From Rhynchopus sp. YZ270_cl-10 (Eukaryota > Euglenozoa > Diplonemea > Diplonemida > Diplonemidae), in the NCBI GenBank assembly GCA_964035575.1, contig OZ037842.1, positions 372,001-436,000 of the forward strand: 64,000 bases of DNA, given 5' to 3'. The notes beneath the pieces were generated by a model, which made no database searches, was not told where the DNA came from, and saw only the letters and a program-made list of their open reading frames with translations. Shown in pieces: positions 1 through 64,000 of the stretch. The translations under genes were made by a program, and so were the position numbers. Each line of letters begins with the position of its first letter. The first letter of the stretch is position 1.

Positions 1-1099
1 GTCACCGTTTGCCTCTCGGCACACAATGACAGCGGGGAACCACTGACCCTGGAACATGGCGTCAACGGCGTCGTTCTCATGGTACTCAGTCACCAACGGG
101 ACGGGGTCTCTCGCAGCAGGTGGCGAGACATGTCCTGGGGCACCAGGAGCTGGGCTCAACTCTTGCAGAACATTGTGCGCATTTTCCTAAAGCAATATTT
201 GTTGTAGAATTGAGGGAAAGAAGAGGAGGTGAATGCATACCATGTTACCGCCACAGTCCTCGAGAATGCCTTTGATGACCTTTCTGTCGACGTTCGGGTA
301 CACCTCGCTAAGCTGCTCGAGTGATGCCTGTGGAGGGGGGGTTGGGACAGATGTGGGGGTGAAGAGGAAGCATACATATTGCTGCAGTTCCAGGATCTCG
401 TTTGTTTTGTGGTGGTTTTCGCGTGGGGTCACGAGAGGGCCGTCCTGTGAATGGTGTGGTGTGTTGCTTTGCTTGCATTGAGCTCATACTTCTTCCTCCT
501 CCTGCGGAGGCCGGTATCCCGGTGCCTGGGACGGTGGGGGGCTTTGGTAGTGACCCTGCTGTTGGTAGGAGTTGTTGTTGTTGTAGCCGTGCCCTTGGTT
601 GGCTTGGTTCTGGCTGACCTGTGTTGTGGGGGGGGTTTTTACGGCAATACTATGTGAGGGAAAGACGCAAACAATATGCTCCGATAGCAATAGAGCAATA
701 GAGCAATAGAGCAATAGAGCAATAGAGCAATAGAGCAATAGAGCAATAGAGCAATAGAGCAATAGAGCAATAGAGCAATAGAGCAATAGAGCAATAGAGC
801 AATAGAGCAATAGAGCAATAGAGCAATAGAGCAATAGAGCAATAGCATACCAGCAGGATTGCCGCATCGACCTCCCTCTGCTCTCTCTGGCTGCGCTGCT
901 GATTTCTGTAGTCTTGTTGGTGATATTGCTGTCCCTGTGGGGGTGGGGACGAGTACTGCACCGCCCCGCCCTGGTAACCCCCTTGGTTGTACCCGCCTTG
1001 TCCGCCGTGCTGGTATGTGCCCCCGTGTGGTGGGGGGTTTTGTCTGCTCTGTGGCGCCTGCCCTCCTGCTGGACGGTCTTTGCTTCCACTGCAGCCCAT
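1..1099 (-). CDS. N-terminally acylated, Q/N/G/P-rich CUE-domain protein (partial, runs off left edge)
   Basis: I rebuilt five exons: 1099-851, 618-490, 444-376, 327-241 and 186-1. The introns are 232, 45, 48 and 54 bp; all are phase 0 with GTATG donors and CAG or TAG acceptors. They give 240 residues in one open frame up to the window edge. The start MGCSGSK is a textbook N-myristoylation plus palmitoylation signal (Gly2, Cys3), so the protein probably sits on the cytosolic face of a membrane. About 120 disordered residues rich in G, Q, N, Y and P follow. Exons 4-5 encode a CUE-type ubiquitin-binding fold: EQLSEVYPNVD, then GGNMENAHNVLQEL, matching the (M)FP and terminal Leu positions of the family. 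The last residues (near GQWFPAVIVC) resemble the start of a Tudor/Agenet-like barrel. No single long frame shows this gene, because the CUE domain is split by an intron. Function is inferred from domains only. A cousin with the same plan lies at 14598-15817. Confidence 0.78.
685..845. repeat. 8-bp satellite (AGAGCAAT)n, about 20 copies, inside an intron
   Basis: The array is a near-perfect tandem repeat of an 8-bp unit. It lies entirely inside intron 1 (850-619) of the acylated CUE gene. Without the array that intron would be about 70 bp, close to its neighbours. Frames read through it give meaningless repeats of LLLYCSIA type. Confidence 0.97.
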
Positions 1100-1910
1100 G
1101 GTGTTGTGTGTTTTGTTGTCTTGTGTTGTGTTGTGTTGTGCCCTGGGTAGGAAGAGCTATTGTATAAGTTTGGTGAAATCGTGAATTTTTGACATATTTT
1201 AGTTTGTACGGAATACACCGATTAAAGCGAAAGAGGAAGAGGGCATCTAAGACAGCAAGGCTGAAAAGCCACTTTTTTGTTGATTGGTTGCATTACGTAA
1301 TGCCAAAGGGTGTGCGTTCAGGTTTATGCGGCTGAAATAATAACATTTCTTTTTCCAAAATCGGCAATAGACAAACCTAATCCTCTCGTGGTTCGCCCCG
1401 AAAGAGAAAGATTCCAAAGATAAAAAAGATAAAAAAGGGGGGGTTTTGGTAAGATCCTAGGTCTTTCATTGATTCGTCATTGGGCGGAGGCTGGTGAAAA
1501 TATGAGGGAAGGGGGGTTTTTTTCTCGGTGCATCCAAGTTGTAATGGATACTCTCCCTCAAGCAAAAGGAGAAAAGATTGGTAACATTAAGCCTCAATGT
1601 GCTTCGTCTTACCAAAGAAGGGAAACTAAGAAGAGCCAGAAAGATGAATGCAGCTCGCCTTTTTGTGAAGTTGACAGTGCAAAAAAGGAAAAAAAGGCCC
1701 CAAGGAAGGCAGGCACTGATGCTCCATGGGCTATCGAACCCCCTAAAAAAAAATATTGAGGGATCAATGTGCCTCATGTGCACAACATCTTGAAAAAGTG
1801 TATTGCAGAGAGACAAAGGGAAAATGGTCTGTTTTGTATGACAGAAAGAGAGGAAAAAGGAAGTTGAAAAACGGTGAGGTACAGACAAAAGAAAGTTTTG
1901 TCGGATACAC

Positions 1911-1933
1911 CTAAGCCTGTGCTTAGTCACCTT
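1911..1933 (+). repeat. Small hairpin motif, CTAAGC/GCTTAG stem
   Basis: CTAAGC, a 4-nt loop, then GCTTAG and TCACCTT. It is a short-loop member of the dispersed hairpin family described in the findings. Confidence 0.6.
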
Positions 1934-1965
1934 CAATCATCTTTGAAAAAAGAAAAGAAAAGTTT

Positions 1966-1998
1966 AAGATGACCTAAGCTTCTCGTGCTTAGTCACCT
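1966..1998 (+). repeat. Small hairpin motif with TCTCGT loop
   Basis: AAGATGA, C, CTAAGC, a loop containing TCTCGT, GCTTAG, TCA, CCT. TGA pairs with TCA and CTAAGC with GCTTAG. It is preceded by AAAAGTTT, as in other copies. Confidence 0.7.
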
Positions 1999-2161
1999 AA
2001 AAAAGGGGGACCCCTTTCGACCAACGTGAATTTTTGAAAGAAAACACCTCGACGGATGTCACAAACATTGTTTCATATACTAACTATTCTACTGAATAGA
2101 AGTGTATAATAGGGTGCACTAAATGTACCCAAACTTTCACAAATAAAAAAGAAAAACTTGA

Positions 2162-2194
2162 AAGATGAATGTGCCCCTCTCTGTACACGTATCT
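2162..2194 (+). repeat. Small hairpin motif, ATGTGC variant
   Basis: AAGATGAATGTGC, a pyrimidine loop, then GTACACGTATC. It has the same AAGATGA leader as the CTAAGC copies but a different, still complementary, stem. Confidence 0.55.
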
Positions 2195-3044
2195 TTTACT
2201 ACAGCTGGGTTTGATGGGCTGTCTCTTTGTCAATAAAAAAAAATGCCACCTTTAAAAAAAAAGGGGTTAGGGTATTGGGGCATTCCTCGTCACACTGCTG
2301 CGAGCCTTTTGGAATGTTGATGGAAATATGCAAATACAGGTTGGGCAAGTCTACTAAGATATGCGCAAGGCACTCTGCAAAGCTACTTGACCAAGAAAAG
2401 AAATTCTTGGATAAGATTGGTGTGACACTTTCTTTTGATTTCTTTTGATACTTGTTAAAAAGATTCATTGGGGTTGAGTGGGGGGGAAGGGCGCAAAGCG
2501 CGGAACGTTTTTTTTGTTTTGTTTTTGAACAGACACTTACCTCAGCCACAAAAAGAGAAAAAAAGACAAAAAATAAAATAAAATAAAAGAAGGGAAAAAA
2601 AGGAGCGAGTGTGAAACATAGAATGGCAGACAGGCGAATCACAAAAAAAGAGAAAAAAAATTAGTTTGGTTCGAGACAGGAAGATTGACACCTATGCCTG
2701 ATAGTACGGATAGTGTCAGTTTTTGTGGTTATCACTCAATGTCAATAGACACGGTTTGGACAAAAAAAAAAAAAAGTGTGTCACCCCTGGGAAGAATGCG
2801 GGTGCAAAACAATTTTAGACACCTGCAGAGCAAGGTAAAAAAATTCCACCCACACAAAGGGTTTTTTTTTGACGCTCACACCCGGACATATGAGGGGAAT
2901 TCATGACAACAATGCAGGACAAAAGGAAAAATGGGCGGCCAGGATTTATTTTAGATTTGCCGTCTTCACTGCTGCTGTATTTTTTTTTTTTCTTTCTTTC
3001 TTTCTTTTCGTGTATTTTGTCGTTTTCTCATGGGGGGGGGGGTA

Positions 3045-4234
3045 GGGGGGGGGCAAAACCTTCAGGACGGGTGAGGCATTTTTGGAAAAAGTGGTTTTGT
3101 GAGCAAAAAACCTGTGAGCACCCCTCATACCCACCCAGAAATGGGTCAGAAACACCCTGTGACCCGAAAATCCATGATTAGGGCACCTCAGAATATGAAA
3201 AAATGCAAAAAAAATAGTGAAAAAGTGGCTTTTTGACGGTTTTGGCCATGTTGGGTAAAATGGCCATTTTTTGGTGAAAAAAATAAAAAAAACAGCAAAA
3301 TTTCGACATCATGACAGCTGCTTGGGCACGAAACTACCCCAGGGAGGTCCTGTGAGTCCATTCCGACGTGTTTTGGACACTTTAGGCACTTGTTTTGGCC
3401 GTTTTTTGACGTTTTTATGGTTAACGTCATGCACTGTCCATACCCCGTCCATACCCCGTCCAAGTCATGCGCCCTGCTTTTAGACCCACTCTGGGCCAAA
3501 AAATGGGCGAAAACCTCCGAAAAAGCACTCCGGGAGCCCAGATAGTTCCAAATTTCCACCGCACACCCTCAAAAACACCTCCAAAACATGTCAGAAAAAC
3601 ATTTTCAAAAACACACATTTTCAAATAAGTCATTATGGAACCTTCCCAGATGAACTTTTTGAAAAAAGTGTGTTTTTGAAAATATTTTTCTGGCATGTTT
3701 TTGAGGTGTTTGGGTGGGTTTCTGGTGGATACTTGGAACTATCTGGGTTCCCAGAGTGCTTTTTCGGGGGTTTTCACCCATTTTTTGGCCCAGAGTAGGT
3801 CTGAAAGCAGGGCGCATGACTTGGACGGGGTATGGACGGGGTATGGACGGGGTATGATTTCGACCACAAAAACACCAAAAAACGGCCAAAAAAAGTACCC
3901 AAAGTGTCCAAAACAGGTCGGAATGGACTCACAGGACCTCCCTGGGGTAGTTTTGTGCCCAAGCAGCCGTCATGATGTCGAAATTTTGCTGTTTTTTTGA
4001 TTTTTTTCACCAAAAATGGCCATTTTACCCAACATGGCCAAAACCGTCAAAAAGCCACTTTTTCACTATTTTTTTGCATTTTTTCATATTCTGAGTCGCC
4101 CTTAGCATGAATTTTCGGGTCACAGGGTGTTTCTGACCCATTTCTGGGTGGGTATGAGGGGTGGTTTGTACGTACGTTGCGCGGAAGTCCAAAAAAGTCA
4201 AATGCCTCAAAAAAATAGGGGTTTTGCCCCCACC
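3045..4234. mobile_element. Foldback (long-palindrome) DNA element A, TA-flanked
   Basis: The element is bounded by TA at 3043-3044 and 4235-4236. Its ends are GGGGGGGGGCAAAACC on the left and GGTTTTGCCCCCACC on the right, an inverted pair. Nearly the whole element is a self-complementary palindrome: the arm at about 3118-3640 is repeated in reverse complement at about 3657-4167, with the centre near 3648. No transposase frame is seen, so it is a non-autonomous MITE or foldback element. The TA duplication suits Tc1/mariner-like transposition, but that assignment is an inference. The arms are homologous to the split element at 8008-13658. Confidence 0.85.
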
Positions 4235-4236
4235 TA

Positions 4237-5052
4237 GGCATACTGTGCGGGCGAGTAAAAAAAACTCGCCTACTCGCCAAAAACTCGCCTAAAACTCGCC
4301 CATTTTTGGGGGGCGAGTTTTGGCGAGTTTTTTTTTTGGGTAGGGATTTTACCTTGGGAAAAGTGTACACACGAAAATATGAGGGAAATTTGAGTTTTGA
4401 AGAGAAAATTTTTTTCGTTCCACTTGAACAAGACCTCTACAGTTTGCTTTGTAGGCTTCCACAACCAGTACCACCAGTCCAGCTGTAGCTTCTGCGGATC
4501 CATGAAGCTTGCACAGATGGGTGCGATGTAGTCGTGGGGGAATACCGCCAAGGGGTGGCCTGCAGGGTTGCCATTTACTGGCATGGCGAGGACATTGTTG
4601 TATAGCGAGTGTAGCCCCGGCTCATGTCTTCGTCATCCTCCGGATTGTAGCACGTCTTGTCCCCCGGGATCTATGGATCTTCCCCTGGAGCAAATGTTTA
4701 CATACATGCCTGTCAGCCACTGCCGTGACATGGTTGCCGTTAGACGTACAAGTGACACAATTTCAATTTTTTTTGTGTGTTTTCGAGTGGCATGTTGTCA
4801 TCAGTCACCCCCGCCCTCCATTTTCACATCCTGGTGCACATTTTCACCCCCAAGGTGCGTATGTGCACCAGGATTTGCACCCAAATTGGGGCGAGTTTAG
4901 GCGAGTTTTTGGCGAGTTTAGGCGAGTTTTGGCGAGTTTTTGGCGAGTAATAGGCGAGTAATGGGCGAGTAGGGCGAGTTTTTGGCGAGTTTTTCCTGAA
5001 AATCAGGAAAACGAAAAACTCGCCTAAAAACGGCTCGCCTGCACAGTATGCC
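4237..5052 (+). mobile_element. TA-flanked TIR element F, copy 1
   Basis: Ends are GGCATACTGTGCGGGCGAG and its near-complement CTCGCCTGCACAGTATGCC, with TA on both sides. Subterminal regions are packed with GGCGAGT in both orientations. The core (about 4430-4800) is GC-richer and resembles exon sequence. An inverted copy lies at 6109-6923 and a shorter relative at 13661-14414. No transposase is seen. The left neighbour ends in CCCCCACC and the right neighbour is an 11-base G-run. Confidence 0.88.
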
Positions 5053-5067
5053 TAGGGGGGGGGGGTA

Positions 5068-6106
5068 GGGGGTGCGATGAGGCCGTTTTTTCTGTAACAC
5101 ACCCGAAAAAATCATAAAAAGTGTAAAAAAAATCAGTCGAAAACACAAAATCACCCCAGGAAACACATTTGGTGGACTATTCCTTACTTTTTGGTGCCTT
5201 TTTGGCACTTTCTGGCACTTTCCCCCCCGATTTTTTGACACTTTTTGTCGCATTTTCACCCAATTTCCCCCTTTTCTGAGGGTATTTGATACAGGGCGAT
5301 TTATCAAAAAATTCAAAAATTTAAAATAGTCCAAAACAAGAGGAAAAGTGGATTTTTCCAGTCATATGTGTGCACAGAGTGATTTCCGTGGGGTTTTGGG
5401 GCCAAAAGTCCATTTTTCTTTATGTCTTCGCTGAAAATTTTGAATTTTTTTTATACACAAAAACCACATTTTAGCCGGGAGGAGAAAGTGTTGCAAAAGT
5501 GTTGCAAGAGGGGTTTTTGACCTGCAGGCACCAAAATCGACCAAAAAGTGGTCGCAAATATGATTTTCCACCCCTCCTGGGGTGGGGAGGGTAACTCCTG
5601 GGGGTTTTTGTGACCTCTGTGGACCTTTGGGTGGAGTTTTTTGGGTTCTCAGGTACGGAACAAGTCTGGAAACTACTAATGTATAGGTGATTTTTAGCGT
5701 TGCACCCGACGAAACACCTCTTGGAGACCCAACCTGGACCCCTAAAAGTCACAAAAACCACATAATTCCACCCTGGGACCCCATATGAGGGCGAATGGAG
5801 TGTTTTTTTTGGTGTTTGGAGGGTTTTCTGGGGGCTCGGGAGAGTATTTTCGAAAGTGTTGCATTTCGGCCAAGACGTGTTACATTTTTGTTACATGTTT
5901 TTCGTGATTTTTTCAGAAAAAATGCATTTTTTTTGGGTAGGAAAGCTCCTGTGGTGATCGTCCGGTATTTTACTGGGATATTTTGCTGGTCCCCAGGCGG
6001 ATTTGCGGCCAGGTACGCCCTTTTTAGTGGGATTTTTGACCTAAATTTCAAAAAAATGGGTTTGTTACACTAATTCCTTAAGGATTTCTACTACCGTTGC
6101 ACCCCC
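5068..6106. mobile_element. TA-flanked element D, ends GGGGGTGC/GCACCCCC
   Basis: TA dinucleotides at 5066-5067 and 6107-6108 flank a 1039-bp block that begins GGGGGTGCGATGAGG and ends CCGTTGCACCCCC. The inverted match is short (about 10 bp, weaker further in). No coding frame inside is convincing. It lies exactly between the two inverted F copies, and its right TA is also the left TA of F copy 2. Confidence 0.7.
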
Positions 6107-6108
6107 TA

Positions 6109-6923
6109 GGCATACTGTGCAGGCGAGCCGTTTTTAGGCGAGTTTTTCGTTTTCCTGATTTTCAGGAAAAACTCGCCAAAAACTCGCCCTACTCGCCCAT
6201 TACTCGCCAAAACTCGCCAAAAACTCGCCTAAACTCGCCAAAAACTCGCCTAAACTCGCCTAAACTCGCCCACATTTGGGTGCAAATCCCGGTGCACATA
6301 CGCACCTTGGGGGTGAAAATGTGCACCAGGATGTGAAAATGGAGGGCGGGGGTGACTGATGACAACATGCCACTCGAAAACACACAAAAAAATTGAAATT
6401 GTGTCACTTGTACGTCTAACGGCAACCATGTCACGGCAGTGGCTGGCAGGCATGTATGTAACCATTTGCTCCAGGGGAAGATCCATAGATCCCGGGGGAC
6501 AAGACGTGTTACAATCCGGAGGATGACGAAGACATGAGCCGGGGCTACACTCGCTATACAACAATGTCCTCGTCATGCCGGTAAATGGCAACCCTGCAGG
6601 CCACCCCTTGGCGGTATTCCCCCACGACTACATCACACCCATCTGTGCAAGCTTCATGGATCCGCAGAAGGTACAGCTGGACTGGTGGTACTGGTTGTGG
6701 AAGCCTACAAAGCAAACTGCAGAGGTCTTGTTCAAGTGGAACGAAAAAAATTTTCTCTTCAAAACTCAAATTTCCCTCATATTTTCGTGTGTACACTTTT
6801 CCCAAGGTAAAATCCCTACCAAAAAAAAAAAACTCGCCAAAACTCGCCCCCCAAAAATGGGCGAGTTTTAGGCGAGTTTTTGGCGAGTAGGCGAGTTTTT
6901 TTTACTCGCCTGCACAGTATGCC
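6109..6923 (-). mobile_element. TA-flanked TIR element F, copy 2 (inverted)
   Basis: This is the reverse complement of the copy at 4237-5052, with few differences, the same TIRs and the same GGCGAGT subterminal arrays. On the plus strand the core has a short open stretch at about 6575-6760 (residues such as PVNGNPAGHPLAVFPHDY) with coding-like composition. It could be a captured host fragment; I do not recognise it. The right TA is followed by a 40-base G-run. Confidence 0.88.
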
Positions 6924-6925
6924 TA

Positions 6926-6965
<40 letters not shown>
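6926..6965. repeat. Poly-G run, 40 bases
   Basis: An uninterrupted G-run between the TA that ends F copy 2 and the hAT-like element. G-runs also flank other elements here (3032-3042, 5055-5065, 7988-8005, 14417-14441). Confidence 0.95.
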
Positions 6966-6970
<5 letters not shown>

Positions 6971-7987
6971 TTGGCAGAGTACGTGTACGTTGTACTTTTT
7001 GTACTTTGTACTTTTGTACTTTTTGACGTACTTTTTGGCGCCCAAATCCGTACTTTATGACCCTATATTTTACCCTGGGAATTCGAAGCAAAATCCGTAT
7101 TTCCCCTCTCTTCACCCCAATCACACTCAAAAAAGGTTTTTTGTTATTCAATGGTGTTCCGGAGAGGGCCCATATTGACATGTCCTTGACATGTCCCCGA
7201 CAGTGGGGGGTGTCATTTTGTAATTTGCTTAAGAGTGGGTTTTGTTTTTGCCCGGGAAAATCACCCACTAAGGAAGTGGTAGTGCTCAAAACCGCCCGAA
7301 GTCTGGAAGTGGCCGTCTTCTGGGCTATGTAGGCATCATAGGTGGTGCCTACTAGTGGTCTGAGCACACGGAGTTGCGACAACTCGGCCATAGTACCATA
7401 GTACCATAGTACCATAGTACCATAGTACCATAGTACCATAGTACCATAGTACCATAGTACCATAGTACCATAGTACCATAGTACCATAGTACCATAGTAC
7501 CATAGTACCATAGTACCATAGTACCATAGTACCATAGTACCATAGTACCATAGTACCATAGTACCATAGTACCATAGTACCATAGTACCATAGTACCATA
7601 GTACCATAGTACCATAGTACCATAGTACCATAGTACCATAGTACCATAGTACCATAGTACCATAGTACCATAGTACCATAGTACCATAGTACCATAGTAC
7701 CATAGTACCATAGTACCATAGTACCATAAGGTCGCCCAGAGCCCACCACGCGCACATTCTTGAGAAGCCGTTTATAGCTCTGTGCACTGAGCATTTTCCG
7801 TACTGCCAACACTGCCCCCAAACCTTTTTTTTTGCCCCCACACTGGTACACCAGCTGCACAAACCCGGCCACAAACCCAGATGTACTTTTTGTGTATTTT
7901 TTGTACTTTTTACGTACTTTTTGTACTATTGTACTATTGTACTTTTTACGTACTTTTTGAAATTGGACACGTACTCTGCCAACACTG
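6966..7987. mobile_element. hAT-like non-autonomous element E inside a G-run
   Basis: TIRs are CAGTGTTGGCAGAGTACG at the left and its complement CGTACTCTGCCAACACTG at the right. The CAG(T/G)NTTGGC-type start is typical of hAT elements. G-runs on both sides are consistent with an all-G 8-bp target duplication, which cannot be proved in a homopolymer. Subterminal DNA is rich in TACTTTTTGTAC-like repeats. The middle holds a 341-bp 8-bp satellite. No transposase frame is seen. Confidence 0.82.
7388..7728. repeat. 8-bp satellite (CCATAGTA)n, about 43 copies
   Basis: A perfect tandem array inside the hAT-like element. Read cyclically, the unit is GTACCATA. Translated frames give WYYGTMVL repeats, which are artefacts. 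Confidence 0.98.
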
Positions 7988-8622
7988 GGGGGGGGGGGGG
8001 GGGGGTAGGGGCAGCGACTCCCGAAGGAATTTTTGTCACTTTTATTATTTTTGGTGTTTTGGGCCATTTCCTGGTCACCTCTGGTCGGAAAACCCCCCAG
8101 AAATGGGTCAGAAACACCCTGTGACCCGAAAATTCATGCTAAGGGCGACCCAGAATATGATAAAATGCAAAAAAATAGTGAAAAAGTGGCTTTTTGACGG
8201 TTTTGGCCATGTTGGGTAAAATGGCCATTTTTGGTGAAAAAAATCAAAAAAACAGCAAAATTTTGACATCATGACAGCTGCTTGGGCACAAAATTGCCCC
8301 AGGGAGGTCCTGTGAGTCCATTCCGACCTGTTTTGCTTTTTTTGGCCGTTTTTTGGTGTTTTTGTGGTCAAAAAACAGGTCTGAAAATACCCTACTCATA
8401 CCCTACTCAGTAACATCGCAAGCCTGTAATCACTTTCTGGGTCGGTTTTTTCGTGAAAAGCGGCTGAAAAGTCACTCCGGGAGCCCAGATAGTTCCAAAT
8501 TTCCACCAGACACCCATAAAAACACCTCAAAAGCATGCCCGGAAAACATTTTTAAAAACACACTTTTTTCAAAAAGGTCATCTGGGCAGGTTCTATAATG
8601 GCCTTTTTGAAAAAAGGCCATT

Positions 8623-9309
8623 ATGGGACAAGAGAGCGGCTACTCCACCACACATTCAGCCCTCCCTACTCCGGTCGCGTCCTCGGTGCCCCCTGTCGCA
8701 CAAGCAGTTGCCCGTCCCGGCGCCTCTGCGCAGACACACCCTGGTTCGGACGGGGCAACACAACCTCAGACCGGTACGGAGAGTGGCTTCTCAAACACCC
8801 ACTCAGCCCTCCCCGTATCTTCTTCCTCTGAGGCAGTTCCCTCTTCCGTCCACCCGAGAGAGCAGCCGCCCGCCGCATCGCAGGGCAGCGAGTTCTCTAT
8901 GGACCTCATCGACGAATCAGAACTCGCAGTCCCCATGTCTGACGCCACTTCGGCCCCCAGCACGTACACGCAATCGGAGAGTGGCTCTCAACCCGCACCT
9001 ACAGCCCTCCCGACCAACGTGCCGTTCTATGCCGGTATGGCGCCCTGCCCAGGATTCAACAACATGGGGTGTCCAGCGACCGCCGAGGCGTGGAAGGACA
9101 CGTTCTACCCGAACACGCTTCAGCACCAGTCGCTGGCAGCGGGAGGGGATTGGCAGTCGGTGGATGACGCCCTCACCTGCCTCTACCTGTGGAAAGAAGC
9201 GAAGAAGCCGTCGATGAGCTCCGACGAGGTGGAAGAGGCTTACACCCTCTACAACCGTCTGCGGGGCCTAAAGCGGAGCAGGAACTCGCGGCCGTCCCAG
9301 AGCACTTGA
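8623..9309 (+). CDS. Unidentified 228-aa frame, Ser/Thr/Pro-rich with a compact C-terminal part
   Basis: This is the only host-like frame on the plus strand. It begins right at the junction with the split palindrome, so its 5' end may be missing. Residues 1-130 are low-complexity and contain a repeated motif (ESGYSTTHSALP, ESGFSNTHSALP). Residues about 131-215 look folded: a region with PFYAGMAPCPGFNNMGC, then a helical stretch containing WKDTFYP and YNRLRGLKR. Codon use is GC-rich, like real exons here. I do not recognise the family. It may be the 3' end of a gene carried in or copied by the insert, or part of a retroelement protein. The 3' side continues into AT-rich DNA with the 591-bp repeats. 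Confidence 0.45.
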   Translation: MGQESGYSTTHSALPTPVASSVPPVAQAVARPGASAQTHPGSDGATQPQTGTESGFSNTHSALPVSSSSEAVPSSVHPREQPPAASQGSEFSMDLIDESELAVPMSDATSAPSTYTQSESGSQPAPTALPTNVPFYAGMAPCPGFNNMGCPATAEAWKDTFYPNTLQHQSLAAGGDWQSVDDALTCLYLWKEAKKPSMSSDEVEEAYTLYNRLRGLKRSRNSRPSQST

Positions 9310-9624
9310 GTTTTTCTTTTTCATTCTTTACTTTTGTTTGGCTTTTAGCCTCCCCCCTCCCCCTTTGCCTATTGGTTTTATTTTATTTTATTTTTAGAAT
9401 TAGAGTGTACAGCTAGGTAGGACCAGACGTCGTTAACAGCTATGAACCAAAGAGGTTCTCAGTGTCGTCGGCCAAGCCCCTTCACCAAAAAAGACTACAA
9501 CAAGAAAACAAACACACAGAAAAAAAAGTAAAAGAATGCCCTTCCTCAGTCCGGAAGTATCACCTCAACCGGTCACACCTGCCGTAAAATAGAGAGAGGT
9601 TACAGAATACAGATTATTAAAAAA

Positions 9625-11919
9625 AAAAAGTATTTTCATCATATGCAATCAATAAATTGATAGTATATGGTGAGGGATCAACAAAAATGGTCCCATCTTT
9701 CTTTTTATGTTGTGTGTTTTGCAAAACGTAGAAAAGAAAAGTAAAATGCTTCGTGCACAAGTTGAAACTTCAGTAGATTGGTTTCTGATATTAACCCTGT
9801 TTCAGTCCTAAGAATCATACAGTTGTATTCAAAAGGGTGGACATCTTCAGTGATTTCCCTTTAAATGGTGGGTGAATATCGTGAAACCGATGTTCGTGTG
9901 AACATTTGGTACCTTCTACTTCAGTTTTTTGTTTCGGGAATACACAAAATACAAAAGTTTTTTTTTTCTTTTTTCTTATTCCTTTCTCTGTCCTTACTGG
10001 ATGTAATGTCTGATCACCAGGAGGAAGAGTAACCTAAAGAGTCTTGGTCTTGATGGCTGCCGTGTATACGTAAAGTATTCCGTGCAATAATTGCTACCAA
10101 TCCAAACAAATACCAACACATCCTGTCTGTGTATCAGATAGAAAACCTCAGCAAACACACAAGAAAGAGAAATAAAATAAAAGTAAAAAATAGAAAAGTG
10201 AAAAACATACTGAATTTTCTGGACTTAGTAGTTCGCCGTCCAAGCAATGATTAAAACCAGTTTAATCATCCATTGTCCATTGTATTGAAACACCTACACA
10301 AAGACTAGAGTAGTACAAAGAGATAGCAAAACGTGCATTGCAAACAATTTAATATGTGTCCTGGAGTCTTAGTCTCAAGGCTATTGTCCCTTTAAAAATG
10401 GGAAAGCTAAGATGCCCACCAAGACCAAATCGCTCCTGCGAGAAAAATACTCATCACTAGTGACATAGTACGCGTTGAGTACAACCATATAAACTGCGTC
10501 GTGGACATTACCATTGGTAAACCACGACCAAATTACTACTGCGATATACCTATTATCTTCGTTCTTTTTTTTTTCCAAAGTTTTGCGGTTTTTGTAGTAG
10601 GCCTACAGACTGCACAGCTTACCCAGGGTGTGGCAATGTAATACATTGGTCTGACGTCTCACTGAAAGGGTCAAGTACGAGGTCTAGTCCCTTCCAGTGG
10701 TGAAAAAGAGTTTTTTTTTCTTTTTATTTGGTTTGTTGAAAAAAAGTAAAAATAAAAGTGGTGTTTGTTTGTGGGAATTCTTTGAAATAGGACCTTTATC
10801 TAGATTCATTGGCTTCATGAACATATATAGCCTAGAATCGCTCGCTTATTTTTTTCAGAATGCACTGAGCTGCTTCTGGTAGTCTTTAACGTTGACACCA
10901 TAAACGGACACATTTTTTTTATTGGGGTTTCGGTGTCGTCAACCTACTTTAAATAACCTACTTGCTCTCCCTTGTTATTATATCATTTTTTTTTTGGTCT
11001 CTTTTTCTGCTGTTTTTTTTTTTTTTTTTTTAATTTTGATTTCTTTTTTGACTGTTTCAAAGAGGTAGGGAGGGGGTGGGGTGTAGTGCGAAGTTCACAG
11101 GACAGCTGTATTGTGTGCTTCGACTTTCTGTTAACTCCTTTGTAATTATGAGTAAACAAAGCATAGTGCAGCAGTAGAATATATCTATAAATATAAACTA
11201 GTTTGCACTATGTGTTTAGCTTTTTAGGGCTAATGTACTAGAGACCATTCCGCAACATACTCTAAGCGAGGCTCAGTTTTTCACAGCATGTCTGGAGGCA
11301 CTTGTAAATAAAAAGTATTTTCATCATATGCAATCAATAAATTGATAGTATATGGTGAGGGATCAACAAAAATGGTCCCATCTTTCTTTTTATGTTGTGT
11401 GTTTTGCAAAACGTAGAAAAGAAAAGTAAAATGCTTCGTGCACAAGTTGAAACTTCAGTAGATTGGTTTCTGATATTAACCCTGTTTCAGTCCTAAGAAT
11501 CATACAGTTGTATTCAAAAGGGTGGACATCTTCAGTGATTTCCCTTTAAATGGTGGGTGAATATCGTGAAACCGATGTTCGTGTGAACATTTGGTACCTT
11601 CTACTTCAGTTTTTTGTTTCGGGAATACACAAAATACAAAAGTTTTTTTTTTCTTTTTTCTTATTCCTTTCTCTGTCCTTACTGGATGTAATGTCTGATC
11701 ACCAGGAGGAAGAGTAACCTAAAGAGTCTTGGTCTTGATGGCTGCCGTGTATACGTAAAGTATTCCGTGCAATAATTGCTACCAATCCAAACAAATACCA
11801 ACACATCCTGTCTGTGTATCAGATAGAAAACCTCAGCAAACACACAAGAAAGAGAAATAAAATAAAAGTAAAAAATAGAAAAGTGAAAAACATACTGAAT
11901 AAAAAAAAAAAAAAAAAAA
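9625..11919 (+). mobile_element. Retroelement-like fossil with 591-bp direct terminal repeats and A-tail
   Basis: Two 591-bp direct repeats (9625-10215 and 11310-11900) look identical by eye and flank 1094 bp with no visible coding frame. The second copy is followed at once by a 19-base A-run. The repeats could be LTRs of a small non-autonomous (TRIM-like) element, though they lack the usual TG...CA ends. Alternatively this is a poly(A)-tailed retroposon whose 3' region was duplicated. It has no coding capacity and so is not autonomous. The sameness of the repeats suggests a recent event. Confidence 0.5.
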
Positions 11920-13084
11920 GGGTAAATTGCGATAACACGTATACTTTTTTTTTCGATTTGCGATAACACGTACACAAAAAGTATACGTGTTATCGCGAAA
12001 AAGTGTACGTGTTTTCGCGAACAAAAACGTACGTGTTTTCCCAGGTACCCAGGTACCCAGGTACCCAGGTACCCAGGTACCCAGGTTTGTCAAGGAAACC
12101 AAACTTTTTGTCACGGAAAAAGTCGTGACAGGGCACTGGGTACTGGGTACACTGTGTACAAGGATAAAAGTCGTGAAAGAGCAACCACAGCTCCACATGA
12201 CAAACACAAAAGTGTCCAGTCACGTGGGGCATTCATGCACTGAGGAGATAATGATCCAACAATTTACAAGAAAGATTACTTAACCTACTGCTGGAAGTTG
12301 CCAGGTCGTAGTAACACACAAAGTGTGCCTCCGTTCGGGAATACCGGATATTCTAGAGACCAAAAAGGCCTCTTCCGCTAGTCAAGGTATAACCGAATGA
12401 ACGGCCCAAGACCCCCGTGGAGAAGTTAAATGTTGTAATGATATCAAGTACAAACTGCGACCACTGTCTTACCCTCCTCAATGCATGGTGGAAGATGTCT
12501 TTGACAACAAATATCCTGTACCCAGGTACCCATATTCCCAGACCCACGCAGTACCACGTCGCAGTACTACGCAAAATTTACCACCAGACCCTGTGTTCGT
12601 GCACCTTAAGTACGTAAGTCTGGTTCCCAGACCCACGCAGTGGCACATGACCGCAAGTGTGAGTGACCCACACAGAGGGATACGCAAAATTTACCACCAG
12701 ACCCTGTCTTCTGAATGTCACACGTACATTTTTTTGAACACTTTTCGCGATAACACGTACATATTTCGCTAAAAAACGGGGTGCTCGCAACCGCGTTCTA
12801 GACCCCCACAGATGCTCAAAAGTGCCAAAATTTGCTTTGAATGTCCTCAAATCGTCGAAATTAGCCATTTTTGGGGCCCAAAAAAAAAAATTCGAGGGTC
12901 TAGGTATGGAGAGCGAGCACCTTAGAAGAAGGAAACACGTACATTTTTGTTCGCGATAACACGTATACTTTTTTGACCACTTTTCGCGATAACACGTACA
13001 CTTTTTCGCGATAACACGTATACTTTTTGTGTACGTGTTATCGCAAATGGAAACAAAAAGTATACGTGTTATCGCAATTTGCCC
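11920..13084. mobile_element. TIR element with GCGATAACACGTA subterminal repeats
   Basis: TIRs read GGG(T/C)AAATTGCGATAACA from either end and continue to about 25 bp. A-runs flank both sides. The motif CGATAACACGTA(T/C)AC recurs many times in both orientations within about 100 bp of each end, like transposase-binding arrays. The core holds a small CAGGTACC satellite and a duplicated segment (about 12537-12590 and 12630-12710) sharing ACGCAAAATTTACCACCAG. No transposase is seen. It sits directly after the A-tail of the preceding fossil. Confidence 0.8.
12041..12086. repeat. 8-bp satellite (CCAGGTAC)n, about 6 copies
   Basis: A tandem 8-bp unit, read cyclically as GTACCCAG, inside the ACACG-repeat TIR element. 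Confidence 0.93.
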
Positions 13085-13660
13085 AAAAAAAAAAAAAAAA
13101 AAGTGTGTTTTTAAAAATGTTTTCCGGGCATGCTTTTGAGGTGTTTTTATGGGTGTCTGGTGGAAATTTGGAACTATCTGGGCTCCCGGAGTGACTTTTC
13201 AGCCGCTTTTCACGAAAAAACCGACCCAGAAAGTGATTACAGGCTTGCGATGTTACTGAGTAGGGTATGAGTAGGGTATTTTCAGACCTGTTTTTTGACC
13301 ACAAAAACACCAAAAAACGGCCAAAAAAAGCAAAACAGGTCGGAATGGACTCACAGGACCTCCCTGGGGCAATTTTGTGCCCAAGCAGCTGTCATGATGT
13401 CAAAATTTTGCTGTTTTTTTGATTTTTTTCACCAAAAATGGCCATTTTACCCAACATGGCCAAAACCGTCAAAAAGCCACTTTTTCACTATTTTTTTGCA
13501 TTTTATCATATTCTGGGTCGCCCTTAGCATGAATTTTCGGGTCACAGGGTGTTTCTGACCCATTTCTGGGGTGTTTTCCGACCAGAGGTGACCAGGAAAT
13601 GGCCCAAAACACCAAAAATAATAAAAGTGACAAAAATTCCTTCGGGAGTCGCTGCCCCTA

Positions 13661-14414
13661 GGCATAGGTGCCCGGCGAGTTAAAACAACTCGGCAACTCG
13701 CCCAAATTCGGCCAACAACTCGCCCATTTTTTTTGGGCGAGTTGTTTTTTTTTGGGATTTTTTATGGCTACAAAAACACAGGTACACAGGTACACAGGTA
13801 CACAGGTACACAGGTACACAGGTACACCACATCACGTTTTATCTTGTGCATCCCACGCTTCACAGCTGGTCTGTGAATGTGCGCTTTGTGTGGTTTTGTG
13901 TATCCCAAAGGAAGTCGTCGCCCAAAGCATTTTGACTAAACGTGTGAACGTTGTGAACCTGGAATCGATAGCAGACAGGAAAAGAGGATGGGCAGGCAGC
14001 GCCTGCCCGACCTGTGTGAAGTGAATCCCCCCAGCAATTACCAAAAACCGTGAGTGTGCACGGTGGCCCATGGACCACCACGACCTAGTTACCACCTATG
14101 ACTAGTCATATGACAAGGTGCATGTAATGAGTGGCGTTTGGCCTTAGCCCTGGTTGTTTTTCTTGAGATTATGTGTTGTACCAACGTTACATGTGTGTAA
14201 CCTTACAACGTCACCTCCCATCCCTGTATGTTTTTGCCTGTAAAAATGGGCGAGTTGTGGCCGAGTTGTGGCCGAGTTGTGCCGAGTATAGGGCGAGTTG
14301 TGCCGAGTATAGGGCGAGTTGTGGCCGAGTTGTCCGAGTTTTTGGGCGAGTTGTTAGGTGAAATCGTAAAGTTCCGACAACTCGCCCAAAAACGACTCGG
14401 CGGGCACCTATGCC
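13661..14414. mobile_element. TA-flanked TIR element F, divergent copy 3
   Basis: Ends are GGCATAGGTGCCCGGCGAG and CTCGGCGGGCACCTATGCC, with TA on both sides and subterminal GGCGAGTT/GGCCGAGTTG arrays. The architecture matches the copies at 4237 and 6109 but the core is different. The left TA is shared with the split palindrome (ending CCCC), and the right TA is followed by a 25-base G-run. Confidence 0.85.
13776..13827. repeat. 8-bp satellite (ACACAGGT)n, about 6.5 copies
   Basis: A tandem 8-bp unit, read cyclically as GTACACAG, inside element F copy 3. Confidence 0.93.
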
Positions 14415-14416
14415 TA

Positions 14417-14441
14417 GGGGGGGGGGGGGGGGGGGGGGGGG
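14417..14441. repeat. Poly-G run, 25 bases
   Basis: This G-run borders the right end of the transposon train. Ordinary gene-flanking DNA follows. Confidence 0.95.
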
Positions 14442-14597
14442 TTTTGGTTTCGATTACTGCAAAGATATTTACACTAGAGAGAAATGTCCTGAAAAAAAAA
14501 AAATATAAAGATCGAGCTTTCTGGACATTCATCCGGATGCATCCGCATTTTTGTTTTTTCCGAATCGCTCAACAGGGTGGTAGACTTCCAACCTCCC

Positions 14598-15817
14598 TCA
14601 GCCGCTTAATGCCCGCAAACTTTCATGTACTCGCAGCTGTAAAATTTTTTTTTTAAAATCACACACACACATCAATACATACCAAATCTCTCCCTTGCTC
14701 CATCACCATTTTTACCACCTCTTCATCTACCTTGGGGAAGAGCCTCATCAGAACCTCTGGGGGGCAGTTCGCGAGCAACTCTACACGCTCTTGCAAGGGA
14801 ATGTGCTCCAGCCCGGCTACGGGGAAGCCACCGTCCCAGATGACCTCACCACCTCCATCACGAGGCGGGGTCACATCCCGCACCCGCGTTGCTTCAAACC
14901 CTGCTCCCCTTGCTTCCACACCCTGCATCGTGTCCAACGGTGTCTCTGGACTCTCGTTGTCCCCTTCCGATGGATGTTCTTCCTCTCTCATGGGTGCCTC
15001 GGCTGTAGGGGGGAGTGGTGCAGCATTCTTGGGTGGCGGGTCGTTGTAGGTCCCATCAGGATTGCGGAGTGTCGGGTCGCTGTGTGTTGGTGCTGCGATA
15101 GGAACGTTCCCGCCCTCGAGGGGGCTGCAGGCGACGGGGCCGTTGTTGTGTGGTGGGGAGGGGGTGGTGTACTGCGGGGAGTTGTACTGTGTGGGTGCGA
15201 GGGGGTCGTAGGTGGGGTTGGCCTGGCGTGTGGAGGAGAAGCGTGTGGGTGCGAGGGGGTCGACCTCGTCGTAGCGTGGCGCACCGTTGCTGGGCTGTGC
15301 GTAGTGTGGTTGTGTTGTGTTGTGTGCGTACTGTGGGTGGTGAGGGTGAGGGGGCTCTTCGTAGCGTGGTTGTGCGTAAGGTGATGGATCGTATGCAGGT
15401 GCAGGTGGTGCGGATCCGTAGTTGTCTGTGCCATGCGGAGGTGCAGTGCTCCTCCGATTGTTATACTGTGCACCATTCTGCATCTGCGCATTCCACTGCG
15501 GTGCAGATGAGCGGTGGGGTGCTTCGCGGATCTGAAGGGGGAGGTGGTGTAATAAAAGAAGTTGGCTGGAATAAAGTGAAGTTGATAGTGAATAAAAGTA
15601 AAAGTGGTTTTTCGAGTGGGGTGTGAATGGTTCGCCCCTTTTATTGGTGCGGAGACGTGCATACCACCACGGAACTCGCATTGCGATCGTCCTGCTTCGT
15701 CGTAGAGGTGTAGGTGTTGTTGTTGCTGTTGTTGGTGTTGTTGTTGTTGCCGGCCCTTCTTATCGGCGCGTCTGGCGGTGCTGTGTCCCGTGGGGGGGTA
15801 TGCCCGCAGTTTCCCAT
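14598..15817 (-). CDS. N-terminally acylated, Pro/His/Asn-rich CUE-domain protein
   Basis: Three exons: 15817-15665, 15531-14683 and 14636-14598. Both introns (133 and 46 bp) are phase 0 with donors GTATGC and GTATGT. The product is 346 aa. MGNCG at the start is a myristoyl/palmitoyl-type signal (Gly2, Cys4). About 250 disordered residues follow, rich in N, T, P, H and Q, with repeated APTQYNS/DPLAPT segments. The last about 60 residues are a CUE-like ubiquitin-binding domain: ERVELLANCPPEVLMRLFPKVDEE, closed in exon 3 by RVHESLRALSG. The intron splitting the last CUE helix lies at the same point as in the gene at 1-1099, which argues for common ancestry. The role is probably membrane-tethered ubiquitin recognition; this is inferred from domains. 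Confidence 0.8.
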
Positions 15818-15893
15818 TGTTGTGTTGTGTCCTACCTTCCTGCCTGTGTGCAGAGGCAATGTGACTGCGGTGTGGTGTAGAGGTACTGGTGTT

Positions 15894-15927
15894 GGGGGAG
15901 AGGGGAGAGGGGAGAGGGGCGGGGGAG
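15894..15927 (-). promoter_or_regulatory. CT-rich tract upstream of the CUE gene (C/T on coding strand)
   Basis: GGGAGAGGGGAGAGGGG-type purine repeats on the plus strand (pyrimidine on the coding strand), about 75-110 bp before the start. Similar tracts precede the genes starting at 17534 and 44368. A promoter role is a guess. Confidence 0.35.
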
Positions 15928-16412
15928 ATCAAATAAAATTTCGCGCGCTATTTTTTTTCCGAAAAAAGGTGCTAAAAAGTTGGCTCTCGACGTCCCAACC
16001 GAAGCAGGGGGAATCTTTCAGAGACTATCATGCAATATCTGCGGACAGACAAACGCTCACCCACTACGCCACGCATGCATGTGATACGAGTCTCGTAACT
16101 CATTTGTTCTGAAGTTCTTTTCTGAAGAAAACTGGGGGGGTCAGGGGAGAGTTCGCCGGTGATGTGTTCTTCTTCTTCAAAGGCACCGGGTTGTGTCCTA
16201 GCAAGGACGGGCATATTAAAATGAGAGTGTGGAACATATCAGGAGCAACATAGCTCGAACGGAGGTGGGATGGGGGACACAACACAAATCACACGAAGAC
16301 ACAAACGTAAAACAATCATATAAAAAACCTATCGTACAAACTTTGATAAACGTAGTTTTATAATGCGTAGTGATCTTCTCCTTAAAGTGCACTCAAAACT
16401 ACCACAACCGAC
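15928..16412. other. Intergenic DNA, no gene seen
   Basis: Mixed-composition spacer between the second CUE gene and the Cys-rich repeat gene. I see no long frame, RNA gene or clear repeat. Confidence 0.6.
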
Positions 16413-17534
16413 TTAGTTAGTCTTGTCGCAGATGTACACACCAGCGGGAAGCTTCTTCGAGTCCTCAAGAGTCCAGCACTTGCTCGGGAGAGCACCACAC
16501 TTGCACCAGGTGCATCCAGCGTCGGCGTCGCAGCTGTCCTGGTCGGGCTCGCTGCATGCGTCCTTGACAGCGACAGGTGCCGGAGGGGAAGGGGCAGAGG
16601 TCTTGTCGCAGATGTACACACCAGCAGGGAGCTTCTTCGAGTCCTCAAGAGTCCAGCACTTGCTCGGGAGGGCACCGCACAGGCACCAGGTGCATCCAGC
16701 GTCGGCGTCGCAGCTGTCCTGGCTAGAGTAGGTGCACGCGTCCTTCACAGCAACAGGTGCCGGAGGGGCAGAGGTCTTGTCGCAGATGTACACTCCAGCA
16801 GGGAGCTTCTTCGAGTCCTCAAGGGTCCAGCACTTGCTCGGGAGAGCACCACACTTGCACCAGGTGCATCCGGCGTCAGCGTTGCAGCTGTCCTCGTCGG
16901 ACTCGCTGCACGCGTCCTTCACGGCAACAGGTGCCGGAGGGGAAGGGGCAGAGGTCTTGTCGCAGATGTACACTCCAGCTGGGAGCTTCTTCGAGTCCTC
17001 AAGAGTCCAGCACTTGCTCGGGAGAGCACCACACTTGCACCAGGTGCACCCAGCGTCGGCGTTACAGCTGTCCTCATCGGGCTCGCTGCACGCATCCTTG
17101 ACAGCAACAGGTGCCGGAGGGGCAGAGGTCTTGTCGCAGATGTACACTCCAGCTGGGAGCTTCTTCGAGTCCTCAAGAGTCCAGCACTTGCTCGGGAGAG
17201 CACCACACTTGCACCAGGTGCATCCGGCGTCAGCGTTGCAGCTGTCCTCGTCGGACTCGCTGCACGCGTCCTTCACGGCAACAGGTGCCGGAGGGGAAGG
17301 GGCAGAGGTCTTGTCGCAGATGTACACACCAGCGGGAAGCTTCTTCGAGTCCTCAAGAGTCCAGCACTTGCTCGGGAGAGCACCACACAGGCACCAGGTG
17401 CATCCAGCGTCGGCGTCGCAGCTATCCTGGCTAGAGTAGGTGCATGCTTCGTAGTCGTTCTTGAGTCCGAGGGAGCGGACCTCGACCTGTGCAGCAACGC
17501 ACACAGGCAAGACAGCGAGGACGAGACGCAGCAT
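16413..17534 (-). CDS. Secreted protein of six cysteine-rich tandem repeats
   Basis: The product is 373 aa. I choose the start at 17534 because it gives a clean signal peptide (MLRLVLAVLPVCVAA); an upstream in-frame Met would add a Pro-rich leader. After about 30 residues come six units of 58-61 aa. Each contains DADAGCTWC, C-GALPSKCW and KKLPAGVYICDK, joined by linkers SAP(SP)PAPVAVKDA. Each unit has seven Cys with fixed spacing (C-x7-C-x5-C-x2-C-x-C-x6-C-x15-C). Units 1 and 5 begin CTYSSQDSC and the others CSE(S/P)D(E/Q)DSC. DNA identity between units is very high, so the array was recently duplicated or homogenised. It has no membrane anchor and is probably an extracellular or wall-associated protein. 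I do not recognise a named family. Confidence 0.85.
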   Translation of the reverse strand: MLRLVLAVLPVCVAAQVEVRSLGLKNDYEACTYSSQDSCDADAGCTWCLCGALPSKCWTLEDSKKLPAGVYICDKTSAPSPPAPVAVKDACSESDEDSCNADAGCTWCKCGALPSKCWTLEDSKKLPAGVYICDKTSAPPAPVAVKDACSEPDEDSCNADAGCTWCKCGALPSKCWTLEDSKKLPAGVYICDKTSAPSPPAPVAVKDACSESDEDSCNADAGCTWCKCGALPSKCWTLEDSKKLPAGVYICDKTSAPPAPVAVKDACTYSSQDSCDADAGCTWCLCGALPSKCWTLEDSKKLPAGVYICDKTSAPSPPAPVAVKDACSEPDQDSCDADAGCTWCKCGALPSKCWTLEDSKKLPAGVYICDKTN

Positions 17535-17565
17535 TATGCTTCTTATTTCTGCAGTGGCATTGCGT

Positions 17566-17595
17566 GGGGCGGGAGAGGGGAGAGGGGAGGGGAGG
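17566..17595 (-). promoter_or_regulatory. CT-rich tract upstream of the Cys-rich repeat gene
   Basis: GGGGCGGGAGAGGGGAGAGG-type purine run on the plus strand, about 32-62 bp before the chosen start. It matches tracts before two other genes; function is inferred only. Confidence 0.35.
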
Positions 17596-17599
17596 TGCA

Positions 17600-18800
17600 C
17601 AGCAACACTGTGCAAAGAGCATGGAGATAAGACATGAGGCCCAAGTTTTCAAACTGTTCTTCTTTTCCGTTCTTTTGTTGTTCTTATTTTTTGTTTTTTT
17701 TTGAAAACTTGGTTGTATTAGTGTAGACACCCGAGGATGAACTCCACTATTTTGTTTTTTTTGTTGTTTTGAACCCAAAAGATGGGACACATAATGGCGC
17801 ATGGCACCTTGGTAAGGGTGGGACCTGGGGGGGGTTGCTTTGCTGTGGGGAACCATTTATTTTTTTCTGGCTTGGAGGAGGAAAGAAGCATTTTAAAATG
17901 AACGACAGGGTTGGGATCGAGACGTGTATCGGGTTTCTTTTTCATTGAACCCAACCCGAATGTAGTTTACTTTGCTCTTCTGAGGGGAGTTTTTTTTCTT
18001 TTTTTTTTTTTTGCGGCACACATTTTGTGTAAGTCAGTGTAACTGGAAATAGGGCGAAGGGGGGTGGGAGAAGCAAAACATGGATGAATGGAAAGAAAAT
18101 GCCATTCTTTATGGGGCGTGGGATGTGGGAAGAGGGGACGAGGTTAAAGCACAAGGAATGATGGGGAGAAGGGGGGAGGGAAGGAGCAGTGGGGAAAATG
18201 GGTGTAAAAATAAAAAGAAAATAAACGAAGGAGGAACCTCAGAATTTTTCCCCACTAAAAAAAAATCAGGCTCTCCTATCAAATAGGGAACCTGTGCTTA
18301 TGTGATACTGTTCGTATCTTTTTTAACGACCAACTTTTTTATCTACAATCACCCCCCAAAAAAGGACGGTATTGCACTCAATGTCAGCCAAAAGGGTTTG
18401 GGTATTAAAGCGGTCGTATTTCACAATTACCCTAGCCAATATTGATGTACACGATGCAATCTTGCACAACCGTTTCGGGTTGCGCTCCGAATGTATCGGG
18501 TATCCTTTTTTTGTTCTGTTGGCAATCTGATAGTAATGTAGCGTGCCCATTCGGATAGTCTTTGCACTATCAAATTTTTGTGTTGACGATCCGGAATTTT
18601 CCTTGGATTTTTTTTTAGGGGAATTGTAAAGTAAAAACCCCGTTCGTCTTTTGTTTGGTATGCTACCTACTTCATACACAAAATAAAAAATAAAAATGGG
18701 GGTGTATCGTGCATGCACCTCCAAAAAAGGGTGGGGGGGATCGAGGGGGTTTTTGTCTCTCTTTTTTTTTCGTTCTCGCAGTATCCTCGACCTTCGTCTT
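17600..18800. other. AT-rich intergenic DNA between the dynein 3' end and the Cys-rich gene
   Basis: T-runs and A-runs with no credible coding frame. It contains one copy of the ACACCCGAGGATGA motif. Confidence 0.65.
17701..17749 (+). repeat. ACACCCGAGGATGA motif, copy 1
   Basis: TTGAAAACTTGGTTGTATTA, then GTG...ACACCCGAGGATGAACTC, then CACTA. The TAGTG and CACTA flanks can pair. Nearly identical to 37845-37892. Confidence 0.7.
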
Positions 18801-21800
18801 CTACTCCACTGTACACAGCAAGCAGGCTCCGCGCAGCTGTTATAAAAAATGTTGATTTTAAAATTTTTCCAGAGAAAAAAAAATGCATACCTGCCAATGG
18901 TGTTTTTCTTCTTCACAGCTGAGGGAGACGTCGAAGATCCAGTTGATGTCATTTCTTCTGGGATATTTGTAGCACGGGCAGTCGAACTTGTTGATGACCT
19001 GTTTGTTCTGCCTTTGCCCGGGCTGCTTTTTGCCGTCGTCCTGCTGCACGGCGGTGACGTACAACACGGGCAGCTCTTTCGGCGGTTCCTTGGGCAGTGG
19101 GTCCTTCAGCCTCTGGCGGGCCTTATCCCATCCGGCACCTTCCAGATAGAGTCCGAACACGTACACACCTTCCGAGGGCGGTCTGTCGACCTCATGCTTC
19201 TCCATCTTCTGCACCTCTGTTTTGAGCACGACGTCATCCAGCGCCCATCCTTCGTTCTTGTGCCCTCTGGTCACCTCCTGCCGCACAGAGGTCAAGAACC
19301 CTTGCGGGTTGTAAAACCCGGTCAGCCAGAATTTCGGGGGACGGTCCTCCTTCGTCCACGAGTCGAGCTGGCGTTGTCTTGACAGAACCTCTTCAAACCA
19401 CATTCCCATAGTAGGCGATGGCCACGAAACAATCTCCCAGCGGGGTGGCACCTTCGCGTCGTAGATGGAGTCTCTTGCCTCCTGGAGGTTGGCAGTCATC
19501 ACAACGACACCAGCGATGGCAAGCTTGAGGTCCTTCAGGGTGCTTCTGATCAGCTTGATGCAGATGTTAAGACGTTCGATCTCCTGTCTGCAGAAGATGT
19601 TCAACGGAAGCTGTGCGTTAATCTTCTTCAACATGTCGCGCACCACATCCAAACGCCACTCTGCCGGGAGACGCTTCAGGAAGTCGTTGGCCATTTCCAC
19701 CACCACCTCGTCGGGGGACTTTCCGCCACCTCCTCCGGATCCTCTGGGCTGGATGTCAAGGATCTTACCCAGGGTCTGCTGGCACTGTCTCGTTCTGTAG
19801 ATGATGTCTGCGTTGGAGTGCAGACCAAACACCTCCGGTGGGTCGACCTCAGGGTAGTTGTCGAGGAACTCCTTGTGCTTCACGTACTCCTCGAAGTTGG
19901 GAATGCCGTAGCCCACCCCGCCATTGGGGAACTGGTAGAATTTGTAGTCCGGCTGCAGGATCTTGTCGTTCATGCACACCTCGCAGATCGTGTTGAACAT
20001 GACACGATCCTTGTTGTCGGTGATTCTCCCTCCGTATTGGATCTCAGAGATCATGTACCTGCAGGTGATCCACGAAACGGACGCACCCTTCTTCACGTCG
20101 TCACCAATCGCGGTCATGTGGTTCTGCAAGAACTGCACCGACGCCTGCCAGTCGCCCTGGTTGAACTCGTAGGGAATGCAGAACCCGATCGGCCCGAACT
20201 TCCTCCTCTCCACAACGTTGCTGTGGATGAAGCACTGCGCGAAGAGCATCGGCTTCCACTCTGGGCGGCGGTATGAGTCGAGCATCTCTTGGTTGAACCA
20301 TCCGTACGACCTCTTGATGCCTGCCTTGATGCCGGGTGGGGGTTCGTTCGTCAGCTTGATGGACATTTGGAGGAGACCGATCGGGAACTTCGGGTGGGGT
20401 TCACTGGTAATCAGCACACGGGCCTCTTCTCCCACAATATCTGGGTCCACCTTAACAAGCGTGTCCTCCAGGTCTGCCAAGAACTTCAGTCCTAAATGGC
20501 AGTTCTGCAGCAACGCCCATTCACCTGACCCGACGAAGGACTGCATGGTAGCCTCCATGGCGGCCTGCTCCTGACCCTGACCCATGGAGATACCTCCTTG
20601 CGGGATGATCTGCTTCTTGCGCTTCTTCGCAGATGCTTCAATGAGTGCAGACGGGTCGGAACCCTGCGACAGCAGGAAGATGATCGGGGTGAGCCCTGTG
20701 GTCTGGTCGATGACGGCCTCGAAGTCGAGCTGCAGGGGCTCTGCGAAGTCCTTCCCGAGCACAGTGCCCACGTAGTTGAGTGCGGCAAGCATTGCACGGT
20801 CCTCGCGCAGTGCACGTACCACAAGGAGGCGGTCAAAGGGCTCCAGCTTGTCGTCAATCTCGGGTACAGGTGTCGCCTCAGGGCATTCAATGTCGTACCA
20901 CTCCTTCCATGGCCGCTCAGACCTCGCAATGCAGTCGGGAAGCATCTTGAACGCCTTCGGTGCCCCCTCGGAAAGCGCAATAATGTTCAGCCACGCCTTG
21001 TCCGGCAGCCACTGGAACGGCTTCACTCTGCTCTCCGCAATCGACAGCGCAGCTCCTCCCTTCAAAAGTGTTTGGAACGCTTCGTGCGACAGCTTGCTTG
21101 TGTCGCGCGAGTTGAGCTTGATCTTGCACGCCATGGTCAGCACAAAGAGAAGACGATGCGCAGAGAAGAGACCACGTGTCATGTACTCGAACACAATCTT
21201 GGTCATGAGGTTGATGACGTTCGTGATACGCTTTGCTGTGAGCTGTGCCTTCTCGGAGTACTTGATGGCGTCGTGGAAGAGACCCAGGAACTGCGGGAGC
21301 GAGGTCTGGTACATGTTGCTGACGTTTGACATGTCGACGATTAGGAAATAAAGAACGGACCCTCTCAGGGCAACGGGACGGTACTCCTCAGAAGCGGAGT
21401 TGATGCGCTTCCTTGTCTCCTGCGCAACAGCAAGCTTCTCCTTGATTTCAGCAGACGCCTTCTTCGCGTCTGCCAGCGTCGCAATCAGCTCGTCGTCGTC
21501 AATCAGGTTCCCCTTCGACGCTGCAAGCTGTGCCAGCAGACGGTCCTCAAACTCCTTCAAACGCTTCTCGTTGTTGTTGACCTCCTCAATCAGCTTCGCA
21601 CGCTCCTCTTCCAATTCGTGCTTCTCCTTTCCAATGACCTGGCCAAGGAGTTGCTGCTCGAGTCCTCCCATGGTCACAGTCATGTCAATCACAAGCGTCT
21701 TCGCGAAGAGCTCGGGAGTGAACAGTGGGTTGGGGAGACGTGTGGTCAGCACCATCTTGAACTCCTCGTCGTAGTCGTGCGGCTTGTCGTTGATCATGAT

Positions 21801-24800
21801 GTTCAGCATGCGTCCCTGCTTCACAATGGCCTTGTCCAGGACAGGGTCCACAATTGGGTCAATCTCCTCTACACAGTTCTCGCAGATGATCGTCTGTCCG
21901 TCACGCAGCTGGCACGCAAGCTGGTCGCCAAAGCGCTTGTCCGTGAACTGCGTCACGATCACACCAGCTGCGAACTTCGACCGCAGCCACTTCAGCCCCT
22001 GCCCCTGCGGATCCACGATCAGCGGGAACTTCCCTGTCTTCTTGTTGTTCAGGTTGCTGGTGATCATGATGGCGTTCTGCACGGAGTGGTCGTCCGAGGG
22101 GAGACCTTCGATCTGCCAGTCGGTGATCTGCGACTCTGTGGTCAGGAACTTCACGACAGAGATGTTTTCTGTGACGGGGATCTTGAGCTTGATGCACATG
22201 TTGTAGTAGTGCTCGTTGAGGAGGGTGTGGCGGAACTCTGCGTTGAAGGGTCCGCAGTAGGAGATGAACGCGCACGAGAGGGCGACGTCGCCGACGAGCC
22301 TGCGCACACGCTCTTTGAACTCGTTGGATTGTTGTGTCCAACGTTCCCTCTCGCCGGAGAGCGCGTCAATAAGGCCGTTGGCGGCGTCCATTCTCTTCTT
22401 TGTTGCGAGCGCATCGTCCTCAAGGGCTTGCTTCTTAGACTTCGCACCGTCGAGCTTGGACTGGCACTTCGCACGGTCCTGCTGCACAATGCTCAGCTCC
22501 GCCTCCTTCTCCTCAAGCTTTCTGTTGGCAACACGCAGCTCGGCCTCGGCACCACGCAAAGTCTCCATCTTCGGCTGCACGAACTTCGCAATGCCAATGT
22601 AGTCGTACATCGCACGCACCCACATGCACAGCCCGGCAACATCCTTCGCAGACTTCGTCGCCTGCTCCGTCGTCCACACCTCCATGTACAAGTACGGCAG
22701 CAGCAGCTCGCACGTCTCCTCGTTAATCTGATCCTTGCGGCCCAGTCCTCCTTCGTCCTTCCCCTTGAAGTGAATCAAACGCTCAATAGCCTTCATGTCA
22801 GACAGGAAGCGGCGACCTGCGTCCCACGAGTCGCGGATCCAGAGCCCGCCCTTCTCGGGGACGGCCTCGCAGTGTTTGTTCTCCAGCGGGTCGTGGAGCA
22901 GAATGCACACACCGTCGAGGATACGCTTGACAAGGGCAGGTGGGTTCGCCAGCTTCTTCACATTCTGCAGGGCTTTGGGGTCGATGGAGTCCAACGCCTT
23001 GTTCGCTGCCTCAAGCATAGGCTTTGCTGCTGCCAGGTCCTGCTCGGCGTCGTCCTTCACTGCCTTCACCTTCTTCGCGTCGCGCATCAGCATTTCCTTG
23101 ACAGCACCCACCTCAGACTCCTTCTTCTCTGCCACACCTGTGGCCTCAGTGATCTCCAGCAGCAGTGCGTCTGTCTCCTTGGTCGCCACCTGCAGGTTGA
23201 TCTCCTTCTCCGCAAGGTTGATCTTCATGAGGCGGACGTCCTCTCCTGCCTGGTGCAGCTTCTTCAGACCTCCACCAATGTTCTCAGCAAGCACGTCAAT
23301 CTGGGAGAACTTCTCCTGGTACACAACAAGGTACGACTCAAGGAAGGAGAGGTACGACTTCGGTGTAGAGAACACGGAGCGTCTGAACCGCACGAAGTAC
23401 TCCTCACTCATCTGAAGCATGAGTCTGTGCAGTGCTGCCATGAACTCCATCAGGCGCTGCTTCGTCTGAGCGTCTGTCTCCATCTTGAAGTTCTCAATCC
23501 TCTGCTTGCTGACGTCCAGCAACGCAGCCTCGGGCCAAGGGAAGAACCAGTTGATCACACACCCGGACACCAGCGAAGGGAACTTCCTTGCACGCACACG
23601 GAACTTGTCCCCCACAGGCGACATGCACAGCACGAAGTGCAGGTTCGACCGCACACGGTTTACGAAGAATCTCCACAGCCACTCGCCAGTGTCTTGGAAG
23701 TCCTTGCCAGACTCCTTCTTCGCTGTGATACGGATGTCGTTGATGGCCGAGTCCTTTTCGTCTGTGGAGTACAGCCCGGGGATCTCTCCTGACGACAAGA
23801 AACCGTTGATGTACTCAAGGAAGGATTCGTTCTTGATCTCGGAGTCTGTGAAGATGAAGCACACAGGCCCCTTTGTCCCTGCGTGGGTGTACTGCTCCCT
23901 GAGGTCGTCGAACAGGTTGTTGACGGAGTAGTGCTTGGACACAGTGATCTGGAAGGTCTTGTAGGCGTGGATCGATGCGGAGAGACGTGTTAGACTCTGC
24001 TTTCCTGAACCACCAACACCCACGAGCAGGATGTTCCCACGCTTTGTTGTGAGCACACGCACGATACGGATGATGTGCTTGAGGGCTGCGTGGAAGAGCA
24101 CGAGAGAGAGCTTGCGTGTCTTGTTCTCGCTGGACTCGTTGTAGCGTTGCATGCGCAACTCGAGCTTCTCCTTGAGCGTATCGAGCGAGAGCACCTTCTC
24201 GTAGACCTGCGGTGCTGCCTGCGGCTCGCTGTCCTCCTCAGCCTCCTCCGCATCACGCAGGAAGTCGCACCAGTACGAAGGTGCCTCAACCTGCTGCAAC
24301 ACAGCATCGCCAAGGAACTCTCCAATCGTGATATTCACGTTTTTGTCGTACCACGCCTTGTCATCGTCCGCATTCAGCTTGTCGGAAAACACTCTGCAGC
24401 ATTCGTGCTTCCAAAGGTGCACCAGAGTGATCTCGTCATTAATAGTCGAACGCTCTGTCTTGCAAATACCCTGCACAATATTCGTCAGATCACGCAAGTT
24501 GAAGTTGTAATGGAACTTTGCCGGTGTCGGAAGCATCCTCGCCTGAATCTTCTTCCAGAACGAAATGCTCATCTCCGTCAGCTTGTCTGCTGTGTCCTTC
24601 ACTGCCTGTCCGTAGTTCCCGCATGCACCCGACTGGTGGAACCTGGAGCCCAAGATGACGCCGAAGATCATGTTCAGGGAGGACTCTGCCGGCAGAGGGC
24701 AGCAGAAGATGGCGAAGTGGCGCTTGAGACGGTTGGGGATGTCGTTCTTTCCTCCACCGGGGATAAGCATCGCGCCTGCGTACTGCATGTCCACCAGGTG

Positions 24801-27800
24801 GAAGGACTCGCCGGGCTTCTCAAGCGAGTAGAGACGGCCTTCCTCCACCACCTGGCGCACGATCTCGTTTGTGATCTGGTCCTGCCACTCGTTGATCTCG
24901 GGCATGGCAGTGTCATCGATGAAGAGCGTCAGCTTCTTGTTGCGCTTCGGGCCGTGGTACTTACCCTGACGCTTCTCGACGCAGTCCTGCAGCGCACTCT
25001 GGAACAGCCCAGGCGACGTCATGAACGAGAAGTTGATCTTCTTGAACGTCATCAGCTCGCGGACCTCCTGCTCGATGCGCTCCTGGTTCCCGATGCCGAG
25101 CAAGAAGTTCTCGATGTTGACAGTCTTGGCAGTTCCTGAGCCACCCATGAGCAGGAAGGGTCTCTTGTTCAGGAAGTTCTGGAGCATGAGGAACGACAGT
25201 CTTGTGGAGTCTACGGTCGGGATGAAGAGCGTTGCGAAGTCGTCCGAGATCTTGGCATCGCCGGGGTACGTCCAATCGGGGGTGATGGTCTTCCAGTGCA
25301 CCCAAGAGTCGGACTTCACGTCGACCTTGTACTCAAAGATGGAGTCGTCTTCTGGAATGGCCTTGCAGTGCATGCGCACGAAGCCGTCGGAGAACTTCTC
25401 TCTGTCGGCAGACTCAAGCAGACCTCCAAAGGACCATGTAATAGAGAACCAGAACAGCTTCTCGCACAGACTCTTCGGTGGCACGCCGTCCGTCTCCTCA
25501 AGCAGCGCCACCAGCAAGAAGTACGAGTTGATGAGCATGTGTGCACACCCCGTGGGCATCACAACGGTGCAGTTCTTCGTGTAGAACTTCAGGCAGGCGT
25601 CTGTGTGCTTCTCGTACAGCCCCATGAAGATGTCCGCTGTGTCCTTGTTCAGGACTACCGGGCAGTCCGACGGCACAATCTTCTCCTCTTTGCGCGAGGC
25701 GTACAGCTTCGCACGGATGACAGGGTCCCATGGCTTCCACTCTCCACGCCCGACACCACCTCCAAGCTCTGCATCAGAGACGAACACGATACCTGCCCTG
25801 GAGACTGTTGCAGGGGACGCGTTGTTCAGGTTCTCCGGTTCGAAGCAGACCTTCATGTTGTCTGTCATGTTCAGCCTGTCGCCGGAGGCAAGCGTGAGCA
25901 GCTTGTTGTCGTCGAGCACGGTGTTCAGGTTCTCAATCCAGATGGCGTCGACAGGTCCGTCGCAGACGAGCCACACGGAGATGGGCTTCTTGCCTTCCTG
26001 CTTGCGTGTCTTCGTGCAGGCCTGGCGCCAGAGGGCGGAGAAGATACCGTCGTGCCAGTCGCCGGTTCCTGCATCAAGCTTTCCAAACATTTGGGGTGCG
26101 GTGATGGCCTTCGGGTTCATGCGCATCTCGGAGTGCTTCATACCACCAAGCTTCTCCTCGAGGTCGCACAGCGTCTTCAGGATCATCGAGTAGATCATGG
26201 TCTTCCCGACACCTGCGGGTCCGACAACCATGAGACCGTGGCGCACAAGCTTCGTCTCGTAGAGCTGCACACACTTCGCAACCCACGGCGGGTGGTAGAT
26301 CAGACCTGAGTCAAGGCAGTAGAACTTCATCACCTTCTCAAGCTCCACGTGCACGTTCTTCTCAGGGTTCTTCTTAGGGAACAGATCCTCAAGCAAAGAG
26401 TTGAACAAATCAATGTCATCAAAGACAAGCTTGCTCATGTTCATGTCACGCAGCGTTCTCATGAAGAGGAACGGCTCGTCCTTCACATTCGCCTTCCGCA
26501 GCACAGACCCTGCAGTTCTCAGGACGGAGAGAATGTTGCGCAGCCCAAAGTCGTAGTGGCGCTGCTTCGACAGCTGCTGCTCGCAAAGGTTGTACAGCAG
26601 GAAGAACTTCTGCGACAGCAGGTCGTCCTCTTTGTACCCCTGACCACCCAGCTTCACCTTCATGATAGCCTGTCTGTCGGGAACCATCATGGTAACACCT
26701 CTGAACAGAATCTTCAGGTTCTCAGGCAGCTCCTGTCTCCCGGCGTAACCGGGGTTCATGGTGATGAAGAATCCGACACCAGGCTTGAGGCCGACAATGT
26801 CCTTGTCGGGGAAGACGAACTCGGTTTTGTGCGCCTTCAGTCCGTTCAGGACGGACTGCACCTGCTGTGCGACAACAGACAGCACAGGCAGATCGATTCT
26901 GTTGAACTCGTCGAAGCACCCCCACGCGTTCGCCTGCGACAGCCCCTTGATGATCTTGCCCATGGCTTTGTAGTCCAGCTGGTCAGAGCAGTTCGTCACA
27001 ATGCAGAGCTTTCCGTACGTTCTCGCCAAATCCTTTGTGGTCTCGGTCTTTCCTGTTCCTGCGGGCCCAGCGGGGGCACCACCAAGCTTCATCGCCAAGG
27101 CCTGCGACAACGTGATGTAGCATCTGTCGGTCAACGGGGTGATCACAAGACGCTCCTTCACACCAAGGTATTCATTGCAGTACAGCGTGTCGGCGTCCGC
27201 AATCTGGATGATGACTTCCTCCTTTTCGGGCCTGAAGTAGAAACGTGCTTGCTTGAGCCAGTCGAACGAGGTTCCGTCACGGAGCTTCTTCAGGGGGGTG
27301 TCACCTTTGCCGGGTGGTGCACGCCAGACATCCTGCTGATGGACGTGGATGGTGATGAGGGTCTCGACGTTGGTCCGCTCCATCTTGGTGAGGTCTGTGC
27401 GTGTCAGGTCGATGAGAAGCTCCTTAAGATCGTTGATGCGGTGGTCGGCGTCCTCGCGGAGCTTCTTCTGTTCCATCTTGGATCCGGAGAGGAAGTCTTG
27501 CACGTCTGTCGTCCAGAGGATCTGCACAAGGAGCAAAGAGATCTGTGCGACGTACGTCTTGAGACAAACTGTCTCAAAGTGCTTCAGCTGCTGCTGCAGT
27601 GTCGGCACCTCTGCTGCCGCACGCTTCGCAACTTCCTTCACTGTCAGGCACATCTGGTCGACCAACGCAAGCAGCCAGCACTCCACATTCCCAACACACG
27701 GCACCGCCTCGAGCAATGAGATCGACTCTCCTTCGGGTGAGTGCAGCCACGTAATCTTGATGACACCCGACCCAGACTCACCCTTCGCAGGCTTGAACCG

Positions 27801-30800
27801 CTCAAAGGACACAGACGTAACTCCATCAAAGATGGACTGGATGTTGCCTTGGATTGCAGTCGGGTCAGACGCCTGCGACAGAATGTCCAGCAGCACAGTC
27901 TCAGAGACGAAGTAGAACCGAGGGAAGGCACGTCTCTTCGTCTCAAGGTACGACTGCAGCTGCTTCTGGCATTGGTCGAGCTGGTCCTTCAGGTTGGGCA
28001 GCAGGTCAAGCAGCTCGTTGTCGTAGCAGAAGCCGATGACGTTCTTCTGCTCAGCTGCCTTTGTCATGATCTTGACCCACGTCTTGTCGATCTGTGCAAA
28101 ACGCTTTGCCTCAGCGGGCAGCTGCTTCATGATATCACCACCAGCAAACACCGCCTCAAGCCACACCCATGCAGACTGCACCTCCTGCCAGAGACCCAGC
28201 TTCTCGGACACGGAGGAAAGCTTCGTCATCCATTCGGTGACCTCAGGTCTGAACGGGGCGACGAACCTCGAGGCAAGCATACTCCCCACCTGCAGCTGCG
28301 ACTCCTCAAGGGACTCCTTGATCTGGTTCGTCTCCTCTCCACGCAGGACAAGCTGCCCACGGTGCTTGAACTCACCGAGGACAAGCTCGGTGTCCTTCCA
28401 GTTGCGCTCAATCTCCTTGTACTTGCGCTCGATGTCGGCCTCCTTCTGTGCGGACATCGTGACGTCCTGCACTTCCTCCTCGAAGTTGAGCAGCTTCGCC
28501 TCCAAGATGTTGCCCAACTTGAAGAGATCTTCGTCCAGCTTCCACGACGTGCCGGTGACCTGCATGATCGTCTTCCAGTGGCGCTCACGCATGGCAGGGT
28601 GTGCTAGGGCAGAGATCATCTCCTCAAGACCAAGGAAGTCGTCGATGTACTTCTTCAGTTCCAGGTACGCGTCCCAGGTCTTCAGCGCCTTCGGGAGCTT
28701 GGAAGCCTGCGTCTGGAAGCGGTTGACCTCCTCCACAAGAGAGGCAAAGCCCGCACCACCGCCCTGCTTGAGGTCGATCCACAGCGTCTCGGCGTAGCCC
28801 CTGATCTTCTGGATCACCTTCACGTACAGCAGGTACAGCTTCTCCAGGAGCGACAGCTGCTTCTCCGTCTGTGCCAGCTCGGGGTACTGGTGTACAGGCA
28901 TCCCGAACAGCTCCTCACCAGCCTGGAACGTCGTCCACGAACGCTTGTGGTCTTCGAACAGACGTTGGTATTTGTTGAGGCGCTCCATAGCATCGGAGGG
29001 TGTGATGCCGTCGCACATCGGGCCGTTCTCGTCGAAGTCCTTGCGGAAGTTGACAACAACAGACTGGAACTGGTCGACTTCACGCGTCAGTCTGCTCTTG
29101 AAGCCGTTCTGCAGCTTCGAGATCTCATCGTTGCGCTTCTGTGCCTTGACACGCAGGTTGCGCCAGTGGTGCCAGAGCTCGCCCACCTGCTCCTCCTCGT
29201 CCTTGGGGATCTGCGCGTTGTTCGATTTGAGCATTGCGTAGTTCTCCTGGACAGGTTCAAAGAGGAGGTCCACTTCGGACTCACGTTCGCGGATTTCCTT
29301 CAGCGTGTACATCATCATACGGAGGTCCTCAAGCGAGTCGTCCTCCTTGATGGGGTTCTGCAGGGCTTTGTCGTTCTCGTCCATCTGTGCCTGGATACGT
29401 GCGAGGTCGCGCGATGCCTGCTGGTGGAGGTTCTTTGCGTACTGCGACTTCCAGTCCTGCGACTCGCGTTTGAGGGCGGTCTTGAGGCGTGCCGTGTCAA
29501 GGGAGAGGGAGCCAATGACGTAGGACGGCTGGATGCCCTCGACATCATCTTCCACTGCCTTGTAGCGCTTGAGCTCCTGCTCGAACATCGCAAGGGTAGG
29601 CTCCTGCTCAAGGAACTTCTCGTACTCCTCCTGCTTGTCCAGCACCCACAGGTACTCATAGCGCTTGAAGCTGTTGAGGTAGTCCATGACCTGCTTGTTC
29701 AGTCCGTGGATGCCGCCGGTAAGCAGCAGCACCACCTTCACAATCTCCTTGTTCTTCGCAATCTTCTCAAAGAACGATTCAGTGCCTTCGACGCCGTCCC
29801 AAGGGGAGATGTACTTCGAGCACTTCAAGACTGCCGTTGCAGACTGGTTGATCGCACGCTGCACCTCTTCCAGCGAGGGGTGGAGCAGAACGTGCGGTGG
29901 CGACAGCTCAACGTGGACGTCAAAGAAGGGCTTCCCCACCTGCATGAAGTCGGTGCGGTTGCCACGTGTCCCGACACGCTTCTTGATGAGGTTGAGCGAG
30001 CGTGTGGTCGTCGTGAGGATGGCCTTGAACATCAGGTTGTTGAAGTGCGACTTCAGTGCGACAACGGACGCGGCGCACTCCTCCCTGTTGGGCTGCTCGT
30101 CGGTGGGGTTCGCCTTCTGGCCGGAGAGGATTGTGTTGATGACGTCGTCGGAGGCCTTCTCCACCTCGCAGTTCTTGATGTCCATGATCTCGGACTGCGA
30201 CTTGATGTGCTTCTCCTGCAGCGTCACGAACTGCTCCAACGAGAACGACTGGTTCTCTGGCAGGTTCACCAGCAGGGTCGAAGAGATGAACTTCAGGTTC
30301 GCCTGGATTCTGTTCTGCACGATGTTGTTCACCTGCGTGACGACGACATCGAGCTTGGCGAGCCCTGCGTGCACACGCGCAATGTACCCATCGATGTTCA
30401 TGGACGTCCAGGTCAAGGAGATCTCTCCTGGGCGGATGATGGCGTCAAGCTTCTCAAGGTTCTTCGCCATCAGGCTCTTTGTGACAGGAATGATCCTGTA
30501 CACTACGCGCTCGTACTCCTTGATGGCGTGCGTGAGCTGCCCGTAGAACTTCTTGAACTTGCCCTCCTGCATGAGAACCATCTTCGCCCCTGCCGGAATC
30601 GACACCTCCATCCGCATCAGCGCACGCGTCTCACGGATCAGCTGCAGGATCTCGATGTCGAAGTTGACGTACAGCTTCCCCTCAGAGCGGACCAGCAGCG
30701 TTGCTTGGAGCCCGCTCTTCATGGACGAGATTGACTGCTTCCATGCGTTCAGCCACACAGTCTCGAACTCAATCAGCGCGCGTGCAATCTTGTTGTATGT

Positions 30801-32795
30801 ACGGATGATCTTCTTCGACTCCTTCTGCGAGCCCATGATGCTTTTGTTCTCCTTGAAGTTCTGCATTGGCGACTCAATCCTGCGCAGCAGCTGCCGTCCC
30901 CATGTGATCGACCCAGACACGGGTGTGATGTTGCGCACCATAGGTGGTGCGTGCTTCTGCCTGTCGTACGTCTTCTGCACGTTCTCAAGGTCGAGTCCGT
31001 AGTTGTGGAAGATCACCATGTACTTCGACTCCAAGTCTGACCGCAGCGTCTTCCTGTTCAGGATCAGCTGGAACTTCTTCAGCAGCGCAAGCGCATTCTC
31101 AGTAGACGTGATGTTCTCAAACGAGGAGTTGATAAAGACCTGCAGAGAGCACTCCAGCTCAGCAATGTTCTTGTTGAACTCGATGAAGGCCTTGTCGAAG
31201 GTGGGTGTCGACTGGTCGAGGGGGTCGTGCGACGCCTTCTTCTTGAGCTCCTCGACGTGCTCAAAGAAACGGTCGATGAGACTCTTCATACCATCGATGT
31301 TGTACTCCGAGAGCGACTGGAACTGTTCGATGGTGTCGAAAATCTCAATCAGTTTGTGGACTCTTTTGCAGAAAAGCTCGAACTTTCCGAAGATGTGCAG
31401 CACATTCAACGACGAAAACTGCGGCCCACCGGACTTCTGCTTGAGCTTGTCGGATGCACGCTGGAACTCCTCTTGGTACTTTGCGTTCAGTGAGATACAC
31501 GCCTGGAGCCTTTCGATGAGCGCACGCAGCTGCTCTGCGTCGGTGGTCTGCCCCCAGAGGTGTGCTGCACTTTGCGATCCGTGCTGGCGGATGTCGTTCT
31601 TGCAGGCGAGGATAAGCTGGTTCGTGATCTTGCAGAAGAGCACCATCATATGCGTTTCGGTGCTGTAGTAGCGGGCAATGGTGTACATCATTTTAATGTT
31701 ATTCACAAGCGCGTGCAGCAGGTTGATGATCACTGTCGGCGACTCTTTGTCGAGCGCCTCGAAGTACGACTCCAGGGACGACAGGTAGCGTACGTTCTCC
31801 TTTGCCTCGTTGGACGCGTCGGTCAGCTTTGTGTCTGTCTCGCGCCACGCCTTCACAAACGACGAACGCGCCGCAGTGAGCACACCAATCACCACCTTGA
31901 CCTCCGGTGCCTGCAGCTGCTCTGTCAGGGTGTTGAACTTCGCACAGCGCTCCTTCCACCAGCGCAGCTCTGTGATGGGACCCACCTCCTCCGGGATGTT
32001 CTGCGGCTCTTGGTCTGCGTGGCGGGGACGCTCCTCGATGAGGCGCGTGGAGACGTTGATCCAGTTCTCAACACACGTCTCGACATGACGCACGAGCTTG
32101 ACATCTGACGCTGCCTTGTTGTAGTGCATGCCTGGCGGCAGCGCCTTCATGAAGCTTGCCTCGGGCATGATGACACGCTCAGCATCGACTTGGTCTGTCA
32201 TGAGTTCATCCAACTTCTCGGAGTGGTCCTGGATGCAGAGCTGGAACTGATCGCGTTGCTGTTCACTGGCTTTGCCCCACTTTCCTTGCCTGCGAAGAAT
32301 CGGCTGGTAAATAGCCTCAAGCAGCTGTTTGTGGTAATCCAGGAAGGTGATGTTCGATTTGCCGCTTTTATTGACCTCAAGAATGCCGACGGTGAGCTCC
32401 TGCAGGAAGTCGCTCTCCTTTTGTGCGACGGGTTTGGGGACGCCTTTCTTTGGGTCGTTCGCGGTGCTGCGGATGACGTAGGCTCCGCGTTCCTTCATGA
32501 CGATGGCTTCGCCTGTTGTGACGGTGACTTCGTACTTTCCTTTTGAGATTTCTTCGTGGAAGAAGAGAAGCGTTGCTGGGGTTGCCTTTGGCTTGCCGTC
32601 AATGACTTCACTGGAGCGAAGAAAGTTCTCAATGAGACGGTTATACTCCGCGTTGTCCGCCACAGCAGTCTCCACCTCCTTCAAGGCATCCTTAAAGCCG
32701 GCGTCGTTCTCGGGGCTGGCAGAAACAACGCCAAGAATATCCGCTACTCGCGAGAGCAAATATTTCTTGGCCCCATCAGATATCGGTGCCGTCAT
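18801..32795 (-). CDS. Axonemal outer-arm dynein heavy chain, gamma (DNAH5/DNAH8/ODA2) class
   Basis: Exon 1 (32795-18891, 4635 codons) reads without a break. A 54-bp phase-0 intron (18890-18837, GTATGC...ACAG) leads to a last exon (18836-18801) adding LRGACLLCTVE; the product is 4646 aa, usual for the family. It is a minus-end-directed microtubule motor that drives ciliary beating. The order is an N-terminal tail (about 180-1290), linker, then six AAA modules. P-loops are GPAGTGKT (about 1910, AAA1), GPAGVGKT (about 2190), GGSGTAKT (about 2548) and GVGGSGKQ (about 2925). The coiled-coil stalk and microtubule-binding tip are at about 3020-3550. The run CFDEFNRIDLPVLSVVAQQ after AAA1 has ELPVLSV-type residues seen in gamma/DNAH5-DNAH8 chains rather than inner-arm or alpha/beta chains. 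The C-terminal cap is typical. Its near lack of introns over 14 kb is notable. Confidence 0.97.
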
Positions 32796-33378
32796 TGTAA
32801 AATGGTGTGCTTATTTATTTTAGAATGGGGAAAGAAAAGAGAGAGAAAGAGTGAAGGGAACAGAATTGGGTTAAAAAAAGATACGTCGATTTTTTGGTTT
32901 TTTTGCAAAAAAAAGTCAACGGTTTCAAAAAAAAAAAGGGTAGAAAAAAAAAATGTGGGGTAAATGTGTGCCTGGAGGGTGTTTGACGGTGAGGGGGTAC
33001 AGAAAGGTAATGTGGTGTAGGAGGAATGAGGGTACAACTGCGGCCTCCACTTCTCGGTTGACACATTTTTCCACTAGATGTCTACAGTGAAATGCCAATC
33101 TGGAACTGTGTTTTGTTGTGTTTTGTCGAAGATTGCGATTGTTTACTTAAACCACAGCATGCTTCTGGTGAGTGCCCCTGAAGGTGAAGAACTGCGAAAA
33201 AATGAGTAAAAAAAAGGGGATATTTTGTTTGTTTTTTATTTGTTTTGTTGTTTTTTTTTTTTGTTTTTTGTCTTTTTTTTTTGAGTGGGGGAAAGGGTCG
33301 GGTTTTAAAAAGATCGTGTTTATAAAATATTGGGATAAAATAAGGATGTTTGGTGATGATGTACATTGGGTAAATTTT

Positions 33379-33467
33379 TGAAAAACTTGGTGATATTAGT
33401 TGCATCGGTGTTTGGGCTCACGAAGATGAGATCCACTATGCCATTTTGTTGTGTCGACAATCACCTA
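33379..33467 (+). repeat. Divergent GATGA..TCCACTA motif joined to a TGTCGACAATCACC motif
   Basis: AAAACTTGGTGATATTAG, then a diverged GGCTCACGAAGATGAGATCC, then ACTATG, directly followed by TTTTGTTGTGTCGACAATCA. This place joins two dispersed motifs. Confidence 0.55.
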
Positions 33468-35674
33468 AAACCACCCACCTGAGTAGGTTTTTTACTATTT
33501 GCTCTGCTTTTTGCTTTTCAACAAAAAATGATTTTGAGTTGAATCACTTAGAAATAGCGAAGGCCAACCAAGCTCTCTTTCCTTCTCTTTTCCGCAACAA
33601 TTTTTCTGACTATTAGTATTCCGAAAATTTTGGCAATCAATCTACTCAAGCAGAAAAGCACATTGTTCCAAAAAGAGTGACCAGAAAAGTCCCCCACCAC
33701 CCCCAACATTTTATAAACACAGTTTTTTTTTTTTTTTTGTGCCATTTGCTGGCTTTGCTTTTTTATTGTGAAGATTTCTTTTTTTTAGAGAGTGGATTTT
33801 AAAAAAAACGGCAACATTCACTACTGGGGAAGATCAATGTGGTTTACTATTTTTGTTTGTTTTTCTTGTTTATAAAATTGAATGTTGCAAAAATTTCGCG
33901 CACACAGAACCTAAGGTCTCATTAGGGATACCAATGCACTGGAAGGTGCTCTATGATACATCTCTAGTTCATATCACTGCATATTCCTCCACAATTTCTG
34001 CTGCATGTCATCAACAATAGAACCTGTCTTCGGGATACAAAGGCAGAAGCCAAATAACAAGAGGGAAAAAAGGGGTGGGGTGGGGAGGGGGGATTTTTTT
34101 TTCCAACTATTGCAGGGTACTCCCTTCCGTCATTTATATTTCCCATTTTAAGAATTTTGTGCAAAGAAAAAAAAAGGGGAAAAGAAAAAAAGGAAACAAA
34201 AATAAATACAACACAAACCACAAGAGGGAGAAAAGAGAGTCGGGGGGGGGCACAAATGGGAAACGCCGTTTTTTTTTCCTTCTGAGAAAATCTAAAGAAA
34301 ATCTGTGTTTTTTTTTTTAAATAAACCCCATAATCTGGCTTGGTTTTGGGTAGATCTTTCACAAGAAAAAAAAAACAATGATGTTCTTCTCCCCCACCCC
34401 TTGTGTCTCTCTTACCCCCTCTCTCTCATTTCTGTTGTCGTCCCCCTCCCAATTTCCATTTTTGTTGTTATTTGCTTCCCCCCTGGAAAATCGTCACCTC
34501 ACTGCCCACTTCTTTCACTTCATTTTTTTTTTAAATTTCTTTTGAAGACTTGATAGCAGGGAGGGGGCACAGGGGATGCAGGAGTGTCGTGTGAGTCATA
34601 AGGTATTTTTTTTTTCAATATATTTGTTTTGTTTTTTTTGTTTTTTATTTTATAAAAGTAAAAAAAAGGACGAGAAATGCACTCCCCTCCCCATCTCCCA
34701 TTCCCCCACCCCCCACCTTGCTCCCAAAATTAAATAACACAAAAAAAAAGACAAAGACATCCCTCCCGAATACGAGACGAGATTCGTGGAACAAAAAACC
34801 TACCCCGCAAATCCCCCTCCAATGGTTTCACTAAAAAAAGAGAGAGAAAGACGGCTACCACCGTGACTGTACTTAAAAAGAGAAAATTTTTGAAGAAAAA
34901 AAAATTATAATTTGAACTTGAAAGTGTAAACGCTCTTTTGGGAGACACATACATACCACCAAATAAAAGCACTTAAACAACCCCTGAAACATACTACTTT
35001 TTGAGTGGATATTTTGTTTACACTCACTTCCACCAAAAGAAAATACTGTTTTTTTTTTTTTTTTTTTACCCACTCTTTTCACAAGTGAAAACTTTTGAGT
35101 TCAGTGCATGCGTGCATGCACGCATGGGGGGACCTTCACTGGTAGACCCTTGTTGGGAAACACTTCGCAGGTCCACCCCATATTTTTTTGACAAAAAAAA
35201 AAAAAAAAAAAGTCGTGACAGAAAGAAAAAAGAAAGAGAGAGAGAGAGAGGGGGTGAACTAACCAGAATATATTCAACTCAAAAAAAAAAAAAAAAGAAA
35301 AGAAAAACAAGGACTGACAGAACCCAATATGGGGAGGGGAGGGAAAGGGGGGGGGCGATTGAGGGTTGGGATGGGGGGCCTGTTGCGGCAAATACACAAA
35401 AAAGGAGCGAGAGAAAAAACCTCAGGCAAAAAGAAGTTTTTTTTTTCTTCTTTTTTTGAAAAATTGATATACGCGCAGTCACATTGATTTTTTTTTTCTC
35501 TTGTGATTGTCACGCAGACTTTCAAAAACTTCCCTTATTTTTTAAAAAGGGGAAAATGGTTGAATGGGAAACGACCCGGTACGGGGTTACTCCCCATCTT
35601 CCATTTTTTCACTAATTTTTTTAAAAAGGGGACAGTAAACATAATGTGAAAGGAAGAGGAAAAGAGAACTTGAC

Positions 35675-35704
35675 AAGATGAATGTGTCTGACTGTGCACA
35701 CCTT
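35675..35704 (+). repeat. Small hairpin motif, TGTG/CACA stem
   Basis: AAGATGAATGTGTCTGACTG followed by TGCACACCTT. It has the AAGATGA leader and a TGTG/CACA pairing. Confidence 0.55.
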
Positions 35705-36387
35705 GGGGGGGGTGGGAGGTGGAATGGGCGTTTTATTCACTCGCAGGTCTGTTGTGCAAACTCAATAACCTACATCAACAACCGCCCCCTTCAGGCTAGC
35801 TCAACTTCATAGTAAATTTGCTTCGACAGAAAAAAACACAGTTGATGATTGAGTATTTCCTCTAACTAAAAGAATGGAAAAAAAAAATCTGCGTTTTTTT
35901 TTTTTTTTTTTTTTTTTTTTTCATTTTATCTGTCCAACACATCACCAAAGATACTGGGTGGAAAATGTACTGGAAATCAGAAAATTGAAGATCTTTTAAA
36001 AAAATGAAGGTAGCAAAAAGAATACTGAAGAACTCTGGCAAGCAAATACAAAAAAAACTTTGTGAGGAAGAACGAAAAGAGGGGGAGAAAAAGGTGCGGA
36101 TCGAGCGGTGAGGAAGATGAAGGGGGAAAATGTCTGTACAACCAGCATTCCCACCCTACACCATGAGAACCCACTCACCACTGATACTGTGGGTTATCCC
36201 TGCGAAGTCGGAATATCACGCATGGAGGGGGGGCGCTCACGTCACAGTTGATAACCCTGAGGTCATTTTCTGTGGTGAAACACTATATATTTGACGCTGA
36301 CTGCTCTCTTCAGTCTTCAGCTCAAATTGCAAACTCAAAGAGGCTGTCCGCATGCTCTTACCCCCTGGGTGCCCCTACCTTCACACT

Positions 36388-36532
36388 GCGGACTAGTCAG
36401 AGAAGACTACTAGTAGTGCTACTCGTCCAAATGACTAGTGTTTTACAACTAGTGTTACGCCAGTAACACCACCAGTGTAGCACTAGTCGTTACGACTAGT
36501 AGTTTCACTAGTAGTTCACCTGACTAGTCCGC
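36388..36532. mobile_element. Short MITE-like palindrome rich in ACTAGT
   Basis: Ends are GCGGACTAGTCAG and CTGACTAGTCCGC (perfect 13-bp inverted pair). The interior repeats ACTAGT many times. It is 145 bp and non-coding. Confidence 0.75.
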
Positions 36533-37844
36533 CGTGCAGCCTCCAAACCCACTCATCAACAGAGCACCACTGCTTTGCGTAGTGGGGCTCGCTCCGGGGG
36601 AGGGTCTAGGGTGGACCATCTCCAAGGGAAAAGTCGATGAGTTTGTGGTGTGCTGTTTCCTCTATCCTGTTGCCATGCAGTATGACAACGAGGGTGTGTA
36701 CATTTGGCTTTACTGTTTGTGGTGTGATTTTTGAACTAACTTAGCAAAAAAATAATAAAATACTGACTCACTAACAAATAATGAACTACTGTGGGGGAGA
36801 AAGGGATAAGGGAAAGGTGGGGGAAGGAGTAGGAAATACGCAGTGTGACAAAGAGTAATGTAGAAAGTACCAACCCGATTCTGAGGGCGCAGGCACCAAA
36901 TATTTGTGCCCTCAACACGTGTTGTGCTGTTTTCGTTATCCCATTTTTCGCGCGTTACTCAATACTCGAAATTGGAACCTAATACATAAAAACCCAAGGA
37001 CACAGACGCACTGTCCATCCTCGTGTCATCGAACCAGAGAGGGTGTACTTTCATTCGTGTATACACTAAAAAAACGCCCCTGGCTCCACTGAGCGGTTTT
37101 TTTTTTTTCAAATACACTTTTTTTTATCAAAAAACAGTACCCCTCGTAACTCATGGTCCGGTCGGGGGGGGGGTAATACTTTGGGCGTGTGTGTGGAGGG
37201 GGATGGAAACTACGCAAGAAAAAAAGAGCTATTTATTAACAAATAATAGCCCCATATTGGCGTTGATGAGGTGATTTTATTGCATTTTTTGGTGACAATT
37301 TTGAGCACTTTGAGCACCTAAGGTTTTGTTGTATTGCATTTTATGAACAAAAATCCTGAGGGAAATATAATATTATTCTAGATGCGCAAAACTGCCGAAT
37401 TCATACATTTTTTTTTGGCGTTTTTGGATGATTTTTGAGGTCCACGAATTATTTTTGATAAGTACATTGCTGTCTTCAGGTGGATTTTATTCTCTACACA
37501 AAATAGCCGGGGAGTGAATGGAGTGCGAAAAAAAAATTGTCACCAATGCAATAAAAAGTGTTTACTTTTTTGTTCGGAAATACAGGCAGTTCTGTGTGTT
37601 CTGCCCGAGATGGAGGGGGTGTTTTTTTTTTGAAAAATTTTGATGTGTAGTCACCACCCCAATGTGAATACCACGCTTTTGTGTTGTGTGTTCCCCACAA
37701 CGAAAGAAAAAGGTCAGAGCTTTTGAACAGAAAAAAGAAAACAAAAAAGGCCGAGTGGAAAAAAAAATGCAGTTCGGAATAAAGAGAACCAGGGCATGAA
37801 GTATCCTGAATCAATACGACACTATCTGTGTTTTTTGTTTTTTT

Positions 37845-37892
37845 TGAAAACTTGGTTGTATTAGTGTAGACACCCGAGGATGAACTCCACTA
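37845..37892 (+). repeat. ACACCCGAGGATGA motif, copy 2
   Basis: Almost the same about 48 bases as at 17701-17749, including TTGAAAACTTGGTTGTATTA and the ACTCCACTAT end. Confidence 0.75.
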
Positions 37893-38144
37893 TATTTTTT
37901 TTTTTTGTTTTCCCCCTCCCCCGCCGTTCATTAGGGCGATGGTGTTTCGCTATGCACCAGGGGAGAAAGCACATTTTACCCAGTTGTTTCAGTTGCTCCT
38001 TCAGGTCAAGAATTATTCAAGAAAGCATCTTTTGAACAGAGAAACGGGAAGGTTACAAGATGGACCTAAGCCTTCTCTCATGCATAGCCTACTATACTAT
38101 ACTTTTCGATTACAATTCTGATATATACCACGAAGTCTTTCATC

Positions 38145-38303
38145 CTTACACGACGGTGAAGTAACGGGTATTACAAGTGGAGTTACATGTAATGTTACAT
38201 GTACCACCACCAAAAACCACTGAACTTCACCTAATTTCAGGAAAAATCAGGTGGTGTACATGTAACTTCGCTTGTAATGTAACATGCTTCACCGTCGTGT
38301 AAG
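38145..38303. mobile_element. Short MITE-like palindrome, CTTACACGACGGTGAAG ends
   Basis: A perfect 17-bp TIR CTTACACGACGGTGAAG...CTTCACCGTCGTGTAAG. The interior has inverted TTACATGTAA-type repeats. It is 159 bp and non-coding. Confidence 0.8.
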
Positions 38304-38322
38304 TGTGCAGAGATGAAAGAAA

Positions 38323-38357
38323 AGTAGACTTGAAATACAAAGCCCTCTCGTGACAGT
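38323..38357 (+). repeat. AAAGCCCTCTCGTGA motif, copy 1
   Basis: AAAGTAGACTTGAAATACAA followed by AGCCCTCTCGTGACAG. The same motif recurs at 44636-44683. It carries the CTCTCGT loop sequence of the hairpin family. Confidence 0.6.
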
Positions 38358-38379
38358 GTACCTCTCAAAGAAAAGTTAA

Positions 38380-38405
38380 AAGATGAATGTGTCTCTCGTA
38401 CACAT
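38380..38405 (+). repeat. Small hairpin motif, ATGTGT/ACACAT stem, CTCTCGT loop
   Basis: AAGATGA then ATGTGT, loop CTCTCGT, ACACAT: a perfect 6-bp stem closing exactly the same loop as the CTAAGC copies. Confidence 0.7.
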
Positions 38406-39167
38406 ACACATTGAAATGAAGAATTATGCCTTCTGATCGAACCGTCCCAGACTTGACGACTGTGAAGAAGTTGTGTGGAGAGGGGTGTTCGAGGAGCAAA
38501 AGAAGAACTTTTTGTGAAATATGCTTCCTTGTGCATACCAAAAAAAACAAAAAAAAAACACACACAAAAAAGAAAGGGTTCGCGCTGGCCACTGTATCGC
38601 AAATGAAAAGGGAAAAAAACCGAATACTTCCACTGTACTGAGGGAAACACAACAGAGAGAAGGAAATAAAATAAAAACGAGAGAGTGCTGAAACACACAC
38701 TGAGATGCCTGCGGTGCGTAATAATACAACAATGGTGCTACGGCTCGAAGCCTGCACTATACACATCACTGAGACCCATGCAGGCGTGTTCGTGAGTAAC
38801 TGTTGTGGCGAAGAAAAGGGGTACGGCAAGGGAGGTGAGAAGTGGATAGGGGAGAAGCTTGTAAGACGTCAGAACACCTCATACACATTTTGCGGAACAA
38901 AAAGGAAAAAAAGAAAAAATGCTCGAGAGACTCGTTACTCTTTGCTTGTTGCTCAAAAGGATAAAAAGGGGAAGAGGAAAAATTTTGGTTGTTTGTTGTT
39001 CGCTTCCACCGAAAAAAAAAATCATAAAATTCCGAGTAAATGATTTCCTCCCAAGAGCGCAAATCAATCGCTCACTGTGGCGCTCATATAGGGAGCGTAT
39101 TGTACCCCAGAAGTAATTGATCATTAACTTGCGGAAGAAGACCGAGAATAAAAAGTTTGCTGTGACC

Positions 39168-39186
39168 CTAAGCCTCTCGTGCTTAG
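39168..39186 (+). repeat. Small hairpin motif, CTAAGC stem, CTCTCGT loop
   Basis: CTAAGC, CTCTCGT, GCTTAG: a perfect 6-bp stem. Confidence 0.7.
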
Positions 39187-39636
39187 TCTGATTAGCTTCA
39201 CGCCACCTTGGGGAAAAGGTGTACAAAGCCAAGTTGGCTGAAAATACTATCAAATCTGCCCCAAATGCGGTCAAACACAACTCTTTGCAACGAAGACATC
39301 AAGCGTTTCAAGCGCATCAAGGAAAACTTTAAAATATGAACGTGCCTTCACATCTGAGAGGGCATTACATTACTTCAACCTGGAAAAATATCACAATGAG
39401 AAAAAAGTTTAGAAGATGAACCTAACTTAGTCACCTTGAATCACATTTAAAAATGCATGCGAGGAGGGGCAGAAAAAACCGCCATTTTTGAGGAAAGATG
39501 GAAAAACAAAACAAAACAAAGAGAAAAAAAAAAATCCCATCCTGTATGGGCCGAATCTATAATAGAGTTGTTGGATCGACCACCTAAGGTGTTTTCTTCT
39601 ATGCTCAAATGCCACCCAAAAGGGCTTCAAAAGACA

Positions 39637-39775
39637 CACAGTGGACAGTAGGTGCGAAGACTGGTGGGTCACCTGGTGGGGTCGACAGGTGAAATCTGTC
39701 GAGTTGACAAGGTTACACCTGTCGTCAATTTCACCTGTCGAGTCCACTAGTGGTTTCGCCTACTGGTACACTGTG
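39637..39775. mobile_element. Short MITE-like palindrome, CACAGTG ends
   Basis: CACAGTGGACAGTAGGTGCG on the left matches the complement of the right end (GCCTACTGGTACACTGTG) with few mismatches. The interior has inverted GACAGGTGAAAT/ATTTCACCTGTC repeats. It is 139 bp and non-coding. Confidence 0.7.
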
Positions 39776-40280
39776 GTCCTAGTGTCCACCTTGGGACCAG
39801 AGTATGTGCCCATTATTCAGATAAAATTTGGAAGAGGGTTGCCACGTTTTGTGCAACGCCAAAAAGAAAACTACACTTTTTTGAAGAAGAAAAAAAAGAG
39901 AGAGGCCAGGGGGAAAAGACCCTGCAAAAAAAGAGAGAGAAATTGAAACAAGGATACTTTTTTGCTGTGAGGAGCATGAGACGAAGACGTTTTCGTTACT
40001 GTGTTTTTTTGTTTTTTTGTTTTTTTGTTTTCTTCATTCTGTTGGCTTTTCACGCCTTTTTCCCCCCATTTTGCCAAAAAAAAATATGAACATTTCATGC
40101 TGTCCTAGTGACGAGACCCTTTTTGAGCTTATTCGTCGAATTTTGCTTTTTTTTTAAATTAAGATTGATGAACATTTCGCCTTTGCGGGTAGTTTGCTCT
40201 ACCTTTCTCAAAGAAAAAAAAAGAAGGAAAAACGTAACAAATGAAAGTGTTTTGGAGTGAACACACATTGACACCATTGT

Positions 40281-40315
40281 AAGATGAACCTAAGCCTCAC
40301 TGTGCTTAGCCACCT
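40281..40315 (+). repeat. Small hairpin motif, CTAAGC stem
   Basis: AAGATGAACCTAAGCCTCAC followed by TGTGCTTAGCCACCT. It has leader and stem as in the other copies, with a slightly longer loop. Confidence 0.65.
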
Positions 40316-40453
40316 CAATCATGTGTGTTGGCAGAAAGATGGGGATAAAAGGAAGCTCGGGGTGTGATAATGTAGACGAGCAGCGTTTGCCACGGCAAAC
40401 TTTAACTTATTTTTTGGTGCTACATCTTTTTGTTTTTTTTTTTCTCTCGCAAA

Positions 40454-40552
40454 TTAACCACCTGATTCAGACCTGCAGATCCGGAGTATCGGGGAATTTC
40501 GGGGAGTTTCCGGTCTGCAAAACTCATTTTTGATCCGTATCAGGTGGATTAA
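40454..40552. mobile_element. Short MITE-like palindrome, CCACCTGAT ends
   Basis: TTAACCACCTGAT at the left pairs with ATCAGGTGGATTAA at the right. An inner CAGACC/GGTCTG pair follows. It is 99 bp and non-coding. Confidence 0.65.
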
Positions 40553-41475
40553 GAGAAAAGAAAAGAAACAAAGACGGCCAGGGGGGGATTTTTTTTGACG
40601 AGAAAGTTCACAATTGTTTGTCAAGCGGGAGGGAGTGGATGGGTTGGGGGGGGGGTGGTACTAAAAATAATAGAAAAGAAACATGCTGTGGTAAAAATAT
40701 AAAGTTAGATTCATATACTTTCAGTTCACAGAATTGAAAGTATTTGAAAAAATATAAAGATACCTATGCGTCATGGGCCTACCTTTCGAAAAAAAATTTT
40801 GCCCTATATACTCTGGAATGCCAAAAAAAAAAAAACGGCAGACAGCGTGTCGGAGGAATGTGGACGGAAACCCAAAGAAATGACGAAGGGTGGTTGAAAT
40901 GTGCTAAAATGCAGCTCGTTAGAGCTCATGCACTCCCCCCGTGTGCAAGAAGCTGGCCTGACTCCAAGAAAAATATTGGTGATTTTTTTGTTGTAAGCCT
41001 GTGCTTTTTGTCATCCTAAGAGAAACAAAGGCGATTTTGAAAAATACATTTTACGCAAAGCAACGTTTCTTCACTCTAAAAATCCCCTTTTTTTCTTCTC
41101 AGAATCTCTGAGTTGATATAAAGGGGAAGGGAGGGGATGAACGGGAAGGGTAAAAAAAACAAAATGGGATATATTATGGGTAAATTGAACCCATTTTGTT
41201 GGAGCATTTTTTAGCAAGTTTGAAGAAAAAAAACCCCCCCAAAAAAAAAATCGCCCCTTTTATTTTGCAAAACCTTGGTATTCCAGAATTGCAAAAAAAA
41301 ATATGGGGTAAGATAAATCGGAACTAACTAACTGGTGAGGTTATGGGGTTTTTTTTTACTTTTACTTTTTGTGTTTTTTTTTTTCCGTGTGGTGGGACTT
41401 TTGGGGTTGTAGAGAAAAGCAGAGAAAGAATCTACAGAAAACCAAAAAAAAAAAGGGAAAAGAAACATAGTTTGA

Positions 41476-41516
41476 AAGATAAATCACTCTAAGCCTCAAA
41501 AGAGCTTAGCCACCTT
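41476..41516 (+). repeat. Small hairpin motif, CTAAGC stem, longer loop
   Basis: AAGATAAATCACTCTAAGC, a 9-nt loop, GCTTAGCCACCTT. It is immediately followed at 41540-41568 by a second copy of the AAGATGAATGTGTCTCT type. Confidence 0.6.
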
Positions 41517-41539
41517 TTAAAAAAAGAGAGAAAATTTGA

Positions 41540-41568
41540 AAGATGAATGTGTCTCTAGTGTCTAGACC
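41540..41568 (+). repeat. AAGATGAATGTGTCTCT motif
   Basis: Leader and TGTGTCTCTAGTG as in the small hairpins, but the 3' arm pairs poorly here. Confidence 0.45.
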
Positions 41569-41946
41569 CTGCTGATTCATCACTTGTGGAACACAAAAAA
41601 ACAAAAACAAAAAATGGGATCCAGGCAATACATGAGCATCAGTCACCCCTACTCAGTCACCTGATGAAAACATGCATGAAACTCACAAACACAACTTTTT
41701 TTTTTTATAATCTGGCATTTAGGACAAACCTCTTCAAAAATAAAAGGGTATTTTTGTGTGTGCGTTTTCCTGTCCCCCCCCACCCATTCCCCAATAATAA
41801 AAACACAATAACCTAAGGAACGGATCTGAACCCCCACCCACCCCCACCCCCCTCCCTCCCTTATCCTCTTCCCCACCTTATTCCCCCAGATAAACGCCCA
41901 ATTTTAAATGGAAATGTACCTGAAGGGGAGGGCAAAAAATAGGCGT

Positions 41947-44368
41947 TTATCTTCCGTCATCGAAGTCCAGCCTGCGTGCCGCGTGGGAGTACCCTGCCCC
42001 TGGTGGGTAGGCCTGCCCTGTTGATTCCATCGCCGACATCGCGGTACCAGTCGTGGTTGTCACTTGATGGAGACTCCAACCTGTTTTTTTTTGCATTGTT
42101 TTGTAGTTTTGGTAGTGGAAAATTAATACAACTTGGAGATCAAAACACCAATGTGGACTGTTCAAACAGGCGCGGGGGGAAAAAAAATGATTTTTTTAGC
42201 CTCCCCCATCCGACCCTCATCAACCCACGATTCCCCAAAAGTTAGAGGCCTGTTTTCATGATACACAAAAGAACTCACTATGGTTCCTCCATACCACTAT
42301 TTGATGCGTTCGAAGGCTGCACACCATTCCCCTGCGTGAACACCCCTGGCCCACGCTGTGACGGACTGCAGCAGGGCATTGCGCCTCCTGGGTACGACGC
42401 AAAGGGGATAGGGTGGCTACGGTGAACGGGCTTGCGCATTGTTTGGGGCGAGCCTGGTGGCGCGCCGAGGAAGGGTGGCGAATGCACGCTGAGGGGGACG
42501 TGGTGTGGGATCATATGAGGCCCGTAGTACATCCCTACGTGGTGGTGGTGATGGTGACGAGAGTGCGGATGTGGATGCGGATGTGGCACATAGATGCCAT
42601 GCTGTGGCACAGCCATGCCACGCTCATCGCGAGGCGCCTCCAAAGCATCTGCAGCGCTCCACATGCATTCAGTGTTCTCAACATCCTTGCCCCCCTGCAC
42701 GCGGCCTGGTGCTGCGCGTAGGTCCATCATGGACTGCCTGCCCCCTGCCGTCGTGTCTCTCTCCGCCTCAGGAAGCGTCAACGGCGCCTTCGACATGAAC
42801 AAAACCTGTTGCGGGTTTTCGTGAGTGTCGGAAGGGGACGGCATCGGTCCGGGTGGGTGCTGCCGCTCGCGTGAGTCATAGCCAATGGGGCTGCGCATCT
42901 TGGGTGTGATAGGGGCAGATGATGCGCTTGTTGCTTTCTGTTGGGGGGGTTTTGTCAAATTAATTGGGGGAAAAAGGTTGAAACACACCTCATCCGTCGC
43001 ACGGTGCTGCGATGCTGACAGCGCCGACGTCAATGTCGATGTCGACGGCATATCCTGCGGCGCACTGCCTGCCCGCCACAGCGTTGTCACCTCCTTCAGG
43101 ATCGACGCCACATGCCTCCTGACTACCAACTCCACCAGCCATGCCTGGTAGTCCCCCTCCCCTCCGCAGGTCACTCCGACCACCAGCGCTGCTGCTGCTG
43201 CCACTGCTGCGCACGCAGCACGCCTCTTCACCACAACCCTGACAGGCTCCCTCCTCTGAATCGGCGTCAACGGCGCAGCATGCGTCCCTCCCCCACCCCC
43301 ACCCCCTCGCCTCACCGACCGAGCAGCCGCACGCTCCAACGGCCCCCCACGACGATGATGATGCGCTGGCTGGGACGCTGCACGCAACCTCTCTGGTCGT
43401 TCCATATTACCCGACGACGACGGTGTGGTCGCAGCGGACGACAGCGACGCCACCCTCACTGCACAGGGACTCCCTCCTCCTGCGTCAAGGTTCCTTGCAA
43501 CGTTCCTTCCATTTGAGGATGGCGTCGTCACGGTAGACCCTACTGGCGGCGGTGGAGGGGGTTGGTGCTGCGGATGTCTGCGCATGGTGGAGTTGCTGCG
43601 GCTCTGCTGCGTCCGTTTTTTTGTCCGACTGCAGCTTTTGCGTGGCTCTGTTTTGTTCTCCCCATCAGATTGCAGTGGCGGCGCAGACTGCGACCGCGGG
43701 AGACGGCGCAGCGGAGTGGATGCTTGAGCATTGTTGTGTCTCCTCCCCACACTGCTTGTTGTTCTCCTCTTCGTTGCGGGTGGTGCTGCAGCAAAGTTCT
43801 CTGCTCTCACATTCGGAGGTGTCGCCACCACCCCTTGCCCCATCTCCAATAACGGCGAGATCGGCGGGGTGACCCGCTCCTGATGTGTTGTGGTGGTTGT
43901 GGTAGTGATTGTCGGAGGAAGCGACGCCCCGTCTTCCTCCCCTCTCATTGTCCCTGGGTATTGTTCTGTCAAAATCGCGGCCAGGCTTTCAATTGTTCGC
44001 GACGACGGTGTTTCGGTGGACAAAGCTGATAACGTAGGGTGTCCATTATTCCCCAGAGAATTGTCTGTCGACGACGACCATTTCTTGCGAAGAGGCAACG
44101 GAGGAGGAGCAGCTTTCACCGGAGCGCTGGCAGAAGGCTTCCTTGGAGAGCCTCGCGCCCGACGAGCAGGTGGTGGTTGTTGTTGTGGCTGTTGCTGTGG
44201 CTGTGCTGGGTCCAAATGAGACCCTCTCGTAACCCCTCCATTCCGCGAACTCCGAGCACCCTTCGAAGGGGGACACCCACCCCCAGTCTCCATCTTCTGC
44301 CATTCACTCCGAAGAAATTGCACATAAGTATCCCTCTCACGTGCCGACACTGACTTCTTTACTTCCAT
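41947..44368 (-). CDS. Low-complexity protein of unknown function, three exons
   Basis: Exons are 44368-42989, 42937-42295 and 42080-41947, giving 718 aa. The 51-bp intron 42988-42938 (GTGTGT...CAACAG) is a multiple of three without a stop, so unspliced reading also stays open; I call it an intron because it is AT-rich with a pyrimidine tract. The second intron (214 bp, donor GTATGG, phase 1) joins SNASNSG to GWSLHQVTTTT and ends RRLDFDDGR. The N-terminus (EVKKSVSARERDTYVQFLRSEW) is charged and helical. Most of the rest is Pro/Ser/Thr/Gln/Arg-rich. A hydrophobic stretch AACAAVAAAAALVVGV near residue 380 could be a membrane segment and is followed by a helical region. A His-rich patch and Pro-rich tail complete it. 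I recognise no family. Confidence 0.65.
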
Positions 44369-44391
44369 CTTAACAAAATTAGGGGGAAATA

Positions 44392-44482
44392 TGGGGGAGA
44401 GGAGGAGGAGGGGGGAGAGGAGGAGGAGGGGGAGGGGGAGGAGGAGGGGGGGGGAGGAGGAGGGGGAGGAGGGGGGGAAAGG
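44392..44482 (-). promoter_or_regulatory. CT-rich tract upstream of the low-complexity protein gene
   Basis: About 90 bases of GAGG/GGGGGA repeats on the plus strand (pyrimidines on the coding strand) end 24 bp before the start. This is the third gene here with such a tract. It could also be a plain microsatellite. Confidence 0.35.
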
Positions 44483-44635
44483 AAAAACCGGTTAAGCAAA
44501 AGCGTCAAATGTGCTGTTACTCTTCCATTGAAGGGTTTTTTTTTTGGGGGGTGGTATGTGGTGTGGGTAAGTGTGGAGTGTATTTCTGTGGGTGGTTTGG
44601 GTGGTGTTGCCTCTGCAAAGTTCCGCTATAAGGAG

Positions 44636-44683
44636 AGAAAAGTAGAATTGAAATACAAAGCCCTCTCGTGAACAGTGTACCGT
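44636..44683 (+). repeat. AAAGCCCTCTCGTGA motif, copy 2
   Basis: AAAGTAGAATTGAAATACAA followed by AGCCCTCTCGTGAACAGTG, nearly the same as 38323-38357. Confidence 0.6.
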
Positions 44684-44763
44684 GGTACAAATGACCGGCT
44701 GTACCGTGGGTGGTGGACAACCTTACCATTCAATCCTACCTCCATTTCGTGGTTTACATCTGA

Positions 44764-45693
44764 TATATCACACATTCTCCGAAATTGCGTATCATTTTTC
44801 AGATTTTTCACTCACTCGGCCCAGATGCATATTTTTTATCGTCCGACCCCGGAATTGAACGTTTCGAAACCGCGCTTTCAAAAGAAATAAAAATCTCAAA
44901 AAAATAAAAAAAATCTTTTTTCTGAAATCACCGTGAGAGTTTTTACCTCCTAATCTCAGCAACAGGTGAGAAAAGGACAGATGCATAATTCTGTCTGAAA
45001 ATGCGCGGAATGGTGTTTCCGGACTCCAAACTTTTCAAAGAAAAAAAAATCGAGCAATTTAGTCAAAAAACTATTAAATTGGATTGGCTCCATTGTAGAA
45101 CACCCATATACAGGGCAATTTGGCTGCAATTTGTGTGTAAAAATGGGGTTGGCTCCACCGAAACCTGGCTGACACATAGTATTTTTCCGGCGGAAAAAAA
45201 TCGTCAGAATTGAAAGAATTGTTGAAAATAATTCCAAAGAAAAAAAAATTGGCAACTTTTGATAAAAACGTTTTTAGTGGAATAAGTCACCGAAGACCAC
45301 CCAAAAAGGGGTTTCTAACCTGATCTCTTAGGAAAGTACAGGGAATACCTGAAAACGCCCCTCCCTCCCAAAATCCTTTGCGACATGAAGAGAGGCATAA
45401 AAAAAATCGTCCGACCCCGGAATTGAACGTTTTCACACCCGATCTTTCAAAATAAAAATAAAAATATTTTTTTTGGGGCGCGAGAAATTAGTAGGATCCA
45501 CCCGTCAACGCACACAGACGTTTAATGACCTCAGGGTGCAATATTTTTTTGCAAAAAGGCGCGGAATGGCATTTCCGGAGCGATCTGAAAAAATTCCGGG
45601 GTCGGAGAATTTTTTTAGTGGAAAAATAGTCACTTTAAATTGGCTCCATGGTTGGTCACAAGTGATACGCAGTTTCGGAGAATGTGTGATATA
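44764..45693. mobile_element. TIR element with internal duplicated modules
   Basis: TATATCACACATTCTCCGAA near the left end is matched by its complement TTCGGAGAATGTGTGATATA near the right end, extending to about 30 bp. Inside, TCGTCCGACCCCGGAATTGA occurs at about 44839 and 45407, and GGAATGG(T/C)(G/A)TTTCCGGA occurs twice. No coding frame. It is a non-autonomous DNA element of unknown superfamily. Confidence 0.65.
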
Positions 45694-46290
45694 GGAAATG
45701 GAGAGGAAATGGGGAGGAGTAGAACATAAAAATCTGTCCCTTTTTTTTGCATTTTTTTTTTTTGTTAAAGTGAATTTTTTTGCAGAAGGGAAGGGAATCG
45801 GGGTAGGGTAGGGAGTTGTTGTGAATAGGTGAGTGAATCCGTTACAGAACGGTTGAAAACACATCATATATCGCAAACAAAAGTTTTTCTTTTCAATAAT
45901 AAAAAGTTCATAACGTGCAGACACCTCTTTGGATGCAAGAACGTACAAAAAAAAAAAAGGGCAAATTTTCAAATTTGAGTTGAGGGTGAAACAACTCATA
46001 CACAAAAAAAAAAGAGAGGGGGTCACTTCACTCAGGCGTGGAGCGCCATTTTTTCCCCACAATACAACGCATCACACCTGCATTTCTGTTCCTTTTTTTG
46101 CATCCCATATAACACGCACCTTTTTTGGTGCATTTTATTGTTCAAAAAAATTTTTTTTGGGTGCATCCTCCACAATTCATTTGTTTTATTTCTTTTCGAT
46201 TGACGACATAAAGGACAGTGTTCACCCATGGTGAATACCCTGCCATTTTTTTGGGGGTTGGGAAAGGGGGAATTCATTTCGAACACAATA

Positions 46291-46384
46291 GTGAAGTAAA
46301 CGACTTTACTTGTGGTTTTACTTTTTGCGGTTTTCACCATTGGCTTACAAACAGTGAAACCACAAGTCAAGACATTTACTTCAC
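46291..46384. mobile_element. Short MITE-like palindrome, GTGAAGTAAA ends
   Basis: GTGAAGTAAA at the left and TTTACTTCAC at the right, with inner ACTTGTGGTTTTAC and GTGAAACCACAAGT nearly complementary. It is 94 bp. The GGTGAAGTAA theme is shared with the palindrome at 38145-38303. Confidence 0.65.
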
Positions 46385-47003
46385 CATCATGAAGAGACAG
46401 GCAATGCAACTGAATGATCACCAACTCATTTTCCTTTTTGAAAGACAAAGAAAAAAGAAAAAGAGGGTGATCACACGCAGGGAAGAATCGAGTAAGTGTG
46501 AAGCACAATGTAATACTCAATTCCAGGGGGGAGAATCACACTCAGGATGTGTGGAGGGGTTAAATTTTTAACTCTAAACACCCCAACCCATTACGACGGG
46601 TGATAGGGTTAAAAGCAAGTCAAAATAGAAATCAGTCGGGCTAAAAAGAAAAAAGAAAAAAATTTGCAATCCCAAGCCTCGCATGCTTCGTCAAAGAATG
46701 AATATTGCATCCAAATCGGGTTGAGGAGAACACCCGATGAGACCGCAGGAAGGAAAGGAGGAGAAGTTGAAAGTGCAGAACGCCTTCACCGTTTCTCGGC
46801 GAACCGCAGGCAGTGGAAAGAAAGCTTTGATAAGAGGACAGCCTCACAGCGCTGAGCCACCTTTCTGGAAAATACTGAAAAAAAATGTTGAAACACTTCA
46901 TTAGAACGGAGAAAGAACGGCGGTCACCATGTGTTTTGCAAAAGAAATAGTGGGGTTTAATTTAATGCAAACCGATACGGTGCTTGCCTAGGCTCAGGAC
47001 GTT

Positions 47004-47044
47004 GGTGGTTATGTGTAAAACACCCGAGGATGAGCTCCACTAAC
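47004..47044 (+). repeat. ACACCCGAGGATGA motif, copy 3 with changed stem
   Basis: GTTATGTGTAAAACACCCGA followed by GGATGAGCTCCACTAAC. The core is the same as at 17701 and 37845, but the flanks GTTA...TAAC differ and still pair. Confidence 0.6.
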
Positions 47045-47669
47045 TTTTTCTCATTTCTTTTGTCACCAAATCTTAATGTTTTGTGCTGAAACCTCAGTAA
47101 TAATCATCAAACCAAATGCAAAGTCTATTTACACCAAACCGGCTAACCCACATTTATTGGACTGCCGGAGGGTATGAAAACAAAAGGAGGAAATCTCAAA
47201 AGCAAAATGTTAGCAATAATCAGGTCTCATTTTCTCGCACCGGCACTTGCAGAAACAACGCGGGTGAAGAAGAAAAAAAAAATAAGGGATGAAGTTGGAA
47301 TGTGCACAAAGCCTCCAGGATGCAATTGTGTATGGTGGTTTTCCCTTCTGCCTTTCTACTCTACCACAAATTTTTGTGGTTCCAACAGAAAACACACCTC
47401 ACAGCCCCATCGGCACAGCGCTGGTCAAAAAACAGAAAAGGAGAGCAACAAAAAGGAGTAACCTGCAAAGAGTAGTACGTTAAAATCTTATTTGAAAAAA
47501 AAAAAAAACAAAAACAAACAAACAAACAATGTGCACAGCTTGAGTGTCACCCTTTGAGGAGGTGCACTTTTCACTATAAAAAAAAGCGTTATTGAGGCTA
47601 TTCAGGGGGGATCCCATCACAACTTTTCGCAAAAAAAAAAAAAAAAAAAAAAAAAAAATTCTTCCTCTC

Positions 47670-48029
47670 ACGTATGGCAAATGATAATTTTTTATGCGCC
47701 ATTATGAGATCTCATAATACCGGTGATATTATGCGCTATTATGTGCTATTATGCGCTATTATGAGATATTATGCGCTATTATGAGCAAATTATGCGGTGT
47801 TATGTGCTAATTATGTGCCGTCACGTCGTTGCACACCACACGATTGGCGGGGTCGGGGAACAAAAAAAATTTTTCCAGGCCCAAAAAAAAAAAAAATTTT
47901 TTTTTTGCTCTCCCCCCTGCTTTAATGCCTATTTTGGCATTATGCGATTATTATGAGGGCGCATAATAGCGCATAATAATCACATAATTTATTATGAGAT
48001 CTCATAATAAATTATCATTTGCCATACGT
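47670..48029. mobile_element. MITE with ACGTATGGCAAATGATAA ends, ATTATGCGC-rich
   Basis: Left ACGTATGGCAAATGATAATT and right AATTATCATTTGCCATACGT are exact complements. Just inside, both ends carry ATTATGAGATCTCATAAT. The centre is rich in ATTATGCG(C/A). It is 360 bp and non-coding. Outer inverted sequences (CACAACTTTTCGCAAAA near 47618 and its near-complement near 48090) suggest it is nested in an older palindrome. Confidence 0.82.
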
Positions 48030-48343
48030 GTCCTCTTCGCAATTTTTCACAATTCTCCACAGTGACTGCATTGTGAATTTTTTTTTTTTGGAAAAGTTGT
48101 GACGGTACCCCTCCCCGAGTAGCCCCAGTTATGGTTCTTAATATCCAAAAGAAGGCGCCAAGTAGCAAAGTGTTATTATGTTAGTTAGGTAGGTTGGGTT
48201 GGGAATGGGTGTTGCATTGCGAGTTTGTTTGTTTAAATAATTTGACAACATCTGTCCACTGTGATCAAGTGGGCCACACGTTGTTGTGTTGGGGAGGGTG
48301 GTTTGGTGGTTGGGGGGCTGAAAAATAAGAAAGAAAAGTTTAT

Positions 48344-48376
48344 AAGATGACCTAAGCCTCGCGTGCTTAGTCACCA
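48344..48376 (+). repeat. Small hairpin motif, CTAAGC stem, CTCGCGT loop
   Basis: AAGATGA, C, CTAAGC, CTCGCGT, GCTTAG, TCA. It is preceded by AAAAGTTTAT as at 48857. Confidence 0.7.
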
Positions 48377-48866
48377 AATAACAAAGGGGGGAAATTTGTC
48401 AAGTGAACCTATGCTGAGTTACCTGACCAAAGGTGAAAAAGAAGAAAAAAAAAAACAACAAAATATAGGGAGAGAGAAAAAGTAAGAACAAAAAAACCCC
48501 CCCTCTGCCACCTGTAAAGATGTCAAAAGAATTGTTTTTTTTTGCTTTTTTCCTCCCATTTTTCTTCTTCTTTTCTTTCTCTAAATACAGCATTTTTTGT
48601 CTATTTTCTCTTTTGTGCTATTCTAGCATTTCCTTATTCTTACATCATTTTCTCCTTCCAAATTAATTATCGTTATCGCACTCATTGTCACCGTTCTTTT
48701 TTATCTTCCAAAAACTTCTATTTGAGAACCCTCCCTAAATCACACAGGTCCCTTGGTTGTCAGTGGAGGTAGGAGAAATCTCGGTCATGTTTACAAGGGT
48801 ATGGCGGTCGTTCTGTGAGAAGATGTATTAAATTGTACAAACAATCCAAAACAAAGAAAAGTTTAT

Positions 48867-48901
48867 AAGATGATCCTAAGCCTCTCGTGCTTAGTCACCT
48901 T
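48867..48901 (+). repeat. Small hairpin motif, full-length consensus copy
   Basis: AAG-A-TGA-TC-CTAAGC, loop CTCTCGT, GCTTAG-TCA-C-CTT. AAG/CTT, TGA/TCA and CTAAGC/GCTTAG all pair, so almost the whole 35 nt folds. Confidence 0.75.
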
Positions 48902-49088
48902 ATCATATTCGTTATCGCACAGCATCAGCTGCGCTGGCTTCTACAAGTTTGTTGTCAGGGATGATGTCAAACAAAGTTGAATAGTGCAAAACACCCCGGA
49001 CGCAGGGAACTGACACCCCGCGGGGTATATCGGAACCCCCCCCGGAATGTTGCATACATAAAAAAAAGGTGCAAATACCTTACATATT

Positions 49089-52000
49089 TCATTTACCACA
49101 CAATGTTTCCCCTAAAATAACCCCTTTTCCAACCCTTAAACATACCTCAGAATATCCTTGTTGTGGTACACCGCGGGCTGCGACTGAGTCGTATTTGAGG
49201 GAACGGTCTTTGATACACTTTGCGTAGAAGACATAAAGGAGGAGACCTGCGAGGGCAAGCGCCACGAAGATGCCGATCATCTTGGTGACCCCTCCTGCTT
49301 GGGGGTCATCGAGGGCGGGGAGGACACGATGTGTTGGGGTAGGGGTGGTTATGCCATGGGTTGGGAAGAACTGCCGCCACCTCTCCCCCAGATGTGCCTG
49401 CGAGAGCTGTGACATCAACGCATCCAGCCGTCCTGGAACCGCAGAGGCAGTCGCGAGGTGCAACACCACCTCGATACCTCCTTCTCCTAATACCCCAGCA
49501 GTCGCAGTCATTGTCGTTTCCTTGGGCATATTGTCTCCCGCTATTTCGCGGATATGCGCGATAAAATCGTCGGTAAGAGGGTTAAATTCGCTAAGATGCA
49601 TATTCAAATAGAATTTTACAACAGTATTCGCACCAAGCGGGGTGAGTTCTACTGCATAGAGGTGGTCTACATCTTGGATTTTCGCGTAGGAAGCGTAAAA
49701 TGAGTCGACCGGGAAGGTCCCGCTGTCGTATTTAAAGGCGTCGCGGTGGAGGCCAACGAGCTTTGCTTTGGTTTCGTCTTTGATATTGTCGAATAGGGAG
49801 ATATCGGATATGCTGGCAACAGAATTTTCAAAGGCATCGCTTACCTTTAGGATGAGGGAGACCGCACCATGTCTTGGTCGGTTTGTTCTTATGTTAGGAT
49901 CGGTTGGAGATAACCCAATTTCAAGGTGAAATCCAGGCAAATCAGTATGCGTATCAACATGCAACCCCCGCACCGCCCCTTCAGCGAACCTCAACGCATC
50001 CACCACCTTAGGCGCAAACCCTTCTCCCAATGTGTCCCCCTTCTCAGGAAACCCTACCAACACCCCTGCCTCTACACTGTGCACCTTGGGGTCTGTGCAT
50101 GCCGTCACAGCAACATCCAACGCGCATCCAAAAAATAGAATACGATTTTCCGGACCGCCTGCACCAATAAGAGTCTTTCTGAAAAACCCAAAGAGAATAC
50201 CATCACTTCTGCGGGCACCTACATAATGGAAGGAAGGGTGTGCAAGAAGGGCGCCATATGCCCCAGAGTACAGCCCTGACGCTGCGAAGGAAGCGATAGG
50301 GATGGTGGTGTCGGTTGCACGGCGGAGCTCGAGGGAGGCGGTGTCGTAAAGCTCGAAGGAGCGGGCGAATTCGAGGGAACGTTCGATATGCATTTTGAGG
50401 TTTTTGGCGCGCGTTTCGGAGGAGAAAACGAGGAGTTCTCCGTAGTCACCTGCCACGTCTTCAACGTTGCCTGCCATGAGAACGTAGAGCGGTGTGTAGC
50501 CTTTGATGTAGGAGACGAAGATGCGGCCGTGGTCAATCATTTCTGTGCGTATGTCGCCAGCGAGGCGTGCAGAGGTTGTGGTGGTCTGGGTAGCGGCGAA
50601 CCTGCCTTGGATTGTGCCAAAGATGGAGTCCCCCGGTACGCCTAGGGTCGTAGAAGTGTCGCTGCAGGAGGTGGCGTGCAGATGATGTACAGTGTTGCGT
50701 TTGCTGAAGATGGCAGCGCAGTTCTTAGAGGCAAGTCGGTCGCGTGTGCGGGAAAATTCGGAAAGTTCGGAAGAAAGAGCATTAGTCCGCTTACCAACAC
50801 AAATATCCAACAAAACCGTCTCGCTGCCATCCAAGGCAGGCAGCTTCGCACCATACGCAACAAAGTCGTCGTCCAAAAAGGCATGTGCCCGCTTCTCCCC
50901 AAAGCCTTCGAAGAAGCACCCCGCAGCCTCCCCGATGTTCTCCCCAGTAACGGTTTCGATGGGCGCTCCGTCGCCTCGGTCGATGTCCAAACCGATCTCC
51001 GGTGTGCCAGAGATGGAGATGATGGGTGCATGCGGCGCCTTTCTGTACAGGGCAAAGGTCTCCTTGTCGGGGGTCGTGATCTCAATGCTCGAGATGCGTT
51101 CGTTGCGTTCAAACATGCGGGTAATCTGCGGGATGAGTGACGTCAGCACAGACCCTGCCTGCTTCACAGCAATGTTCGGCAGGCTGGGCACCACTGCAGT
51201 TGCCTCTGCTTTGAAAGCTCCGTGGAAAAGAGGCCAACCGACAGACACTGTGTTCGCAGTCGTATTCACAGCACCTCCACGGGTGAACACAGGCACCTCA
51301 CCCTGGTACAGTGTGAACTGGATGGGTGTCGCAGTCCGTGCAAACTCCCGCTCTGTCAGTTGGTGCTGCAGTTCATCGACGGTCACACCAATGGTCGCAA
51401 ACACTTCATACTCAGAGTGGTGCAAAATCACCCTTGTGTTGGAGAAGCCGTCAAACACACCGTAGTGGTCGAAGTACATACTCTCCTCAAAGGACTTCCC
51501 TGCCAAAGGCAGCGCGGAGTAGAGCTTCTTGAAGAGTGTGCCGTCGTTTGCACTGTAGACGCGTGTGTCAGAGGCTCCTGTTGAGCTTGCGTTGACGACC
51601 TCTAGTTGCTTGCATTTGGTCGGGTCTGCTGCCTCCACGTCTGCGCATGAGATGTGGTAGACAGCGAACTCAGATGGGTTGTGCACGCTGCGCTCGCGGT
51701 ACACTCCTACACGCCAGTTGTGGTTGGTTTCGAAGAAGGCGTAGGACGCAGTGCTCTTGAAGAGGAAGCGCTCAAGAAGCTTGATGGTGTTGTGCTGGTG
51801 CATCAGCATCGGCGCAAGACGTGTGGGGATGTGCTTGATGTCGAGGTTCGCGCTCTCCAGCGCCGCAAAGATGTACTCCAGGTTCGTGGCGGTCAGTTCG
51901 AACATATTGACGACAGACTTGCGCAGTGCCTCCTTGAGCACACCCTCGCAGTTGGTCGTGCGCACACAGCTGCTTTCCTTTGTCGCCGTCCCATTCACAT

Positions 52001-55000
52001 CAGCCCCTGCGGACACGATGATGTCCTCGGTTTCGATTGCCTGTGTGTATGCAGAGAAGACAAACAAATTGAACGGGATCTTGTTCACGTTGGACACCAT
52101 GTTGTGGTCTGCGTTGCGCTCTGCGAAGAGGAAGGGCAGTGCTGTGGCGGTAAGCGTCTTGTTGTAGCGGGGGTGCACACGCACCTTCGAGGGCGAGTAC
52201 AACGCGACGTCTGGGGACCGTGTGCGCTTGCGGTGTGCTTGGTACCTGCTTGAGACGGTGGTGCCGTCAGAGACGATGTCGCCACTGGAGTCAACGAGGG
52301 CTACGGAGACAGGCCCGGCGGTGGTGCCGAGGGCGAGGAGGGCCCTGTGCACAAGCCCGTCCAAGACACGGCCCGACTCAAAGGAGGCAGACACGTAGAA
52401 GCGCGGCACACCGTTGCGCTTGACACGGAAGAAAACTTCAAAACCAAAGCCCGTGCCGTTGAGACTGTCGCGCACGAACACATCCCACCCCTCCCTGCTC
52501 CGCTCCCGCAGCAACTCCTGCATCACAGGGTCTGTCGTCACCGCAGTCTGGAACCGTGCACTGTGCGACACTTCTGCCTTGTTCCCCGTCTCCAGAGAGT
52601 ACACACCAAGCGAATGGCACGCCCCTTGGATGCGCCGCAGCGACGTCGACAGTGCAGGGAACAGACGTTTGATGTTCGACTCGTCTTGAATCGACATTGC
52701 GAGAGGGCTTTTCGAGCGGCGTGGGATCAGTCCAATGAAGTCTACCCCAGCCAGGGGCGTGGAGACAAGAGAGAAGGCCTGGCCCTTGTAGCCGCAGGAG
52801 CTGCGGATGTGGCTCTGTTCGTATAGAAGCTTGCGTGCGCAGCGCTGTGTGATCTGCGTCTGTGTGTCGGCCGAGAGTGCGTCGCTGCTACTGAATTTGA
52901 TGACGTCAGAGGTGTCGCTGTTCACAACGAACATCTCACCTCCCACAGGTGCCTGCTGCACAAGCTCTGTCATGCCCGCATCAATAAGGTCCATCCCAAA
53001 GTCGAATTGGATGTAGTCAGGCGCCGTGCCCACATCCAACAGATCCTTGACAGCAGGCGCCCCGCCGCTCACCTTCATGCACACCCCATACTCGCCAGTG
53101 ATGCCAATGTTGCTCTGCACGCGGTTGCTCGGGGTGAATACATCCTCTGGTGAAAGCTGCAGGCGTTTGTGCAGAACCGAGAACCGCGGAAGCAGCGCAC
53201 CCACACCATCCTCACCTTCACAGCCCTCATCCCCGCAGGTGAAGAAGACGTGCCTTCCGTTGTGCCGGAGCACGCCAGCATAGCTGTGGTTTGTGTTGTT
53301 TGTGTAGATGAAGTGTTTCAGGTCCAGGATTTCGACCCTTTTGATGATCTGTTCGGGCGACATCAGGCTCACCACTGGCCAGGAAAGCTGCTTCCGCACG
53401 AACCAAGCACGCTTCGCACCCACCGCAAAGGTGTGCAGCTGGGTGTGGATCGCTGTGAGGAGAGCTCCGTACGGTGCCTGCTGCTCCTCCTTCTTGCACT
53501 GGCATTGGGCCACAGTGAAGCACCCCACGTCCCTGGGGGGCTCCCACTGCACCCAGTTGTGCGAATAGAGGTTCAACGACCATGAGTTGTGCCCGACGGC
53601 GGGAATTGCCACTGTGATTTCCTCCTGCCTTTTGTAGTTCTTTGCCCTGTCTGTCGTCGCCCAGTACGTCTTGCCGTGGTTCTTTAGTGCAATGCCAAAC
53701 TTGGACGAAGGCGAAATGCTGTGGAAAACCTCTGGTGACAGCTTCATTGCGAGGTGCCCACCCTTCGGAAGGGGACGGGTGATGTACACATAGCCCCCGT
53801 CATTGTCTGCCTTGAGCCAATGCACAGGGGACTCTGGGCTGTACTCTTCATCGGGAACCCATGTCTTGCCGTTGTGCGTCTGCCTCCGTGTGACTACAAA
53901 CCCGTCCTCCCCTGTGTGGCCTGCAATGAAGGACCGTCCAAAGCGGTGGTGGTGGCGGCGGCACGAGAGAATGTGCTTCCCGTCGTACCACCCCACCTCG
54001 GAGTCGGTGTACGGCTGTTCGTCTGCCTCGCAGAGGAAGGTCGGGTCTGGGGATGGCACGTCCCTGTCGTTGTCGATCACGTAGTTGTTCTCAACGATCT
54101 GTTGGTACAGAAGCTCGAGCTTTTGTTTGTACTGTGTCACTACTGCGTCGAGGGCGAGCTTCGCTGATGTCAATGCGAGATGGATTCCTTGAAACTTTTC
54201 GACGTCCTTTTCGCAGTCTACAGCACAGTTTTGCACCCCCGAGACAGGAATGTATGATGAAACGTGGGAGGCGGTGATAACAATGTTTGCAGACACTTTG
54301 ATGTACGACTGCTGCGAATCGGTTGCGACGTGGAGTTGGAAGCGTTCTGCACCGCCCGCTTCATGCTGGATGACACCAAGCTTGGCATCACGGTAGAGTT
54401 GGTTTTGCTGCCGGAACTTTGCGTTCGTTTCGTCACCTAGATCACGGAAGGCAATGTGGCAGATCTCTTGGGGCACCCCCGCTGTGAAGAAGCTTATTTG
54501 CACACCACTCAAGAGGTTCCCAGACCTCCGCAAAATAAAACCATCCGAGACAACAAACACCGCATCCCCTTCGACAACACGCACTGCTATCTTCAACACC
54601 ACACTACCACCAGGACGGTACACTCCAATATGCTTGCATGGGTGCGCTGCAGTCATATTCTCGATGCATCTGGTTTGGTAGATTTCTGTTGATAGGATCT
54701 CACCGTTTGCTTCAAAGGTTTTAAACGCGAAGTATCCTGACAACTGATGCGTCAGATCTGCGATAAATGTCATATGCTTTGCCGAGAGGATTTGGGCACG
54801 GATGGGCACGTCTTCTGACACGGAAAGGAGTTCTTGCATTCCAACCTTCACCTCTTGGCTTACGTGGGTGAGAGTTGTATCGAGAAGCCCCATCTCCGCT
54901 TGGTCCACCTTAACCCGACACGACGCCCAGGTCACGCAAGCATAGGTCGGGGCGACTGCAGGGTAGCTGTTCTCATGTAAATCCTTCTCCATGCTTCCCA

Positions 55001-58000
55001 CCACAAAGGAGAGGGGACCCCATTGGATCAGACGAAGGTCGAGTGAGCATTCATTGAGCGACGCTACCGCTGTGTCGTGGAGAAGTGCGTGAAGGAGGAC
55101 TGTGTCCTCGAGGGGCGCGACATCGCAGACAGTGTTGGTGACGACATGTGTTCCATCTGTTTTGAGGACAACCCCAGAGAAGGGTCCCAGGCAGTTGCTC
55201 TTAAGAGTGGCTTCATCGGCAAGAAGGGTCAACACCCCGGCATGTGTTTTCTTAAAGGCGGCGATGCTGCTGTCGTGGATTTCCCATTGTGTTTCCTTGC
55301 CAAGATGGGTTGGGATCGTGAAGCCCTGTCCCATCTGTTTGACAGCGCTGCTTGGTGTAGTGAAATTCCCGGTGGCGCTGCGATAGTAGACGCCACTGCT
55401 GTTGTGGAAGATTATCTCGCGGGAGGGGAGGGTGAGAAGAGAGTTGTCGCCGGAGGTGAATCTGATGGCAGAGAGGACGTTGCGTTTCTGCTCCATGAGT
55501 GCAATGATTTCGGTGATGATCGGGTTGTGTTCGTCGTAAGAAGAAGGGAACACAGTCACATCCCCATCAAACGCAACAGACAGCGCAGAATCCTCGATGG
55601 ACTTCAAAAAGTTGCGCGACCGCTGTTCAATGAAGTGCGCCTTCGTGGAGTACGTCAGCTCCTTGAGGCGGGCCACTTCTGCTTCGCAGAACCCTTGCTC
55701 CGCACAGATGTCATCATGCGCAAACCCAACATCAAAAGAGGTAATCACCGTCGGATCTGTGTTCGTCTTCTTAAACACCCCAACCAAGAGCCCCTTTGTA
55801 AACCCAAGGTACATATGAAAGTGTGCACCCATATAGGTAAAGTTGTGCTTCCCTAAATCATTACTGACCAACGAAATGTGTTTGTTGCGGAGCCACCTGC
55901 CGAGGGCGTTGCCGGCTTGGATGAAGAGTTTGCTTGCTTGGTCGCGGTTGGCTGCAATGATAGTTGGGACACGTCCATCGGTGACGGTGGCGACAATGAT
56001 GTTGGTTTCAATGGGGACCTGAAAGCTTCGAAGGAGATGCGTCAAAGTGTGCTGCGAATACCCATAGGAGGTAACGTTGAGTCCCGTAGAACGGTCGACG
56101 CGAGAGATGAAGAGTTCGGAGCGGCGCTTCATGTAGGACTCAAAGCCGTTTTTGTCGACCCCATCCTTTGCGTTGAACGGCGCGAAGTCTACTGTAGTAG
56201 GCACACCACGCGTTCCTTTCGACGTCACTGCATAGATCCTGCAGGTCCTGCCACGACATTCCAACATCGCAAAGTTCTGATAGTCAGCAGCAAACGACTC
56301 TCTCACAGTAAAGTCGGTGTACACATTGGACTTTCTAAACACAGCAATAAAATGCGACGATTGGTCGACCCCAATGCTCAACCCATCGATCTGAGAGTAC
56401 AACGACAGCTGCGCCACCATATACCGCCTCAGCCCGAACAGCTCCGACTCTGACCAGCTACGCACCGCGTCTTCATAGCGTGGGGTGAACTCATGGGTGG
56501 CCGCTGCGTGCACAATCTCATACGCCTCGCCTATCGAATCCATTACGTTCCACCACAACTGCGAGGACAGCTTCTCTGACCGAGCGCGGAGGTGCTCCCT
56601 GCACTCCAACGTCTCTAGGCAGGTCACCTCCGCTCTGTCATCAATGGTAAGGAACAACCACTGCACCCACGACGGGGTTGCAGAGGTCCCTGCCTTCCAC
56701 GACCTCCATGCAGGAGAAGTGTGTCGATACGCTAGACCTGAAATCGTTGTTTTGTGGTCCTCTCCGCTTGCGTGTGCAACCTTAGGGCGTTTTACCATCC
56801 ACGGCGCCGCTGCAAGCTTTGTGTATGAAGGGTTCACCGCTAAAAACCGCTTCGCAGCTTCCCTCGCCTCAAACGCGTCTAGCTTCTCAGAGGTGAAGAG
56901 CACCTCCCCTGCGTGGTCCACGACGAAGCTCTTGCCGCGGGTTTCTCTCATGACGTGGCGCTGTAGTGTCGTAAGGGAAACGCCAGCGACAAAGATGTAT
57001 TCAAGCACCCCGTCCTTCGCCTTGGGGCGTACTGCGGTGAGGACCTCGTGGCGGAAGATTTCGGTCGCCTCCGTCCAGGACCAGAGATGTTCCTGCTCGA
57101 CCACGCTGTGGTGTGCAAGCATGCCCGCTGCAAGGTGCAGAATCTCACGAACATGAGTGTTGTCGTGCAGCTCAGCGTTGGTCGCCTCCTCTGTGTACGG
57201 TGTTGCACCGTGGAAGTCAAATCCGTCGTCCTCTGTACGCACAAAGACGCCGCACCATGCTAGCGCAGGTTCTGCGCGGATCTCGTTGTAAGCATGCGCA
57301 GCATACTCTGTGACATTGTCGCTGAGTGCCCCAGCCTCGAGATAGGACTCAAACGCAAGAAGAACGCGTGGAGGCAGAGAGAGAATGGCGTTCGCTTCGT
57401 CGGTCATCCCGCGGAGGGTTTGGACGCGAGATTCGACAGCGATGTCTGCATCGATGCATGTATCGCAGGTTGTGTTATCACGGAGGACTGCAAGCCCATG
57501 AAGATTGTTCTTTGCACGTTGGTGGCGACTGCGAACAGTTGCAAGGATGAGAAATCTTGGCGAATGCCTCTGCTGTTGATGTCCACCACTAAAGGTCAGC
57601 ATTTTATAGTCCATGTCATACGTCTCGTTCTTATCTGTGGTGACAAAGAGCTCTGCACGGCGGAGGCTTGCGTCATTGATGAACTTCACCTTGTTGGCAA
57701 TCTCCTTGCGTGCTGCGACCACCACTGCACTGTCTGCCACTCCCTTGGGATGCGCCGCAACAAAATTCGCAGAACTATCCGCCAAAAACGACACCGTACC
57801 CAGTGGGTTCTCCCCTTGCAGGTGTGCCGATAACACTGTCGCATCCACCCCAACGTTCACCACGTAGTCGCTGTTTGCATCACGGTATAACAATGAAACG
57901 GACGGCACTTCCGCGAAAGAGTATACTACAGGGTTCAGCATGAACGCCCCTGGGAGGAGGCCTTCATATACCCCACTGTCGGGGGCCGCAAACTCACGAA

Positions 58001-59756
58001 CGGTGATGTGGATTTCCCCCTCGCGGAGATAGGCGACACCACTGCTTTCGTTGGGTCTGACTTCGTTGAAAACGATTCTTCCGGTGGGTTCGCGTTCGAC
58101 CCCGTGCAGACGTTTGGCCTTAGTGTCGTAGAAGTGGATGTGGGAGACTGTGGAGTAAACTGCTAGCTTGTCAAGAAGGTATTCAAAGGGAAGGTCTCGG
58201 GAGAGGGATGGGAGGTCCAGGGCGATGGAGCGAAGGCAACGTTCGACGGCGTGGATTGTGAAGGCCATGCTTTCTTCAATGAAGCGTGCTTGGGAGCTGC
58301 GCCAGAGGAGGATGTCGCCACCACGCATCGCATTGCATGAGGCCACGGTGGGGCATGGTTTGTGGCTGAAAGTGTCGCGCTTGGTGCGTGGTAGAAAGTC
58401 ATCACTCTGCGCGACAACGTGAACGACAGTCCATTTCAACCCAGTCAGATCGTCATCAATCAATTCCTCCACCGCTTTAACCTCTACATGATGCGTCGTA
58501 CCATCATATTCCATAGCAAAAGCACGACCCCTCTCCAACTCGCTTCTCTCCAAAACCTGCTCTTCAGGGTTTAAAATAGAAGGGAACGTCAAAATCGCTC
58601 TTTCCGCAACCTCCCGGAGTGTGGCGATACCGATGTCCTGGTATTCCAAGGGGTGTCCATCTTTGACCACGGAGAGTTGGTTTGAAGCTACAACTTGGCC
58701 TCGGCTGTTTAAGACGAAGACCGGGTTTTTGCCGTGCTGGTTGTTTTCAAATTGGTCGACATAAGTGTGTGATATTCCGTTCAAATAGAAGTCGATCCCG
58801 ATGACCAAACCTTTCTGTGAATGTGAGAGGTAGGACACACCGACCTGGTGTGCCTGCGGCGGGGAGAACGTGTAGAGTGGTGTCCACGTCGACTGCAGGG
58901 ACGATTCTTCGAGGGTGTTGTACCATACTGTGCTCTCCATGGACCAGGTCGTGTCCTCCTCCACCAGCTCGTGGCGAGGGACAGTGAAGAACTTCATCGA
59001 ATGCTGTGTTCCTTCAGTGTACAGCAGGTCCGACCGCCCAACGACGCGTTTGAAGCCAACAAACTTCTTGCGTGGAACGTCCACCGCATAGATCCAGTAG
59101 ATCTTGCTGTCCTCGAGAATTTTTTCGTGCAAATATTTCTTGGTCACATCGTCGTCAGCATCCTCAGAGATGATCGCATTCTTGAACGCAGTTTTGATGT
59201 CAAAAACGGTCTTCGTTGCCAACGAAAAGGGGTTGGTGAATGCGCGAGACAGCCGCTCCAGTTGAATTTTTTCGTATGATTCTTGGATTTTGGTTTTGCG
59301 GCAGGATTCGACACAGGCTGCTTTGGTTGTGTTGGTTTGCGCGTTGCGGTGGAAGATGCAGAAGTCTGTATCGATGACTGGCTCGTCTATGTCGAGATCG
59401 ATGCTGTTGAGGGTGTCCTCTACTAGTAGTTTGGAGACTTCACGACTGGCGGGGCCGAAGACGCTGTCGTGTATACTTTTGGAGATACGCTCTGCTTGCG
59501 CCTCATGTGCACGTGTCTTGATCGAGTCCACCTGCCCAGTGCAAAGCGTTGCAGGCACGCTCTCGCCTTGGCCGCAAGTGCCTTTCTCTGCCTCAACCCC
59601 TTGCAAGTCCAACGCCACACCCTCCATCTCCTGCAACACCTGTGCCCCAAATCCCACCCCACTCTCCGAGATATCCTGCACAACGTCGCTCAATTGCACT
59701 GCAGCGCATTGAGCCCAGAGGAGCACGACTGCGACAGCGGGGCGGCAGCGGATCAT
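49089..59756 (-). CDS. Giant single-pass surface protein with about ten Cache-like units
   Basis: A single 10.6-kb open frame starts MIRCRPAVAVVLLWAQCAAVQ, a signal peptide. The ectodomain (about 20-3490) is a series of 220-310-residue units. Many open with a C-x2-5-C pair and a long helix (near residues 470, 765, 1045, 1355, 1610, 1845, 2080, 2600) and then a PAS/Cache-like beta region. The first is clearest: W...YNT, then TPLYTF, GLVIGIDFYLNGIS and PVFVLNSRGQVVAS, as in bacterial dCache sensors. One membrane helix (about 3494-3514, MIGIFVALALAGLLLYVFYA) is followed by a short basic cytoplasmic tail. After ...QQGYSE (49146) a GAG-GTATGT donor suggests an intron and an unresolved further exon; reading through gives a stop at 49089. 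I infer a surface receptor or adhesin. It starts 141 bp after the stop of the upstream FAD oxidoreductase gene on the same strand. Confidence 0.8.
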   Translation of the reverse strand: MIRCRPAVAVVLLWAQCAAVQLSDVVQDISESGVGFGAQVLQEMEGVALDLQGVEAEKGTCGQGESVPATLCTGQVDSIKTRAHEAQAERISKSIHDSVFGPASREVSKLLVEDTLNSIDLDIDEPVIDTDFCIFHRNAQTNTTKAACVESCRKTKIQESYEKIQLERLSRAFTNPFSLATKTVFDIKTAFKNAIISEDADDDVTKKYLHEKILEDSKIYWIYAVDVPRKKFVGFKRVVGRSDLLYTEGTQHSMKFFTVPRHELVEEDTTWSMESTVWYNTLEESSLQSTWTPLYTFSPPQAHQVGVSYLSHSQKGLVIGIDFYLNGISHTYVDQFENNQHGKNPVFVLNSRGQVVASNQLSVVKDGHPLEYQDIGIATLREVAERAILTFPSILNPEEQVLERSELERGRAFAMEYDGTTHHVEVKAVEELIDDDLTGLKWTVVHVVAQSDDFLPRTKRDTFSHKPCPTVASCNAMRGGDILLWRSSQARFIEESMAFTIHAVERCLRSIALDLPSLSRDLPFEYLLDKLAVYSTVSHIHFYDTKAKRLHGVEREPTGRIVFNEVRPNESSGVAYLREGEIHITVREFAAPDSGVYEGLLPGAFMLNPVVYSFAEVPSVSLLYRDANSDYVVNVGVDATVLSAHLQGENPLGTVSFLADSSANFVAAHPKGVADSAVVVAARKEIANKVKFINDASLRRAELFVTTDKNETYDMDYKMLTFSGGHQQQRHSPRFLILATVRSRHQRAKNNLHGLAVLRDNTTCDTCIDADIAVESRVQTLRGMTDEANAILSLPPRVLLAFESYLEAGALSDNVTEYAAHAYNEIRAEPALAWCGVFVRTEDDGFDFHGATPYTEEATNAELHDNTHVREILHLAAGMLAHHSVVEQEHLWSWTEATEIFRHEVLTAVRPKAKDGVLEYIFVAGVSLTTLQRHVMRETRGKSFVVDHAGEVLFTSEKLDAFEAREAAKRFLAVNPSYTKLAAAPWMVKRPKVAHASGEDHKTTISGLAYRHTSPAWRSWKAGTSATPSWVQWLFLTIDDRAEVTCLETLECREHLRARSEKLSSQLWWNVMDSIGEAYEIVHAAATHEFTPRYEDAVRSWSESELFGLRRYMVAQLSLYSQIDGLSIGVDQSSHFIAVFRKSNVYTDFTVRESFAADYQNFAMLECRGRTCRIYAVTSKGTRGVPTTVDFAPFNAKDGVDKNGFESYMKRRSELFISRVDRSTGLNVTSYGYSQHTLTHLLRSFQVPIETNIIVATVTDGRVPTIIAANRDQASKLFIQAGNALGRWLRNKHISLVSNDLGKHNFTYMGAHFHMYLGFTKGLLVGVFKKTNTDPTVITSFDVGFAHDDICAEQGFCEAEVARLKELTYSTKAHFIEQRSRNFLKSIEDSALSVAFDGDVTVFPSSYDEHNPIITEIIALMEQKRNVLSAIRFTSGDNSLLTLPSREIIFHNSSGVYYRSATGNFTTPSSAVKQMGQGFTIPTHLGKETQWEIHDSSIAAFKKTHAGVLTLLADEATLKSNCLGPFSGVVLKTDGTHVVTNTVCDVAPLEDTVLLHALLHDTAVASLNECSLDLRLIQWGPLSFVVGSMEKDLHENSYPAVAPTYACVTWASCRVKVDQAEMGLLDTTLTHVSQEVKVGMQELLSVSEDVPIRAQILSAKHMTFIADLTHQLSGYFAFKTFEANGEILSTEIYQTRCIENMTAAHPCKHIGVYRPGGSVVLKIAVRVVEGDAVFVVSDGFILRRSGNLLSGVQISFFTAGVPQEICHIAFRDLGDETNAKFRQQNQLYRDAKLGVIQHEAGGAERFQLHVATDSQQSYIKVSANIVITASHVSSYIPVSGVQNCAVDCEKDVEKFQGIHLALTSAKLALDAVVTQYKQKLELLYQQIVENNYVIDNDRDVPSPDPTFLCEADEQPYTDSEVGWYDGKHILSCRRHHHRFGRSFIAGHTGEDGFVVTRRQTHNGKTWVPDEEYSPESPVHWLKADNDGGYVYITRPLPKGGHLAMKLSPEVFHSISPSSKFGIALKNHGKTYWATTDRAKNYKRQEEITVAIPAVGHNSWSLNLYSHNWVQWEPPRDVGCFTVAQCQCKKEEQQAPYGALLTAIHTQLHTFAVGAKRAWFVRKQLSWPVVSLMSPEQIIKRVEILDLKHFIYTNNTNHSYAGVLRHNGRHVFFTCGDEGCEGEDGVGALLPRFSVLHKRLQLSPEDVFTPSNRVQSNIGITGEYGVCMKVSGGAPAVKDLLDVGTAPDYIQFDFGMDLIDAGMTELVQQAPVGGEMFVVNSDTSDVIKFSSSDALSADTQTQITQRCARKLLYEQSHIRSSCGYKGQAFSLVSTPLAGVDFIGLIPRRSKSPLAMSIQDESNIKRLFPALSTSLRRIQGACHSLGVYSLETGNKAEVSHSARFQTAVTTDPVMQELLRERSREGWDVFVRDSLNGTGFGFEVFFRVKRNGVPRFYVSASFESGRVLDGLVHRALLALGTTAGPVSVALVDSSGDIVSDGTTVSSRYQAHRKRTRSPDVALYSPSKVRVHPRYNKTLTATALPFLFAERNADHNMVSNVNKIPFNLFVFSAYTQAIETEDIIVSAGADVNGTATKESSCVRTTNCEGVLKEALRKSVVNMFELTATNLEYIFAALESANLDIKHIPTRLAPMLMHQHNTIKLLERFLFKSTASYAFFETNHNWRVGVYRERSVHNPSEFAVYHISCADVEAADPTKCKQLEVVNASSTGASDTRVYSANDGTLFKKLYSALPLAGKSFEESMYFDHYGVFDGFSNTRVILHHSEYEVFATIGVTVDELQHQLTEREFARTATPIQFTLYQGEVPVFTRGGAVNTTANTVSVGWPLFHGAFKAEATAVVPSLPNIAVKQAGSVLTSLIPQITRMFERNERISSIEITTPDKETFALYRKAPHAPIISISGTPEIGLDIDRGDGAPIETVTGENIGEAAGCFFEGFGEKRAHAFLDDDFVAYGAKLPALDGSETVLLDICVGKRTNALSSELSEFSRTRDRLASKNCAAIFSKRNTVHHLHATSCSDTSTTLGVPGDSIFGTIQGRFAATQTTTTSARLAGDIRTEMIDHGRIFVSYIKGYTPLYVLMAGNVEDVAGDYGELLVFSSETRAKNLKMHIERSLEFARSFELYDTASLELRRATDTTIPIASFAASGLYSGAYGALLAHPSFHYVGARRSDGILFGFFRKTLIGAGGPENRILFFGCALDVAVTACTDPKVHSVEAGVLVGFPEKGDTLGEGFAPKVVDALRFAEGAVRGLHVDTHTDLPGFHLEIGLSPTDPNIRTNRPRHGAVSLILKVSDAFENSVASISDISLFDNIKDETKAKLVGLHRDAFKYDSGTFPVDSFYASYAKIQDVDHLYAVELTPLGANTVVKFYLNMHLSEFNPLTDDFIAHIREIAGDNMPKETTMTATAGVLGEGGIEVVLHLATASAVPGRLDALMSQLSQAHLGERWRQFFPTHGITTPTPTHRVLPALDDPQAGGVTKMIGIFVALALAGLLLYVFYAKCIKDRSLKYDSVAARGVPQQGYSEVCLRVGKGVILGETLCGK

Positions 59757-59897
59757 GGTCAGAATGTTTTGTAAACCTGGTGTGTTTTATATGAGAGAAA
59801 ATATGCATTGTGCCGTAAAGAAAAGTTCGGAGGCGGGAGTCATCTTTTTTGTTAAAACGTTTGCCAAATGGGGGGTTATTTTTTTGAAACATTAGCT

Positions 59898-61120
59898 TCA
59901 CGCAGATCTCGCATCCGGAAACATTTCATCGACGCTGTCCGATGCAAGCGCCGGTGAGATAGTCATCCCTCTGCCCGCAAGACAGGTCATGACCTTTACG
60001 TTGTCGCTGATATCATAGCTGAGGCGTTTGTTGTCCGGTGTGTTGCAGTACGTTGCGAGCCAGGTACGTTGCAGCTGCCACGACGGCAGGTCGAACACCT
60101 TCCTCGCCTCTTGCAGGAGCCTTTCCACTATCGCCGACTCTGTGTCAAAGCTGAGCGCACCCTCCCACACCTCCTCGGACTCATGGCTCCCTGCAATGAT
60201 CACACTCCCGCTCTCCGTCTGCTTAAACATGCAATGAATCCCATGACTCGTCAACCCCGGATCCTCCCTCGCCTTCACCCTTTCATACGAAGGCAACCCT
60301 TTGAACGCATCAAACCTACGGATCGACAGCCCACAGAACACAGGACCACTACTAGGCGAGATGCTGTACGATGGGTCCTGCGGAACAGTCTCGAGAACAT
60401 GCAGTTTGCTGACCTGTTTTAGAAGAATTTTTTTTCCCCCCTAACAATAGACAAAGAAAGCCATACCCTCATCCCCTTCTCCTTAAAGAGCTGTGGGTAC
60501 AACGTTGTGTCGTGCCCATTGCAGATCACGATCTTTTCAGCAGAGTACTCCTCACCTGTGTTTGTGAGCACACCTGCGGCACCCTGCATCGTTGCGGTCA
60601 TGATGACGTGTGTACCACCATGGTACTCCAAGCCTTTCCCCACTAGATACTCCGCTAGCCTATGCACCATGGTACGCGGGTCGAACACTGCTTCAGGCAC
60701 GGTCAACCCACCCACCGCATTTCGTACCCCTTGGAACTGCGCGCACTCTGCCCCCGAGAGCAGCTGAGCAGGGTACGGATTCTCCAACCGCCCCAACTTC
60801 TGTTGATACTCTTGTAATAGCTGTAGTTCTTCTTCATCAAACGCAAGAAACGCGGTATCAGCGGAAGTGATGAGCCCTGGAATATCCCGTTCAATTTGTT
60901 TATAAACTGCGTGAGAACGACGTCCCAACTCGCGATCAGCATCGCCCCAACCCGAAGGCATGACGCACCCAATATTGCGTACGCTAGCATCTTGCGGGCG
61001 GGTGTTCTTTTCAAAGATCTTTACACGAAGCCCTCTGCGAAGACCTTCGTACGCATGAAACAGGCCCAGCACCCCACCACCTACGATAATCAAATCTGCG
61101 CTGTGTTTGGCCTTTTGCAT
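59898..61120 (-). CDS. FAD-dependent amine oxidoreductase, DAO family (TIGR03364-like)
   Basis: Exons 61120-60467 and 60413-59898 are split by a 53-bp phase-0 intron (GTATGG...ACAG), giving 389 aa. LIIVGGGVLGLFHAYEGLRR near residue 10 is the Rossmann dinucleotide-binding GxGxxG region, followed by the acidic residue at the end of strand 2 (KIFEKN). ASVRNIGCVMPSGW is the segment shaped like ASVRNFG...PTGQ in the bacterial FAD oxidoreductases of the TIGR03364 type, which occur near aminophosphonate-degradation genes. The C-terminal half carries the second substrate/FAD domain and ends near residue 389 with a GRGMTISPALA-type glycine turn. The length fits the DAO superfamily. It probably oxidises a small amine or amino acid; the substrate is unknown and aminophosphonate is only a family hint. 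The first four residues show no organelle signal. Confidence 0.82.
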
Positions 61121-61936
61121 TTTATTTTTGTGTATTTGGTGTGGCTGAAGAGGGGTGCTATTTTGTGCTATTTTGTGCTATTTTATGCGATTTGCTGCTA
61201 TTTTGGGGTAGTCTCGGTCGACCACAGTATTTCTATTTAAATTCGTTAGAGAGGGTTAGGGTGAAATAAATAGAATGGTTAGAAGGGGGCTTTTGTCTAT
61301 TTCATTCAAAAAACGAAAAAACCATACTGAAAGAGGGAAGTCTTGATAGTGCAAAACGCCTCATTCATCGATCACACTCTTATAGGCGGACGCAAGGCAC
61401 TGAAGAAAAAAAGAAAAAGAAAAGAAAGAATTGAAGGATGAGTGGACAGCACGCAGTCGTTTCAAGTTCAACTAATCAAAAAGGGGGCAGGGGAGAGGGG
61501 GGCATGGTCATTTGAGGCCATACTTCCCATTTCTGTGGTGAAGTGCTGACACCTCAATGGATGCGGGCAACAGCAACAACAACAGGGAGGTGTCGTTTTA
61601 AAATATATAAAAAAGTATATGGCAATAGCAAGAACGGGTGTGGAGAAAGAAAAATCGGAAAGTGTGATACTAAGCCTCTGATGGTGTATATTATTTGTTT
61701 TTGTTTTTTTTTTTTTTTTTGCCATTCTTGGCTAAGCAAAGAAGAGGAATCTGCAGTGCCCGTGAGGGAGAGTGACGCTCACCAAATTGCTACCAAATGG
61801 TAGTTGGTCCTATCCATGTGAAGAAAGAAAAAATTCACCCGGATCTCTAAAAATTGAAAAAGGTACAGCCTCCGCTCAGTAACCTTCGATATAAAAGAGA
61901 AAATACAATACCAGCCACGGCTTTTCTTGTGAATAT

Positions 61937-62025
61937 GGTGCTATACGGGGGGCGAGGTTTCACATCCACATAGTCACTTTTCACACCCACATAGCTGTGA
62001 AAAGTTGTGAAACCAGAATAGCACC
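61937..62025. mobile_element. Short MITE-like palindrome, GGTGCTAT ends
   Basis: GGTGCTAT...ATAGCACC outside, GGTTTCAC...GTGAAACC inside and CACTTTTCACA...TGTGAAAAGT further in. It is 89 bp and non-coding. Confidence 0.65.
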
Positions 62026-62266
62026 AGAATAGGTAACTAGATGAATCAGGAAAGGGAAAAGGAAAGGGAAAGGGACAGGCAACGGAAGAAAGAACGTTTG
62101 AAAGATGCAAACTGGGTCAACAGAACAACAAAAAATCCCCGCACCCAGAATACAGTGCTGTGAAGCTTGCAGTATCAATGAATATGAAAACCAAATAAAG
62201 CAAAAGAAAAACTAACACAACTACGCATAACGCAAAAAAGCATCAAAAAAGAAGACGAAAGGTGGA

Positions 62267-62297
62267 AAGATGAATGTGCGTCTCACGCACACATCTT
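62267..62297 (+). repeat. Small hairpin motif, strongest stem
   Basis: AAGATG, bulged AA, TGTGCG, loop TCTCA, CGCACA, CATCTT. The 12 pairs are perfect apart from the 2-nt bulge. The stem sequence differs from the CTAAGC copies but the AAGATGA start is kept. Confidence 0.75.
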
Positions 62298-62964
62298 GGA
62301 GAACGAAAGGTTGGGAATATTTTCTTCCACTGAACCGGAGGCTGAGAAAAAATAATCTTACGCAGACACATTTGCATTTTTTTTTTCCCACTACGGAATG
62401 ATGCATTTTATTTTAGTTTATTTTGTGTCGGCACAGAACAGATCGTTAAATATATCGGACCTTACCCCGCTGTAACAAGAGTTTGCATGGGTTTGTGTCC
62501 TTCTCGTTAGATTTCTTTTTTTTTTTTTTTCTCACTGTAACCTCCCACGAGGTGTGACGCTGACTCCCGGTAATTTTCGGCAGCCGCGCTAATGAATTGA
62601 TTTTTTTTTTAGTGACCAAACAATCAGAGAGATAGCGCTGTCCTGACTTGCTATGTGTCACCCGTGTCTCACAATAAATGATTAAGATATTCTTTTCAAT
62701 CGAAAGATGGAGTTTTGTCCACCACAATAAAAAAAAAACACTGCAGTGCCGTACGTTTGCCTCCCTTTTGAAAAAGATACTAGAGACCCGATATCTTTGA
62801 AGGCGGGCTTGTGGCAGTGGTACTGTACTGTATGCAGGAGGTTTAGTTTCGTTTTATAGATATACTTTTTTGTGTCAATATCAAGGAAATAATGACGCAT
62901 ACGGAAGCAGGGGTGCTGCATTTCGCATAAAGGAGGAAACAAGAAGGTGCAAGATTATTTTTTT

Positions 62965-62987
62965 TTTTTGTTGTATCGACAATCACC
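62965..62987 (+). repeat. TTGTTGT(A/G)TCGACAATCACC motif, copy 2
   Basis: A T-run, then TTGTTGTATCGACAATCACC. The same motif, differing by one or two bases, is at 33447 and 63055. TTGT and ACAA can pair around TCG. Confidence 0.55.
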
Positions 62988-63052
62988 AAGTAATCCCACC
63001 AGGTGGGAGAATTCGGTTCTGTATTCAATGCTGGCCGAAGCCTTTGTACTTT

Positions 63053-63074
63053 TTTTGCTGTGTCGACAATCACT
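63053..63074 (+). repeat. TGTCGACAATCAC motif, copy 3
   Basis: TTTTTTGCTGTGTCGACAAT followed by CACTTCG, 88 bp after copy 2. Confidence 0.55.
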
Positions 63075-63732
63075 TCGCTCCAAAAACGGAACAAAGTTCT
63101 GTACTCAAAGTTGGCTTTGTATTTTTTTTTTGAAAGAATGGCGATAAAGCCCTCTCATGTCTTGCCACCTACGAAAAAAGAAAAAGAAGAAAAAGAAAGT
63201 TAATAATATGAACCCAATTCTAGTCACCTAACTAAAGCTGACAGTAGAAAAACAAACAAACGCCTCTGCTGAGCTCTCTGTAGTTATGGACAAAAAAGGG
63301 GACCGATGGATGTGTTTCCATAATATCCCTTACTCATCTGCTTGACTTAAAACTGCAAGGCAAGCAGCGAGCAACTTCAACCAAAAAAAGACATACAAGG
63401 AAACACACCCCGATCACCTCACACACTTCAGTTGCAAGTCAAGGCGTCCACAAAATAAAAAAACATAAAACCACAGAACAAAATAATGGGTTGTGCAAAA
63501 AAAATACAATTGCAAGACGCATAAGACTCACGTTCATACACAACTTTGCTTTAGATACAGTCTTAGAGCAAACATCGGAGGGTCAATAACTAAAGTGAAT
63601 TTTTTTTCTCAGATTTCTAAAATGCTAAAAGGAGGGATGTATTGGACCTACGATGCTATTGCGGTAAAAATTATCGACCGTAAAAAAGGTCGAACTTCCA
63701 GAAAAAAAATCCTGAAAAGGTCGAACATCATG

Positions 63733-64000
63733 GATGTCCAAAGTACTTGAAGTACTTTTTTCGGATTTTTTATGGTACTTGAAGTACTTGACCCCCCTTT
63801 TTTTTCCTCTCAAAATGACAGTCAAGTACTTGAAGATTGATCAAGTACTTGACAGAAATCAAGTACTTGATACCCTATTTTTTTTTCTCGTACTTTTTTA
63901 CTTTTTTACCCTCTGGCAGAGTCTGTCAAGTACTTGTTTTCGCAAAAAAAACGTCAAGTACTTGATCAAGTACCCACTTTTTTTTTGTACTTGATCAAGT
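63733..64000. mobile_element. Edge of a repeat-rich element with TCAAGTACTTGA arrays (partial)
   Basis: The palindromic motif CAAGTACTTGA occurs about a dozen times, singly or joined to GATCAAGTAC, separated by T- and A-runs. It looks like the subterminal array of a TIR element, as in the elements at 6966-7987 and 11920-13084. It is cut by the window end. Confidence 0.55.

Follow-up and report, generated by a model that had tools for sequence, protein, structure and literature searches.

In the window, the 64-kb stretch of DNA analysed here, mobile elements and G-runs are joined end to end (Table 1). Re-reading of the sequence gave the order G11, TA, A, TA, F1, TA, G11, TA, D, TA, F2 (minus strand), TA, G40, followed by E, G19, TA, a palindromic element, TA, F3, TA and G25. 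The order, coordinates and shared TAs of the train described in the original prediction were thereby recovered; it had spoken of six elements and named seven (A, F1, D, F2, E, the palindrome and F3).

Table 1. Components of the train and their positions in the window
Feature	Position	Strand	Description
G11	3032..3042	+	Left 11-bp duplication of host A; exactly 11 G on each side of A plus F1
Host element A	3043..4236	.	Termini TAGGGGGGGGGCAAAACC...GGTTTTGCCCCCACCTA; nearly complete palindrome
F1	4239..5050	+	812 bp; termini CATACTGTGC...GCACAGTATG; CCTAGG at 4233-4238 and 5051-5056
G11	5055..5065	+	Right duplication of A; forms the left flank of D as well
Host element D	5066..6108	.	Termini TAGGGGGTGCG...TGCACCCCCTA; family with 11-bp duplications
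F2	6111..6921	-	811 bp; inverted relative to F1; CCTAGG at 6105-6110 and 6922-6927
G40 run	6926..6965	+	
E	6966..7987	.	Termini CAGTGTTGGCAGAGTACG...CGTACTCTGCCAACACTG; inside G-run; final G common to run
G19 run	7987..8005	+	
Palindromic host element	8006..13660	.	Starts TAGGGGCAGCGACTCCCG; relative of A; other repeats in loop
F3	13663..14412	+	750 bp; termini CATAGGTGCC...GGCACCTATG; CCTAGG at 13657-13662 and 14413-14418
G25 run	14417..14441	+	Right end of the train

The elements A, D and the palindrome, here called hosts, have the form TAGGGG...CCCCTA and are sited in G-runs. The arms of A measure 363 nt (90%); those of the palindrome (8006-8569 and 13097-13660) measure 564 nt, are 100% complementary and match 262 nt of A at 94%. 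The ends of D show only a short likeness to each other. For A there are 1034 candidates in the genome, 40 of which were scored. The ends of E are bordered by G/C-runs on both sides in the window and in two further loci (L031, L049); in L067 the right end lies in a G/C-run, and at the left end the sequence stops after 3 G. Each F copy of the train is located at the right border of a host, and no F is present where A, D and the palindrome meet G-run-TA-GGGG on their left.

The train might be taken for an artefact of collapsed or mis-joined repeats, as long homopolymers and nearly identical repeats generally pose problems for assembly. The same arrangement, however, recurs across many different contigs, where the flanks are specific to the locus and the 6- and 11-bp duplications match, which makes this explanation extremely improbable, even if individual G-run lengths may still be wrong in the assembly. 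The train is confirmed as real, and its arrangement is not unique to the window.

Hosts sited in G-runs

An exact 11-bp duplication spanning the run was found for five D-type copies (L054, L056, L058, L064 and L065); none was found for a relative of D in L062. In the same search two 12-base matches (L005, L063) joined unlike ends and may be due to chance. Hosts duplicate 11 bp and not TA, the unit proposed originally. MULE target duplications measure about 8-11 bp, and the readable ones of the hosts are of this size, with 11 bp in the five D-type copies and G11 flanking A; that of the palindrome is not readable. Long inverted termini, as in MULEs, are present in A and the palindrome, D having only the short likeness mentioned above. 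Proximity to MULE genes was rejected as a support for host identity: there are 12 MULE matches, and none of the four in the listed range lies within 10 kb of a G-run/host border.

Since host termini start with TAGG, each host in a G-run comes to be bordered by CCCC-TA-GGGG on one side (the palindromic border) and by GGGG-TA-GGGG on the other (the direct border). Thirteen end sequences of host form are each present at two F flanks or more; beyond GGGG, host ends differ widely.

Target duplication and flanks of F

Our sample comprised 57 distinct F copies. Fifty of these are the centres of loci fetched with F; five stem from loci fetched for D and are host-biased (L051, L059, L065, L066, L078), and two are neighbours in L003 and L012. 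Identical 6-mers flank 55 of the 57 copies, CCTAGG in 53 and concertedly changed variants in two (CCTAGA/CCTAGA in L029, CTTAGG/CTTAGG in L059). This shows that the unit duplicated by F is CCTAGG and not TA, as had been assumed before, and F proper is therefore confined to 4239-5050, 6111-6921 and 13663-14412. Median pairwise identity in the two large F families is 99.1% and 99.9% among the sampled copies, which had been fetched as best matches.

All 57 copies adjoin a host end, a G-run or another F. A script assigned the order host end, F, G-run to 39 of the 50 F-centred loci, and resolving similar ends by eye raised this number to 45 by adding L009, L010, L025, L031 and L048, plus L029. Among the remaining five, L012 and L040 are F-F tandems, while L020, L032 and L050 are irregular, yet touch a G-run or a host. 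The position predicted for F, a CCCC-TA-GGGG junction of an element end and a G-run, is thus true of most sampled copies. At least 8 G are present on one side in 52 of the 57 copies and at least 4 C/G on both sides in 40, the 17 misses including 9 A-type ends. A direct-border flank (TACCCC) does not occur in any of the 57 copies although the same loci hold 55 direct borders. In this sample F uses only the palindromic one of the two borders of a host, a point in which the findings differ from the original prediction. Among 18 vacant CCTAG(8+) sites in the sampled loci, 17 are host ends known from elsewhere and one (L004) is host-like by eye.

Of the 722 F-type ends in the genome, 626 have CC in front of them and 96 do not. 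Among the 100 F-type ends listed, 15 lack CC; three of these were read (two C3 ends and L059) and the other 12 look unpaired. The palindromic sequence CCCCTAGGGG occurs 555 times compared with 147 for its reversed control, and the direct-border sequence GGGGGGGGTAGGGG 835 times (421+414) compared with 76 (32+44). Given these excesses and the prevalence of CC before F ends, the pattern of F and host borders is not due to chance. Bare CCTAGG, on the other hand, is rarer than its control (13,617 versus 19,304). Approximately 12,991 CCTAGG are vacant and 555 of them (4.3%) are CCCCTAGGGG, as opposed to the 40 of 57 F copies with at least 4 C/G on both sides. Subtraction of the control leaves about 760 direct borders; palindromic borders amount to about 313 occupied by F and about 408-450 vacant above control, so that the two totals roughly agree.

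Recurrent pairings, for example of F with an A-type host end (9 of the 110 end contexts), could also arise if host and F were mobilised together as composite units and no targeting took place. We consider this very unlikely, because F lies outside the host termini, F1 and F2 have opposite orientations at the right borders of their hosts, F is found on many host end types, TCAAATGCAC host ends carry both CTGTGC and GGTGCC F types, the runs differ and unoccupied host borders exist.

A candidate transposase for F

A 4.6-kb F-type element (C5:1043212-1047792), with CCTAGG, a host end and a G-run at its ends, contains an open frame of 499 aa (in L102). Dimer_Tnp_hAT is the top Pfam match (E 0.068) in a homologue of this frame, P0001 (47%), and the sole match in P0002 (E 0.031). 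The profile furthermore matches the C-terminal region of Hermes (E 1 and 1.6), histone H2B ranking above it in the PDB profile search (E from 0.0065), and every hAT score is below the curated cut-offs. Catalytic motifs of hAT transposases are DGT and CxxH, and visual inspection of an alignment of three sequences (A2) suggested candidates for both. For L102 itself Pfam gave no transposase match, neither Pfam nor NCBIfam matched a recombinase to the F-type frame over the 1.5 kb read, the third protein search, with alignment A2, did not retrieve any further homologue, and AlphaFold modelling of P0001 plus P0002 yielded a pLDDT of 31 and an unusable model. Ten ORFs near F/D copies or inside the palindrome did not reveal a transposase in Pfam; the sole match among them was a sub-threshold HAMP in L050.

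TA is common to the F borders, and three copies (L032, L096/97, L098/99) carry CG(T/C)CGTG-TAGG on one side, flanks more in keeping with a duplication of TA (2 bp), provided that they do not result from a later insertion of another element. Together with an abundant DDE_3 family in the genome (95 matches), this might point to a Tc1/mariner-like F. The 6-mers of L029 and L059, however, changed in concert outside TA and do not agree with a duplication of TA only. None of the 95 DDE_3 matches lies inside the 4.6-kb F-type element, and neither its 1.5 kb read nor the part of the frame therein gave a DDE_3 match. The DDE_3 family was also rejected as a source of F: next to one copy (C10), stretches of 351 and 401 bases were read, and they contain neither F termini nor a CC-TA-GG border. 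Tc1/mariner affiliation is therefore improbable.

The long frame in the 4.6-kb F-type element, which itself lies at a border used by F, has weak hAT similarity and suggests that F is probably hAT6-like. A 6-bp duplication is stated for the hAT6 group of hAT DNA transposons (PMC12730594, citing Kapitonov and Jurka 2007), as observed for F in the 55 copies with identical 6-mers, and short inverted termini are another feature in common; a large transposase, with a C-terminus weakly resembling the hAT dimerisation domain, may be a third. Unlike hAT6, F has a near-absolute preference for CCTAGG at borders of other elements, and its similarity to known hATs is below cut-offs.

A proposed two-tier model and its context

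The anatomy, the duplications and the site statistics were read directly from the sequence, and they support the interpretation of F insertion given in the original prediction; self-sheltering, as raised there, would be a putative adaptive purpose. We consider a two-tier model likely, in which hosts enter G-runs, F enters the resulting CCTAGG borders and repetition of both steps leads to trains. Hosts (A, D, the palindrome and many more) would insert by cut-and-paste into G/C-runs with an 11-bp staggered cut, which D exhibits and which may be common to all host families. Since the run would be copied to both host sides, the target would be renewed with each insertion. The second tier would consist of three related F families and the 4.6-kb F-type element with its hAT-like transposase frame, all possibly served by a single hAT6-like transposase making a 6-bp cut at CCTAGG between C- and G-rich arms. 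Host/G-run borders account for nearly all such sites at the loci examined. As CCTAGG would remain at both F ends, further F could join.

Because only the palindromic border is used, sequence alone can explain the specificity of F and recognition of the host element itself is not needed; recognition would thus be by sequence. Taken further, F may read only a G-run of about eight or more beside CCTA, with hosts as incidental suppliers and transposon ends not targeted. We lean slightly towards this reading, which agrees with the G-runs beside 52 of the 57 copies, with the palindromic use and direct non-use that sequence alone predicts, and with the divergence of host ends past GGGG; F copies touching another F on one side (L012, L040) speak against it. 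It is the mechanistic core of the two-tier model, and the two differ only in whether the niche is 'intended'.

To our knowledge, few eukaryotic cut-and-paste elements are strict in their choice of target. The IS4321/IS5075 recombinase is IS110-type, another class, and the superfamily targeting small RNA genes is named Dada. The bacterial IS4321/IS5075 insert into terminal inverted repeats of the Tn21 family, termed a safe harbor (PMC8269217, citing Partridge and Hall 2003). The termini of other transposons are thus the main target in both cases, a purely functional likeness, whereas F is eukaryotic, has a hAT-like candidate and uses a composite site of host end and G-run. MuTAnT Mutator-like elements reside in TA microsatellites with a 9-nt duplication (PMC4486113) and resemble the hosts in simple-repeat insertion and a long duplication (11 bp in hosts), but their target is (TA)n instead of G-runs. 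Strict target choice by a eukaryotic DNA transposon is shared with a superfamily targeting multicopy small RNA genes (PMC3706591), its target being a multicopy gene and that of F a transposon border. Among the papers listed, mostly judged by titles and abstract openings, no eukaryotic element is described as targeting borders of other elements, and no G-run-targeting element appears.

With the two-tier model as a basis, it appears reasonably probable that the F lineage is a practically obligate settler of transposon borders, with a composite palindrome as target that exists only after a first jump into a G-run. Both steps would regenerate their own target, and a self-renewing chain would be able to lengthen by end-to-end addition, with neither a loss of sites nor insertions into genes, a niche that may limit harm. 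Insertion of one element making the site for the next renders niche-building and safe-haven ideas testable. Furthermore, F provides a transposase, probably of hAT type, that is naturally restricted to a short palindromic site. It is also a clean system for studying how target sites between C- and G-runs are read by an enzyme of this kind.

Borders within the train

The original prediction of the order of the elements and of the TA sites shared between neighbours was confirmed when positions 2900-14600 were read again. The G-runs along the train measure 11, 11, 40, 19 and 25 bases, and when the F copies and the further element E are removed in thought, the layout G11-A-G11-D-G-run-palindrome-G-run remains. 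Accordingly, the host elements A, D and the palindrome sit in G-runs with each F at the right border of its host. The left borders have the form G-run-TA-GGGG and are free of F. The predicted threefold insertion of F at junctions of a host end and a G-run is supported; F is present at three of three right and none of three left host borders in the window. E is a third element, the ends of which lie inside G/C-runs in the window and at two other loci (L031, L049), as does its sole readable end in L067. Further features are listed in the table; the dynein heavy chain among them marks the source genome as eukaryotic. When 671 bases of the first repeat in the palindrome loop were searched (112 candidates), all 40 scored places, including that in the window, were ~100% identical.

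Features of the window and of a candidate F-type transposase locus on contig C5
Position	Strand	Feature
7391-7730		E interior: ~9-base minisatellite (CCATAGTAC)
8612-11920		Palindrome loop: repeat with 232-aa frame and 300-base exact direct repeat (9621/11306)
11920-13084		Palindrome loop: second repeat, 102-nt inverted ends (GATAACACGTATAC motif), A-runs either side
18858-32810	-	4650-aa intronless open frame, dynein heavy chain; 17 Pfam families, N- to C-terminal regions
42278-44491	-	737-aa open frame, no Pfam match
49089-59786	-	3565-aa open frame, no Pfam match
C5:1043212-1047792		Convergent F-type ends 4.6 kb apart

Target site and surroundings of the F copies

F loci were fetched, blind to their flanks, with two similarity queries. 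F1 gave 375 candidates, of which 40 were scored and the best 20 taken; F3 gave 563, of which 40 were scored and the best 30 taken. Seven extra copies, five from D loci and two beside a fetched F, gave 57 distinct copies. Identical 6-mers flank 55 of these, and the 6-mer is CCTAGG in 53 of the 55. The other two vary in concert (CCTAGA on both sides in L029, CTTAGG in L059), so the duplication includes the second and sixth letters and F starts at CATA; the GG and TA of the originally described F borders both belong to the target. Matching 6-mers are absent from L032, with another repeat on one side, and L050, with one end disrupted.

In the source genome (152.4 Mb, 126 contigs) the F-type end TAGGCATASKKKSC occurs 722 times (354+368; control 22), 626 times directly preceded by CC (308+318; control 0). 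Among the first 100 such ends listed, 15 lack CC and 12 of these appear unpaired. The genome holds 13,617 copies of CCTAGG itself (control 19,304) and 555 of CCCCTAGGGG (control 147). Four C and four G are found at about 4% of vacant CCTAGG sites and at 40 of the 57 F copies; nine of the remaining 17 adjoin A-type ends (CCACC-TA). For direct borders (GGGG-TA-GGGG) the count is 835, with 76 for the control. The resulting tally sets ~760 direct borders against palindromic borders (CCCC-TA-GGGG) of which ~313 hold an F and 408-450 are vacant. It is close to the one-to-one ratio predicted by the model, although the patterns are of unequal length and do not capture A-type ends. It suggests that roughly four in ten palindromic borders are already occupied.

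None of the 57 copies has ordinary DNA on both sides. By script, 44 lie between host and G-run (39 of the 50 F-centred loci), four between G-run and short end, two each between G-runs, between F and host and between hosts, and one each in F/G-run, host/short and G-run/other settings. By eye, F adjoins recurring or host-like ends in L009, L010, L025, L031 and L048 and lies between a host and an interrupted G-run in L029. L012 and L040 are F-F tandems with a single CCTAGG in common; L020, L032 and L050 are irregular, yet a G-run or host is in contact. No direct-border flank was seen beside the 57 copies, and the same loci hold 55 direct borders. They also contain 18 vacant CCTAG(8+) sites: 17 match host ends found at other places, and the remaining one (L004) looks host-like on inspection. 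Two repeat ends, CACGACGG and CACGGCGG, are found repeatedly next to F (L032, L017, L096, L098, L020, L043), in most cases adjoining TA, and may belong to another element that shares these TA-GG borders.

Host elements and candidate transposases

D copies outside pure G-runs carry identical 11 bp on either side, directly outside TA...TA. Testing 501 terminus pairs from the fetched loci yielded eight mixed-letter matches of at least 7 bases. Five are exactly 11 bases long (L054, L056, L058, L064, L065), all in D-type elements of ~1.04 kb; three comprise 12 bases, L020 pairing like ends and L005 and L063 unlike ends, perhaps by chance. In L055 and L057 the flanks match except for run length, no duplication was found on the flanks of the D-type L062, and A has exactly 11 G on either side. 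Since the duplication spans the run, host insertion copies the G-run rather than destroying it. Thirteen TAGG[G/T]G... ends were each met at more than one F flank, and further ones were seen once. MULE transposases gave 12 matches in the genome; none of the four in the listed range lies near a border. (GGGTTTGC)n arrays, with the G-rich strand at the 5' end, occur at four of the ten large-contig ends among the 13 contig ends read (L081, L085, L087, L090).

The C5 locus is flanked by CCTAGG and lies between a host end (left) and a G-run (right); the 1.5 kb read within it is a single open frame. This frame has one homologue (807 aa, 47%), which in turn has one distant relative. Pfam gave no match to the hAT dimerisation family in the frame itself; this family is the top match of the homologue (E 0.068) and the only one of the relative (E 0.031), both below cut-off. 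A profile of the three sequences matches the C-terminal region of Hermes (E 1 and 1.6), outscored by histone H2B matches on the lysine-rich N-terminus. DGT, C-x-x-H and VTxVDxxFS are visible in the candidate sequences and are presumably hAT motifs. Given these weak matches, the motifs and the 6-bp duplication, by which hAT6 is defined according to PMC12730594, F is probably best labelled hAT6-like. Similar termini suggest that the same enzyme may serve both the 811-842-bp and the 750-1182-bp F families. A separate DDE_3 transposase family (~354 aa) occupies 95 places with mostly near-equal scores, for which reason a recent Tc1/mariner burst is likely.

Proposed mechanism and age

F would require CCTAGG with a C-rich arm on one side and a G-rich arm on the other. 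A host terminus (…CCCC-TA or …CCACC-TA) adjoining a G-run supplies this site on one side only, which would explain why a single host border is used. As CCTAGG remains at both ends of the inserted F, tandems form. Because nearly all suitable sites seen are host-made, recognition of the sequence only and additional sensing of the element end by F fit equally well. Sampled copies, fetched as best matches, are 97-100% alike (medians 99.1% and 99.9% in the two large families), so the process looks recent. The choice of site may protect F or its host, in line with the safe-harbor argument outlined for IS5075 (PMC8269217).
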